IMG/VR virus record: IMGVR_UViG_3300046467_000823
Coordinates: 1 to 42,198 of that record
From: a virus
DNA: 42,198 bases
Direction: 5' to 3' (one strand)
Below are positions 1 through 42,198 of this stretch, piece by piece. The notes under the pieces were generated by a model, which was not told the origin of the DNA, searched no databases, and saw only the letters and a list, made by a program, of their open reading frames with translations. Positions within the stretch are counted from its first letter, which is position 1; each line of letters starts with the position of its first letter. Made by a program: the position numbers and the translations under genes.

Positions 1-2
1 CA

Positions 3-227
3 GAATACGCAAACAAATTACAAGACATTGAAATGAAAGATGCACCTAAAGTTAAAGCAGAAGAACATTATGGTGACCAATACAACATGAGCTTGTTAAA
101 AGAATTATTAAAAGACAGAGAGAAAAATGATAATCCAAAAGAAAAAGAAAACATTCAAAGTAAAGAAGAAAAAGGCACACCAAGTCCTTTAACAAAAGCA
201 ACTAATCCAAAACCAGTAAGGAAATAA
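3..227 (+). CDS. C-terminal part of an uncharacterised charged phage protein (5' end outside window)
   Basis: The frame is open from base 3 to the TAA at 225-227, and residues before the first ATG (position 33) read EYANKLQDIE in the same style. This is therefore most likely the tail of a longer gene entering from the left, not a 64-aa protein starting at 33. The visible part is very rich in Lys and Glu, with no hydrophobic core or known motif, and probably forms an extended or coiled tail. It lies 3 bases upstream of the next gene and just before the terminase, so it may belong to the packaging/virion set. Function not recognised. Confidence 0.6.
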   Translation, partial: EYANKLQDIEMKDAPKVKAEEHYGDQYNMSLLKELLKDREKNDNPKEKENIQSKEEKGTPSPLTKATNPKPVRK

Positions 228-230
228 CTC

Positions 231-1667
231 ATGGAAATGATTGACGTATTAAAGAAATTAGAAGATATTGCACAAACTAAACCAGAGTTAGTAGCAGATG
301 CAGTTGCAAATGTTCAAAAAACAAATCCTGCAGAAGTTAAAGAAGAAAACGATTTAATCGCAGGTAAAGAAATTAAAACAGAAAATCCATTATTAGCATT
401 GGGCGTAGCATCGGCGGCAACAGGAGCCGGCACAGCAATAGGTAACAGAGTTGCTGATAAGATCGGACTGGATGCTCCAAGAAAAGGTAACGATGCAAAA
501 GCTGACCCAAATTTGATTAAAAAAGACGAAGGTGGAATGTCAGATATACATATTGGTGCACAAGAAGTTGTAGGTGAATACTTAGACGATGCCGACGGCG
601 ATTTAAAAGGAACAAAACAAGAAGTTTTAAGAGCAATGGCGGCAGAGAAAGATAAATCACCTTTTCCAAAATCATATGAAATAGAAACAGCTATGCAAAT
701 AGTTGCTAAAGATTTTGATGATAATGGCTCTAGAAAAAATGAAATTGACGGGCCAGACGATGTTCCTCATGATGTAGATACACAAATGAACATGGACGCT
801 CCGGCAGAAGAAAACCCTCAAAATGATACTCTTAATATAAATGGAATGACTACTGACGAAGATGTTATTAGCATGATTCAAGATACTATAGATTCTGGAA
901 AAGGTGACGATGCAAAAGATTACCTAGAACAGTTTAAACAACATCTATTTGTAAAAGCAGGTGGACAAGCAGAAACACAAGAATTAGAGCCTGTACAAGC
1001 ACCGTCAAAAGAACTAAATACAAACACAATGAAAACAGAAGACAAAAAACAAGTAAACGAAAGCAAAAAACCAGTTAAAGAAGCAGTACAAATTTCAACT
1101 GATTCCCCAGAAGAAGCATCAATGATGATGCAGATTTTAAAACTAGCAGGTGTACAACCAGTTGATCAAGATATGATTAACCAAGAACCAGGCCAAGAGC
1201 CAGAAGCTCCAACCGAAAATCCAGCACATGGTGAAGAAGGCCATGAATGTGGTTGCGATACTGCTAATGACGATGATGCAACAGGTTCAAACGAAATGGG
1301 AAAAATGAGAGATATGATTTCTCAAAATGATGGTGGAGAACAAGCAGAAGAAACGTTTGCAAATGAACCAGAAGAAAAAATTTCAGATATTGACACACTA
1401 GTTAATACTAACTCGGGTGGACTTAATTCACAAAAGCAACAAGTTAAAAAAGAATATCCAGGGGATAATCCTTTAGCAGTAAAAGAAGATGAAGTTAATG
1501 AACAAGATTTAGCAATGAGTTTAAGAAACCAATACGAAGGTTTTAAAGCTGAATACCAAGAAGCGACGAAAGTTGCTGAAGCAAAAGCAAAACCAGATTT
1601 TCTAGATATGGATAAAGATGGTAATAAAAAAGAACCAATGAAAAAAGCAATCGCTGACAAAAAATAA
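231..1667 (+). CDS. Acidic, low-complexity putative virion protein (478 aa)
   Basis: The start is supported by an AAGGAA Shine-Dalgarno at 218-223, 7 bases before ATG. The protein is rich in Glu, Lys, Asn and Gln with few aromatics. A small Gly/Ala-rich hydrophobic patch lies near residues 55-75, and a Cys/His cluster (HECGCD) lies near residue 340. Around residues 295-308 it has the phrase QILKLAGVQP, close to ELNIITKLAGI in the 819-aa protein downstream, suggesting a shared short interaction motif. The C-terminus (FLDMDKDGNKKEPMKKA) resembles an EF-hand-like D-x-D-x-D-G loop. Large proteins of this style are annotated as virion structural proteins in marine T4-like phages. That role is inferred from character and neighbours only. 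Confidence 0.6.
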   Translation: MEMIDVLKKLEDIAQTKPELVADAVANVQKTNPAEVKEENDLIAGKEIKTENPLLALGVASAATGAGTAIGNRVADKIGLDAPRKGNDAKADPNLIKKDEGGMSDIHIGAQEVVGEYLDDADGDLKGTKQEVLRAMAAEKDKSPFPKSYEIETAMQIVAKDFDDNGSRKNEIDGPDDVPHDVDTQMNMDAPAEENPQNDTLNINGMTTDEDVISMIQDTIDSGKGDDAKDYLEQFKQHLFVKAGGQAETQELEPVQAPSKELNTNTMKTEDKKQVNESKKPVKEAVQISTDSPEEASMMMQILKLAGVQPVDQDMINQEPGQEPEAPTENPAHGEEGHECGCDTANDDDATGSNEMGKMRDMISQNDGGEQAEETFANEPEEKISDIDTLVNTNSGGLNSQKQQVKKEYPGDNPLAVKEDEVNEQDLAMSLRNQYEGFKAEYQEATKVAEAKAKPDFLDMDKDGNKKEPMKKAIADKK

Positions 1668-1676
1668 TCAAAAAAT

Positions 1677-1895
1677 ATGAGTGTAAACGGAAAAGTAAAA
1701 TGGTTTAATCCTAATAAAGGTTTTGGATTTATAGCCAGAGAAGATAAAGAAAAAGATGTATTCGTTCACGTTTCAGCTGTTAAGGCCGCGGGTCTTGATA
1801 GTTTAAATGAAGGTGAATCAATAACATTTGACGTAGATATAGCGGCAAAAGGACCTTGTGCTGTTAATCTAGCAAAACCCGACATTAACAGTTAG
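1677..1895 (+). CDS. CspA-type cold-shock / nucleic-acid chaperone protein
   Basis: This is a complete 72-aa single cold-shock domain. It starts GKVKWFNPNKGFGFI, which includes the RNP1 motif KGFGFI at residues 14-19. RNP2 VFVHVSA follows at 28-34, with the usual acidic linker between. Family members bind single-stranded RNA or DNA through these aromatics and melt secondary structure, acting as RNA chaperones or antiterminators. The gene sits 9 bases after the preceding ORF and 35 bases before the terminase gene, all on the same strand, so it is probably co-transcribed with late genes. A bacterial origin is likely. The fold assignment is secure, the role in infection is not known. Confidence 0.93.
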   Translation: MSVNGKVKWFNPNKGFGFIAREDKEKDVFVHVSAVKAAGLDSLNEGESITFDVDIAAKGPCAVNLAKPDINS

Positions 1896-1930
1896 TTTTC
1901 TTAACATAAAAATAACCTTAAATAACATAC

Positions 1931-3523
1931 ATGGCGTATGTATCATTAGATTCTGAGCAAATTAAAAAAGCTCATAAGAAACACAAATATACCAAGGTTC
2001 AAGTAGAACAACTTGAGAAGTGTATGGATCCTATAAAAGGACCATTATTTTTCATGAGATCTTTCATGCAAATACAACATCCAGTTAAAGGTGCAATTCC
2101 TTTTCATCCATTCCCTTTTCAAGAACGTTTAATCGAAAGTTATAATAGTCATAGATTTAGTATTGCTATGCTACCTAGACAAACAGGTAAAACAACCTGT
2201 GCATCAGGATATATTATTTGGTATGCTATGTTTAGACCAGATTCACAAATACTAATTGCGGCACACAAATACGCAGGAGCATCTGACATTATGTCTAGGG
2301 TGCGTTATGCTTATGAAATGTTACCAGCATGGATCAAAGCAGGTGTAACACAATATAACAGGAACTCAATAGAATTTGACAACGGTTCAAAGATATCAGC
2401 AACTACAACAACTGAGAACACAGGACGGGGTATGTCACTTACATTAATATATTGTGATGAGTTTGCATTCGTGCAACCGCCAGAGAAGGCTAGAGAATTT
2501 TGGACATCACTATCTCCAACACTGTCAACTGGTGGTAAGTGTATGATAACAAGCACCCCCAACTCAGATGAAGATCAGTTCGCTATGATTTGGAAAGAAG
2601 CTAACAAAAGATTTGACGAATATGGCAATGACAAAATAACTGGTACAAACGGTTTCTATGCCATGAAAGCACACTGGTCAGAACACCCTGAACGAGATGA
2701 CGAATGGGCAGAAACTGAAAAAGCAAGAATTGGGGATGAACGATTTAGACGGGAACACGAATGTGAATTTTTAATTTACGATGAAACACTTATTAACTCT
2801 ACAAAACTTATAGAACTAGAAGCCACAGCACCAGTTGAAACAACTGGACAAGTGCGTTGGTACAAAAGGCCTACACCTGGAATGACTTATATGGTATCAC
2901 TAGATCCTGCTATGGGAACAGGCGGAGACTACGCGGCTATAGAAGTGTTTGAACTACCAACGTTTGAACAAGTAGCAGAATGGCATCATAATACAACACC
3001 TATGAATCAACAAGTTAGAATTTTACAACAAATTTGCAAACACCTACACGATACAATAATGGAAAAGGATCATGTTGCATCTCCACAAGTATTTTATTCA
3101 ATGGAAAATAATAGTATTGGTGAAGCGGCACTATTAAGAGTCATGGATATGGGTGAAGAAAACATACCAGGAATGTTCCTTTCCGAACCTATTAGAAAAG
3201 GACACAGAAGAAAATTTAGAAGAGGATTTAATACAACAGCAAAACATAAAATTGATGCTTGTACTAAATTTAAAGAACTAGTTGAAAACGATAAAATGAA
3301 AATTCACTCACAGTTATTAATATCAGAACTAAAAGACTTTGTTGCTTCGGGAATGAGTTTTAAAGCAAAACCAGGACAGCATGACGACCTTGTTAGTTCT
3401 TGTTTATTAATGACTCGTATGATGAAAGTTTTAGCTGATTTTGATCCTAAGATATTTGAGAAATGGACTGACAGATCGGCAGAACTGGCCCCTATGCCTA
3501 TATTTGGAACGTTCACAGGATAA
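1931..3523 (+). CDS. 17: Terminase large subunit, gp17-like (packaging ATPase and nuclease)
   Basis: This is the motor that cuts concatemeric DNA and pumps it into the prohead, docked on the portal. The N-terminal ATPase has Walker A LPRQTGKTT (residues 81-89), Walker B LIYCDEF (172-178, with catalytic Glu next to Asp) and a coupling motif TSTPN (207-211). The C-terminal RNase H-fold nuclease has the three expected acidic positions: D325 in VSLDPAMG, E392 in SMENNS, and D485/D486 in HDDLV. At 530 aa it is somewhat shorter than T4 gp17 (610 aa), as is usual in marine relatives. No strong Shine-Dalgarno precedes the ATG. No small terminase gene (gp16) is recognisable upstream in the window. Confidence 0.97.
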   Translation: MAYVSLDSEQIKKAHKKHKYTKVQVEQLEKCMDPIKGPLFFMRSFMQIQHPVKGAIPFHPFPFQERLIESYNSHRFSIAMLPRQTGKTTCASGYIIWYAMFRPDSQILIAAHKYAGASDIMSRVRYAYEMLPAWIKAGVTQYNRNSIEFDNGSKISATTTTENTGRGMSLTLIYCDEFAFVQPPEKAREFWTSLSPTLSTGGKCMITSTPNSDEDQFAMIWKEANKRFDEYGNDKITGTNGFYAMKAHWSEHPERDDEWAETEKARIGDERFRREHECEFLIYDETLINSTKLIELEATAPVETTGQVRWYKRPTPGMTYMVSLDPAMGTGGDYAAIEVFELPTFEQVAEWHHNTTPMNQQVRILQQICKHLHDTIMEKDHVASPQVFYSMENNSIGEAALLRVMDMGEENIPGMFLSEPIRKGHRRKFRRGFNTTAKHKIDACTKFKELVENDKMKIHSQLLISELKDFVASGMSFKAKPGQHDDLVSSCLLMTRMMKVLADFDPKIFEKWTDRSAELAPMPIFGTFTG

Positions 3524-3529
3524 TAAATA
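3522..3529 (+). promoter_or_regulatory. T4-type late promoter box (AATAAATA)
   Basis: AATAAATA fits NATAAATA, the late-promoter element read by gp55-type sigma factors in T4-like phages. It overlaps the terminase stop region and lies exactly 6 bases upstream of the ATG of the 819-aa gene. Transcription would therefore begin at or next to the start codon. The same geometry occurs at 16549-16556 on the other strand. Confidence 0.6.
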
Positions 3530-3535
3530 CACTAT

Positions 3536-5995
3536 ATGAACCCAAAAAATTCGCAAGACTTATTCAACAAAATTAGATCACAATTTACTAACATAAGATT
3601 AGGTGATGAAAACGGCGCCGCTACGGCAGAACCATTAAGTGCTGTATTCTTTGAGTTTGAATTTAAAGAAGACGCTGACACGTTTGGTTCAGTAAGTGTA
3701 TCAATAGCAGATGGCGAAACTATGAAAGTGTTCTATAACAGGAATCTAGTAGACAAGATAGATGAGGACAGCAAGGATGAATGGTATGCGTTCCTTAAAG
3801 AACTAAAAGACTTTGCAGTAGAGCATCAATTACGTTTTGATGTGCGTGATATAACTAAATCTAACCTAACGAAGCAAGATTATGAAACTCTTGCAGATAC
3901 GAACAAAACGGTAAATACTGATGAAATGTCCGAAGAACTAAACATAATTACAAAATTAGCAGGTATTAACGTTAAAGAAAGTTTAACAGGTACAGCAAAA
4001 AGGTCATACGAAAACATATCTAAAACAAGATTAATAATTAGACACAAAGGCAAAGTTGATGAAACTGTGCCAGGTTCAAGATCAAGACAGATACAATCTT
4101 TGTACATTGAAAACGAAGATGGTGAAAGATTTAAATATCCATTAACACACCTAGCAGGTGCAAGAGCAATGACAAGACACGTTGCTAATGGTGGAAGACC
4201 ACATGATGAATTTGGAGAACACATTGTTCAAACATCAGAAGATATTGCAAAATTAAATTCATTCTCAAGATATGTTACTAACAAAGATCAATTAAACGAT
4301 AACGCAGGTGACATCATTGAGCAGACTAAAATGAAATTAGAAAACTTAAGAACATATGTTAAAAATTTAAGTAAACAATCACACTATGATGAAGCATCTA
4401 AAAGTTTTAAAACTTCTGATGAAGTTGTTTTAGATGACGAAACTGTTGCAAAATTAAGAGAAAAATTTACAATGAAAAATTTAGATAACAGAGTCGAAGA
4501 TGCACTACCACTTATTAACAGAATAATGAGTGAATTTGAAACTACAAAAGCAGAGCAACCAGTTAACGAATTAGACCCAGGTGATGAACCAATTGACTCT
4601 CCAGCTGAACCACAAGTAGATCATGGTGCAGTAGTACAATCTTTTTTAACAGATCCAGAAAATAAATTAATTTTAAGAAAAGATGATTCAGCTGATAAAA
4701 TGTTAGCAGTAACAAAATTCAAAGACAAGAGCACAATGCTTGGTTCAATACTTTCAGACATAGCAAGTAGAATGCTTACAAAATCAGGCGAAGAAGACAG
4801 AGTGGCTAACTTTGCTTCTAGAGTGGCAGACGGAATTGATCAAGAAGGTTCGGGTATGTTTAGACCAGGTCCAGATTACAACAGCAATAAAAAAATTGCA
4901 GTACAATTAGCAAAAAGATATATTGATGATTACAAAAAAATGAAGGCCGATCCAGCATACGCAGATGAAGTAAGACAAGATCCTGACACATTTAATCCTA
5001 AAAAACATCCTAAACTAGACAAGAGAGCTAGAGGCGAAGCAACTGAATTCGAAGAATGGGCAGAAGGTGTAGCAAATGAATGGGCTGAACCTAAAGATGA
5101 TGAGGACAGACAAGCAAAATTAAAAGCATTACAAGATTTACAAATGGATACAAACATTACTAAAGATCCAGAGTTACAAGCAGAGATACAAAAAAGAAAA
5201 AAAGAACTTGAACTGCAAAAAGAAGACGACGGCGATGAGAGAGCAATCGCGGCAATGAAAGTTGCTAGAGACGGCGATTACTTGTATCATAATGGCAAAG
5301 AGATAGACCAAGGTAGCATAGAATATGAAATGCAAGATTATAGCGATGGAATTTTTGAGCTACATGGAGCAAAATATGCCGATGGTACGGAACTGGATGA
5401 GAAAGAATTAGAAGAATTAGAAAGCACAGACGAACTTCAAGAATGGGTTCGTATTGATTATGTATCAGAAGACAATCAATTAGAAGGTTTAGCTTTTGAA
5501 GACATCAAACCTTATGTTTCAATGTACAAAAGTGAAGATGGTAAAACAATTTATGACGTTCTAAACAAAGATGGCAAATCAGATAAGAAATTTGCAGATA
5601 GCAAAGCGGCGATGGCTTACCTATCACAAAACTTTAATAGACTAAAAGAAAATGGTTCAGAAGCACCAGCACAGGAAGAAGCAGAAGAGATTAATTCTGA
5701 ATTAGATAGAATCAAAGAACTAGCCAACATTGGCGAAGACAATGCTCCAGATATGGTTATCAAAGATCCAGATGACGAAGCCGAAGAAAAAGAACAAGAA
5801 GAAAAAGCAGAGAAGAAAAAAGCAGAGAAGAAAGAATCTTTAAAAGAATCAAGAACAAAAATAGTAGAAGCAATTAAATCCAAAACAGACGATCACGCAC
5901 AAAACATCTCAGGCATTGAAGGTGATAGTGACAGAGTAACAGGCGAAGCAGGCCTTCAAATTGCTAGAATTAAATACCTATCACAATACCAATAA
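3536..5995 (+). CDS. Large putative virion structural protein (819 aa), conserved type in marine T4-like phages
   Basis: The N-terminal region (about residues 1-120) is ordered and alpha/beta-looking, with SQDLFNKIRSQF and FDVRDITKSNLTKQDYETLA. A LAGI motif (ELNIITKLAGI) lies at 134-144. A second strongly patterned block at about 180-245 holds SLYIENEDGERFKYP and ARAMTRHVANGG, a signature I associate with structural proteins of marine T4-like phages. The rest is acidic, Lys/Glu-rich and probably coiled (a run of alternating KAEKK/EE near residue 760), with a second LAGI-like phrase (LDRIKELANIGED) near 720-733. A late promoter box sits 6 bases before the ATG, consistent with a virion role. 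Exact function is unknown. Confidence 0.7.
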   Translation: MNPKNSQDLFNKIRSQFTNIRLGDENGAATAEPLSAVFFEFEFKEDADTFGSVSVSIADGETMKVFYNRNLVDKIDEDSKDEWYAFLKELKDFAVEHQLRFDVRDITKSNLTKQDYETLADTNKTVNTDEMSEELNIITKLAGINVKESLTGTAKRSYENISKTRLIIRHKGKVDETVPGSRSRQIQSLYIENEDGERFKYPLTHLAGARAMTRHVANGGRPHDEFGEHIVQTSEDIAKLNSFSRYVTNKDQLNDNAGDIIEQTKMKLENLRTYVKNLSKQSHYDEASKSFKTSDEVVLDDETVAKLREKFTMKNLDNRVEDALPLINRIMSEFETTKAEQPVNELDPGDEPIDSPAEPQVDHGAVVQSFLTDPENKLILRKDDSADKMLAVTKFKDKSTMLGSILSDIASRMLTKSGEEDRVANFASRVADGIDQEGSGMFRPGPDYNSNKKIAVQLAKRYIDDYKKMKADPAYADEVRQDPDTFNPKKHPKLDKRARGEATEFEEWAEGVANEWAEPKDDEDRQAKLKALQDLQMDTNITKDPELQAEIQKRKKELELQKEDDGDERAIAAMKVARDGDYLYHNGKEIDQGSIEYEMQDYSDGIFELHGAKYADGTELDEKELEELESTDELQEWVRIDYVSEDNQLEGLAFEDIKPYVSMYKSEDGKTIYDVLNKDGKSDKKFADSKAAMAYLSQNFNRLKENGSEAPAQEEAEEINSELDRIKELANIGEDNAPDMVIKDPDDEAEEKEQEEKAEKKKAEKKESLKESRTKIVEAIKSKTDDHAQNISGIEGDSDRVTGEAGLQIARIKYLSQYQ

Positions 5996-6032
5996 TAAAT
6001 TACCAATAGTAGCACATTACCAATAATAGTAG
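5987..6032 (+). repeat. Triple direct repeat TACCAATA(A/G)T upstream of gp32
   Basis: Copies start at 5987 (TACCAATAATA), 6001 (TACCAATAGTAG) and 6018 (TACCAATAATAGTAG), spaced 14 and 17 bases apart. The first overlaps the end of the upstream gene. The same word TACCAATAAT recurs at 24115-24124 inside the promoter region of the uvsW operon. The repeats may be binding sites for a phage regulator. Confidence 0.5.
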
Positions 6033-6134
6033 TAGACATTAGATAAATATAGTTGTATATTATGTACTATATGTCTAATATACATTTAGGCAAATTAAAA
6101 CAAACAAACATAGGCACACAAGGAGGCTTACATT
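5996..6134 (+). promoter_or_regulatory. gp32 upstream leader: candidate promoters and unstructured translational operator
   Basis: This 139-base non-coding stretch holds a late-type box GATAAATA (6042-6049) and a weak sigma70-like pair TTGTAT (6053-6058) and TAATAT (6076-6081) with a 17-base spacer. It also has an A/C-rich, structure-poor run (about 6096-6119) next to a perfect AAGGAGG (6120-6126), 8 bases before the gp32 ATG. In T4, gp32 represses its own translation by binding an unstructured leader. The composition here would allow the same control, which is inference. Confidence 0.45.
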
Positions 6135-7136
6135 ATGGCATCATTAGCAGAAATAAGGGCGAAGTTAAAATCTCAAGAGGTGAATCGCTCCACTTCTCAA
6201 ACAGGCGGAGACAACGCCATTTATCCACATTGGAATATAAACGAAGGATCAGAAGCAGTAGTTAGGTTCTTACCCGATAAGGATACAAACAATACATTTT
6301 TCTGGACTGAAAGAAATATGATCAAACTACCTTTTGCAGGTATTAAAGGTCAAACTGATTCCAGACCAGTGCAGGTACAAGTACCATGTATGGAAATGTA
6401 TGGCAAAACTTGCCCAGTACTAACAGAAGTTCGACCGTGGTTCAAAGATAAGAGCATGGAAGACATGGGTAGAAAATATTGGAAAAAGAAAAGTTATATT
6501 TTCCAAGGTTTTGTTACAACAAATCCATTAAACGAAGATACAACACCAGAGAATCCAATTAGAAGATTTATAATTGGACCTCAAATCTTTAACATCATTA
6601 GAGGAGCATTACTAGATCCAGAGATGGAAGAAATGCCTACTGATTATGTAAAAGGGGTTGATTTTAGAGTTAACAAAACAACTAAAGGTGGATATGCTGA
6701 CTACTCAACATCTAAATGGTCAAGAAGAGAACGTGCATTAGATGAAACCGAAAGAGCGGCAATCGAAACACACGGGTTACACAACCTAGGTGACTACAGA
6801 CCAAAAGAGCCAACTGACGCAGAAATAAAAATAATTAAAGAATTATTTGAGGCATCTGTAGAAGGTGAGGCATTTGATCTTGAGAAGTATGGACAGTACT
6901 ACAGACCCGCTGGTATGGCTTACCAAAGATCAAAAGTATCTATACCAACAGCAAGTAGACCAGTTGCAACAGAAAAAACATCAGATGTACCAAATTCTGA
7001 AGTTAAACCTGCTGTAACAGAATCTGCACCAGCACCACAACCAACAGCGGCACCGGTAACGGTAGCTCCTGCAGGTGATAGTGCCAAGAGAGCAGAAGAC
7101 ATCTTGAAGTTGATTAGATCTAGACAAGCAAAATAA
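6135..7136 (+). CDS. 32: Single-stranded DNA-binding protein, gp32-like
   Basis: This protein coats ssDNA during replication and recombination and organises UvsX, UvsY and the helicase. The short basic N-terminus (MASLAEIRAKLKSQE) corresponds to the cooperative self-association region. The OB-fold core follows, with FLPDKD, NMIKLPFAGIKG and the reduced metal-site region VPCMEMYGKTCPVLTEVRPW (C85, C93). The segment RRFIIGPQIFNII and an aromatic-rich DNA-binding face follow. The C-terminal third (from about residue 270) is Pro/Ala/Thr-rich and flexible. It ends LKLIRSRQAK, so it lacks the strongly acidic tail of T4 gp32. At 333 aa it is close to the usual length. The very strong ribosome binding site fits a highly expressed protein. 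Confidence 0.95.
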   Translation: MASLAEIRAKLKSQEVNRSTSQTGGDNAIYPHWNINEGSEAVVRFLPDKDTNNTFFWTERNMIKLPFAGIKGQTDSRPVQVQVPCMEMYGKTCPVLTEVRPWFKDKSMEDMGRKYWKKKSYIFQGFVTTNPLNEDTTPENPIRRFIIGPQIFNIIRGALLDPEMEEMPTDYVKGVDFRVNKTTKGGYADYSTSKWSRRERALDETERAAIETHGLHNLGDYRPKEPTDAEIKIIKELFEASVEGEAFDLEKYGQYYRPAGMAYQRSKVSIPTASRPVATEKTSDVPNSEVKPAVTESAPAPQPTAAPVTVAPAGDSAKRAEDILKLIRSRQAK

Positions 7137-7151
7137 TCTGACACTTTACCA

Positions 7152-7177
7152 AGGCCCTGATATTGACGTTAGGGCCT
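7152..7177 (+). terminator. GC-rich hairpin between gp32 and uvsX, possible terminator or RNA-processing site
   Basis: AGGCCCT (7152-7158) pairs with AGGGCCT (7171-7177) across a 12-base loop. It is one of the few GC-rich palindromes in this AT-rich DNA. The following bases (AGGTATGC) are not a U-run, so it is not a standard intrinsic terminator. It could end part of the gp32 transcripts or protect their 3' ends. Confidence 0.45.
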
Positions 7178-7213
7178 AGGTATGCTAATATAAGACATAT
7201 AAAGGATAAAATT

Positions 7214-8317
7214 ATGACAAAAGTATTTGATGCAACTAAATTTAGAAAGAGTATTACAAAATCAATCCAAGGATTAGGTGTAGGATTCAGTGACCCTACA
7301 GATTGGATAAGCACAGGAAACTATGCTTTAAATTATTTAATGACTGGTGATTTTAACAAAGGAATTCCACTGGGCAAGGTAACTGTACTTGCAGGTGAAT
7401 CTGGATCAGGCAAATCATACATAGCGGCAGGCAATATTATTAAGAACGCACAGGATCAAGGTATATTTGTTATACTAATTGACACAGAGAACGCATTAGA
7501 CGAAACTTGGCTACAAGCATTAAAAGTAGACACATCGGAAGATAAACTTTTAAAATTAAGTTTATCTATGGTTGATGACGTAGCAAGAACAGTTTCGGAC
7601 TTTATGAAACTTTATAAAGACGAACACGCAGACGATAAAGAAGGTGCTCCAAAAATACTATTTGTTATAGATAGTTTGGGTATGTTATTAACTCCAACTG
7701 ATGTTAATCAGTTTGAAGCAGGCGACATGAAAGGTGACCTAGGTAGAAAACCTAAGGCATTAACAGCACTTGTAAGGAACTGTGTTAATATGTTTGGTAG
7801 TTGGAACGTAGGACTTATAGCAACAAACCACACATATGCATCGCAAGATATGTTTAATCCAGATGATAAAATATCAGGTGGACAAGGATTTATATATGCA
7901 AGTTCAATTGTAATTGCAATGAAGAAATTAAAACTAAAAGAAGATGAAAAAGGTAACAAAATTACTGATGTACGAGGTATTAGAGCCGCTTGTAAAGTTA
8001 TGAAAACAAGATATGCTAAACCGTTTGAGTCTGTGCAAGTTAAGATTCCTTATGATACAGGAATGGATCCATATAGCGGATTAGTAGACTTATTTGAGAA
8101 AAAAGGTATATTAGTACAAACAGGAAATAGATTAAAATATATAGATTCAAAAGGAAAAGAACACATAGACTTTAGAAAACAATGGATTGGCGAAAAATTA
8201 AATATGCTAATGGCAGACTTTAATATAACTAAAGATGCCGCTCCTAAAGAAGCAGATATAAAAGGAGTAGTTAAAAGTACTAAAACAAAAAAAACAGAAC
8301 CAATTGAAGAGGAATAG
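7214..8317 (+). CDS. uvsX: UvsX, RecA-like recombinase
   Basis: This strand-exchange ATPase drives recombination-dependent replication and repair. Walker A GESGSGKS lies at residues 61-68, followed by LIDTENALDE with the RecA-type catalytic acidic residue. Walker B ILFVIDS has D153. The L2-like region and NHTYASQDMFNPDDKISGGQG match UvsX rather than bacterial RecA. I chose the ATG at 7214 because AAAGGA (7201-7206) sits 7 bases upstream. An in-frame TTG at 7163 would add 17 residues but falls inside the intergenic hairpin. The protein is 367 aa, within family range, with a Lys/Glu-rich C-terminal tail. It is followed at 9 bases by a small ORF and uvsY. Confidence 0.96.
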   Translation: MTKVFDATKFRKSITKSIQGLGVGFSDPTDWISTGNYALNYLMTGDFNKGIPLGKVTVLAGESGSGKSYIAAGNIIKNAQDQGIFVILIDTENALDETWLQALKVDTSEDKLLKLSLSMVDDVARTVSDFMKLYKDEHADDKEGAPKILFVIDSLGMLLTPTDVNQFEAGDMKGDLGRKPKALTALVRNCVNMFGSWNVGLIATNHTYASQDMFNPDDKISGGQGFIYASSIVIAMKKLKLKEDEKGNKITDVRGIRAACKVMKTRYAKPFESVQVKIPYDTGMDPYSGLVDLFEKKGILVQTGNRLKYIDSKGKEHIDFRKQWIGEKLNMLMADFNITKDAAPKEADIKGVVKSTKTKKTEPIEEE

Positions 8318-8325
8318 GTAATAAA

Positions 8326-8559
8326 ATGATAGACTTTACACACGGAGATATTGAACGTTTGTGGAACTCGATTATACATTACGTCCCTGAGAGACAGAAA
8401 TTGGACCTGGCTATTGATTTCATTAAAAGTTTAGAAGACATTGGTGTAGAGCGTGACGAGATAAAAGCTTCAGCTGAATACGATCCAAAACTTGAAGAAG
8501 CAATCGGTACCGTGTTCGAAGATGACGAGGACGAAGATGAATATAACAACGAGGATTAA
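8326..8559 (+). CDS. Small acidic conserved phage protein between uvsX and uvsY (77 aa)
   Basis: The N-terminal half looks helical (DFTHGDIERLWNSIIHY then LDLAIDFIKSLEDIG). The C-terminus is extremely acidic (FEDDEDEDEYNNED), like a DNA-mimic or protein-docking tail. It starts 9 bases after uvsX, and its TAA shares a base with the uvsY ATG (TAATG), implying translational coupling to the recombination genes. Function is not recognised. A UvsX/UvsY accessory or gp33-type transcription factor are ideas only. Confidence 0.8.
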   Translation: MIDFTHGDIERLWNSIIHYVPERQKLDLAIDFIKSLEDIGVERDEIKASAEYDPKLEEAIGTVFEDDEDEDEYNNED

Positions 8560-9020
8560 TGATTAACTGGTACAACGAAGTAAGTAGAAACCTAGCTAAG
8601 ATACCAGACTGTACTGCGTACTTTGATGCAGAATTAATTGAAGCAAAGAAACAGTGCAGGATACACGGTAATCTAGAAAGAGCCAGTGCGTCATTACCTG
8701 GTATAGTTGAAGAAAGATTTAGTCAACTACAACAGCTGGAAGCCATACTAGAATATTTAAACATAGAATTAAGAAGATTAAGATCTAAAACTTTTAGAAA
8801 ATTCTTAGAAAATTATAATAAACTGTTAAGCAGTAGAGATGCAGAGAAGTATGTAGATGGCGAAGACGACGTTGTTGACATGACAAAAATAATTAATGAC
8901 TTTGCATTAATACGTAATCAATGGTTAGGCATCACCAAAGGATTAGATCAGAAACAATGGCAGATAACAAACATTGTTAAACTAAGAGTAGCAGGAATGG
9001 AAGATGCCGACATCAGATAG
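8559..9020 (+). CDS. uvsY: UvsY, recombination mediator protein
   Basis: UvsY helps UvsX displace gp32 and load on ssDNA, acting as a ring oligomer. The sequence shows the signature blocks of the family: ELRRLRSKTFRKFLENY, LSSRDAEKYVDGEDDVVDM and NQWLGITKGLDQKQWQI, the last followed by KLRVAGMEDADI. It is all-helical and basic in the middle. At 153 aa it is close to T4 UvsY (137 aa). The position right after uvsX and the acidic ORF fits. The stop codon overlaps the next gene by 17 bases. Confidence 0.93.
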   Translation: MINWYNEVSRNLAKIPDCTAYFDAELIEAKKQCRIHGNLERASASLPGIVEERFSQLQQLEAILEYLNIELRRLRSKTFRKFLENYNKLLSSRDAEKYVDGEDDVVDMTKIINDFALIRNQWLGITKGLDQKQWQITNIVKLRVAGMEDADIR

Positions 9021-9624
9021 AATAATACTTACAGACGTAGACGGCGTACTATTGGAATGGGAACACCATTTCACCAAGTGGTTACAACTACGATCATACT
9101 TTGATAAAAACGGAAAAAGAAATTATCCATACCGTTTGTTAGATAACAAACAAGACGACTATGAAATGGCACATAGATTTGGTGTTAGTAAAGATAGTAT
9201 CAGACAAGAGATTAGAGAGTTCAATAGAAGTGCTTGGATGGGAACACAAAGACCCATGCTAGAATCACAAACATGGATTAAACTTCTGGCGGCAGAGGGT
9301 TGGACTTTTATACCAATCACATCGCAAACATCGGACATACCAGGACAACAGTTACGTAAAAAAAGACTAGGTCAATTATTTGGTAAGAATGTGTTTACAA
9401 ACTATCATGTACTAGGCACAGGAGCAGACAAAGATTCAGCATTATCAGAGTTCCACGACACCGGACTGTATTGGGTGGAGGACAAGCCAAAGAACGCACT
9501 AGCAGGGCTCAATTACGGTTTAAAGCCCATATTAATCGACCATCCTTACAATCGAAACTTTAATCATCCTGACATTATTCGCGTAAATAATTGGAAACAA
9601 ATACACGAGTTATTAGTAAAATGA
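9004..9624 (+). CDS. HAD-superfamily phosphatase-like protein
   Basis: HAD motifs are visible in order. Motif I is ILTDVDGVLLEW with nucleophile D11 and acid/base D13. Motif II is PITSQ near residue 98. A conserved Lys follows in GADKDSALSEF, then motif IV in YWVEDKPKNA. The long insert between motifs I and II (residues 20-85, aromatic and basic) would form the substrate cap. At 206 aa it is typical for small HAD hydrolases in T4-like phages, some acting on nucleotides or sugar phosphates. The substrate is unknown. It overlaps uvsY by 17 bases and shares ATGA with the glycosyltransferase downstream, so it may serve either neighbour. Confidence 0.82.
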   Translation: MPTSDRIILTDVDGVLLEWEHHFTKWLQLRSYFDKNGKRNYPYRLLDNKQDDYEMAHRFGVSKDSIRQEIREFNRSAWMGTQRPMLESQTWIKLLAAEGWTFIPITSQTSDIPGQQLRKKRLGQLFGKNVFTNYHVLGTGADKDSALSEFHDTGLYWVEDKPKNALAGLNYGLKPILIDHPYNRNFNHPDIIRVNNWKQIHELLVK

Positions 9625-10298
9625 AAGTATACGTAGGTTGGGATTCAAGAGAAGATATATCATATCAAGTGTGTGAACACTCGATTAAACGTAGAGATTC
9701 TGAAGCCAAAGTTATCCCATTAAAACAAAACGAAATGAGACAACAAGGCATTTACACTAGAGACATTGATAAACTAGCAACAACCGAATTTACATTTACA
9801 AGATTTTTTGTACCGTACCTTAATAATTTCAAAGGTTGGGCAGTGTTCTGTGATTGTGATTTCCTCTGGAAGATACCTACAAAAGAACTAGAACAGTACT
9901 GCGATGATTCCAAAGCTGTTGTTTGTGTGCAACACGATTACACTCCAGAAGACGGATCAATTAAAATGGATAATCAATTACAAACAGCATATCCAAGAAA
10001 AAACTGGAGCAGTATGGTACTTTGGAATTGTGGACATCCAAAGAACAAAGTATTAACACCAGAACTATTAAACAAAGAATCGCCAAAATTTCTACACAGG
10101 TTTAGTTGGTTAGACGATTCAGAGATTGGATCTTTACCACACGAGTACAATTGGTTAGTTGAATGGTACAAAGAACCTAAAGACGGCAAGCCTAAAATCT
10201 TACACTACACAGAAGGTGGTCCTTGGTTTGACGGTTATAGAGATTGTGAATATTCTGATGATTGGAAAAAGGAAGTTATAAACCTTTTCTCGGCATAA
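9621..10298 (+). CDS. GT-A fold glycosyltransferase (DxD type)
   Basis: The start at 9621 gives an ATGA overlap with the HAD gene and a clean beta-strand start (MKVYVGWDSRE). An upstream in-frame start at 9591 is inside the previous gene and less likely. The nucleotide-sugar/metal motif is FCDCDF (D78-x-D80). Later blocks WSSMVLWNC, LPHEYNWLVEWY and ILHYTEGGPW are the usual acceptor-side elements of this bacterial and phage family. It is 225 aa with no membrane segment. It opens the first glycan island. Donor and acceptor are unknown. Confidence 0.85.
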   Translation: MKVYVGWDSREDISYQVCEHSIKRRDSEAKVIPLKQNEMRQQGIYTRDIDKLATTEFTFTRFFVPYLNNFKGWAVFCDCDFLWKIPTKELEQYCDDSKAVVCVQHDYTPEDGSIKMDNQLQTAYPRKNWSSMVLWNCGHPKNKVLTPELLNKESPKFLHRFSWLDDSEIGSLPHEYNWLVEWYKEPKDGKPKILHYTEGGPWFDGYRDCEYSDDWKKEVINLFSA

Positions 10299-10729
10299 TG
10301 AATTGGGAACGACTCGAAAAAAAGCATTATCGTAAAGAGCCTGTTGAACATATATACACTTCTAGTATATTTGATATGAAAGAATATGATAGGTTATACG
10401 AAAACCAAAATAACCTTTCACACCAAGTGTGGCAAGAGTTTAATAAGAAATATCATGTTGATATTACATTTTTAGAAGATATTAGAGATATACAACTAAA
10501 CAAAGACGTAATTTGTTTATGGTTTTTTAAAGATCGGAACGACAAGAGTGTGGGTAAAAATATAAAACTAGCAGATACAACTATTAGATATTATCCTAAT
10601 ACTTTTTTAGTAACTGAATCAAAAGACATAATCATATTAGAGAAAGACAATCAGTACATACGTAGACCAGTCCTGCAGATAGACCTAAATAAACAAAAGT
10701 TTAATGAGATAATAACAAGGTTCAAATGA
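10298..10729 (+). CDS. Uncharacterised protein of the glycan island (143 aa)
   Basis: The ATG at 10298 shares one base with the stop of the previous gene (TAATG), making 143 aa. An earlier in-frame start at 10262 would lie inside the upstream gene. The protein is basic and aromatic-rich, with WERLEKKHYRKEPVEHIYTSSIFDMKEYDRLY at the N-terminal end broken by no known motif, and later VICLWFFKDRND. No signal peptide or membrane segment is seen. The stop codon overlaps the next ATG (ATGA), so it is translated with the oxygenase-like gene. Function is not recognised. Confidence 0.75.
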   Translation: MNWERLEKKHYRKEPVEHIYTSSIFDMKEYDRLYENQNNLSHQVWQEFNKKYHVDITFLEDIRDIQLNKDVICLWFFKDRNDKSVGKNIKLADTTIRYYPNTFLVTESKDIIILEKDNQYIRRPVLQIDLNKQKFNEIITRFK

Positions 10730-11328
10730 TAGGAAATTATTTTTTAGATAAGTGTCTCGATAGCACAACGATACACGATCCGTGGTCACATCAATTAATT
10801 GATAATACATTACCACAAGAAGATTTTGATACATTAAGAAAAGAATGTGAACAGTTAGACGTACCAAAAGATAAACTTGTTATTATACGCCCAGACGAAT
10901 TTAAAAAACATAATATCTCATTCTACGATAAGATACACAGCATAAGCAAGAGTATAAAAGACAATGCTAGACTATTGTGCAACAAATATACCGACTACCG
11001 TTGGTTTCCGAACCTAGGAGTCAATGCTCACTTGTCTATTACTCCACCGTTACCGTGGAAATTCTACATACATCAGGAAGGATTAGATAAAATTTGGAGC
11101 AGTGTAACATATGTTACACCAGAAAAAAATGTTGGTACTAAAATGTATTCAGCACAAAACGAAAGTGCTTTTGTTACAGAAGCACCATGGCTTCCAAACT
11201 CTACTTTTATATTCTGTGGACAGCGAGGTAAGACTTGGCACAGCTACGAAAGTGATCAGTCCGAGCAGAGAGTGACGTTGAATATATTCCTTACAAAATC
11301 TAATTCTAAATGTTTTTATAGAGATTAA
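10726..11328 (+). CDS. Putative 2-oxoglutarate/Fe(II)-dependent oxygenase (prolyl-4-hydroxylase-like)
   Basis: The C-terminal half reads as the jelly-roll core of a short phage 2OG oxygenase. A first metal pair could be H116-x-E118 in FYIHQEG, followed by SSVTYVTPEKNVGTKMYS. The distal His would be H172 in KTWHSY and the 2-oxoglutarate-binding Arg would be R182 in QRVTLNIFL. Most family members use H-x-D, so H-x-E is a departure that could alter activity. At 200 aa it fits the family. Such enzymes hydroxylate proteins, sugars or lipids, and the target here is unknown. It ends the plus-strand block, overlapping the convergent methyltransferase gene by 4 bases. Confidence 0.6.
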   Translation: MIGNYFLDKCLDSTTIHDPWSHQLIDNTLPQEDFDTLRKECEQLDVPKDKLVIIRPDEFKKHNISFYDKIHSISKSIKDNARLLCNKYTDYRWFPNLGVNAHLSITPPLPWKFYIHQEGLDKIWSSVTYVTPEKNVGTKMYSAQNESAFVTEAPWLPNSTFIFCGQRGKTWHSYESDQSEQRVTLNIFLTKSNSKCFYRD

Positions 11329-11891
11329 TAGTAGATCTTGTCCACTTGGTCATGGCCAGGATGATCTGCTATTATTTCACAATTATTAAATCCAAGTTCT
11401 TTCATATAGGCATCCATTTCTTTTACATCAGGAAGAAGAGGTTGTCTGGGATCTTTATACAAATTTACTTCATTTAAAACATACGTTGCTCTTTTAAATA
11501 TTTCTGGTGCACCTTTCATTATCATAATCTCTGCACCTTGTACATCCTGTTTAATAAAATCATATCTTCGCGATCCCACAAGCGATTCTAATGTTTCCAT
11601 ATCCCTTTCCTCTGAATATGGGGTTTGATCAAATATACTTGCTCCTTTAGTATACCCTACCTTATTAAAATACATAGTAACTTTTTTATTTTTATTGCCT
11701 AGCACTGCAATATGTACTTCGTCAGCACATTTTTTTAAATTTGTCTTGTGTTTGGGTCCTGCTTCAATACAAGTATAATGTGCTTTAGGCCAAAACTCTT
11801 TACAATTTTTTGTCCAAAAACCATTCCAAGCACCAATGTCTAATACAGTATTGGGTTTAAAATCTAATTTTTTTAAATATTCATACATCAT
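11325..11891 (-). CDS. FkbM-family SAM-dependent methyltransferase (copy 1 of the minus-strand operon)
   Basis: The Rossmann SAM-binding motif VLDIGAWNGFWT is at residues 16-27. The FkbM C-terminal signature YDFIKQDVQGAEIMIMKGA carries the conserved D-x-x-G-x-E. At 188 aa it is short, nearly the bare catalytic domain. FkbM enzymes usually O-methylate sugars or small hydroxylated compounds. It is the last gene of a five-gene overlapping minus-strand operon, sharing ATGA with the gene upstream. It is divergent in sequence from the two FkbM copies beside it, so they are not recent duplicates. Confidence 0.88.
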   Translation of the reverse strand: MMYEYLKKLDFKPNTVLDIGAWNGFWTKNCKEFWPKAHYTCIEAGPKHKTNLKKCADEVHIAVLGNKNKKVTMYFNKVGYTKGASIFDQTPYSEERDMETLESLVGSRRYDFIKQDVQGAEIMIMKGAPEIFKRATYVLNEVNLYKDPRQPLLPDVKEMDAYMKELGFNNCEIIADHPGHDQVDKIYY

Positions 11892-12526
11892 GATTTAAAA
11901 TATATAACGTCAGGCCAAATTTTAATTAACATTTCAAAACCTAATGTAGGCAAGTATTTTTCAATCTCTATATTACTACTACCGTATCTTTTTGTATTAT
12001 TATTCAATTCTATCATTATATATTGAACATTTTTAATTGTTTCTGTTGCTCCTTTAAGTACTTCCATTTCAAACCCTTCAACATCAATTTTTATTAAATC
12101 AATGTTGTCTAAGTTTAAAGAGTCTATTGTACAAATTTTTGTATCACCTTTTTCTTGTATTACTCTTGTATTTTGAGTAGCAATTTCTTCAGTTAATTTT
12201 ACAAATCCTTCTTCGTTTCCTATTGCACAATTATACAAACTAACATTACTAAAAGGTGCAAGATTTTTTTCTAAACAAGCAAAGTGCGTTTTATTTGGTT
12301 CATAACAAAAAATATTTTCTGCGTATTTTTGCATAGCTAAACTCCATGTGCCGCACCAAGCACCTATATCTAACACCGTTTTAAATTTTATATTATTAAC
12401 CTTACAATGTATTAAAAGACGTTTTAAACATTTATCCTGCATATATGGATATTCTGAGTCTCTCCATTGTTCTATTTGAGCATCCTCCGATGGTAACCAA
12501 AGGTTATTAATTTTTTCTATTTTCAT
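11888..12526 (-). CDS. FkbM-family methyltransferase (copy 2)
   Basis: SAM motif VLDIGAWCGTWSL is at residues 51-63. The second signature IKIDVEGFEMEVLKGA is near residue 145. The motif YIMIELNNN matches the strand after the active site. It is 212 aa with a 50-residue N-terminal extension (PSEDAQIEQWRDSEYPYMQ) that could contact substrate. It overlaps copy 3 by 20 bases and copy 1 by 4, so all three should be translated from one mRNA. Likely role: O-methylation of a glycan residue. The substrate is not deducible. Confidence 0.9.
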   Translation of the reverse strand: MKIEKINNLWLPSEDAQIEQWRDSEYPYMQDKCLKRLLIHCKVNNIKFKTVLDIGAWCGTWSLAMQKYAENIFCYEPNKTHFACLEKNLAPFSNVSLYNCAIGNEEGFVKLTEEIATQNTRVIQEKGDTKICTIDSLNLDNIDLIKIDVEGFEMEVLKGATETIKNVQYIMIELNNNTKRYGSSNIEIEKYLPTLGFEMLIKIWPDVIYFKS

Positions 12527-13220
12527 TTGTGAAGATATAATTAAATTCTTGTTCGTTTCTTATATGTTTTGATTCTAATGTTAATCCTAAATCAATTAAT
12601 TTTGAAACATATTGTTCGTGTTTGTGATTTATTTCTATAAGAGCACTTTTGCACTTTTGCAATGATGCTAATGATCCTTTTATTACCTTATCTTCAAATC
12701 CGTCTACATCAATTTTAATGTAGTTGGGTTGCGGTATTATTTTTCTGCCTACTAAAAAATCTAAATGCATTTCTGTACAACCATGATAATATTCTCCACG
12801 GTGTCCTACTTTGTTTTCTGCTACACCTTCGTGCATATTTTTAACATTAATAACACTTAAATTAATTTGATTGCTTAATGCAACACAGAACGCCTGGCAT
12901 CTATTAGCTAAATTATTCAAGTTTATACTGTCTAATAAATTTTTATAGCTGGCGGCGTGTGGTTCAAATGCATATACTATATTCTCTTTTACAACTGCAG
13001 AATATAAAGTGTATATTCCAATATTTGCACCTATGTCTAAAAATACACTATCTTTTTCAAAACTATTAATCCATTTTATTGTTTCCGGCTCTTTGCTTAA
13101 CATCCTATCCATTCTATTTTTAATGTAAGTTTTTTGTCCTTTGTTATTAGCAAATATAATTTTTTTACCATTAACAGGAAACGAAAATGAGTCTACTCCG
13201 TAGTGTTTTAACTTTGGCAT
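12507..13220 (-). CDS. FkbM-family methyltransferase (copy 3)
   Basis: SAM motif VFLDIGANIGIYTLYSA begins at residue 59. The FkbM signature YIKIDVDGFEDKVIKGS is near residues 167-183, followed by ALIEINHKHEQYVSKL. This is the most canonical of the three tandem copies (237 aa). Its N-terminus contains FSFPVNGKKIIFANNKGQ, the beta-hairpin often preceding this domain. The start codon overlaps the preceding gene's stop by one base. Three separate FkbM enzymes in a row suggest several methylation sites on one glycan. Confidence 0.9.
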   Translation of the reverse strand: MPKLKHYGVDSFSFPVNGKKIIFANNKGQKTYIKNRMDRMLSKEPETIKWINSFEKDSVFLDIGANIGIYTLYSAVVKENIVYAFEPHAASYKNLLDSINLNNLANRCQAFCVALSNQINLSVINVKNMHEGVAENKVGHRGEYYHGCTEMHLDFLVGRKIIPQPNYIKIDVDGFEDKVIKGSLASLQKCKSALIEINHKHEQYVSKLIDLGLTLESKHIRNEQEFNYIFTNENRKN

Positions 13221-14035
13221 TATAGTATTCCTTTATCCATTAATATTTCTATTGCTGTTCCTTTTGCAAATTCTTCAGGCGTAAATTGTTGATATGCTAA
13301 ACTATATAACCATGGTTCCGGAGCCTTATACAAAGGTTCTTCAATATCTGCCAAATGTAAATTACCCATTTCCTTAGCAAAACTTTTATCATGACAAAAC
13401 ACAGGTTTACCCATACACACTGCTTCAATGGCGCTAATTGAACAACTTGTTACACACGCCCAAGCATCGTCTAGATGTTCAGAAAGAGGAACTATTGCTT
13501 CACTTGGTCCTGACGTGCCTCTGCCACGTGGTTTGTGTCTTACTACAATTGGTCTATCTGTATATCTTTTAATTTGTTCTATTGTTTCTTCTAACCAATT
13601 AGGTCTATCTAAATAATTGTGTATACCATTTGAACTTGGACAAACTAATATGTGGGTTCCTTTGTCGATAGTTGGTGCTTTTACTGTAATATTAAACTTG
13701 TCAAATCTATCAGACTTACAATCTTTTATAAAAGGAACGTGTATTTTATTTTTACAAATACGCCAATAATGATTATCTGGTTTTAAATTATTATTGTCAA
13801 ATCTTCCAAAGTACGGTGTATCAGTAAACCAAAACTGATGCTTACGTGCTTCTAACTTTTTAACTAACTCTAAATTATTATTAACAAACCCCCAAAACAT
13901 AGAGTTTGCCAAAGGCTCTGTTACAACTCTGTTGTCTAAAATTTTAACTGGGTCAGGCCAAGATGTTTCAATACCATTGAATATTTCCCAAGCCTTGCTG
14001 TTTTTATTATTAACTGGTGCGTAAATTGTTAGCAT
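13220..14035 (-). CDS. Capsule-polysaccharide-transferase-like protein (KpsC/KpsS-like family), copy A
   Basis: This 271-aa cytosolic protein has a Rossmann-like C-terminal half. HILVCPSSNGIHNYL begins the second domain. Then come RPIVVRHKPRGRG (a nucleotide/donor-binding basic loop), AWACVTSCSISAIEAVCMGKPVFC (the GT-B type donor-site helix with S-x-x-x-E) and the family tail WLYSLAYQQFTPEEFAKGTA. The same architecture is found in three other genes of this window (17583-18398, 18388-19368, 22038-22910). The family resemblance is to capsule/Kdo transferases of the KpsC/KpsS kind. This is a fold-level call and the sugar is unknown. Confidence 0.7.
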   Translation of the reverse strand: MLTIYAPVNNKNSKAWEIFNGIETSWPDPVKILDNRVVTEPLANSMFWGFVNNNLELVKKLEARKHQFWFTDTPYFGRFDNNNLKPDNHYWRICKNKIHVPFIKDCKSDRFDKFNITVKAPTIDKGTHILVCPSSNGIHNYLDRPNWLEETIEQIKRYTDRPIVVRHKPRGRGTSGPSEAIVPLSEHLDDAWACVTSCSISAIEAVCMGKPVFCHDKSFAKEMGNLHLADIEEPLYKAPEPWLYSLAYQQFTPEEFAKGTAIEILMDKGIL

Positions 14036-14699
14036 CTATAAATTCTTTTAATTGGTTTGCCCAGTCTTTATGACCTTCTTCGTTTGGGTGCGGATCACCT
14101 TCTTTACATTGTTGATTGTTAGCAACTGTATAATCTAAATGACTAGTCTCGGATTTAAAAAATCTTTTCTTGTCTATCTTATCAAACAATAGTTGCACAT
14201 CTGGATTAGTAATTTTAGCATCTGCTAAAGTATTGTAAAACACATACGGATATCCTTTATTTTGAAAGTAGTCTTGCAAGTCTAACAATCCTAATATTGA
14301 TTCTACCTGTGTCATTTGATCTAAGTCTGCTCCTAGACCAAAAAGATATTTTATAAAATTTGTTGTGTGTTTGTTTCTGTTTGGATCCCAAGTTTTCCAA
14401 CTAGTTTTCATTGTAGGAAATTTGTGTGCTTTATATCCGTCATTAGTTGGGTAATCAAATCTATTACCACCACTAGATCCTATTAAGAAAAAACATTTTT
14501 TTGCTTGTTCAGGAAATTTCTCACACCATACTCTTGTAGTCCACATTAATCTTTTTGATCCTCTACCACCGCCAGCAAGATTAACTTCTAGTTCTAAGTC
14601 CATTAATTTTGCCAGTTCTATACCACAATGTGTATTAACATTGTCTCTAGGCCTGTATGTTAAAAAAGAACAGCCATTAATGAATAGATTAGTCAGCAT
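14010..14699 (-). CDS. SGNH/GDSL-type hydrolase (putative esterase or O-acetyl transferase/esterase)
   Basis: The SGNH blocks are visible. Block I is FINGCSFL, with nucleophile Ser at residue 11. Block II Gly is in NLAGGGRGSKR, block III is in LIGSSGGNRFD, and block V is DPHPNEEGHKDWA with the catalytic Asp-x-x-His. At 229 aa there is no signal peptide, so it acts in the cytosol. SGNH enzymes in polysaccharide clusters remove or add acyl groups on sugars. It is the first gene of the minus-strand operon, directly below a sigma70-like promoter, and overlaps the next gene by 26 bases. Confidence 0.82.
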   Translation of the reverse strand: MLTNLFINGCSFLTYRPRDNVNTHCGIELAKLMDLELEVNLAGGGRGSKRLMWTTRVWCEKFPEQAKKCFFLIGSSGGNRFDYPTNDGYKAHKFPTMKTSWKTWDPNRNKHTTNFIKYLFGLGADLDQMTQVESILGLLDLQDYFQNKGYPYVFYNTLADAKITNPDVQLLFDKIDKKRFFKSETSHLDYTVANNQQCKEGDPHPNEEGHKDWANQLKEFIDANNLRTS

Positions 14700-14707
14700 A
14701 GCTTATA

Positions 14708-14736
14708 ATTATAGTATAGTTATTGGCAAAATGCAA
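14708..14736 (-). promoter_or_regulatory. Sigma70-like promoter for the minus-strand methyltransferase operon
   Basis: On the minus strand, TTGCAT (14731-14736) and a perfect TATAAT (14708-14713) are separated by 17 bases. The predicted start of RNA (about 14701) is only a couple of bases before the ATG at 14699, so the transcript would be nearly leaderless. The host sigma factor could read it early in infection. Confidence 0.55.
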
Positions 14737-14738
14737 AC

Positions 14739-15821
14739 ATGAAAAACATAGATTCAATCAAATATTTTTTAGATAAATGGGAAATGGTTGACCAAGGATA
14801 CGATTATATAGTGCCTTATCACAAAAATGTTGACCCACATTTTACAAGTTTACCAACCTTTGTAGCAGAATTTCACGATGTCAGGGTACATAGTTGTCCA
14901 CTACTTGCCACAATGGGTAACAAACTTATAACCAGTTATGTTTGGAACCTTACACATAGTAGTAAATTTAAGCCTGGTAAATCACATAACCTTTGGCAAG
15001 AGTGGGGAGACAACGTAATTGTAGACTTGCCTTCTGTTATCGAACATTTTGGTAAGAAATATCATTATGTATGGTTACCGATTGATGAAAAAAGTGCAAA
15101 CAATCCATGGCACATATGGATAGATGTAATATCTAAATTTAGATTAATGGAAAAAAGATTTTCAGCTGACTTTACAAGATATTGTTATGTCCTAGCAAAC
15201 GAAAGCAAATATTTTCAAAAAGTTCTTAAAGAATTATTTCCTGATGTTAAAGTTATTGTTATGCCAAAAAATGAAACATGGCAATTCAAACATTTGTTTG
15301 TACCTAGTTTAAGTAATTCAAAAGACGGTGTAATTACTCCACATATAGCACCATGGTTGAGACACTTTAAAGGAATTCCGGACCTAAATGGAATAGAGCC
15401 CCATAGAAAAATAATTGTATTAAGACCCGGTGCAAAAACTAGAAAGCTGATTAACTCTGATGAACTAATACTAGCATTAAAGGGTTGGGAAACAGTTGCA
15501 TTAGAAAATATGACTATAAAAGACCAAATGAAAACTTTTGCCGAAGCAACTCACATACTAGCGGCTCACGGTGCAGGACTAGTAAATTTACTATGGTGTA
15601 AACCAGGAACAAAAATTATTGAGATTCAAGATCCTAAAATGATAGGGAAAAAAGTTTATCCAATATTATCACACCATTTAGGTTTAAAACACGAACTTTA
15701 TTTGGCCGAAACTGTTCCTATACCAATGAACGGCACTAAAAAACCTAAAGGTGTAAAAAGATTTAGTGATTTAATAAACTTTAAAATTGATATTCCAGCC
15801 CTAATTAAACGTTTGGATTAA
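14739..15821 (+). CDS. GT61 (DUF563) family glycosyltransferase
   Basis: The C-terminal domain is diagnostic. IIVLRPGAKTRKL carries a basic donor-binding loop. ENMTIKDQMKTFAEATHILAAH then leads into HGAGLVNLLWCKPGTKIIEI near residues 275-295, the GT61 signature. The N-terminal 200 residues form the acceptor domain, with many Trp and His. It is 360 aa and soluble. It is transcribed divergently from the minus-strand operon, with a 39-base gap between the two starts, and converges with the next gene, overlapping it by 17 bases. It probably adds a sugar to the same glycan. Confidence 0.85.
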   Translation: MKNIDSIKYFLDKWEMVDQGYDYIVPYHKNVDPHFTSLPTFVAEFHDVRVHSCPLLATMGNKLITSYVWNLTHSSKFKPGKSHNLWQEWGDNVIVDLPSVIEHFGKKYHYVWLPIDEKSANNPWHIWIDVISKFRLMEKRFSADFTRYCYVLANESKYFQKVLKELFPDVKVIVMPKNETWQFKHLFVPSLSNSKDGVITPHIAPWLRHFKGIPDLNGIEPHRKIIVLRPGAKTRKLINSDELILALKGWETVALENMTIKDQMKTFAEATHILAAHGAGLVNLLWCKPGTKIIEIQDPKMIGKKVYPILSHHLGLKHELYLAETVPIPMNGTKKPKGVKRFSDLINFKIDIPALIKRLD

Positions 15822-16542
15822 CTGCAGGAAATTTTTCTCTTAAAAAAGAATGTATTTTTGATGTAGTGTGATACTTGTCTCCACCTGCCGAATGTAAAAA
15901 GTTTGTATCCTCATATTTCCAAGTCTTTTTCAAACCGTTATTCTTAACATTAAACATAGGATCCATGTCTTGATATTCTACACCGCTTTCAATAACTGCC
16001 CAATTTAAAAACTGTCCATCATCACATTGTCCATCAAACTCCATATAACGTTCAACCCATGGCATCATTTTATCTCTTGCTTGTTTTGTAAGCATCCATA
16101 CACCTGTTTGAAAAAATGTATCGCTGACTTTTTTTGGATCGCAATCTTTTAATATGGTATCATTAAATTTTGATTTTATTAGCGCCGGACTATTATTCCT
16201 GTATTTGCGATACACTGGAGATTTAAATGTAGTTGGATTATTGTATTGTGCAAATATATCAGGGGCATGATCCAGTGCGAATACATCTGTGTCTACGTAC
16301 AACACTTGATCGTATTTGTCCAACCATTTAGAATTAAACCAAAGATCAAATCTTTCCCATGTTGGGTGCTTGTAATGAAACGCTGGTTTGGTAATTCTTA
16401 AAAAATCATGCCCAAATTTAGCACAATATTTTTTGAAGCTGAATTCAGAATACCTTTCAACGATATTTGAAGTAATACCATTAAACATTGGTTGTGAATA
16501 AAGGTTAATATCTATATAATATTGGATAATAAGGTTCTTCAT
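15805..16542 (-). CDS. GT-A type glycosyltransferase, paralogue of the gene at 33407-34123
   Basis: The metal-binding motif is LYVDTDVFA (D84-x-D86). Upstream it has HPTWERFDLWFNSKW, and later FFQTGVWMLTK and GQFLNWAVIESGVEY. The gene at 33407 has HPTFERFDLWLDDAW, LYVDSDVFA and GFQAGVFIITK in the same order and spacing, showing common descent. It is 245 aa with no membrane segment. A late promoter box lies 6 bases upstream of the ATG, so, unlike a typical early host-takeover gene, this one may be made late, when virions assemble. Confidence 0.85.
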   Translation of the reverse strand: MKNLIIQYYIDINLYSQPMFNGITSNIVERYSEFSFKKYCAKFGHDFLRITKPAFHYKHPTWERFDLWFNSKWLDKYDQVLYVDTDVFALDHAPDIFAQYNNPTTFKSPVYRKYRNNSPALIKSKFNDTILKDCDPKKVSDTFFQTGVWMLTKQARDKMMPWVERYMEFDGQCDDGQFLNWAVIESGVEYQDMDPMFNVKNNGLKKTWKYEDTNFLHSAGGDKYHTTSKIHSFLREKFPAVNPNV

Positions 16543-16548
16543 TATGAA

Positions 16549-16556
16549 TATTTATA
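16549..16556 (-). promoter_or_regulatory. Perfect T4-type late promoter (TATAAATA) on the minus strand
   Basis: TATTTATA on the plus strand is TATAAATA on the minus strand, an exact match to the T4 late consensus. It is 6 bases before the ATG of the glycosyltransferase starting at 16542. The transcript would be leaderless or nearly so. Confidence 0.65.
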
Positions 16557-16612
16557 GGTGGAACAAATGAAGATTAAATATTAAAAATGCACATTAACAT
16601 AGAGGATGCCAA

Positions 16613-17596
16613 ATGAAAAAAATTGCTTTTGTTACAGGGATGACCGGGCAAGACGGTCCTTATCTTGCAAAACATCTATTAGAAAACGACTACAAAGTTT
16701 ACGGATTAGTAAAAAGATACAGTAACCCTAATTTAAGTAACCTAGATTACTTGGGTATTGAAAAAGAAATAGAACTCATAACAGGTGACATTACCGACGA
16801 TGCTAATATGAATCACCTAATTAGAACTATCCGACCAAACGAATTTTATAATTTGGCCGCTCAAAGTTTTGTAGGTGCAAGTTGGGAACTGAATAAGCAA
16901 ACAACAGAAGTAAATGCTATTGGTGTTTTAAATATTTTAAATGCAATCATAGGTCATAATCCTACAACAAAATTTTATCAAGCAAGTACTAGTGAATTAT
17001 ACGGAAATGCAAATGTTAAAGGAGTTCAGGATGAGAACACACCATTTCATCCTCGTTCACCATACGGTGTTTCTAAATTATATGCTTATTGGATGACCGT
17101 TAACTTTAGGGAAAGTTATAGTTTACACGCTTCTAATGGTATATTGTTTAATCATGAATCACCAATTAGGGGAAAAGAATTTGTTACTAGAAAAATAACC
17201 GACGGTGTTGCAAAAATTAAATTAGGACTTGCTAAAAAACTTACATTAGGTAACCTTGATGCAAAAAGAGATTGGGGATTTGCTGGAGACTTTGTTGAAG
17301 CTATGTACACAATGGTGCAACAAAAAGAACCTAATGACTATGTAATTTGTACAGGGGTACAACATTCTATCAAAGAATTATTAACTCATGCATTTGAAAT
17401 TGCAGGTATCACAGATTGGGAACAATACATAGAAACTGATCCACGTTTTAAACGGCCGGCTGAAGTACACGCATTACACGGTTCGTATACTAAAGCTAAA
17501 AAAGTATTGAATTGGGAGCCTAAAACATCATTTAAAGACATGGTTGCCTTAATGGTTAATGAGGATATCAAACGACTGTCTAATGATTTACGTTAG
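16613..17596 (+). CDS. gmd: GDP-mannose 4,6-dehydratase-like NAD(P)-dependent sugar-nucleotide dehydratase
   Basis: This is an extended short-chain dehydrogenase. The dinucleotide motif is GMTGQDG (residues 9-15), the Gmd variant of GxxGxxG. Catalytic residues fit Gmd: T126 and E128 in STSELYG, Y151 and K155 in SPYGVSK. Substrate blocks NHESPIRGKEFVTRKI and GNLDAKRDWGFAGDFVEAM are nearly textbook Gmd. At 327 aa it is slightly shorter than most (about 345-370). Start: AGAGGA at 16601-16606, 6 bases upstream. It makes a 4-keto-6-deoxy nucleotide sugar. The substrate could be GDP-mannose or, as in DmhA enzymes, a GDP-heptose. It sits amid glycan genes on the plus strand. Confidence 0.93.
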   Translation: MKKIAFVTGMTGQDGPYLAKHLLENDYKVYGLVKRYSNPNLSNLDYLGIEKEIELITGDITDDANMNHLIRTIRPNEFYNLAAQSFVGASWELNKQTTEVNAIGVLNILNAIIGHNPTTKFYQASTSELYGNANVKGVQDENTPFHPRSPYGVSKLYAYWMTVNFRESYSLHASNGILFNHESPIRGKEFVTRKITDGVAKIKLGLAKKLTLGNLDAKRDWGFAGDFVEAMYTMVQQKEPNDYVICTGVQHSIKELLTHAFEIAGITDWEQYIETDPRFKRPAEVHALHGSYTKAKKVLNWEPKTSFKDMVALMVNEDIKRLSNDLR

Positions 17597-18398
17597 TTCT
17601 ACTAATAGAAAACTTACTGAAAAATATGTTGATTGGGCCGTTAAAGGATTGCCTGGATCAATAAAGTTATCACCTACAGAAATTATTAATAAAAATGATT
17701 GCAACAAAGTTGTGCTGTTTGGAATTCTCCGAGGCACTAATCTTATCTACAAATGGGCAGAAAAAAATAAAATTGATTTTTATTATATGGATAGACCGTA
17801 TTGGGGAGAAACTAGAAACAATCCTTACTACATTAAAATTGTAAAAAATAATCATTTAAAAAATTGGCAAGAGAATAGACCCGACGATCGTTTTAAGAAA
17901 TCGTTTCCGTGGCCTATTAAACCTTGGAAAAAAGATGGTAAAAATATAGTTGTTTGTCCACCATCAAATGCTATGCAAGAATTTTTTGGAGTACATAACT
18001 GGTTAGACAAAACATTAGAAACATTAAAAGCAAATACTAATCGACCAATTATAGTAAAAAACAAAGGGTACAATCCAATAATAGGATACAATGAGGACGG
18101 AGGAATGAAAGTAATAGGTAAAGACGACGCCCCGCCTAGTGGACCTATTGATTGGGAGAATGCTTATGCTATTGTTACATATAATTCAAATATATCTTTA
18201 GAAGCTACTACTAAAGGAATTCCTTGTTTTACTGATCCTCACAATGCCTGTGCACCAATATCAGAAACAAATTTCTCAAAAATAGAAACACCTAAGTACG
18301 TTGATCGAGAACCATTATACTACTCAATGGCATACGGACAATTTACAGCAGAAGAAATAAGCAACGGATATGCATGGAAGATACTAAATGAAAGTTGA
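17583..18398 (+). CDS. Capsule-polysaccharide-transferase-like protein (KpsC/KpsS-like family), copy B
   Basis: I prefer ATG 17583 (271 aa), since MIYVSSTNRK then aligns with the start of copy A (MLTIYAPVNNK). An upstream ATG at 17559 would add 8 residues inside gmd. Shared blocks: KNIVVCPPSNAMQEFFG, RPIIVKNKGYNP, AYAIVTYNSNISLEATTKGIPCF, and the tail YYSMAYGQFTAEEISNGYA. These parallel copy A block by block, including the overall length. Copy B overlaps gmd by 14 bases and copy C by 11. It is likely a cytosolic transferase working on the gmd product or an acceptor glycan. Confidence 0.7.
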   Translation: MIYVSSTNRKLTEKYVDWAVKGLPGSIKLSPTEIINKNDCNKVVLFGILRGTNLIYKWAEKNKIDFYYMDRPYWGETRNNPYYIKIVKNNHLKNWQENRPDDRFKKSFPWPIKPWKKDGKNIVVCPPSNAMQEFFGVHNWLDKTLETLKANTNRPIIVKNKGYNPIIGYNEDGGMKVIGKDDAPPSGPIDWENAYAIVTYNSNISLEATTKGIPCFTDPHNACAPISETNFSKIETPKYVDREPLYYSMAYGQFTAEEISNGYAWKILNES

Positions 18399-19368
18399 AA
18401 TATTTAGAAGAACAGTAAAAGATAGACGAAGAGGAGCCAGTTACGATCTTCTTCAGTACATGGCGGAAGGCATACGAGCTTGCCATGATGAACCCATTAT
18501 GGTTAATGAAGCAAAAACAGGCGAATCGACAGCTAACGAAATGGAGCCTACTGCACCTATAGGATGTATGTTTGGGTATGGTGGAGACAAACAAATGCAC
18601 CATACTAAAGGTAGAAGAAGAGATCTTGTAGAACGTGCAAAAAAGAAAGGAATCTATATCATAACATTTGACGGAGGTCTTCTTTCAAGTTTTGGTAACG
18701 TACACGGTCCAAAACATCATTGGAGGGTGTCTTTATACTCGCCAATGAATAATGGAAATTTTTTATCCGATGGTAGTCCTGCAGACAGGTGGGAAGGCAT
18801 GAAAGCTAGATGGAATATTAAATCAGATCCATGGAGAAAATCTAATCCCAACGATCCAATATTATTTGTATTACAACCTAAAGACAACTGGAGCATGAAC
18901 GAACTAGATCCAATTGATTGGTTTATGAATGTTTATAAAAAACTTAGACCACTTACAACTAGAAAGTTTATTGTACGTCCACATCCAAATCATGTAGTAG
19001 CAATAGAAAACCGTAAAGGGGAGTTTCCAGATGATGTTGAAGTGCATATAGGACAAAAATATTTTCAAGGTGATGAGAAAAAGTACTATAGATTTCATTT
19101 TCAAGAGGCGATAACTACTTGTCATGCTGTTGTTACTCACAATTCTACTGCCTCTACTGATTCCTGCGTCCGTGGCATCCCTACCTTTTGTACATCAAAT
19201 CTTGCTATTTGTTGGCCGGTTGCAAACACTGATCTTTTAAAAATAGAATCTCCTATATATCCAGATAGAACACAGTGGTTAAACGACCTAGGATATAAAT
19301 TATGGAGCGAAAAAGAAATTAAAGACGGTACAGTATTCAAACGTTTTAAAGAGAAACTAGGATTATAA
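18388..19368 (+). CDS. Capsule-polysaccharide-transferase-like protein (KpsC/KpsS-like family), copy C
   Basis: This is the longest member in the window (326 aa). The N-terminus is basic (FRRTVKDRRRGASYDLLQYM), followed by IGCMFGYGG. The C-terminal domain has KFIVRPHPNHVV, AVVTHNSTASTDSCVRGIPTFC and IYPDRTQWLNDLGYKLWSEKEIKDG, matching the donor-site elements of copies A, B and D. The R-P-H-P motif is also present in copy D. Its TAA shares a base with the ATG of the amidotransferase gene, so the two proteins should be made together. Confidence 0.7.
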   Translation: MKVEIFRRTVKDRRRGASYDLLQYMAEGIRACHDEPIMVNEAKTGESTANEMEPTAPIGCMFGYGGDKQMHHTKGRRRDLVERAKKKGIYIITFDGGLLSSFGNVHGPKHHWRVSLYSPMNNGNFLSDGSPADRWEGMKARWNIKSDPWRKSNPNDPILFVLQPKDNWSMNELDPIDWFMNVYKKLRPLTTRKFIVRPHPNHVVAIENRKGEFPDDVEVHIGQKYFQGDEKKYYRFHFQEAITTCHAVVTHNSTASTDSCVRGIPTFCTSNLAICWPVANTDLLKIESPIYPDRTQWLNDLGYKLWSEKEIKDGTVFKRFKEKLGL

Positions 19369-21116
19369 TGTGTGGTATATACGGTATAACCGAAAACAAT
19401 CCAACATTTATAAAAGAGTTTATTAATATTTGTAAGCATAGAGGACCAGACGGCTCAAGCAGTTGGTACAACGACCACATCACATTAGGACACAATCTAT
19501 TAAGCATAATGGGGGAACCAGACAGTGCAACACAGCCATGGACAACGCCTAAAGGAAATAAGCTAGTTTACAACGGTGAGATATTCAACTACTACAACCT
19601 TAAAGAAAAATACAAAGACTTCAAAGACACAACTGGGTGTGATACCGAACTACTTGCTTGGGGGTTAGATTTGTTTGGGTTACAATTTATAAACGAAATA
19701 GATTCTATGCACGGATTTGCATACTACGAGGCAAACAAGAATACAGTAACACTGAGTAGAGATCATGCTGGTATAAAACCTCTGTACTATGCAGAAATTA
19801 AAGAAGGATTAGTTTTTGGTTCTGAAATAAAAGGAATGTTAGACAAAGTTCCGGGTAGTAGGAAAATGGATAATCTTGCAGTCAGTTTTATGGCAAGAAC
19901 TGGTATTAATGCTTTACGTAATACATTCTTTACTGGAATTAAAAAATTATTGGCCGGAGAAACAATAGTGTACGACATAGCTAATAAAACAATTATACAA
20001 AATCATAGAGTACACATTAAACCAACAAGTAATAAAAAATTTAATGCAGATGAATTTAGAGCAAAGGTACACAAAACAGTAGATATGTGTTCTATTGGTA
20101 GACGAAAAATTGGTGTATTTTTAAGTGGTGGACTTGATTCTAGTATGATTGCTTATGAATTAAAACAAATTAAAGGTGAAGCTAATACATTTACAAATAG
20201 AATGGAACCAAATGTACAAGCCGATGAGGATTATAATAGTGACGCCAATTGTGCTAGAATAATTGCACAGCAAAATAATTTCAATCATAAAGAAGTTATA
20301 ACAACTCCTGAAACATTTATAGACAGTTGGGATGACAGCATATACTACATGGAACAACCTGTATATAATCCTAGTATGTCAATGTATTGTTGTACTAATA
20401 AATTTTTAGCACAAGACAGCATAATAGTTACAATAGCAGGAGATATGGGAGACGAAATACTTGCTGGGTATCCAAAGTACTGGAAGATGAAAAACCCACA
20501 GTGGCTACAGAAACAAATAGGAAAATCAAAAATAGAAAGTTGGGACGATGTTTTAAAATTATGGATAAAGAGAATAAAACGTCCATTAAAGTTAACAGAC
20601 AATCCAGTTAGTGATGATGTACTACTAACAGAATTTCGTAAATGTTATTCGGGTGAGTTATGGAATCCTGATGACCCAATTGGATCACACATGGCCTTAG
20701 ACTGTGTTGCACAAGTTCCTGAAGAGATGTTTAGTAGAAATGACAAGTACGGAATGGCGTATAGCATGGAAGGACGTTTTCCATTAGCAACTAAAACTTT
20801 TATGCAATACTGTATGAGTATGCATACAGATCTAAAATTAGGTCCTAATAAAAACGATACTAAAATTTTTATAAAAAAAGCATACTTAGGAAAATTGCCA
20901 AACGAAATTATTAACAAACAAAAAACTGGTTGGACAGTTCCAGTAGGACATTGGTTAACTACAAGCACTAGTGCAAAATTAAATAAATTTTATCTAGACA
21001 GAACACGCGACAACTCTAAGTTAAATGTAATTAAAGCCAGTCAGAAAGCCGGAAAGGCATTAATACCTGCTTGGATTGTTAATGATTGGATTAAAAAATA
21101 CAACATGACCGTCTAG
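19368..21116 (+). CDS. Glutamine-dependent asparagine-synthetase-like amidotransferase
   Basis: The N-terminal Ntn-hydrolase domain begins MCGIYGI, with Cys2 as the glutaminase nucleophile after Met removal, followed by HRGPDGSS and VYNGEIFNYY. The C-terminal ATP-pyrophosphatase synthetase domain has the PPi loop FLSGGLDSSM near residue 250 and AGDMGDEILAGY. At 582 aa it is full length for AsnB. Free asparagine synthesis is possible. However, homologues inside O-antigen and capsule clusters amidate sugar carboxylates, and this gene lies between capsule-type transferases. Its substrate may therefore be a uronic acid. It starts on the stop codon of copy C. Confidence 0.92.
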   Translation: MCGIYGITENNPTFIKEFINICKHRGPDGSSSWYNDHITLGHNLLSIMGEPDSATQPWTTPKGNKLVYNGEIFNYYNLKEKYKDFKDTTGCDTELLAWGLDLFGLQFINEIDSMHGFAYYEANKNTVTLSRDHAGIKPLYYAEIKEGLVFGSEIKGMLDKVPGSRKMDNLAVSFMARTGINALRNTFFTGIKKLLAGETIVYDIANKTIIQNHRVHIKPTSNKKFNADEFRAKVHKTVDMCSIGRRKIGVFLSGGLDSSMIAYELKQIKGEANTFTNRMEPNVQADEDYNSDANCARIIAQQNNFNHKEVITTPETFIDSWDDSIYYMEQPVYNPSMSMYCCTNKFLAQDSIIVTIAGDMGDEILAGYPKYWKMKNPQWLQKQIGKSKIESWDDVLKLWIKRIKRPLKLTDNPVSDDVLLTEFRKCYSGELWNPDDPIGSHMALDCVAQVPEEMFSRNDKYGMAYSMEGRFPLATKTFMQYCMSMHTDLKLGPNKNDTKIFIKKAYLGKLPNEIINKQKTGWTVPVGHWLTTSTSAKLNKFYLDRTRDNSKLNVIKASQKAGKALIPAWIVNDWIKKYNMTV

Positions 21117-21132
21117 ATTAAATATACACATA

Positions 21133-22035
21133 ATGAAAATAAAAGTCTTAACATCATATAAACCAGGTACATGGAACGAGTATGCCAAAAGAGCAGTAGA
21201 TAGTGTACTAAAATTTTGGCCAGAAGATACGCAGGTAGCTGTGTATCATGAATCGCAATCTCAAGATATTTTTAAACACTCTAGAGTTGAATGGATAGAT
21301 GTACACGAAGAACAACCTGAATTAGTAAAATTTAAAACAAGACACAAAGACGATCCGATTGCTAACGGAGAGTTGCAAGAAATACCCGGAGGTGTAAGAA
21401 GGTCACCTAAACTTAAAACGCACGGCGGTAAAGATGCAACTAAAGGATCTTTTCTTTGGAATGCAGTTAGATTTGCTAACAAAGTTTTTTGTGTAACCCA
21501 TGCACTTAAAAATTCACCAGGATATGATTATATTATATGGTTGGATGCCGACACATATACGTTTAGGCCAATTCCAAAAGAATTTTTTAATGGAATACTA
21601 CCTGCTGATAGTATGCTAACTTACTTAGGTAGAGAAAATCCACAATTAAAAGACGGTGGAAAATATCCAGAATGTGGATTTGTAGGATACAACTTAAATC
21701 ATCCTGAAATAAAAAACTACACTAACGACTGGGAAAAACTTTATGTAACCGATGAAATGTTTCAATTACTAGAATGGACTGATTGTTCTACGTTATGGCA
21801 TTTGTCTAAAATTTATCAAAAAGAAAAAAATGTTAAAGTAAATGACATAGGGTATTGGAAAGGAGTTAAAGGTCATCATGTATTCATTAATAGCGAACTA
21901 GGATTATACATAGATCATTTCAAAGGTAATAGAAAGCTACAAGGTAAAAGTAAAAAGAACGATTTTAGACCACAACAAGCAGAGGCTATGGAAATCCAAT
22001 CGGAGCTTGACTACTGGAAAAATTTAGGCAACTAA
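21133..22035 (+). CDS. GT-A like glycosyltransferase (DxD motif)
   Basis: Residues 1-60 look like a nucleotide-binding start (KVLTSYKPGTWNEYAKRAVDSVLKFWP). YDYIIWLDADTYTF carries D138-x-D140, the metal/UDP-sugar site. ECGFVGYNLNHPE and DCSTLWHLSKIYQ follow as acceptor elements. It is 300 aa and soluble, with a basic C-terminal segment (GNRKLQGKSKKNDFR). It lies 16 bases after the amidotransferase and 2 bases before copy D, in one plus-strand run. The precise family and sugar are unknown. Confidence 0.78.
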   Translation: MKIKVLTSYKPGTWNEYAKRAVDSVLKFWPEDTQVAVYHESQSQDIFKHSRVEWIDVHEEQPELVKFKTRHKDDPIANGELQEIPGGVRRSPKLKTHGGKDATKGSFLWNAVRFANKVFCVTHALKNSPGYDYIIWLDADTYTFRPIPKEFFNGILPADSMLTYLGRENPQLKDGGKYPECGFVGYNLNHPEIKNYTNDWEKLYVTDEMFQLLEWTDCSTLWHLSKIYQKEKNVKVNDIGYWKGVKGHHVFINSELGLYIDHFKGNRKLQGKSKKNDFRPQQAEAMEIQSELDYWKNLGN

Positions 22036-22037
22036 TA

Positions 22038-22910
22038 ATGAAAATAGAAATTTGGACAGAGTATGGACCTCAAAATTCAAAACCCATACTTGAAGCATTT
22101 ATAAAAAGTTTACAAAATGCTGGAGAACACGTAGTTCTAAATAAATCTTGTAATGCCGACGTGGCAGTAATATGGTCTGTACTATGGCGTGGACGTATGG
22201 AACGTTATAAATCAATATGGGAAGAATATAGAAAAAATAATAAACCTGTAATAGTTTTAGAAGTTGGAGGACTACGAAGGAATGAAAGTTTTAAAATAGG
22301 TATTAATGGCATTAATCGAGATGCGGATTTTGCCAATAAGAATTTTGACAACAAACGTTGGCCGTTATTCAAACACACACTAAAGCCGTGGAATTCCACA
22401 GGTGATATTATTGTGATATGTGGACAACACGATGCATCAGAACAATGGAAAGGTCTTCCAAAGATGGAAAAATGGATCATACAACAGATAAATGAAATTA
22501 GACTGTACACAACACGTCCTATACTTGTAAGACCACATCCACGTAATCAACTACAATTTAAAGAAAGCGATTTTCAAAATGTTAAAGTACGTATGCCAAA
22601 AAAAGATCATAGAACATATGATGATACAGATTTTAAAGCAACACTAGAAAGAACGTGGGCAGTGGTTAATCACAGTTCTAATCCTGCCATGGAAGCAGTT
22701 ATACGTGGTATACCTGTATTTGTTTCTGAATCTAGTTTATGCCACGATGTAGGAAATATAAAATTAAATGATATTAATACGCCGGCTATGCCAAACAGAG
22801 TACAATGGGCACAACAAATGTCATACACAGAATGGTTTAAAGATGAGATAGAACATGGACTACCATGGGCTAGAATTAAAAATAGATTAGAGGAAAAATA
22901 TTTAAAATGA
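22038..22910 (+). CDS. Capsule-polysaccharide-transferase-like protein (KpsC/KpsS-like family), copy D
   Basis: At 290 aa it begins IEIWTEYGPQNSKPILEAF and has DIIVICGQHDASEQWKG, then RPILVRPHPRNQLQF, AVVNHSSNPAMEAVIRGIPVFV and ending MSYTEWFKDEIEHGLPWARI. These blocks align with copies A-C, the R-P-H-P loop being shared with copy C. Copies differ widely, so duplication was old or acquisition was repeated. It overlaps the next gene by 4 bases (ATGA). Role inferred: transfer of a sugar from an activated donor. Confidence 0.7.
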   Translation: MKIEIWTEYGPQNSKPILEAFIKSLQNAGEHVVLNKSCNADVAVIWSVLWRGRMERYKSIWEEYRKNNKPVIVLEVGGLRRNESFKIGINGINRDADFANKNFDNKRWPLFKHTLKPWNSTGDIIVICGQHDASEQWKGLPKMEKWIIQQINEIRLYTTRPILVRPHPRNQLQFKESDFQNVKVRMPKKDHRTYDDTDFKATLERTWAVVNHSSNPAMEAVIRGIPVFVSESSLCHDVGNIKLNDINTPAMPNRVQWAQQMSYTEWFKDEIEHGLPWARIKNRLEEKYLK

Positions 22911-23662
22911 AAGAAATTAAATTAAGGCAACCAAACGAAATACAAGCTATCAAATGGGGGAAATATGAAGGTGAAACTATAACTGTAAACACTATAATAA
23001 GAAAAGGTAAAAAAATTATAGAGACTGCATTTTTTAAAGATAATGTTAAAGCTGTGCCTCGTGGCAATGCATACTGTATAGGAAACGGACCTTCACGTAA
23101 AGAATTTGATTTAAATAAACTTAAAGCAACAGGACAAACTTACGGATGTAATGCTTTGTACAGAGACTTCATGCCAGACTTTATATTTTCTGTTGATACT
23201 AAAATGTGCTCGAAGATGATAGCAGATACAGTTGGATTAAAAACAATACACTATGCACCATCGTTAGAAGTAAACAGAAAACAATCTAAAGGTATGTTAC
23301 ATCTTATACCAAACAATCCTCACTGGATATCAGGTAATGCGGCATTTTGGACAGCAGGTGTACATGGACACAAAAACATATACTTGTTGGGTTATGACTT
23401 TAGGGAGTACGGCAAGAACCAACTTAACAACATCTATCAAGACACCGAGAACTACGGCGAAAGAAACGATGAGAAAATATTTGAATCGTGGTTAAAACAG
23501 TTTAGAGATATGTTAAAGATGAGACCATATGTGAACTACACAGTGGTACATGACAATCCGCCTGATTACTTAAACTACTTGCAAACAGGTACTGACTTAA
23601 AAAATAGTAGAGTAATAACTTATAAGGAATTTAACGATACAGTCTTAAATTGTGCTGTCTAA
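22907..23662 (+). CDS. MptE/DUF115-like or GT29-like protein of the glycan island
   Basis: The recognisable core is YCIGNGPSRKEFDLNKLK near residue 57, then TYGCNALYRDFMPDFIFSVD, ISGNAAFWTAGVHGH and IYLLGYDFREYG. The G-N-G-P-S loop followed by a sensed Asp is shared by MptE-like pyrophosphokinase domains and motility-glycan DUF115 proteins, and this phage-and-host family is often left unnamed. At 251 aa it is soluble. It converges with the SprT-like gene, overlapping by 32 bases. A role in sugar transfer or nucleotide-sugar handling is inferred. Confidence 0.55.
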   Translation: MKEIKLRQPNEIQAIKWGKYEGETITVNTIIRKGKKIIETAFFKDNVKAVPRGNAYCIGNGPSRKEFDLNKLKATGQTYGCNALYRDFMPDFIFSVDTKMCSKMIADTVGLKTIHYAPSLEVNRKQSKGMLHLIPNNPHWISGNAAFWTAGVHGHKNIYLLGYDFREYGKNQLNNIYQDTENYGERNDEKIFESWLKQFRDMLKMRPYVNYTVVHDNPPDYLNYLQTGTDLKNSRVITYKEFNDTVLNCAV

Positions 23663-24101
23663 AATAATTTCTCCAACTATAGAAATATTCATTGTGATTT
23701 GAGTAAGGGTCTTTCCAAACTTGCATTTGATATAAATGTACCATTTCGTGTGCAAGTGTTTCAATGAAATCTTTCCATCTAGGAAACTTATTGTGTAGTT
23801 CTATTCTATATGATAGGTTATCACCTAAATGATAAGGAATTACACTTTGGTTAAACGTTCCTTTTCTGCATTTTCTATTATCCCAGTCAACAACACACAG
23901 TCCCCAGTCATAAATCATTCTTCTTACTATAAGTTCTGGCTCTTGTAAATTGTTACCAAACATACCTCTATTCAAAGTTCTAAACCAACTCTGACATTGT
24001 TCAACCGAAGGCATAAACTGTTTGACGTTTTTACGTCTAGCTAGAGCTTTTTTAACTCTAAGTTTTAATGTTTTATTGCGTTTTTTTACTTGCTTTTTCA
24101 T
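23631..24101 (-). CDS. SprT-like zinc metalloprotease domain protein
   Basis: The active-site helix LAHEMVHLYQ gives H118-E119-x-x-H122, with a likely third zinc ligand at H136 in YSNHNEYFYSW, the SprT/Spartan arrangement. The N-terminus is very basic (many Lys/Arg in residues 1-28), suiting DNA binding. At 156 aa it is a single domain. Spartan relatives degrade proteins crosslinked to DNA during replication, and SprT-like proteins occur widely in phages with uncertain roles. The gene is divergent from the uvsW operon, which would fit a DNA-repair role. Confidence 0.85.
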   Translation of the reverse strand: MKKQVKKRNKTLKLRVKKALARRKNVKQFMPSVEQCQSWFRTLNRGMFGNNLQEPELIVRRMIYDWGLCVVDWDNRKCRKGTFNQSVIPYHLGDNLSYRIELHNKFPRWKDFIETLAHEMVHLYQMQVWKDPYSNHNEYFYSWRNYFRQHNLRLYR

Positions 24102-24104
24102 AGG

Positions 24105-24132
24105 TTGACTTTATTACCAATAATGTTATAAT
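24105..24132 (+). promoter_or_regulatory. Sigma70-like promoter of the uvsW operon
   Basis: TTGACT (24105-24110) and a perfect TATAAT (24127-24132) are separated by 16 bases, the best host-type promoter seen in the window. The predicted RNA start is near 24139, 18 bases before the ATG at 24157. The spacer contains TACCAATAAT (24115-24124), the same word repeated upstream of gp32, which could be an operator. Confidence 0.65.
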
Positions 24133-24156
24133 ATAATAATAATTATCTAAAAACTC

Positions 24157-25503
24157 ATGAGTGAAATGCATACAGATTTGCCAAAAACTATTAACGAAGC
24201 ACTTAAAATACTAGCATATAATGATTATTTCTGGTCAGCCCCCCAAAAAGCTCATATTAAGCCCCATCCTAAAGACCAAGCAACTGTTAGATCACTAGCA
24301 GAAGCCCAATATGTGTGGACAGAGAAACAGGCTAGATTGGCACTAGTAATACTAAAAAGATACCTAACCAAGTTCCAATCACATGGAATGGACATTAAAT
24401 CACTGCTGGACCATCCAAAATATGAGGACGAGTTTAGGGTGATTAGCTTCGACAAAAGCATAGAGAAATTTATCGATGACGACGATGAGGAAAAAATAGA
24501 AGTACGATTCCCATACCACAAAAAAATTATATCATTAATTAGGATATTGAAAAATAAAAGAGGTTTGCCTAGTAACTATGCACTATATAATGGTGAAGCA
24601 AAGAAGTGGACATTTATACAATCTGATGTTACTACATACTACCTAACACTAATTGCAGTGCGTTACGATTTCAAATTTGTAGATGAGACATTGTTAGACG
24701 ATTACGAAATGATTAAGAAAGAAATATTAGGCTACAGACAACCGTCAGCAAGACTTGTTGCCGGAGAAATTATTTTAGACAATGCTTCAACTTCTTTACA
24801 GGAGTATTGGGAGCAAAATTTAAAAAACAAGCCGCCATTATTACAAGTTGATTCATTAAAGAACTTCAACATAAAAACAAACGGCATCAAAATACCAGCA
24901 GAGACAACATTAGGCTATCAGATAGCACACACCAACCACCACAAGCTATGGCTTGACTCTATAGTATACAGCAAGAATGAAGTTGTGAAAGGCTTAATAG
25001 AATTAGATTGTTTTCCTATTATAATGCCTGTGAGCGGAGAGCTCAGTTCAGAAGAAGAGGTTAAAGAATTTTGGGAATGGATGAATACATTCAAGGCAAA
25101 CGGTATAGACATTCTTAACGATTGTTCTTGGGGTTTTGATGTTAAAGAACCAGTATATATGAAGGACATTGATAACGAAATGAACCGAAGGCAAATGATG
25201 ATTAGCAACACTATATCCGAAACTTTTTTTGAAAACCTTTTTGAATTACACCAAATGAGTAAACAGTTTAAATTTATAAACGATAATACCAAAATTATAT
25301 TTGTAAGAAACAGAATACCAAGAGCTTTAATTAAAAGTAAAATAAAACCAAAGGCTTCATTAGTTGCATTGGGCGGTGGTTATTATGCGGCAGGCACTGA
25401 TAACCTAAAAAGACTTCTTGAAAATCTTCCAAAAAAGTTGTATTATAATATACATCAGCCAAGTAATATAGATTGGAATGATAGTGTTATAGTAAAACTA
25501 TGA
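24157..25503 (+). CDS. Uncharacterised 448-aa protein translationally coupled to UvsW
   Basis: No known catalytic motif was recognised. The N-terminal 90 residues contain WTEKQARLALVILKRYLTKF, a helical segment. The middle (100-270) has alternating beta/alpha segments. The C-terminal third has NDNTKIIFVRNRIPRALI, KASLVALGGGYYAAG and the tail VLYYN-type strand LPKKLYYNIH, suggesting a Rossmann-like fold. It follows a strong promoter and shares ATGA with uvsW, so the two are made in step. It may be a UvsW partner or an inactive nucleic-acid enzyme. Confidence 0.85.
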   Translation: MSEMHTDLPKTINEALKILAYNDYFWSAPQKAHIKPHPKDQATVRSLAEAQYVWTEKQARLALVILKRYLTKFQSHGMDIKSLLDHPKYEDEFRVISFDKSIEKFIDDDDEEKIEVRFPYHKKIISLIRILKNKRGLPSNYALYNGEAKKWTFIQSDVTTYYLTLIAVRYDFKFVDETLLDDYEMIKKEILGYRQPSARLVAGEIILDNASTSLQEYWEQNLKNKPPLLQVDSLKNFNIKTNGIKIPAETTLGYQIAHTNHHKLWLDSIVYSKNEVVKGLIELDCFPIIMPVSGELSSEEEVKEFWEWMNTFKANGIDILNDCSWGFDVKEPVYMKDIDNEMNRRQMMISNTISETFFENLFELHQMSKQFKFINDNTKIIFVRNRIPRALIKSKIKPKASLVALGGGYYAAGTDNLKRLLENLPKKLYYNIHQPSNIDWNDSVIVKL

Positions 25504-26963
25504 GTTCATGCAAACTAGTAATAAAAGATGAGGTAAACGTCAAATTTGAAAATCTTTCACTCGAGTGGAGGAAACGGTTATCTAATAAATTTAAATACGA
25601 AATACCTTATGCTAGACATCTTCCGGCAGTTAAGCTAGGTAGATGGGATGGTAAAATATCATTTTTTGGTTTAGGTGGTTCTACATATCTTAACCTAGTT
25701 GACCAAATACTTCCTATACTAGAAGAGGGTGGAGTATACGTAGACTTTGAAGACAAAAGAATACAACACAACTTTGAGTTTAAAGCCGTTGACAAAAACT
25801 ATCTATCGCATATCAAGTGGCCTGAAACTCATCCTGCGGCAGGACAGTCAATAGAATTAAGAGATTATCAAGTAGAAACAATAAACAAGTTTATAGAAAA
25901 TCCTCAATGCATACAAGAGATTGCCACAGGAGCAGGTAAAACAATCATTACTGCGGCTCTGTGTCTACTAGTCGAACCTTATGGACGTACCTTAACCATT
26001 GTACCTAATAAAAGTCTAGTAACACAAACAGAGGAAGACTTCCTTGCTTGTAATTTAGACACCGGGGTTTACTTTGGTGATAGAAAAGAATTAGGCAGGT
26101 TCAATACTATTGCAACTTGGCAATCATTAAACGTATTAGAAAAGAAAAGCAAAGACGAACACACTGAAGCATTTGCAGAAGCAATACAAGGAATCAATAC
26201 AGTAATCATAGACGAGGTACACATGGCCAAGGCAGATGTACTTAAAAGATTACTTACTGGACCTTTTGCACACTGTGGCATACGTTGGGGACTAACAGGT
26301 ACAGTACCTAAAGCAGACTACGAGTTCATGGGTTTGAAATGTAGCATAGGAGAGGTCACGCACAGAATACAAGCAAGTGAACTACAAGACAAAGGCGTAC
26401 TTGCAAACTGTCATGTAAATGTGTTACAGACACAAGATCATCCTCAGTTCAAAACATATGCTGAAGAACTGAAATGGCTCACAACTGACAAAGTTAGAAT
26501 GGCATGGGTTGCAAAAACTATAAAAGATATAGCAACATCGGGAAACACATTAATACTTGTTGATAGGATATCGGCAGGACAAATATTACAAGAACAACTA
26601 GAGGGTTCGGTTTTCGTATCTGGATCTACTAAAAACATAGACAGGAAGGAACAATACGACGAAGTATCTACTGCAACAAATAAAATTATTATCGCAACAT
26701 ATGGTGTGGCTAGTGTTGGAATTAATATTCCTAGGATATTTAATCTTGTTCTTATTGAACCTGGTAAATCATTTGTAAGAGTTATTCAAAGTATAGGAAG
26801 AGGCATAAGAAAGGCCAAAGACAAAGAAAACGTGCAGATATGGGATATTACCAGTAGTTGCAAGTTTGCAAAAAGACATCTAGGAGCAAGGAAAAAGTTT
26901 TACAAAGAGGCCAATTACCCGTATAATATAGAGAAAGTAAATTATGAAAATCCTTACACTTGA
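25500..26963 (+). CDS. uvsW: UvsW-type SF2 DNA/RNA helicase
   Basis: UvsW rewinds and branch-migrates recombination intermediates and unwinds R-loops at origins. The N-terminal domain (residues 1-110, with LPAVKLGRWDGKISFF) is the UvsW DNA-binding domain. Helicase motifs follow: LRDYQ (Q-like, 120-124), Walker A ATGAGKT (142-148), DEVH (238-241), LTGT (265-268), and motif VI RVIQSIGRGIRKA near 435. At 487 aa it is close to T4 UvsW (503 aa). It overlaps the next gene by 20 bases. Confidence 0.95.
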   Translation: MSSCKLVIKDEVNVKFENLSLEWRKRLSNKFKYEIPYARHLPAVKLGRWDGKISFFGLGGSTYLNLVDQILPILEEGGVYVDFEDKRIQHNFEFKAVDKNYLSHIKWPETHPAAGQSIELRDYQVETINKFIENPQCIQEIATGAGKTIITAALCLLVEPYGRTLTIVPNKSLVTQTEEDFLACNLDTGVYFGDRKELGRFNTIATWQSLNVLEKKSKDEHTEAFAEAIQGINTVIIDEVHMAKADVLKRLLTGPFAHCGIRWGLTGTVPKADYEFMGLKCSIGEVTHRIQASELQDKGVLANCHVNVLQTQDHPQFKTYAEELKWLTTDKVRMAWVAKTIKDIATSGNTLILVDRISAGQILQEQLEGSVFVSGSTKNIDRKEQYDEVSTATNKIIIATYGVASVGINIPRIFNLVLIEPGKSFVRVIQSIGRGIRKAKDKENVQIWDITSSCKFAKRHLGARKKFYKEANYPYNIEKVNYENPYT

Positions 26964-27447
26964 TAACCGAGCATATACACTAGAGAAAATACCTGAATGG
27001 GTAGATGAGAACTTGCGTTTTGCAGTATTAGATAACTCTGATCCTGAGAATCCAGATTTCTTTTACATACCTTTAATTTTTTTAGAAAGTTTTAATGCGC
27101 CAGCGGCTGTGTTAGAAATTGGCAAATGGAAAATAAAAATGCCATTAGATTGGAAAATGTTAATAGGAGAGGCAGGCCAAGAAGAAATGCACGTGTTACC
27201 AATAACAAGTTTAAACGACAGAGGCTTTGAGGCTTTTACATTTAATCCATTGTGTAGTCCTAAACCAGATTTTTATCCTATAGATATTGTAGATATCTAT
27301 ACAGAAGTTAAATGGTACTTTCCTAAAATAAAATCAGGACAGATGTTATCGGTTCCTTTAACTGGAGGATCAAAGCCTGTATGTGCTTATTTCGTAAAAG
27401 ATATTTCAAGACAATGTGAACAGGTAGATTATGGTAACTGCTGGTAG
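26944..27447 (+). CDS. Conserved hypothetical protein of marine T4-like phages (167 aa), downstream of uvsW
   Basis: The protein starts KILTLDNRAYTLEKIPEWVDENLRFAVLDN in two runs and contains FFYIPLIFLESFNAPAAVLEI, KMPLDWKMLIGE, LPITSLNDRGFEAFTFNPL and EVKWYFPKIKSGQM. It is beta-rich and acidic and ends CAYFVKDISRQCEQVDYGNCW. I recall proteins of this pattern directly after uvsW in marine T4-like phages, without a known function. The 20-base overlap with uvsW implies coupling. It is not a gp55 sigma factor: no helix-turn-helix or sigma region 2 is visible. Confidence 0.8.
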   Translation: MKILTLDNRAYTLEKIPEWVDENLRFAVLDNSDPENPDFFYIPLIFLESFNAPAAVLEIGKWKIKMPLDWKMLIGEAGQEEMHVLPITSLNDRGFEAFTFNPLCSPKPDFYPIDIVDIYTEVKWYFPKIKSGQMLSVPLTGGSKPVCAYFVKDISRQCEQVDYGNCW

Positions 27448-27691
27448 AAGACACATTAACCTCAAAGCACCAATTATAAAAATGCAAGGTGGATACGTGT
27501 GGATGAATCGACATTGGCCACAAGATTTTTTTGATTGGATGAGGGAAGAAAAGATGACATTCACGGAAATAAAAATGAGGGATAAAAAACTTACACTCTA
27601 TTTTAAAACGCCAGAAGAGTGTACAATGTTTGGATTAAAATATGACAGAGAAAAACAAGAGGAAATTTTTCGAACTACGGACTGGTCTTAA
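27431..27691 (+). CDS. Small conserved hypothetical protein (86 aa)
   Basis: This small alpha/beta protein has INLKAPIIKMQGGYVWMN, HWPQDFFDWMREEKMTF and the strands TEIKMRDKKLTLYF. It has no cysteine or catalytic motif. It overlaps the upstream gene by 17 bases and the downstream gene by 50, continuing the tight block after uvsW. Function is not recognised. Confidence 0.7.
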   Translation: MVTAGRRHINLKAPIIKMQGGYVWMNRHWPQDFFDWMREEKMTFTEIKMRDKKLTLYFKTPEECTMFGLKYDREKQEEIFRTTDWS

Positions 27692-28100
27692 AGCAGTAGA
27701 CTTTAGAAACAAAGACTATTTTGACAGGATAGACGATCATGAAAAATCGTTGTATTCACCTTATATGTTAATGAGGTATGCTTCGAGTGTATCATCAAAA
27801 GATAGATTTTATGTAGAACACTATGTTGAGATGGTTAATGAATGTGTTAACAAACACTGTTTTACATTAGGTTCAAAACATAAAAAATTATTATGGATAT
27901 TAACTGCTATGTGTGGTGCATTACAGCAACAATTTCATCCATGGATAAAACCAATGAAACGTGTACCAAACAAAAGTTTAAAAAAACTACAACAAATATA
28001 TCCTAATTGGAAAGAAGTCGATTTAGAAACACTAGATAAAATTATTACTGATAGAGAATTAGAGGAACTAATAGAAGCACATGGCATCGAATCTAAATAA
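27642..28100 (+). CDS. Possible gp62-like clamp-loader small subunit (152 aa)
   Basis: The layout resembles the short gp62 of marine T4-like phages: YSPYMLMRYASS near the N-terminus (like the Y-x-P-F-x-x-N-R-A-L-S start), EHYVEMVNECVNKH, then KHKKLLWILTAMCGAL, FHPWIKPMKR (like W-x-K), and a C-terminal helix with TDRELEELIEAHG. gp62 with gp44 loads the gp45 sliding clamp on DNA. The clamp and gp44 genes are not in the window and the match is by pattern only. The 50-base overlap with the preceding gene makes the start uncertain. Confidence 0.45.
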   Translation: MTEKNKRKFFELRTGLKAVDFRNKDYFDRIDDHEKSLYSPYMLMRYASSVSSKDRFYVEHYVEMVNECVNKHCFTLGSKHKKLLWILTAMCGALQQQFHPWIKPMKRVPNKSLKKLQQIYPNWKEVDLETLDKIITDRELEELIEAHGIESK

Positions 28101-28767
28101 ATGTACCTATTGTAACAAAACATTCGCTAAAGAAAGAACATTACAAGTTCACCTTTGCGAACCAAAAAGAAGATACTTACAAAAAGATGAAAAATGGGTA
28201 GTGAATGCTTTTATGGTATTCCAACGATTTTATCAAATACATCAACACAGCAGTAAAATAAAAACATATGAAGAGTTTTGTACTAGTTCTTATTATAATG
28301 CTTTTGTAAAATTCGGCAGATTTATTATGCATATTAATCCGTTGTATCCAGAAAAATATATCGATTACGTTTTACAATCTAAAATTAAATTAGATCATTG
28401 GGCAAGAGATGATTTATACGAAGCATACTTAATTGATATACTTAAAGTAGAACCTGTAGAAGCGGCACTACAAAGATCAGTTACAACTATGATGGACTGG
28501 GCAACTGAACAAAATGCACAATGGCCGGACTACTTTAGACTTGTTAATACAAATAGAGCAGTAGCACACATACAGCAAGGTAAAATAAGTCCTTGGTTGT
28601 TGCTAGGTTGCAACGCAGGAAAAAAGATGTTAAAATCATTTAGTGACGAACAATTACAAATGACACAAAGATTTATTAATCCAGAATATTGGGCAAACAA
28701 ATTTAAAAGTTTCCCAGCTGATCATTTGTTGGTACAAGATACAGCTAAGGAGGCTAAAGTTGAATAA
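28081..28767 (+). CDS. C2H2-like zinc-finger phage protein (228 aa), function unknown
   Basis: A single zinc finger at the N-terminus (CTYCNKTFAKERTLQVHLC, residues 8-26) has C-x2-C and H-x-C spacing, so the finger is C2HC rather than C2H2. It is followed by basic PKRR. The remaining 190 residues are helical (AFMVFQRFYQIHQHSSK, WARDDLYEAYLIDILKVEP, FRLVNTNRAVAHIQQG) and end with a polar tail. It overlaps the previous gene by 20 bases. A nucleic-acid-binding replication accessory role is likely given the finger and the neighbours, with no named homologue recognised. Confidence 0.75.
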   Translation: MASNLNKCTYCNKTFAKERTLQVHLCEPKRRYLQKDEKWVVNAFMVFQRFYQIHQHSSKIKTYEEFCTSSYYNAFVKFGRFIMHINPLYPEKYIDYVLQSKIKLDHWARDDLYEAYLIDILKVEPVEAALQRSVTTMMDWATEQNAQWPDYFRLVNTNRAVAHIQQGKISPWLLLGCNAGKKMLKSFSDEQLQMTQRFINPEYWANKFKSFPADHLLVQDTAKEAKVE

Positions 28768-28993
28768 AATAAATTTTGAGATCGCAGACGAATTACAGTT
28801 CGAAGCTGGCGATAGCTGTGTTGTAATAAAGAAAAACGGCTCTATTTCAAAAATTATAGTACCAAAGATGGATACAGAGATGTTAAACAGTGATGGATAC
28901 AGAACATTACTTGACATAATAGATATATTACAACCAGGATCAAAAGAAGAATTTATCAAACACAATGAGAAACACAAAGGAAGTATACACTAA
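28760..28993 (+). CDS. Small hypothetical protein with TTG start (77 aa)
   Basis: Translation starts at TTG 28760, supported by a perfect AAGGAGG (28747-28753) 6 bases upstream. No ATG is available near. The protein has a beta-rich front (INFEIADELQFEAGDSCVVIKKNG) and a helical end (LLDIIDILQPGSKEEFIKHN). It overlaps the previous gene by 8 bases and shares one base (TAATG) with the DnaE-like gene after it. Function is unknown, and coupling suggests a partner of one of these. Confidence 0.75.
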   Translation: MNKINFEIADELQFEAGDSCVVIKKNGSISKIIVPKMDTEMLNSDGYRTLLDIIDILQPGSKEEFIKHNEKHKGSIH

Positions 28994-29583
28994 TGCCTGA
29001 TGTAGATATAGATTTTTTTGATAGAGATAAGACTTTAAAACTTTTTAAACATACCCCGGCTTCAATAATAAAAAACGATAAAACAGAAAAACACAAAACA
29101 GGAGTTTACTTTCATGCTATACCAGAACATCCAGTAACTGGACATTCTTCATTAGATTATAAGAACGCAGAGGACAGAGGATATTTTAAAATAGACTGTC
29201 TGAATGTAAACATATACAAAGAAGTTAAATCAGAACAGGAACTTGTTGAATTAATGATCCAGGAACCTGATTGGGATATGCTGAAAGATCCTAAAGTAGT
29301 AGAAAACCTTTTTCACCTAAATAGCCATTTTAATATAGTAGCTAAACTAGAGCCAAAAACTATTGAACAACTTGCGGCTGTATTAGCAATCATACGTCCT
29401 GCTAAAAGAGGACTAATGTATAAAGATTGGAAAAATATATTAAAAGACGTTTGGACAAAACCAACAGACGGATCATACTTCTTTAAGAAGTCACACGCAG
29501 TTGCTTATGCTCAAGCGATTGTTGTTCAGCTGAATTTATTAAGTAAGGCTAAATATAACTTTAGTGCACCAAAGGAAACGTAA
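28993..29583 (+). CDS. Highly reduced DnaE-like (C-family DNA polymerase) protein, 196 aa
   Basis: The protein begins exactly at the polymerase active-site motif, MPDVDIDFFDRD, as in bacterial DnaE PDFDVDF, giving D3 and D5. Next KTGVYFHAIPEHPVTGH resembles the DnaE HAGGVVI region, and GYFKIDCLNV resembles KFDFLGL with the third catalytic Asp (D68). Then LFHLNSHFNIVAKLEP and IEQLAAVLAIIRPAK match FQLES...EDLIALVALYRPGP, and FFKKSHAVAYAQAIVV matches FNKSHAAAYA. The PHP domain, fingers, clamp-binding and OB parts are absent, so it is one sixth of DnaE (about 1160 aa). Processive polymerisation by itself is unlikely. Function unknown. Confidence 0.72.
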   Translation: MPDVDIDFFDRDKTLKLFKHTPASIIKNDKTEKHKTGVYFHAIPEHPVTGHSSLDYKNAEDRGYFKIDCLNVNIYKEVKSEQELVELMIQEPDWDMLKDPKVVENLFHLNSHFNIVAKLEPKTIEQLAAVLAIIRPAKRGLMYKDWKNILKDVWTKPTDGSYFFKKSHAVAYAQAIVVQLNLLSKAKYNFSAPKET

Positions 29584-29713
29584 ACTCACTAAAAAACATA
29601 AGAAAAAAATCTCCACTCATCGCTCTTCAGAACCATTCGGATATCAGCCAGACAATCCTATAACAAAATATTATGCAAGATATATTGGAAAATGGGAAAA
29701 AAGCGGAAGTTAA
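29564..29713 (+). CDS. Very small basic protein with GTG start (49 aa)
   Basis: A frame below the usual length cut-off encodes HQRKRKLTKKHKKKI at the start and FGYQPDNPITKYYARYIGKW near the end. It has a basic N-terminus and an ordered-looking C-terminus. It overlaps the DnaE-like gene by 20 bases and ends 4 bases into the convergent gene, filling an otherwise empty gap as phage genes usually do. No clear Shine-Dalgarno is seen, so the start is uncertain. Nucleic-acid binding is suggested by charge only. Confidence 0.45.
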   Translation: MHQRKRKLTKKHKKKISTHRSSEPFGYQPDNPITKYYARYIGKWEKSGS

Positions 29714-30084
29714 CTAGGACGTCTTACTAATTGGATTGTTTTTCTTTTAGGCCGTTTCCTTGAAATTTCGGAAAGTCTTACTGTTGGCCCATGTACTATT
29801 TCTACATCTTTTGAAGATAGTGTTATCAACGTTGTACGAAAATAACGGAAATCGCCTTTAAGAAATATGTTAATTGGTATTTTTCTGTTTGATTCATGCC
29901 ACCAAGATTCACCAAATTTCAAAAATGTCATCTTATCTTGGGGTTGCATTATTCTACCATAGTCATAGAAACTAATAACGTTATTATCCTCATTCTGTAC
30001 TATACCTACAAACTCTAAATCACCTTTTCGTATAAGGCTCAAAAATGGGAATTTATCTCTCAATGTGTTAAAAATTTCATTCAT
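29710..30084 (-). CDS. Conserved hypothetical phage protein (124 aa)
   Basis: The ordered sequence has DKFPFLSLIRKGDLEFVGIVQNED, then FYDYGRIMQ, FLKFGESWWHESNRKIPINIFLKGDFRYFR and KDVEIVHGPTVRLSEI. It ends with a very basic tail (SRKRPKRKTIQLVRRPS). The patterned Trp and Tyr residues indicate a compact fold, and I associate this pattern with marine T4-like phages without a known function. It is one of four minus-strand loci and converges with the small GTG-started ORF. Confidence 0.75.
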   Translation of the reverse strand: MNEIFNTLRDKFPFLSLIRKGDLEFVGIVQNEDNNVISFYDYGRIMQPQDKMTFLKFGESWWHESNRKIPINIFLKGDFRYFRTTLITLSSKDVEIVHGPTVRLSEISRKRPKRKTIQLVRRPS

Positions 30085-30092
30085 AATCTATC

Positions 30093-30100
30093 TATAAATA
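30093..30100 (+). promoter_or_regulatory. Perfect T4-type late promoter (TATAAATA)
   Basis: TATAAATA followed by CTG matches the T4 late consensus. It lies 16 bases before the ATG at 30117 in the divergent gap with the minus-strand gene at 30084. It would express the 267-aa gene late, and possibly the primase and helicase genes behind it. Confidence 0.7.
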
Positions 30101-30116
30101 CTGTTAAATATGTATT

Positions 30117-30920
30117 ATGCAAACAGTACAAAGGTATTTAATAAACAACTTGGTAATTGCCTATATAAGTGGTTATCACGGAAGGAACTCAAAAGTGTAC
30201 GATAGACGTTTAACACTTCATAGGGGAGTATCAAATCCCATAACATTCACGTTCAAAAACGAGGATCAGAAGGCCCAAGACATTACAGCAAAGACATACG
30301 AATTAAACGTTATTGACACTGAAAGTAAAAAATCAGTTATTACAAAAACACTATCGATACTTGATGACGGCTCTACAGTTAGCACAAAGGGTGACGCTAG
30401 TACCACAATAACAGAAGGTGACCTACTACCATTAGAAGCCAAGTTCTACAACTTTGCAGTACGTGAAGTTAAAGCAGACGGTAGCAGAGAAGTAACTTAT
30501 GCAGACACAAGTTATGCGGCCGGGGGCACAATTGAACTGCTTGAAGGTGCTTATCCAGGATTTACAGCAAGTACCTCAGTAACAAATTTTGACTCGGGAC
30601 AAGGTCCATTAGACAATACTTCAGGATCTATAGATGCAAAACCAGGTATTAATAACAATAAAGCATTACACACAATCGCAGTTTATACAAAAGATTTTAC
30701 AGGCACAATAAAAGTTCAAGGTACTCTATCAGCAAGTCCGTCATCAGCTGATTGGTTTCATATTACCATGGATGGTGCAGGAAGTTCGGCTAACGAACTT
30801 ACTAGCATAACTGGTGTTACCGATTATAATTTTTATGGTAATTACCAAAACGTAAGATTTACTTGGGGAAGTAATACCGGTACTACTGGAATCGTTGACA
30901 AAATCCTATATAGACAGTAA
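30117..30920 (+). CDS. Putative late virion protein (267 aa), beta-rich
   Basis: After a short helix (TVQRYLINNLVIAYISGY) the protein is almost all beta: VYDRRLTLHRGVSNPITFTFKNEDQ in two runs, ITAKTYELNVIDTE, and later TIKVQGTLSASPSSADWFHI and YQNVRFTW. The high Thr/Ser/Gly/Asp content and repeated strands are typical of phage tail, fibre or decoration proteins. A perfect late promoter precedes it. It is separated by 11 bases from the primase gene. Which virion part it belongs to is unknown. Confidence 0.7.
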   Translation: MQTVQRYLINNLVIAYISGYHGRNSKVYDRRLTLHRGVSNPITFTFKNEDQKAQDITAKTYELNVIDTESKKSVITKTLSILDDGSTVSTKGDASTTITEGDLLPLEAKFYNFAVREVKADGSREVTYADTSYAAGGTIELLEGAYPGFTASTSVTNFDSGQGPLDNTSGSIDAKPGINNNKALHTIAVYTKDFTGTIKVQGTLSASPSSADWFHITMDGAGSSANELTSITGVTDYNFYGNYQNVRFTWGSNTGTTGIVDKILYRQ

Positions 30921-30931
30921 AATAGTACTGT

Positions 30932-31945
30932 ATGAACCTAATACAGAATACAATTCTGACTTCGCTACCTGCGGGTCGAAAAAAAACACCTAGTGGTTGG
31001 ATAAGTTTTAACGCACCTTGTTGTATACACAACGGAGAAACTGCAGATAAAAAGAAACGTGGTGGTATAATGACTAGTGCTGACGGAACAATATCTTATC
31101 ATTGTTTCAACTGTGGGTACAAAGCAAACTATGTTATAGGACGTAAACTTAATCAAAAGATGAGAACGTTTATGAGTTACATTGGAATAACCGATGATAC
31201 TATAAGAAAACTAGCCATTGAAGCTATGCGTCATGAAGAAGGCGATATAAAGTTTGAAAAGAAAAAGTTTGTAACATTTAAAAAGAAAACACTACCTAAA
31301 AATGCACACGAGTTATCTTTTTGGTTAGAGAAATATATTGCAAAAGATTTAACAGAACCACAATGGCAAAAAATAGATGCTATATTAAATTATTTAAGAA
31401 ATAGAGGTATTGGAGCAGACTGGTATGACTTTATGTATTCTCCTGTTAACATTTGGGATATAGATAAAAGATTATTAATTCCTTTTTATTGGAAGGGTGA
31501 TATAGTAGGTTATACTGGTAGAATATTTGATCAGTCAGACAAAGTAAAATATTATACCGATGTACAACCTGGATATGTGTTTAACATGGATGTACAAGAC
31601 TGGACAAGAAAATTTGTAATTGTTACAGAAGGGCCGTTTGATGCCATTACCGTTTCTGGCGTTAGCATACTTGGCTCTGAGATAAATGATACACAGCGAG
31701 AGCTGATAGATGGACTAGGAAGACAGGTAATTGTAGTACCAGATAGAGATGCACCAGGAGAAAAACTGATTAACCAAGCAATGGAATTTGGCTGGAGCGT
31801 TGCTTTTCCAGAATGGGATAAAACGGTTGGCGATGTAGCCGAAGCTGTGTTAAAATATGGTAGACTGTTTACTATACAATCAATATTAAAAACAACAGAA
31901 AAGAGTAAACTGAAGATAGATTTAAAGAGAAAAATGTATGGCTGA
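30932..31945 (+). CDS. 61: DNA primase, gp61-like
   Basis: This primase synthesises RNA primers on the lagging strand with helicase gp41. The N-terminal zinc-binding module has C30, C31 and H33 (APCCIHNG), then H57, C58 and C61 (YHCFNCGYKA). The TOPRIM core has VTEGPFDAI near residue 231 (catalytic Glu) and VVPDRDAPGE near 267 (Asp-x-Asp). At 337 aa it equals T4 gp61 (342 aa). It overlaps the helicase gene by 8 bases, a compact primosome operon. Confidence 0.95.
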   Translation: MNLIQNTILTSLPAGRKKTPSGWISFNAPCCIHNGETADKKKRGGIMTSADGTISYHCFNCGYKANYVIGRKLNQKMRTFMSYIGITDDTIRKLAIEAMRHEEGDIKFEKKKFVTFKKKTLPKNAHELSFWLEKYIAKDLTEPQWQKIDAILNYLRNRGIGADWYDFMYSPVNIWDIDKRLLIPFYWKGDIVGYTGRIFDQSDKVKYYTDVQPGYVFNMDVQDWTRKFVIVTEGPFDAITVSGVSILGSEINDTQRELIDGLGRQVIVVPDRDAPGEKLINQAMEFGWSVAFPEWDKTVGDVAEAVLKYGRLFTIQSILKTTEKSKLKIDLKRKMYG

Positions 31946-33407
31946 TTATAACGAACAACAATCGCAGGCTAAGAACTATTCATTTGATGTACAGAAATTG
32001 TATATTGAAATGTTATTAGCAGATGCTGAATCATTCGCTAGGGCACATAACATATTCAAACCCGAAGCATTTGATCGTAAGTTGCAACCTATTGCAAAAT
32101 TTATTAAAGATTACATGGAAGAATACAAAGTGATGCCAGAGGTTGAACAAGTTAATGCATCGCACGATATCAAACTGAAAGAAGCAAAGGATCTTGACCC
32201 GGCACACTTTGACTGGTTATTAGATGAGTTTGAAACGTTTTCTAGACACAAAGCACTTGAACGTGCAATACTATCATCAGCTGATCTTTTAGAGAAAGGA
32301 GACTATGCTCCAGTTGAGGACATGGTTAAAGAGGCAGTGAACGTAGGACTTACACGTGATCTAGGTACAGATTATTTTGAAGATCCAAAAGGTAGACTAG
32401 AGTTTTTAAAGAACTCCAATGGGCAAGTCAGCACAGGTTGGCCAACTATTGATAAGAAACTATTCGGTGGATTCAACAGAGGAGAACTAAACATCTTTGC
32501 AGGAGGTTCAGGAGCAGGTAAAAGTTTATTCTTACAGAATCTTGCAGTAAATTGGGCAACCTCTGGGTTGAACGTTTGTTATATATCTTTTGAATTGTCA
32601 GAGGCATTAACGGCAATGAGATTAGATGCTATGATGACTAACATTCCAACTAGAAAAGTTTTTCCTGAAATAGATAATGTTGAAATGAAAGTTAAACTGT
32701 TAAGAAAAAAATCAGGTAACTTACAAATAAAATACTTGCCAAGTGGTAGTAATGTGTTAGACGTAAAAACATATATTAAAGAATTAGAGCTAAAAAATAA
32801 AAAGAAAATAGATTGTATATTAGTTGACTATCTGGATCTTATGATGCCGAAGAGTAAAAGAATATCGCCAGCAGACTTGTTTATTAAAGACAAGTATGTG
32901 TCAGAAGAATTAAGAAATTTAGTTGTTGAAAAACAATGTGTACTAGCAACAGCATCACAGTTGAACAGAGCAAGTGTTGAAGAAATAGAGTTTGATCACT
33001 CTCATATCTCAGGCGGACTATCGAAAATACAAACAGCAGATAACGTGATTGGTATTTTTACAAGTAGAGCAATGAAAGAACGTGGAAGATATCAAATACA
33101 ATTTATGAAGACTAGATCATCTAGTGGTGTTGGACAGAAAGTGGATTTAGAATTTAATGTAGACAGTTTGAGAATTAGCAGTCTAGACGAGGAAGAATCA
33201 CAAAGCTACAACCAAACAGGAAAGAACAAGATATATGATTCTTTAAAACAAACTTCTAAAGTAACTAGTGATTCACCAAAAGATGCAACTCCAAAAATCC
33301 CAGATCCACGTAAAGGAGATAATATGGGCGTTAAAGTAAAAGCAACTGTTGAAGGTGGAAAACTTAGACAACTGTTAAACGAATTGCACTCAGACGAGGA
33401 ACAGTAG
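31938..33407 (+). CDS. 41: Replicative DNA helicase, gp41-like (DnaB family)
   Basis: This hexameric 5'-3' helicase moves on the lagging strand. The N-terminal domain (1-160) binds the primase. The RecA-like motor has Walker A AGGSGAGKS (near 188-196), LNVCYISFELSEALT, Walker B CILVDYLDLM, and ASQLNRASVEEIEFDHSH followed by SGGLSKIQTADNVIG with the sensor residues. The C-terminus (from about 420) is polar and low-complexity. At 489 aa it matches T4 gp41 (475 aa). Its stop codon TAG overlaps the GTG start of the next gene by one base. Confidence 0.96.
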   Translation: MADYNEQQSQAKNYSFDVQKLYIEMLLADAESFARAHNIFKPEAFDRKLQPIAKFIKDYMEEYKVMPEVEQVNASHDIKLKEAKDLDPAHFDWLLDEFETFSRHKALERAILSSADLLEKGDYAPVEDMVKEAVNVGLTRDLGTDYFEDPKGRLEFLKNSNGQVSTGWPTIDKKLFGGFNRGELNIFAGGSGAGKSLFLQNLAVNWATSGLNVCYISFELSEALTAMRLDAMMTNIPTRKVFPEIDNVEMKVKLLRKKSGNLQIKYLPSGSNVLDVKTYIKELELKNKKKIDCILVDYLDLMMPKSKRISPADLFIKDKYVSEELRNLVVEKQCVLATASQLNRASVEEIEFDHSHISGGLSKIQTADNVIGIFTSRAMKERGRYQIQFMKTRSSSGVGQKVDLEFNVDSLRISSLDEEESQSYNQTGKNKIYDSLKQTSKVTSDSPKDATPKIPDPRKGDNMGVKVKATVEGGKLRQLLNELHSDEEQ

Positions 33408-34123
33408 TGAAAAAGTGTATTGTTCAGTACTGGATCCCTAGTATTGAATATAGTGAACCTGATTACAATAAAATTTTAAAAGACGAACAATCCGGCCTTG
33501 CACTTCTTAGTGCAAAAAGTTTTCAAGCGTATGCAGACAAATATGGCTATGACTTTATTAGAATACAAAAAAAGAAACTAGGTTTTAGACATCCAACATT
33601 TGAAAGATTTGATTTATGGTTAGACGATGCTTGGTGGGAAAAGTACGATGAGATTCTGTACGTGGACAGTGACGTATTTGCTATGCCTACTGCTCCAGAT
33701 ATATTTGCACAATATCCTGCACAAGGAACATTAAAAGTTTGTGTACACCCCGGTTTCCAATTAGCTACAGAACAAGAACAAATAGACCATATCTACTCTG
33801 GACTTCTAAAAGAATGTACTATACAACAAGTAACACAAAATGGTTTCCAAGCTGGTGTTTTTATTATAACCAAAGAAGCAAGAGAACTAATGAAACCTTA
33901 CATAGCAAAATACAAGGAATTAAACGACCATGACGGACATATATTATTATGGGCTACTATAAAAAGTGGTGTACCATTAACACGGATGACCGAACTTTAT
34001 AATTTTAAGAATGCATTTATGAAGAATAAACCATCAGTACACTTCTTCCATGCCGCGGGGCATAAAAAACACAATTTACAGTTACGGATTTTATCTTTTC
34101 TCCGGGACAACGGAATTAAATAA
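33407..34123 (+). CDS. GT-A glycosyltransferase, paralogue of the gene at 15805-16542
   Basis: It starts at GTG 33407, overlapping the helicase stop (TAGTG). The motif is LYVDSDVFA (D87-x-D89), preceded by HPTFERFDLWLDDAW and followed by PDIFAQYPA, GFQAGVFIITK and HILLWATIKSGVP. The paralogue at 15805 on the opposite strand shares all these blocks, including PDIFAQY. At 238 aa it is soluble. It opens the second sugar island directly behind replication genes. Confidence 0.87.
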   Translation: MKKCIVQYWIPSIEYSEPDYNKILKDEQSGLALLSAKSFQAYADKYGYDFIRIQKKKLGFRHPTFERFDLWLDDAWWEKYDEILYVDSDVFAMPTAPDIFAQYPAQGTLKVCVHPGFQLATEQEQIDHIYSGLLKECTIQQVTQNGFQAGVFIITKEARELMKPYIAKYKELNDHDGHILLWATIKSGVPLTRMTELYNFKNAFMKNKPSVHFFHAAGHKKHNLQLRILSFLRDNGIK

Positions 34124-34132
34124 GCGTATATT

Positions 34133-34576
34133 ATGATCCTTATAGCACACAGAGGCAACACTGCCGGCATCAATCCTGAACGTGAAAATACTGTTGCATA
34201 CATCAACGAAGCACTGGAAAAAGGATACCATTGCGAAATAGATATATGTAAATGGGATAACGACCTAGGAAAATTTTATCTAGGACACGACGAGCCAACA
34301 GAAGTAGTTGATCGAGAGTGGTTGAAAGATAACAACTTATGGTGCCATGCTAAAAGTTATAATGCATTAGAAGCCATGATGGCAATGGGAATACATTGTT
34401 TCTTTCACAAAGGAGATGACTACACGCTAACCTCAAATGGTTGGATATGGGCATATCCGGGTATGCCAGGCGGTGTAAAAACAATCGCAGTGCATCCAGA
34501 AAAACTTAATCCTGAAGAAGTAAAAAAATTTGCAGGTATATGCGGAGACAACATAGAAAAATATAAAAATGATTAA
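34133..34576 (+). CDS. Short GDPD-like (glycerophosphodiester phosphodiesterase family) protein
   Basis: GDPD hallmarks are present: LIAHRGN (H6, R7), ENT (19-21 region), EIDI (E35, D37) and YLGHDEPT (H52, D53), i.e. the metal and general acid/base residues. At 147 aa it is much shorter than most GDPDs (about 240 aa). The later barrel strands are reduced to LWCHAK, CFFHKGDD and WIWAYPG. Such mini-GDPD proteins occur next to sugar-nucleotide genes and may act on a sugar phosphodiester or phosphoglycerol substituent. It overlaps the HAD gene by 8 bases. Confidence 0.75.
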   Translation: MILIAHRGNTAGINPERENTVAYINEALEKGYHCEIDICKWDNDLGKFYLGHDEPTEVVDREWLKDNNLWCHAKSYNALEAMMAMGIHCFFHKGDDYTLTSNGWIWAYPGMPGGVKTIAVHPEKLNPEEVKKFAGICGDNIEKYKND

Positions 34577-35105
34577 ACTTATAGTACTAGACGTTGATGG
34601 TATTCTTACAGATGGCAAAAAATATTACAATCGTGATGGTGATGTTGTAATGAAAACGTTTTGTGATAAAGATTGGACAGCAATAAAAAGATTTCGTGCT
34701 ATGGACATACCAGTTGTATTTTTAACAGGTGATCCTTTTAACGAATCTATTGCACGTAATAGAAATATAGATGTTATTGTGAATAGAAAAGATGGCAAAC
34801 ATACAGACAAATCTGAGTTTATAAATGAATTGGCCGAAAAACACAGAATAACGCTTGGCCAAATCGCTTACGCTGGAGATGACATATTTGATATTGAAAT
34901 AATGAAAAAAATTAAATGGAGTTTTTGTCCAATGAACTCTCCTTTAATTGTACAAAATTATGCAGATGTGATAGATGCTAATAGTGGTGAAAATTTTGTA
35001 GTTGCACTTTTTGAATTACTTGAAGATTATAAATTGATTCCAAAAGAAGATTTTGACGAACATCTAAAAAAAGTTTATGCACTAGACGAAAAGGAAAAAT
35101 TTTAA
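34569..35105 (+). CDS. HAD phosphatase of the KdsC/GmhB kind
   Basis: Motif I is IVLDVDGILTDG (D8, D10), with KdsC-style GKKYYNRDGDVVMKTFCDKDW following. Motif II is VVFLTGD, the conserved Lys is near KHTDKSEF, and motif IV is AYAGDDIFD. At 178 aa with no cap it is the size of KdsC (Kdo-8-phosphate phosphatase) and of GmhB-type enzymes that dephosphorylate heptose bisphosphate. It is translated between the GDPD-like gene (8-base overlap) and the kinase (TAATG overlap), so it likely acts in one pathway with them. Confidence 0.87.
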   Translation: MIKLIVLDVDGILTDGKKYYNRDGDVVMKTFCDKDWTAIKRFRAMDIPVVFLTGDPFNESIARNRNIDVIVNRKDGKHTDKSEFINELAEKHRITLGQIAYAGDDIFDIEIMKKIKWSFCPMNSPLIVQNYADVIDANSGENFVVALFELLEDYKLIPKEDFDEHLKKVYALDEKEKF

Positions 35106-35782
35106 TGCACGATATTACTCTATACGGACACATGACAGTTGACAGAATATTTGATGGCTTTGAAGAACGTCAAACATTAGGTGCTATGGCTAATATGTGG
35201 AGAACATTTAAACAAATTGCTCCTGAATTAGATATTGGTTTATGTCCTACATCAATTGGTGAAGCAATGGTGTATATAGATAGAGATTCCAGCACAAGAT
35301 ATTCAAACTTTGTACCTGATATTAAAACAAACAAACCTATTATACAACAATCAAAAATATCACACGCACTTTATATTAACAAACTATTAGATGTAAGTTG
35401 GTTACCAAACTTAACTGGAAAAATATCTGCAGATGTGTGTGCGGGTAAAAAAGTAGATACAAATCTACTACAATATGTAGATTATTTTTTTATTGCTGAT
35501 GAAGATGCGTATGGTGATTTATCAACAATGTGTAAAGATACAAAAGGCTATGTAATACTACATACAAACAAAAGCAGTGTTGTATCTGATGGAAAAACAG
35601 AAACTTCATACAAAATAAACGACTCGTTGTTTGTTGAAAAAAGTAACGTGCTTGGAGCAGGCGATATGTTTGCTAGTAGTTTTTTGTACGGTCTAAACAA
35701 AAAAGATCCTATAGATCAAATACAAAAATATGCACATGAAATTACAAGTAAACTAATTACAAGTGCTAATGAAAAAATATAA
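35105..35782 (+). CDS. Short PfkB-family sugar kinase-like protein
   Basis: The PfkB signature NVLGAGDMFASSFLYGL is near residues 180-196. It supplies the catalytic Asp and the anion hole G-A-G-D. The start TLYGHMTVDRIF resembles the first strand of ribokinases. At 225 aa it is shorter than usual (about 300), with the lid and substrate loops (residues 30-90) trimmed, so activity should be checked. In HldE the PfkB domain phosphorylates heptose-7-phosphate at C1. Overlap with both neighbours places it in the same operon as the HAD phosphatase and nucleotidyltransferase. Confidence 0.8.
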   Translation: MHDITLYGHMTVDRIFDGFEERQTLGAMANMWRTFKQIAPELDIGLCPTSIGEAMVYIDRDSSTRYSNFVPDIKTNKPIIQQSKISHALYINKLLDVSWLPNLTGKISADVCAGKKVDTNLLQYVDYFFIADEDAYGDLSTMCKDTKGYVILHTNKSSVVSDGKTETSYKINDSLFVEKSNVLGAGDMFASSFLYGLNKKDPIDQIQKYAHEITSKLITSANEKI

Positions 35783-36923
35783 TTTACTTCTACCAATTGC
35801 TGGCAAGGCCCAAAGATTTCTTGACGCTGGGTACACAATGCCAAAGCCTTTGATACTTGCAAGAAACAAACACGTAATCGATTGGGCACTAGAATCTGTA
35901 GACTTATTAGAGTGCAATTTAATATTCATGGTAAGAGTTGATCACATATACAATTTCAGCATTGATAAAATATTAAAACAAAAGTTTGGTGACGACATAA
36001 CAATTATTAAAATAAACAAAGTAACACGCGGTGCTTTAGAAACTTGTACGTTGGCAAGAGAATATGTTGATAACGATTTGCCTTTAATAATTTACACTCC
36101 GGATGTTTATTTTGGTCCAAAGTTTTATCCAAATACTATCAACAAAGATGCAGATGGATTCTTATTAACTTTTACTGCTAATAGTCCGGATCATAGTTAT
36201 TCTGAATACGGAGAAGATGGCGTAGTAACTAATGTTGTTGAGAAAGAAGTAATATCAAAAGAAGCAAACGTAGGACTGTATTATTTCCGGACAGGCAAAT
36301 TATTTTTAAAATATGCAGACGAAGTTATTAATAGCAATATGCTTGTTAAAAATGAATTTTATATTGCACCTATGTACAATTTAATGATAAGAGATGGATT
36401 AAAAATTACGGCGGCCAATACTGAAAAGATGCACGTACTAGGTACGCCCCATCAATTTGAATTTTTTGTTAAGCGAGTTATAACAAGATTTGGGGATAAA
36501 CCTATTGCTATTGCTAGTGACCATTCAGGTTTTGAAATAAAAGAATTATGTAAACAAATATTTGGTGAACTTACTTTACCTTATATTGATGTTGGAACAT
36601 ACACAGATAAGGCTTGTGACTATCCGGATTATGTTTTACAGGTTACTAAACTAATTCAATCAAATGAATGTTCTCATGGTATAAGTTTTTGTCGTTCAGG
36701 GCAAGGAGCAAATATTACTGCTAATAAAGTAAAAGGTATAATTTCTGCGTTGTGTTTTGATGAATACACAGCCGAGTATTCTATAAAACATAATTGCTGT
36801 AATCACTTTTCAATTCCTTCAAAATACGTAAATAAAAATGACCTAAAAAGAATTATTAAGAGAATGCTTGAAACTTCTTTTGATGGTGGTAGACATTTTA
36901 CAAGACTTTTTAAACTTTTATAA
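35769..36923 (+). CDS. Fusion: sugar nucleotidyltransferase + RpiB-type sugar-phosphate isomerase
   Basis: I choose ATG 35769 (384 aa), and an in-frame GTG at 35763 would add two residues. Residues 1-240 are an NTP-transferase domain: LLPIAGKAQRF (nucleotide loop), MPKPLI, IYTPDVYFGP (metal Asp) and FLLTFTANSPDHSYSE. Residues 243-352 are RpiB/LacAB-like: IAIASDHSGFEIKELC, YIDVGTYTDKACDYPDY, SFCRSGQGANITANKVKGI and CFDEYTAEYSIKHNCCNHF. The catalytic Cys is kept (FCRSGQG) though CGTG is changed to CRSG. A protein joining isomerisation and nucleotidyl activation suggests one NDP-sugar pathway. Confidence 0.87.
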   Translation: MKKYNLLLPIAGKAQRFLDAGYTMPKPLILARNKHVIDWALESVDLLECNLIFMVRVDHIYNFSIDKILKQKFGDDITIIKINKVTRGALETCTLAREYVDNDLPLIIYTPDVYFGPKFYPNTINKDADGFLLTFTANSPDHSYSEYGEDGVVTNVVEKEVISKEANVGLYYFRTGKLFLKYADEVINSNMLVKNEFYIAPMYNLMIRDGLKITAANTEKMHVLGTPHQFEFFVKRVITRFGDKPIAIASDHSGFEIKELCKQIFGELTLPYIDVGTYTDKACDYPDYVLQVTKLIQSNECSHGISFCRSGQGANITANKVKGIISALCFDEYTAEYSIKHNCCNHFSIPSKYVNKNDLKRIIKRMLETSFDGGRHFTRLFKLL

Positions 36924-36924
36924 A

Positions 36925-37557
36925 ATGCTTATTCATAACAATAAACCGCAATTTATATTTGTTGCGGTACCTAAAACTGGTACAACAACAATACAAAATT
37001 TTATGAGGGACAATCATGTGTTTCCAGAACTTGCTACAAAAAAATGCAAATGGCTTATTGGAGATTATCATTGTAGCATAGAAGAGATATACAAAAAATA
37101 TAAGATTAATGATACAAAAAATTATTTTAAATTTGCATTCCATCGAAACCCGTGGGATAGAATGGTTTCCTTTTGGCATGACTACACAACAGACCGTTTA
37201 CATCTTACTTGGTCAAAAGATTTACTAGACTACAAGAACTTTGAAACATTTGTACTAGAGTTCCAAAACAGTAAATGGCGCTATCACAAAAACTTCAAAC
37301 CAACTGTTGAATATACACACATCAACGGTAAACAAGAGGTTGATAAAATAGGAATCTATGAGAACTTTATAGACGATATAAAGTATTGTTTTGCAAAAAT
37401 TAATCTGCCATATGATAAGTTTTCACATACAAAAAAACTTAGGAGAGCACCACGTGAGAAAAATTACAAGACATATTATAACAATGAAAAAATAATTCAA
37501 GCAGTTGCAGACGCATTTGCCGATGACATAAAATTATTTGGAGATAAATTTGACTAA
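36925..37557 (+). CDS. Sulfotransferase-like protein (PAPS-dependent)
   Basis: The start at ATG 36925, right after the previous TAA, gives 210 aa. A longer version from 36868 would overlap the fusion gene. The 5'-phosphosulfate loop is VAVPKTGTTTIQNF (residues 14-26). The 3'-phosphate motif is FAFHRNPWDRMVSFWHDY near 70-87. The rest has the family helix pattern ending in AFADDIKLFGD. It resembles sulfotransferase family 2-type carbohydrate enzymes. It would sulfate a sugar hydroxyl if PAPS is available in the cell. No PAPS synthesis gene is in the window. Confidence 0.87.
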   Translation: MLIHNNKPQFIFVAVPKTGTTTIQNFMRDNHVFPELATKKCKWLIGDYHCSIEEIYKKYKINDTKNYFKFAFHRNPWDRMVSFWHDYTTDRLHLTWSKDLLDYKNFETFVLEFQNSKWRYHKNFKPTVEYTHINGKQEVDKIGIYENFIDDIKYCFAKINLPYDKFSHTKKLRRAPREKNYKTYYNNEKIIQAVADAFADDIKLFGDKFD

Positions 37558-38314
37558 TTGTTTAATATTAACACACGCATTTGTTAAAGAAAACGAAGTT
37601 CATAAATTAGAACCTTTAAACTTTGCACTCAAGCATTGGCGTTATAACAATCCAGATAGTTATATTATTTTAGCAGGACACGGACTACGACCAAATGTAG
37701 AAAATTGTGATTATGTACATTGGGAAGAAACAATAAATGATAAAGATATAAACGTTGGACATCCTCGTTTATGTAACATAGCATACGATCATGCTACAGA
37801 AAAAGGATTTACTAAAATCTTAAAATCACGTTCTGACTCAATTCATTTGATAAAAAACATTGCCGACTACTCGGATACGTTGCTAAAAGACAAACAGATG
37901 TTAATTACTCAGCAAACCACTATTGATAGACCACAGATGGGTGATTTGTTTTTATACGGAAACTTAAATTTTATAAAACAATGTTGGAATATTAATACGT
38001 GGTATCCTACTAATACAGGTGTAACAAGTTTAGCAAATAACTTTATGTCAGTTTGTGAAGAGGAAAATTGGCACGATGCTTGTATTAATAATCTTTCTTT
38101 TGTTAATATCTACAATATTAAATGGATATGTTTACAAAAAAACTGGACAGTAGTACAAAACAATCAACAACAAGTACTTGATAACAATTTGCCTGATTGG
38201 CATAATCATCTTTGGGGTAGCAAACAAAAATGGCATACATGGGACAAAGATGGAAAGTTTGTTTATTCAAAACCAAAAGTTGGAAGAATAACTACAGAAA
38301 AGGATTGGCAATGA
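37550..38314 (+). CDS. WavE-like putative glycosyltransferase (TTG start)
   Basis: I place the start at TTG 37550 because GGAG (37540-37543) lies 6 bases upstream. The alternative TTG 37538 has no such support. The protein reads NCLILTHAFVKENEVHKLEP, then YIILAGHG, FTKILKSRSDSIHLIKN (an R-x-D pattern like WavE proteins), DRPQMGDLFLYGN and WYPTNTGVTSLANNF. It is about 254 aa and soluble. It overlaps the sulfotransferase by 8 bases and shares ATGA with the next gene. WavE proteins work in LPS core and O-antigen synthesis. The match is by pattern. Confidence 0.55.
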   Translation: MTNCLILTHAFVKENEVHKLEPLNFALKHWRYNNPDSYIILAGHGLRPNVENCDYVHWEETINDKDINVGHPRLCNIAYDHATEKGFTKILKSRSDSIHLIKNIADYSDTLLKDKQMLITQQTTIDRPQMGDLFLYGNLNFIKQCWNINTWYPTNTGVTSLANNFMSVCEEENWHDACINNLSFVNIYNIKWICLQKNWTVVQNNQQQVLDNNLPDWHNHLWGSKQKWHTWDKDGKFVYSKPKVGRITTEKDWQ

Positions 38315-39036
38315 AAATAGCAGTTTGTATAAGTGGAATATCAAGCAGGATACCTGAATACGAAAAAGTTATAGACTTGCAAAGAAAAGTGTTCGGCAAG
38401 TACGATTTCTTTTTTCAACAATGGGAAGGGTATCCAGAACCAAATGTACCAAATTGTGAATTCAATCCAGAACCAAAATGGGATTACCATTGTATACTTG
38501 AAGCAAAGGTAAAACCAGACTGCAACATTTATAGAAGATATACACAACCGGGTGGTAAAATAGAACGTAAAGGATTGGCAAAACAATTTACGTATTCGGC
38601 AAATCAAATTATATCACACGCACATCTAGTAGATAGTTTACCAAAAGAGTACACGCATATTATTAAAACAAGATTTGATACATTAGTATCAACAAAAGTA
38701 AACTTTGAACCTTATATAGAAATGCTATTAGACGGATGGAATATAGGATTTTACCAAGGCGGAAAAGATAACCTAACTCCTAAACACAAACTTGTAGAAT
38801 ATGATCATACAGGACCAAGATGTAAATGGAGATTGTTTGATCATTTATTATTTCACCCTCGTGATAGACTAAAGAATGTTTTTAAATTAAAACAAGAACA
38901 AAAGTTATTAGGTGCAGAGTGGGGTTGGTATCAGTTGCTTATTGATCAGTGGGGCGATTTAAAATATAAAAATGTTGCTGGTGGCGAATCGTTATACAGG
39001 TGTACAAGACATCCATTACAATGGGATCAGTTCTAA
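38311..39036 (+). CDS. Putative glycosyltransferase-like protein (241 aa)
   Basis: Start ATG 38311 shares ATGA with the previous stop. An earlier in-frame start at 38230 lies inside the upstream gene. The sequence has KIAVCISGISSRIPEYEKVI, YDFFFQQWEGYPEP, THIIKTRFDTLVSTKVNFEP (the same K-x-R-x-D pattern as the gene before it), RLFDHLLFHPRD and AEWGWYQLLIDQWG. The gene before it probably belongs to the same superfamily. It ends in a TAATG overlap with the FkbM gene. Activity is inferred, not shown by a catalytic motif. Confidence 0.55.
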   Translation: MKIAVCISGISSRIPEYEKVIDLQRKVFGKYDFFFQQWEGYPEPNVPNCEFNPEPKWDYHCILEAKVKPDCNIYRRYTQPGGKIERKGLAKQFTYSANQIISHAHLVDSLPKEYTHIIKTRFDTLVSTKVNFEPYIEMLLDGWNIGFYQGGKDNLTPKHKLVEYDHTGPRCKWRLFDHLLFHPRDRLKNVFKLKQEQKLLGAEWGWYQLLIDQWGDLKYKNVAGGESLYRCTRHPLQWDQF

Positions 39037-39752
39037 TGAAAACATACGATTACTATGGATGGAAAGTTTCAGCTGATGATCCAGGACCTAATACTCTAAA
39101 GGAAAGAGGTATAGATATAACGTTAGAGGGAGAGCAAGATATCAAAAAAATTAGCGACTTACTTACTAACAAAAGAACAGTTGTTGAGGCTGGAGTTTGT
39201 TATGGATTCGCAACGCCTGTGTTGAGTAAACATTTTAATCATGTACATACATTTGATTTTCCAAATGATATATTTGATTGTTTTAAAGTTAACATGGAAC
39301 GACTTAAAATTGAAAACATAACCATACACTCTTATGGATTAGGAGAAAAAGAATTGGACGTAAAACTCGCAGACAGGTTCCAACGGAAAAAATTTGTGCG
39401 AGGGTCATTAAACACTAGCGTTGTGGATAACTCAACAATGTTGAGAGACGCTGATAAGCCATACGTGAAGGAAAAGACATATCAAGTTAAACCGCTTGAC
39501 CACTTGAATCTAATTGATGTTGACCTCATTATGATAGACACAGAAGGATATGAACTGCTAGTTCTCAAAGGAGCAACACAAACAATACAAAAATATTCTC
39601 CTGTGCTTGTAATAGAATTTTCTTTAAAGAAGATGCTTTCATCAAAATATGGTTACAATTACAAGCATTTGCACGACTACCTAACCAGCATAGGGTACAT
39701 ACACAAGAGGAACCTCAATAAAGTCGATAGAGTATATGTGCGTAAAGCGTAA
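39036..39752 (+). CDS. FkbM-family methyltransferase (fourth in the window)
   Basis: The SAM motif is TVVEAGVCYGFATPVL (residues 48-63), with E-x-G in place of the usual D-x-G. The FkbM signature is DLIMIDTEGYELLVLKGA near 170-187, followed by LVIEFSLKKMLSS. At 238 aa it is complete. The start overlaps the previous stop by one base. Its last codons (GTG CGT AAA GCG TAA) hold the first two copies of a GCGTAA repeat that continues into the downstream spacer. Possible target: a glycan made by the second island. Confidence 0.88.
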   Translation: MKTYDYYGWKVSADDPGPNTLKERGIDITLEGEQDIKKISDLLTNKRTVVEAGVCYGFATPVLSKHFNHVHTFDFPNDIFDCFKVNMERLKIENITIHSYGLGEKELDVKLADRFQRKKFVRGSLNTSVVDNSTMLRDADKPYVKEKTYQVKPLDHLNLIDVDLIMIDTEGYELLVLKGATQTIQKYSPVLVIEFSLKKMLSSKYGYNYKHLHDYLTSIGYIHKRNLNKVDRVYVRKA

Positions 39753-39805
39753 ATTTTTATATTGCGTAAATGTATTTTTTTATGCGTAAGCATAAGTTTG
39801 CGTAA
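39740..39805 (+). repeat. Five GCGTAA direct repeats at the end of the second sugar island
   Basis: Copies lie at 39740, 39747, 39764, 39784 and 39800 (starts), with a T or A-rich context (TTGCGTAAA twice). They span the gene end and the 112-base spacer before the small basic ORF. An AAAAGG/CCTTTT hairpin (39806-39811 and 39822-39827, 10-base loop) follows directly. Iterated hexamers like this often bind a regulator or mark an origin or recombination site. Confidence 0.55.
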
Positions 39806-39864
39806 AAAAGGTTACACCCCTCCTTTTGAATCTGATAATTACAAGCAACAATGAGAGCAATATT

Positions 39865-40065
39865 ATGGGAATACATTATACATATAAAGCCCAAGAAGGC
39901 GCACGAAGAGCTAAAAAACAAGCTAAACAAATGGAACGCCAACAACTCTCTCATAAAAGACAACTCTTAAAAAAGCAACAAACTAACAACGACGACTTGT
40001 ATGTTGTTCCTAAGGGTGTTACACTAACACTAGATATGATAACAGACCCAAGAAGAAACAAATGA
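39865..40065 (+). CDS. Small highly basic protein (66 aa)
   Basis: ATG 39865 is preferred over an in-frame TTG at 39826. The first 40 residues are a charged Lys/Arg/Gln helix (EGARRAKKQAKQMERQQ), and the end is DLYVVPKGVTLTLDMITDPRR. It is likely RNA/DNA- or ribosome-binding by charge. It overlaps the next ORF by 4 bases (ATGA). No known homologue was recognised. Confidence 0.65.
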   Translation: MGIHYTYKAQEGARRAKKQAKQMERQQLSHKRQLLKKQQTNNDDLYVVPKGVTLTLDMITDPRRNK

Positions 40066-40238
40066 TTAAAGAAGAAAAATCATGCCCTTGTGGACGATCA
40101 CCTACAGGAATTTGCGTAGGCTGGCATAAATTGACGGAAGAAGATTATAAAAAAAAGAAAGAGAAATATGATCAATTAACCGAATATGACAAGAGCCGAG
40201 CGTTTCATCCAAGAGCAATTGATGGGTTTGGAGAATAA
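40062..40238 (+). CDS. Small CDGSH-like Cys/His protein (58 aa)
   Basis: This 58-codon ORF starts at the ATGA overlap. It carries C8, C10, S13, C18 and H22 in CPCGRSPTGICVGWH. This is close to the CDGSH iron-sulfur motif (C-x-C-x2-S-x3-P-x-C-D-G-S-H), but one residue shorter between Ser and Cys and with V for D. The remainder is a charged helix (LTEEDYKKKKEKYDQL). A [2Fe-2S] cluster or zinc is plausible. Its TAA and the next ATG share a base. Confidence 0.65.
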   Translation: MIKEEKSCPCGRSPTGICVGWHKLTEEDYKKKKEKYDQLTEYDKSRAFHPRAIDGFGE

Positions 40239-40423
40239 TGGTATTCAGTATTAGCAGTCACCAAATGTATCGATTTCCTTGTATTGGTGTATGCAGTATT
40301 GATAATGAAAGCGGTTATTGTTTAGGGTGCAGTCGTACCGAAGAAGAAGTGTACAAATGGGAAGATGCTAACGTAACTGATGAATGGAAAAAAAAATTGT
40401 TAGAGGAGTTAAAGAAAAGATGA
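40238..40423 (+). CDS. DUF1289-family small Cys-rich protein (61 aa)
   Basis: The DUF1289 signature PCIGVCSIDNESGYCLGCSRT is at about residues 14-34, followed by EEEVYKWEDANVTDEWK. Four cysteines (C-x4-C...C-x2-C) likely bind a metal or iron-sulfur cluster. Bacterial family members are small and of unknown function. It overlaps its neighbours at both ends, in a run of four tiny genes ahead of the radical SAM genes. Confidence 0.8.
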   Translation: MVFSISSHQMYRFPCIGVCSIDNESGYCLGCSRTEEEVYKWEDANVTDEWKKKLLEELKKR

Positions 40424-40596
40424 TAAGCAACTATACAACAAGCCTGGCTACGCATTTATATAATCGTATAGATACGCACCAAAATAATCCTGTAATTAAA
40501 CGGACGCGACCAATGACTTGGCCGGCAGGTTTATATTTTACAGCAACAGATTTAACCAAGTGGATAGCAGAGCATGATAAATCAGAGACTATTTGA
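40420..40596 (+). CDS. Small hypothetical protein (58 aa)
   Basis: ATG 40420 overlaps the preceding TGA (ATGA), making 58 aa. An in-frame ATG at 40384 would lie in the DUF1289 gene. The sequence has TTSLATHLYNRIDTHQNNP and TWPAGLYFTATDLTKWIAEH, with no cysteine. It overlaps the radical SAM gene by 23 bases. Function is unknown. Confidence 0.55.
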   Translation: MISNYTTSLATHLYNRIDTHQNNPVIKRTRPMTWPAGLYFTATDLTKWIAEHDKSETI

Positions 40597-41596
40597 TCAT
40601 TATAACATAGACACAAAGAAGAATTTACAGATTAAAACTAGATGCCCTAGGCCATATGATACTATTCTAATAGATAAAAATGGCTCATGTTATGCTTGTG
40701 AATGCACATCGTGGCTTCCCCAAAGCATAGGAAACTTACAATTAAAAACGTTAGATGATATTATTAATTCCAAAATGCAACAACATTTACAAAGTTCTAT
40801 TACAGACGGGACCTATCGCTACTGCAACAACAAACAGTGTGCTTGGTTGCTTGACAAGAAGAACCCACCGGAATGGAAGGCACAAACTCCCGAAAGAAAG
40901 ATCAAGCATCTACGACTGGCCATAGACGACTCTTGTAACCTGAGATGTCCTAGTTGCAGGAAAGGGCTGATATTCCACAAAGAAGGCTCTGCATATAATA
41001 TTGGAATCAAACTCGCTGACCGCATCAATGAATGGTTGTATGATTACAAGTTTCCTTTGCAAGTCCACATAGGCTCGGACGGTGATCCATTTGCTTCACA
41101 CGTGTACAGGCATTTTATGGAACAGACACCGGAACGTAACAACATCAAATACAGCATACTAACCAACGCACTAATGTTTAAGGAGTTCCACACACGGGTA
41201 CCTTATGTCATCAATAACATGGAAGAACTAGGGGTCAGCATAGACGGAGCATCAAAAGAAACATATGAGAGATTAAGACTGGGCGGCAAGTGGGATAAAG
41301 TAAATGAGAACCTAGAGTGCATATCACAGTTGAAAAAGAAATATGGTTTTAGATTTATACTGCACTTTGTTGTACAGAAAGAGAATTACCATGAGATGGA
41401 AGATATAATCGAACTGGGGAAACAATATGGTGCTGACCGGGTGTGGCTCAATAGAATAACAGATTGGCAAACGTTCACAGACTTCAACTGGTACGATGTC
41501 GTTGCTCCCGCACACCCTGAACACAAACAGTTTCAGGAAGAGTTCGCAAGGATAAAAACAACTAACAACTTTGTGGAGTATGCTACACTAGAATGA
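40574..41596 (+). CDS. Radical SAM enzyme with an N-terminal SPASM-like domain (340 aa)
   Basis: The radical SAM cluster site is DSCNLRCPSC, with C121-x3-C125-x2-C128. A further cysteine-rich block precedes it: C24, C39, C42, C44, C84 and C89, in CPRPYDTILIDKNGSCYACE and YCNNKQCAWL. It looks like a SPASM auxiliary-cluster domain, including the phrase QSIGNLQLKTLDDIINS. SPASM normally follows the barrel, and here it comes first. Later LGVSIDGASKETYERLRLGG is the standard rSAM/SPASM strand. Substrates of such enzymes are peptides or sugars. ATGA overlap with the next radical SAM gene. Confidence 0.87.
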   Translation: MINQRLFDHYNIDTKKNLQIKTRCPRPYDTILIDKNGSCYACECTSWLPQSIGNLQLKTLDDIINSKMQQHLQSSITDGTYRYCNNKQCAWLLDKKNPPEWKAQTPERKIKHLRLAIDDSCNLRCPSCRKGLIFHKEGSAYNIGIKLADRINEWLYDYKFPLQVHIGSDGDPFASHVYRHFMEQTPERNNIKYSILTNALMFKEFHTRVPYVINNMEELGVSIDGASKETYERLRLGGKWDKVNENLECISQLKKKYGFRFILHFVVQKENYHEMEDIIELGKQYGADRVWLNRITDWQTFTDFNWYDVVAPAHPEHKQFQEEFARIKTTNNFVEYATLE

Positions 41597-42198
41597 AACA
41601 CAGAATAAAAAGATTAGACTTTAATGTTGCATATGCTTGTAATTTGTCCTGCAAAGGCTGTATAAGTTTGAGTGACTTTGATCGCAGGGGAGTTGAATCG
41701 TTGAAAGATATACAGGAACAATGTGACACGTGGAGTAAAATACTTGATCCGTCGGTTATATCTATATTCGGTGGTGAGCCGTTGATCCACCCTCGTATAC
41801 AAAAAGTGCTGGAAACGATTAGGAAAGCATGGCCCGATGCTTTGATAAGACTTATCACCAACGGATATCTGTTGCGTAGATATGATCCGGAAATGTGGTT
41901 CGGGTTTGGTGCATTGGAGATGCAAGTTAGCATACACAGACAGGATCATGAGCCAATGATAACAAAAGAGATCAAGCGTATTGTCAACTGCAGGAAAGAT
42001 TGGTCTGCCATAAGAAGCAAAGCGGACGGACACAAGCAACTAGAACTGCACAACAAGGACCTTACAATTTACAAGAGTAAATTTAAAACTTTTGTTATGC
42101 CTTACCGTCTGGAAAACGGAGAGCTAAAACCATTCAAGAGCAATCCTAAAAAAGCACACAGCATATGCGGATCGCCCGACGTACCAATCTTATACCGG
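41593..42198 (+). CDS. Radical SAM enzyme, 3' end cut by window
   Basis: The ORF opens at the ATGA overlap and runs open to the last base. It has the cluster motif YACNLSCKGC (C-x3-C-x2-C) near residue 16, then ISIFGGEPLIHP (the SAM-binding GGEP), LIRLITNGYLL and MQVSIHRQDHEPM, the order expected of the radical SAM barrel. Over 200 residues are visible and the C-terminus is unknown. Being a translationally coupled partner of the preceding radical SAM enzyme, it may work in the same modification. Confidence 0.87.
   Translation, partial: MKHRIKRLDFNVAYACNLSCKGCISLSDFDRRGVESLKDIQEQCDTWSKILDPSVISIFGGEPLIHPRIQKVLETIRKAWPDALIRLITNGYLLRRYDPEMWFGFGALEMQVSIHRQDHEPMITKEIKRIVNCRKDWSAIRSKADGHKQLELHNKDLTIYKSKFKTFVMPYRLENGELKPFKSNPKKAHSICGSPDVPILYR

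Follow-up and report, generated by a model that had tools for sequence, protein, structure and literature searches.

The genes at positions 34133-36923 of the window probably encode one pathway, in which a HAD phosphatase, a PfkB-fold kinase, a nucleotidyltransferase (NT) and an RpiB-type isomerase together yield a nucleotide-activated aldose that serves glycan synthesis during infection. The window is the whole 42,198 nt stretch of a 42 kb virus record (IMGVR_UViG_3300046467_000823). This proposal starts from the gene content, the folds and families of the proteins, the gene order, the catalytic residues and a change in the isomerase pocket. The cassette is best read as a virus-borne, previously undescribed pathway that starts from a ketose phosphate and ends in an NDP-aldose. 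It is heptose-like in its working but, as judged from sequence, is not a member of the heptose route by any of the tested families.

Layout of the locus

The first-pass annotation had described four overlapping genes for a GDPD-like protein, a HAD phosphatase, a PfkB kinase and an NT fused to an RpiB isomerase, and the ORFs, profiles and folds bear this out (Table 1). Successive ORFs overlap by 8, 1 and 20 bases, and the fourth (35763-36923) encodes a fusion protein of 386 aa with the NT at its N-terminus and the isomerase at its C-terminus. The ATG at 35769 is the likely start of the fusion, because this is where most relatives begin. Genes for DnaB and a primase are located directly upstream of the region, and the closest terminase relatives of this phage are found in PA5oct-like large phages (55%).

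Table 1. Features of the cassette and its immediate neighbours in the window
Feature	Position	Strand	Basis
mini-GDPD, 147 aa	34133..34576	+	profile vs PDB GDPDs, model, fold search, invariant residues
HAD phosphatase, KdsC/KDN-9-phosphatase type, 178 aa	34569..35105	+	profile matches, invariant residues
Short PfkB/ribokinase-fold kinase, 225 aa	35105..35782	+	profile and Foldseek
NT domain of the fusion, residues 1-242	35763..36488	+	PF00483, 4evw, RmlA-like positions
RpiB-type isomerase domain of the fusion, from residue 245	36495..36923	+	PF02502, catalytic residues
C310-R311, phage-specific Arg after the catalytic Cys	36690..36695	+	residue comparison
C345 after the catalytic His-Asn, phage-specific	36795..36797	+	residue comparison
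Glycosyltransferase-like neighbour, upstream in the same gene run	33407..34123	+	predicted function
Sulfotransferase (Sulfotransfer_2), downstream neighbour	36868..37557	+	profile match; family near 21/64 cassettes

The surrounding genes for glycosyltransferases, methyltransferases and a sulfotransferase support a glycan-directed pathway, and the glycosyltransferase-like protein is a probable user of a sugar donor. A minus-strand gene run at 11325-14699 contains three FkbM methyltransferases, and another FkbM gene is located downstream of the cassette (39000-39752); many methyl transfers are accordingly predicted for the glycan of this phage. Downstream of the glycan genes, a radical SAM protein with a SPASM-like N-terminal segment is encoded at 40574-41596, and relatives occupy the same place in several of the loci L001-L005.

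Protein families and catalytic residues

Catalytic positions, which we take from established knowledge of the families, were matched here by motif. The first-pass annotation had stated beforehand that active sites incompatible with activity would speak against its reading. Since the expected residues are invariant in each family, no active site speaks against activity at the sequence level, and the catalytic residues are intact in all four proteins.

The isomerase domain clearly belongs to the LacAB_rpiB family PF02502 (130.5 bits, cut-off 24.7); its score of 108.1 bits against the ribose-5-phosphate isomerase B equivalog TIGR01120 is below the cut-off of 138.65. For a residue comparison, 58 unique phage fusions were set against the best 56 bacterial RpiBs. 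Most of the phage sequences were obtained with the kinase as query, which imposes no selection on RpiB residues. The catalytic D253, H254, C310, H343, N344, R377 and R381 are invariant in all 58 phage domains. Position 311, directly after the catalytic Cys, is Arg in 58/58 phage sequences, compared to Gly in 55 and Ala in one of the 56 cellular RpiBs. Position 345, following His-Asn, is Cys in every phage domain and Asn or Asp in all 56 cellular RpiBs. Located beside the catalytic base, R311 and C345 suggest a different, probably unusual substrate. This signature can also be used to recognise the cassette in sequence data.

The NT domain exceeds the gathering cut-off of NTP_transferase PF00483 (22.9 versus 21.2 bits), and G14, R18, K28, D114, E160 and K161 are found in RmlA-like positions. 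Its closest solved structure is 4evw (E 3.5e-19). Matches to the RmlA/GlmU-like NCBIfam models reach about 1e-8, and no substrate-diagnostic match was found for the NT in this profile comparison, which counts against the one-pathway reading. An identity as HddC was rejected since neither HddC nor rfaE_dom_II was matched in NCBIfam.

The kinase belongs to the PfkB/ribokinase family according to its fold and C-terminal GAGD motif. The score against PfkB PF00294 (E 3e-5, 23.9 bits) is slightly under the gathering score of 25.8. Using its AlphaFold model (pLDDT 90), Foldseek revealed a ribokinase/PfkB fold with E-values down to 7e-12 and TM-scores to the query of 0.6-0.76, with a pyrophosphate-dependent inositol kinase, ribokinases and ketohexokinase as top folds; HldE was absent from the 50 best. 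In the motif N181-V-L-G-A-G-D187, G184, G186 and D187, which we take to be the catalytic base, are invariant, and A185 is present in more than 90% of the family. The short length of the kinase, its score below the Pfam gathering threshold and the PPi-dependent inositol kinase among its nearest folds also count against the one-pathway reading.

The HAD phosphatase had been described as being of the KdsC/GmhB kind. The KdsC part of this description holds; GmhB was rejected since its model was not matched at E<=0.1 in NCBIfam. The best matches are the KDN-9-phosphatase model (6.6e-26; 91.3 bits, cut-off 180) and the KdsC phosphatase TIGR01670 (5.6e-24; 84.8 bits, subfamily cut-off 106.95), and thus both are under their curated cut-offs. 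The usual HAD motif residues D8, D10, T53, K81, D104 and D105 are invariant in the family.

For the GDPD-like protein, no Pfam match was found, PF03009 (GDPD) included. Its family profile matches GDPD structures in the PDB (3i10, E 5e-4), and the predicted structure (pLDDT 96) has weak fold matches (E 0.02-0.08), the best being the C-terminal domain of phage K gp155, followed by GDPDs. The six expected catalytic positions H6, R7, E35, D37, H52 and K74 are invariant in the family. Taken together, the weak profile and fold matches suggest a shortened, GDPD-like TIM barrel of the glycerophosphodiesterase type.

Conservation across viruses

Three independent queries, namely the fusion, the kinase alone and the RpiB domain alone, all led to this block in IMG/VR. 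Once near-duplicates had been removed (fusions at 95% identity), 64 loci remained, 62 of them with at least 1.5 kb of upstream sequence. The order HAD-kinase-NT::RpiB was present in 60 of these 62 non-redundant viral loci, and in two only the HAD precedes the fusion. Because of this recurrence, the arrangement is not due to chance. Neither the order nor the fusion changes even where proteins share only about 40% identity, whereas the remaining neighbours differ from locus to locus. Of the 64 loci, 49 have a GDPD, 28 a cupin, 21 a sulfotransferase, seven a split transketolase and five an HddA-like kinase at most 4.5 kb from the fusion. Pairwise distances also correlate between the HAD, kinase, fusion and GDPD proteins (r 0.52-0.76), and none of 999 permutations gave values as high.

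The loci L290 and L293 have no PfkB gene near the fusion, which counts against the one-pathway reading. L290 encodes an APH-fold kinase in the same gene run (945-1751; PF01636, 26.3 bits, cut-off 23.2), as if the kinase step were required and its family changeable. In seven distinct loci, L286, L292 and L297 among them, a two-gene split transketolase (Transketolase_N and Transket_pyr) is located directly or one gene behind the fusion. Transketolases are makers of ketose phosphates.

Two isolates, the Synechococcus phages Bellamy and SynMITS9220M01, carry the cassette, with its products annotated as phosphatase or hypothetical proteins. No description of the cassette or of the NT-RpiB fusion was found in literature searches. 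These also yielded no assay of a cassette enzyme or a close relative with a known substrate, which counts against the one-pathway reading.

Search outside viruses

In a search of bacterial genomes confined to 395 from Bacteroidota and 398 from Bacillota, the NT::RpiB fusion is absent except for one viral contig. Among the matches listed for Bacteroidota and Bacillota, relatives of the NT and of RpiB are separate proteins. The sole full-length fusion match in contigs of bacterial genomes is PACT01000001.1 (L023), which carries phage-like genes. This contig, assigned to a Crocinitomicaceae MAG, appears to be a virus contig contaminating the MAG, as its length and kinase match are those of IMGVR_UViG_2825980227_000005. 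In the 395 Bacteroidota genomes, the kinase was found only on this contig, apart from one weak match to an ordinary PfkB. Plasmids gave no kinase match, and none of their records reaches 80% coverage of the fusion.

Bacterial relatives of the NT occur in the polysaccharide loci L171, L173 and L176, which combine a GDPD-like protein, a bPGM-type HAD and an NT of the phage family; only L171 and L173 also contain a small cupin and a second NT of this family. No description of this bacterial GDPD-HAD(bPGM)-NT-cupin module was found. In the cyanophages S-CAM9 and DSL-LC03, a bPGM-type HAD is fused to the NT and adjoins a GDPD. Together with the phage cassette, these arrangements are consistent with a scheme in which one type of NT receives its sugar-1-phosphate by either of two routes.

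Proposed pathway and alternative explanations

From these observations we infer the following order of steps. The RpiB-type domain would convert a ketose phosphate into an aldose phosphate, the PfkB-fold kinase would place a phosphate onto the anomeric carbon, the KdsC-type HAD would remove the terminal phosphate, and the NT domain would join the resulting sugar-1-phosphate and a nucleotide. Being fused, the first and the last enzyme may couple the beginning of the route to its end. Roles before or after these steps may fall to the mini-GDPD and, in other phages, to a small cupin. Support for a single pathway comes from the invariant catalytic residues, the fixed gene order, the co-divergence of the proteins, the exchanged kinase in L290, the seven split transketolases, the bacterial cassettes with relatives of the NT and the altered residues R311 and C345.

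If true, a complete sugar-activation pathway is present as one conserved block in many aquatic phages, and within the searched sets it is viral rather than bacterial. Phages use such sugars for remodelling of the host surface or decoration of the virion. A bolder proposal, which is put forward tentatively, is that aquatic phages carry a virus-maintained route to an NDP-sugar that their hosts do not make, in which the active site of the NT-fused RpiB-type isomerase has been re-tuned, and that this sugar may lie outside the NDP-sugar chemistry known so far. If host cells lack the sugar, it would mark the infected ones. Three of the cassette proteins are small and directly assayable.

An NDP-heptose or NDP-octose pathway, in which the RpiB domain isomerises sedoheptulose-7-phosphate or octulose-8-phosphate and non-homologous enzymes then follow the classical order, is considered unlikely. 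The classical heptose route proceeds via an isomerase, a 1-kinase, a 7-phosphatase and a guanosyltransferase (PMC10680097), and the same four-step logic can be recognised here. The split transketolase beside the fusion in seven of the 64 loci also favours a heptose or octose, and the altered RpiB pocket could accommodate a longer chain. The first-pass annotation had equated the enzymes of the cassette exactly with those of ADP/GDP-heptose synthesis. This is correct for the chemistry of the steps, with an isomerase, a PfkB kinase, a HAD phosphatase and an NT, but not for the families: comparison with NCBIfam at E<=0.1 gave no match to GmhA, RfaE/HldE, HddA, GmhB or HddC. The isomerase is RpiB-type (PF02502) and not a SIS-domain GmhA, and the kinase is a member of the PfkB superfamily outside HldE/RfaE domain I and HddA. 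Two diverged relatives of the kinase match rfaE_dom_I at about 1e-3. Moreover, the known substrates of the RpiB family have four to six carbons.

The two isolates provide a further argument against the heptose reading, as both have separate heptose-like genes. About 2-12 kb downstream of the cassette, SynMITS9220M01 encodes HddA-like kinases (287 and 91 bits), epimerases, a GmhA-like (47 bits) and an HldE-II-like protein (59 bits). In Bellamy, HddA- and HddC-like genes are likewise present apart from the cassette. These genes are termed heptose-like only, because they are below strict equivalog cut-offs. Excerpts of the publication on SynMITS9220M01 report heptose-related genes, and the gene list in these excerpts does not contain this cassette (PMC7378029). 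One phage might have two routes leading to a single sugar, but that the routes lead to different sugars is more likely.

It had also been proposed that the Gmd-like protein encoded at 16613 could work with the cassette as DmhA does on GDP-heptose. This link proved weak. The gene is 18-19 kb away, and its product is closest to GDP-mannose 4,6-dehydratases (TIGR01472, 409 versus 415 bits; 1RPN). Near the cassette in other loci, 4,6-dehydratases are mixed, comprising Gmd-like proteins and a true dTDP-glucose 4,6-dehydratase, and a cassette-specific Gmd/DmhA link was rejected for this reason. Given its GDP-mannose type, its distance and the mixed neighbours elsewhere, no DmhA role is indicated. 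In the window, the stretch 16613-21116 encodes the Gmd-like dehydratase followed by two related uncharacterised proteins and an asparagine synthase (279 bits for TIGR01536, whose cut-off of 267 is exceeded), which suggests an amide-forming step in this glycan cluster.

A Lic-like route appears quite improbable. Here, the GDPD would act on a glycerophosphodiester and release an alcohol, which the kinase would phosphorylate and the NT would turn into a CDP-alcohol, with isomerase and HAD preparing or salvaging the substrate. The combination of GDPD, kinase and NTP_transferase-fold enzyme does resemble GlpQ-LicA-LicC, and one bacterial NT relative adjoins ORFs that, read from sequence, are LicD-like and CTP-transferase-like. 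However, this route leaves no clear job for the obligatory RpiB domain and the HAD, and the GDPD keeps less closely to the fusion than the members of the triad do, being present in 49/64 loci and often several genes off.

The HAD alone, with KDN-9-phosphatase and KdsC as its best matches, would suggest a Kdo/KDN-like ulosonic acid pathway. This is very improbable, as both curated cut-offs are missed, neither an ulosonic acid synthase nor a CMP transferase was recognised beside the cassette, and the NT belongs to the RmlA-like NTP_transferase family rather than to KdsB/NeuA. Equally hard to credit is that independent glycan-related genes were co-kept as mobile cargo, because order and fusion persist down to about 40% identity and the proteins co-diverge while neighbours vary, even though glycan clusters of large phages are mosaics and this very variation of neighbours would fit.

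Comparison with known systems

The single-pathway reading places the cassette closest in logic to ADP/GDP-heptose synthesis, with which it shares the order of reactions and a PfkB-superfamily kinase as in HldE. It differs in its RpiB-type instead of SIS-type isomerase, its KdsC-type HAD instead of GmhB, a kinase outside the HldE family and an NT that is neither HddC nor HldE-II and is fused to the isomerase; in two cyanophages it is found beside heptose-like genes. Among the cyanophages with LPS gene clusters (SynMITS9220M01, Bellamy and S-SM2), the first two carry the cassette.

For the individual proteins, the phage isomerase resembles the RpiB family PF02502 over its full length and in all catalytic and phosphate-binding residues. 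It is set apart by the Arg after the catalytic Cys, the Cys after His-Asn, the sub-equivalog score and the NT fusion. The NT has its nearest solved structure among the 4evw-type nucleoside-diphosphate-sugar pyrophosphorylases, of which 4evw itself has no RpiB fusion. The HAD is like the KdsC/KDN-9-phosphate phosphatases, its best-scoring family, in length and HAD motifs; it differs in its scores below the cut-offs and in its own conserved CDKDW and TGDP motifs. Finally, the bacterial GDPD-HAD(bPGM)-NT-cupin cassettes have the NT family and the GDPD-like and cupin partners in common with the phage cassette, whereas in L171, L173 and L176 a bPGM-type HAD takes the place of isomerase, kinase and KdsC-type HAD, and the NT is unfused.

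Follow-up and report, generated by a model that had tools for sequence, protein, structure and literature searches.

Two small cysteine-rich phage proteins encoded upstream of radical SAM genes: a CDGSH-like family and a DUF1289 protein as possible mobile Fe-S/redox accessories

Introduction

The closest described counterpart of the smaller of the two proteins considered here is the CDGSH/NEET domain (PF09360), which has the consensus C-X-C-X2-(S/T)-X3-P-X-C-D-G-(S/A/T)-H and was originally annotated as a zinc finger (PMC5859297). The second protein falls into an already known family, DUF1289/YdhL (PF06945; COG3313). COG3313 appears in annotations as an Fe-S protein (e.g., PMC9118636), and overexpression of the Escherichia coli member ydhL gives resistance to H2O2 and HOCl (PMC8228696), which fits protection against oxidants. 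Fe-S gene sets are likewise already known in marine phages: the genomes of T4-like marine phages carry many radical SAM genes together with genes for an A-type carrier, IscU and PaaD, and the accessible part of that account does not mention either of the proteins described below (PMC5332604). Pelagimyophages, in turn, possess variable regions with radical SAM cassettes (PMC7029224).

Gene content of the locus

The window, i.e., the whole stretch of DNA that was analyzed, is a virus fragment of 42,198 bases, and the features listed in Table 1 lie on its plus strand. An earlier sequence-only reading had placed two small Cys-rich ORFs, of 58 and 61 aa, directly before radical SAM genes, and both are indeed present at 40062-40423, upstream of rSAM1 and rSAM2; however, "directly" is slightly off, because an extra 58-aa ORF, which that reading had overlooked, separates the DUF1289 gene from rSAM1. 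We refer to the 58-aa Cys-rich protein and its relatives as CGR.

Table 1. Features at the right end of the window, with the basis of each assignment
Feature	Coordinates	Strand	Basis
o66up, 66-aa basic ORF	39865..40065	+	ORF list; ATG at 39865, upstream TTG at 39826
CGR, 58-aa protein, begins MIKEEKSCPCGRSPTGICVGWHKLTEEDY	40062..40238	+	family searches, alignment
CDGSH-like motif CPCGRSPTGICVGWH in CGR	40083..40127	+	putative ligands C8, C10, C18, H22
DUF1289 protein, 61 aa, PF06945, E. coli YdhL family	40238..40423	+	57.8 bits (cut-off 27), E 9.8e-16
DUF1289 Cys4 site, C15, C19, C28, C31	40280..40330	+	invariant in alignment
Extra 58-aa ORF, no family, between DUF1289 and rSAM1	40420..40596	+	ORF list, Pfam
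rSAM1, N-terminal SPASM/twitch-like domain and radical SAM core	40574..41596	+	PF13186 26.5 bits; PF04055 34.3 bits
CxxxCxxC motif of rSAM1 (CNLRCPSC)	40934..40957	+	
rSAM2, truncated by the record end	41593..42198	+	PF04055 37.5 bits

Both radical SAM genes have the CxxxCxxC motif and score above the cut-off of the Radical_SAM profile (PF04055; 29.5 bits). In its domain order, an N-terminal SPASM/twitch-like domain followed by the radical SAM core, rSAM1 resembles the N-terminal twitch radical SAM family NF033640 and SPASM enzymes, but against NF033640 it reaches 46.7 bits, under the curated cut-off of 170.

The o66up-rSAM1 interval is a plug-in site. Its left edge is formed by o66up, relatives of which occupy the equivalent place in L150, L161-L164, L166, L167 and L243/L244, and it comes in several versions: o66up followed by rSAM1 with nothing between (L243, L244), with DUF1289 inserted (L150), with DUF1289 and the extra 58-aa ORF (L161), and, in the window, with CGR and both of these. 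Orthologs of the extra ORF sit at the equivalent place in L161-L164 and are absent from L150 and L243. The rSAM1 of L243 is the closest to that of the window (91.5% identical) and its sister in the tree (100/100); neither CGR nor DUF1289 lies beside rSAM1 in L243 or in L244/L245, and the nearest rSAM1 being bare in this way argues against either small protein being a dedicated rSAM1 partner. No DUF1289 gene was found on the L243-L245 contigs (14.8-45.5 kb), which are genome fragments that may leave a copy elsewhere in the genome, and no CGR gene in the stretches of these fragments that were read; CGR is also absent at every other rSAM1 locus read.

Elsewhere in the window, positions 34133-36923 hold a sugar-activation-like block coding for a HAD phosphatase, a PfkB-like kinase (just below the cut-off) and a 386-aa joined ORF, in which a nucleotidyltransferase domain is combined with an RpiB/LacAB isomerase domain. 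By eye, many glycosyltransferase-, FkbM methyltransferase-, GDP-mannose dehydratase- and asparagine synthetase-like ORFs are spread over 9591-39752, interspersed with T4-like replication and packaging genes; one FkbM was confirmed by a Pfam search.

The CGR family

CGR proteins share the pattern CxCGRSPTGxCxGWHxLTEExY and are widely represented in viral sequences: an alignment-based scan of IMG/VR matched at least 599 stretches, at least 549 of them confirmed, and a scan with the single CGR protein returned 59 loci. Bacterial genome assemblies yielded 13 loci, including some from marine gammaproteobacteria, alphaproteobacteria and Opitutia. At four of the 13, which are gammaproteobacterial, the CGR genes are near-identical, and the gene order around CGR is common to both gammaproteobacterial loci inspected (L061, L064), which suggests that these copies are chromosomal genes. 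Neither Pfam nor NCBIfam has a model that matches CGR, and PHROG gave no convincing model, its one weak match (E 0.00048) being partial and not covering the three cysteines. Collections of phages and plasmids gave no convincing match (one at E 0.4), an absence that is not firm given that records near the window may be missing from them. In one contig, two distinct CGR genes stand side by side (L027:5977-6307).

In an alignment of 66 sequences, C8, C10, R12, S13, P14, C18, G20, W21 and H22 are invariant. Because the scans themselves selected for the motif, its halves were tested apart: with the first half as the query, CxGWH recurs at equal spacing in all 72 distinct homologs, and with the second half as the query, CxCxRS recurs in 48 of 49. 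The sole exception is a bacterial copy (L073, 5001-5084), which reads CSFGRSP, Phe having taken the place of the second Cys; its C-terminus also differs, and it is probably decayed. At the codon level, variation per site is higher at third positions than at the first two: between the window and L002, 22 of 51 third-position sites differ, as against 14 of 102 at positions one and two. Judged by the two half-motif checks, the motif CPCGRSPTGICVGWH is not a chance pattern. The sequence-only reading had made its proposal hinge on the cysteines being retained in homologs; the Cys and His residues are near-invariant both in the alignment and in the two half-motif checks, and therefore this test does not tell against it.

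Relationship of CGR to CDGSH and other cysteine motifs

Like CDGSH domains, CGR shows CxCGxS followed by CxGxH, that is, three Cys and one His in the same order, on a short cluster-type loop. The two differ in that CGR separates the second Cys from the third by seven rather than eight residues, lacks the conserved Pro that shortly precedes the third Cys in CDGSH, and replaces the Asp, mostly by I/V/C, and the S/A/T before the His by W. The Asp and S/A/T positions depart from CDGSH in all 94 distinct CGR cores, whereas Pro and Asp are invariant in an alignment of 30 bacterial CDGSH domains. When this alignment served as the CDGSH profile, hhalign aligned it to CGR with a score of 24.05 (probability 52%; E 1.5e-4 for this one comparison). 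All controls scored lower: 17.7 for DUF1289 (probability 7.8%), 15.3 for SEC-C (probability 3.3%), and at most 17.2 for 41 Cys-containing neighbor profiles; of 40 column shuffles, none exceeded 17.7. As CDGSH outscores every profile and shuffle control, the likeness is more than chance.

The description of the motif as a near miss to CDGSH in the sequence-only reading holds up in that CDGSH is the best profile match of CGR, but does not extend to membership: spacing, the missing Pro, the missing Asp and the Pfam searches rule out a canonical CDGSH domain. Pfam zf-CDGSH gave no match to the CGR of the window at E <= 1, and matched just one of 66 family members, at E 0.034. CGR is thus best termed CDGSH-like on its sequence features, and not a member of that family.

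Two further relationships were considered and rejected. The SEC-C zinc motif (PF02810) has a similar CPCG start, with CxC and later Cys/His ligands, but it is without the GWHxLTEE of CGR, and in addition to its low profile score there was no SEC-C match among the 66 members. A common ancestry of CGR and DUF1289, which share GxCxG[W/C]...EE, is not proposed here: the profile score given above is weak, and a few DUF1289 matches lie near E 0.01. The AlphaFold model of CGR, of middling quality (pLDDT 70.8), consists of helices only, and in the absence of strands no beta cap is predicted. A fold search with the middling models of CGR and DUF1289 (pLDDT 70.3) matched no solved fold, these models being too weak for fold matching.

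The DUF1289 protein and its neighborhoods

The 61-aa protein had been recognized by its DUF1289 signature, and the profile search bears this out. It is a full member of the family with all the invariant Cys, Gly, Arg, Glu and Trp residues: in phage and bacterial members alike, P14, G30, R33, E37 and W41 are invariant along with the four cysteines. Phage members differ from the rest of the family in that their conserved N-terminus is longer (SISSHxxYR) and two residues are inserted behind the conserved Trp region. Neither sequence nor fold comparison found a solved relative of the window's protein.

DUF1289 directly or nearly adjoins rSAM1 in the window, L150/L151 and L161-L167; the adjacency is seen in at least seven distinct sequences (the window, L150, L161 and L164-L167), often with overlapping stop and start codons. 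Elsewhere its gene adjoins those for FeS_assembly_P (L278) or heme oxygenase (L281), and in the L152 group it is flanked by genes with CxxxCxxC motifs, with no Pfam match in the single pair scanned. In L160 it lies two genes from NadA; the latter (L160:6445-7407; 368.5 bits) is a quinolinate synthase, of a 4Fe-4S enzyme family, encoded on a phage contig. Some phage DUF1289 genes are found in lysis-like cassettes, with lysozyme-like neighbors in L297, L300, L303, L316 and L324 and no evident Fe-S link. CGR and DUF1289 adjoin each other in the window, L088 and L095.

Neighborhoods of CGR across phages

In other phages, the neighbors of CGR include QueE-like genes and, directly beside it, genes for FeS_assembly_P (DUF59/PaaD-type), a 7Fe-type ferredoxin, an A-type carrier and NifU-like proteins, as well as redoxins and AhpC accompanied by a CMD-family protein. 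In one lineage, comprising 10 contigs, CGR is fused to a radical SAM protein: the ORF, about 360-390 aa long (radical SAM score 55.8 bits in L106), ends in CGR as its C-terminal tail, and another radical SAM gene comes next. In the L106 fusion (6978-8117) the CGR tail follows right after a SPASM-like Cys region, and the nine further contigs are alike. Many other CGR genes have no Fe-S gene close by and stand among unrelated genes (by eye, uvsY-like, ligase-like and phosphoribosyltransferase-like).

Because a choice of neighbors by eye favors what has been seen, Pfam families were placed over 50 whole CGR records and their distances to CGR compared with uniform placement; the resulting p-values presume such placement and concern few events. 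All 4 FeS_assembly_P matches lie less than 1 kb from CGR (expected 1.1, p 0.003). Of the 5 Redoxin matches, 3 lie within 300 bp of it (expected 0.16, p 8.5e-5), this family having been picked post hoc. There was no significant excess within 1 kb for A-type carriers (2/11, p 0.36) or for radical SAM genes (6/59, expected 3.9, p 0.18) in these records. A general CGR-radical SAM linkage seemed strong with markers derived from neighboring genes but disappeared with whole-record Pfam placement. As a single contig of the phages in question can have as many as ten radical SAM genes, the nearness of CGR to one of them means little. The linkage to radical SAM genes elsewhere, which the sequence-only reading had also named as a check, is mixed: there are the one fusion lineage and the recurring DUF1289-rSAM1 pair, but the proximity of CGR does not rise above background.

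Discussion

We favor a reading, to which we would assign a probability of roughly 45%, in which CGR and DUF1289 are mobile Fe-S/redox accessory metalloproteins, CGR likely bearing a CDGSH-like [2Fe-2S] cluster, and neither being a dedicated rSAM1 subunit. CGR would be a small soluble metalloprotein in which C8, C10, C18 and H22 probably bind one metal centre. This would most likely be a [2Fe-2S] cluster of the CDGSH/NEET-like kind, on a shortened loop that leads into a helix; DUF1289 would provide a separate Cys4 site. Both could be seen as mobile "plug-in" genes gained by T4-like and other aquatic phages, whose products during infection may pass on or buffer clusters or electrons, or shield Fe-S enzymes from oxidants. 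The metal bound by CGR, its transfer of clusters or electrons and the benefit to the phage are what we infer from the invariant ligands, the CDGSH profile likeness, the radical SAM fusion and the neighbors in Fe-S assembly and peroxide defense. Weighing on the other side are the shortness of the motif, the absent Pro and Asp of CDGSH, the middling models, the Fe-S-free contexts, the lysis-like DUF1289 cassettes, and the finding that neither radical SAM genes nor A-type carriers lie near CGR beyond uniform placement.

The sequence-only reading had gone further, proposing that the two proteins could serve the adjacent radical SAM enzymes as electron carriers or cluster donors. Its general part, an Fe-S/redox-related metalloprotein, is favored by the conserved ligands, by CDGSH being the best profile match and by the fusion. 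Its specific part, dedicated carriers or donors for rSAM1 and rSAM2, draws on the recurrent DUF1289-rSAM1 adjacency and on the radical SAM-CGR fusion of another lineage, but it is weakened by the lack of CGR-radical SAM proximity, by the bare rSAM1 of L243 and L244/L245, with no DUF1289 on those contigs, and by the absence of CGR at all the other rSAM1 loci read; we hence regard such a dedicated role as unlikely, indeed the least probable of the readings discussed here, and a general Fe-S/redox accessory as the favored one. A more serious rival is zinc, for which the 3Cys-1His site of CGR would also be suitable. On this account, zinc plays a structural role in both mini-proteins, at the 3Cys-1His site of CGR and the Cys4 site of DUF1289; they would bind a protein or nucleic acid, e.g., a host factor, and the CDGSH likeness would reflect convergence of short Cys motifs. 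Their small size, the zinc-compatible Cys/His spacing, the lack of a fold match, the many CGR genes amid unrelated genes and the precedent of CDGSH itself having once been annotated as a zinc finger (PMC5859297) are all consistent with it, and we consider it a substantial, if minority, possibility. Against it stand the much lower score that SEC-C, a similarly arranged zinc motif, reaches with CGR as compared with CDGSH, the excess of FeS_assembly_P and Redoxin beside CGR, and the fusion of CGR to a radical SAM protein.

A different question is whether CGR is a true CDGSH domain that diverged by common descent, with the Asp, the Pro and a residue of the loop lost along the way. The shared CxCGxS...CxGxH and the significant, if single, profile-profile match could be taken in this way; however, the consistent departure of the Asp and S/A/T positions in every core, the different spacing, the failure of zf-CDGSH to match the window's CGR or more than one member, and a model without strands, and hence without the beta cap, make such descent rather unlikely. 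Somewhat less doubtful, though still tentative, is the proposal that CGR mini-proteins form a new class with a 3Cys-1His [2Fe-2S] site, NEET-like except that the loop is shorter and GWH stands where CDGSH proteins have DGSH. Aquatic phages would be its main carriers, and it would have been recruited into Fe-S assembly, peroxide-defense and radical SAM pathways, once by direct fusion to a radical SAM enzyme.

As far as the searched libraries and literature show, the CGR family, its CDGSH-like profile, the radical SAM fusion and the association with FeS_assembly_P and peroxiredoxin are new. With at least 549 confirmed IMG/VR stretches, a near-invariant motif and no model, CGR would rank among the more frequent small proteins in aquatic phages that lack an explanation, and the radical SAM-CGR fusion, together with the peroxiredoxin and FeS_assembly_P neighbors, offers concrete candidate partners. 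If it is true that CGR binds a [2Fe-2S] cluster, the strict CDGSH signature would not be the sole 3Cys-1His solution of this kind, and phages would bring along their own small Fe-S/redox carriers.
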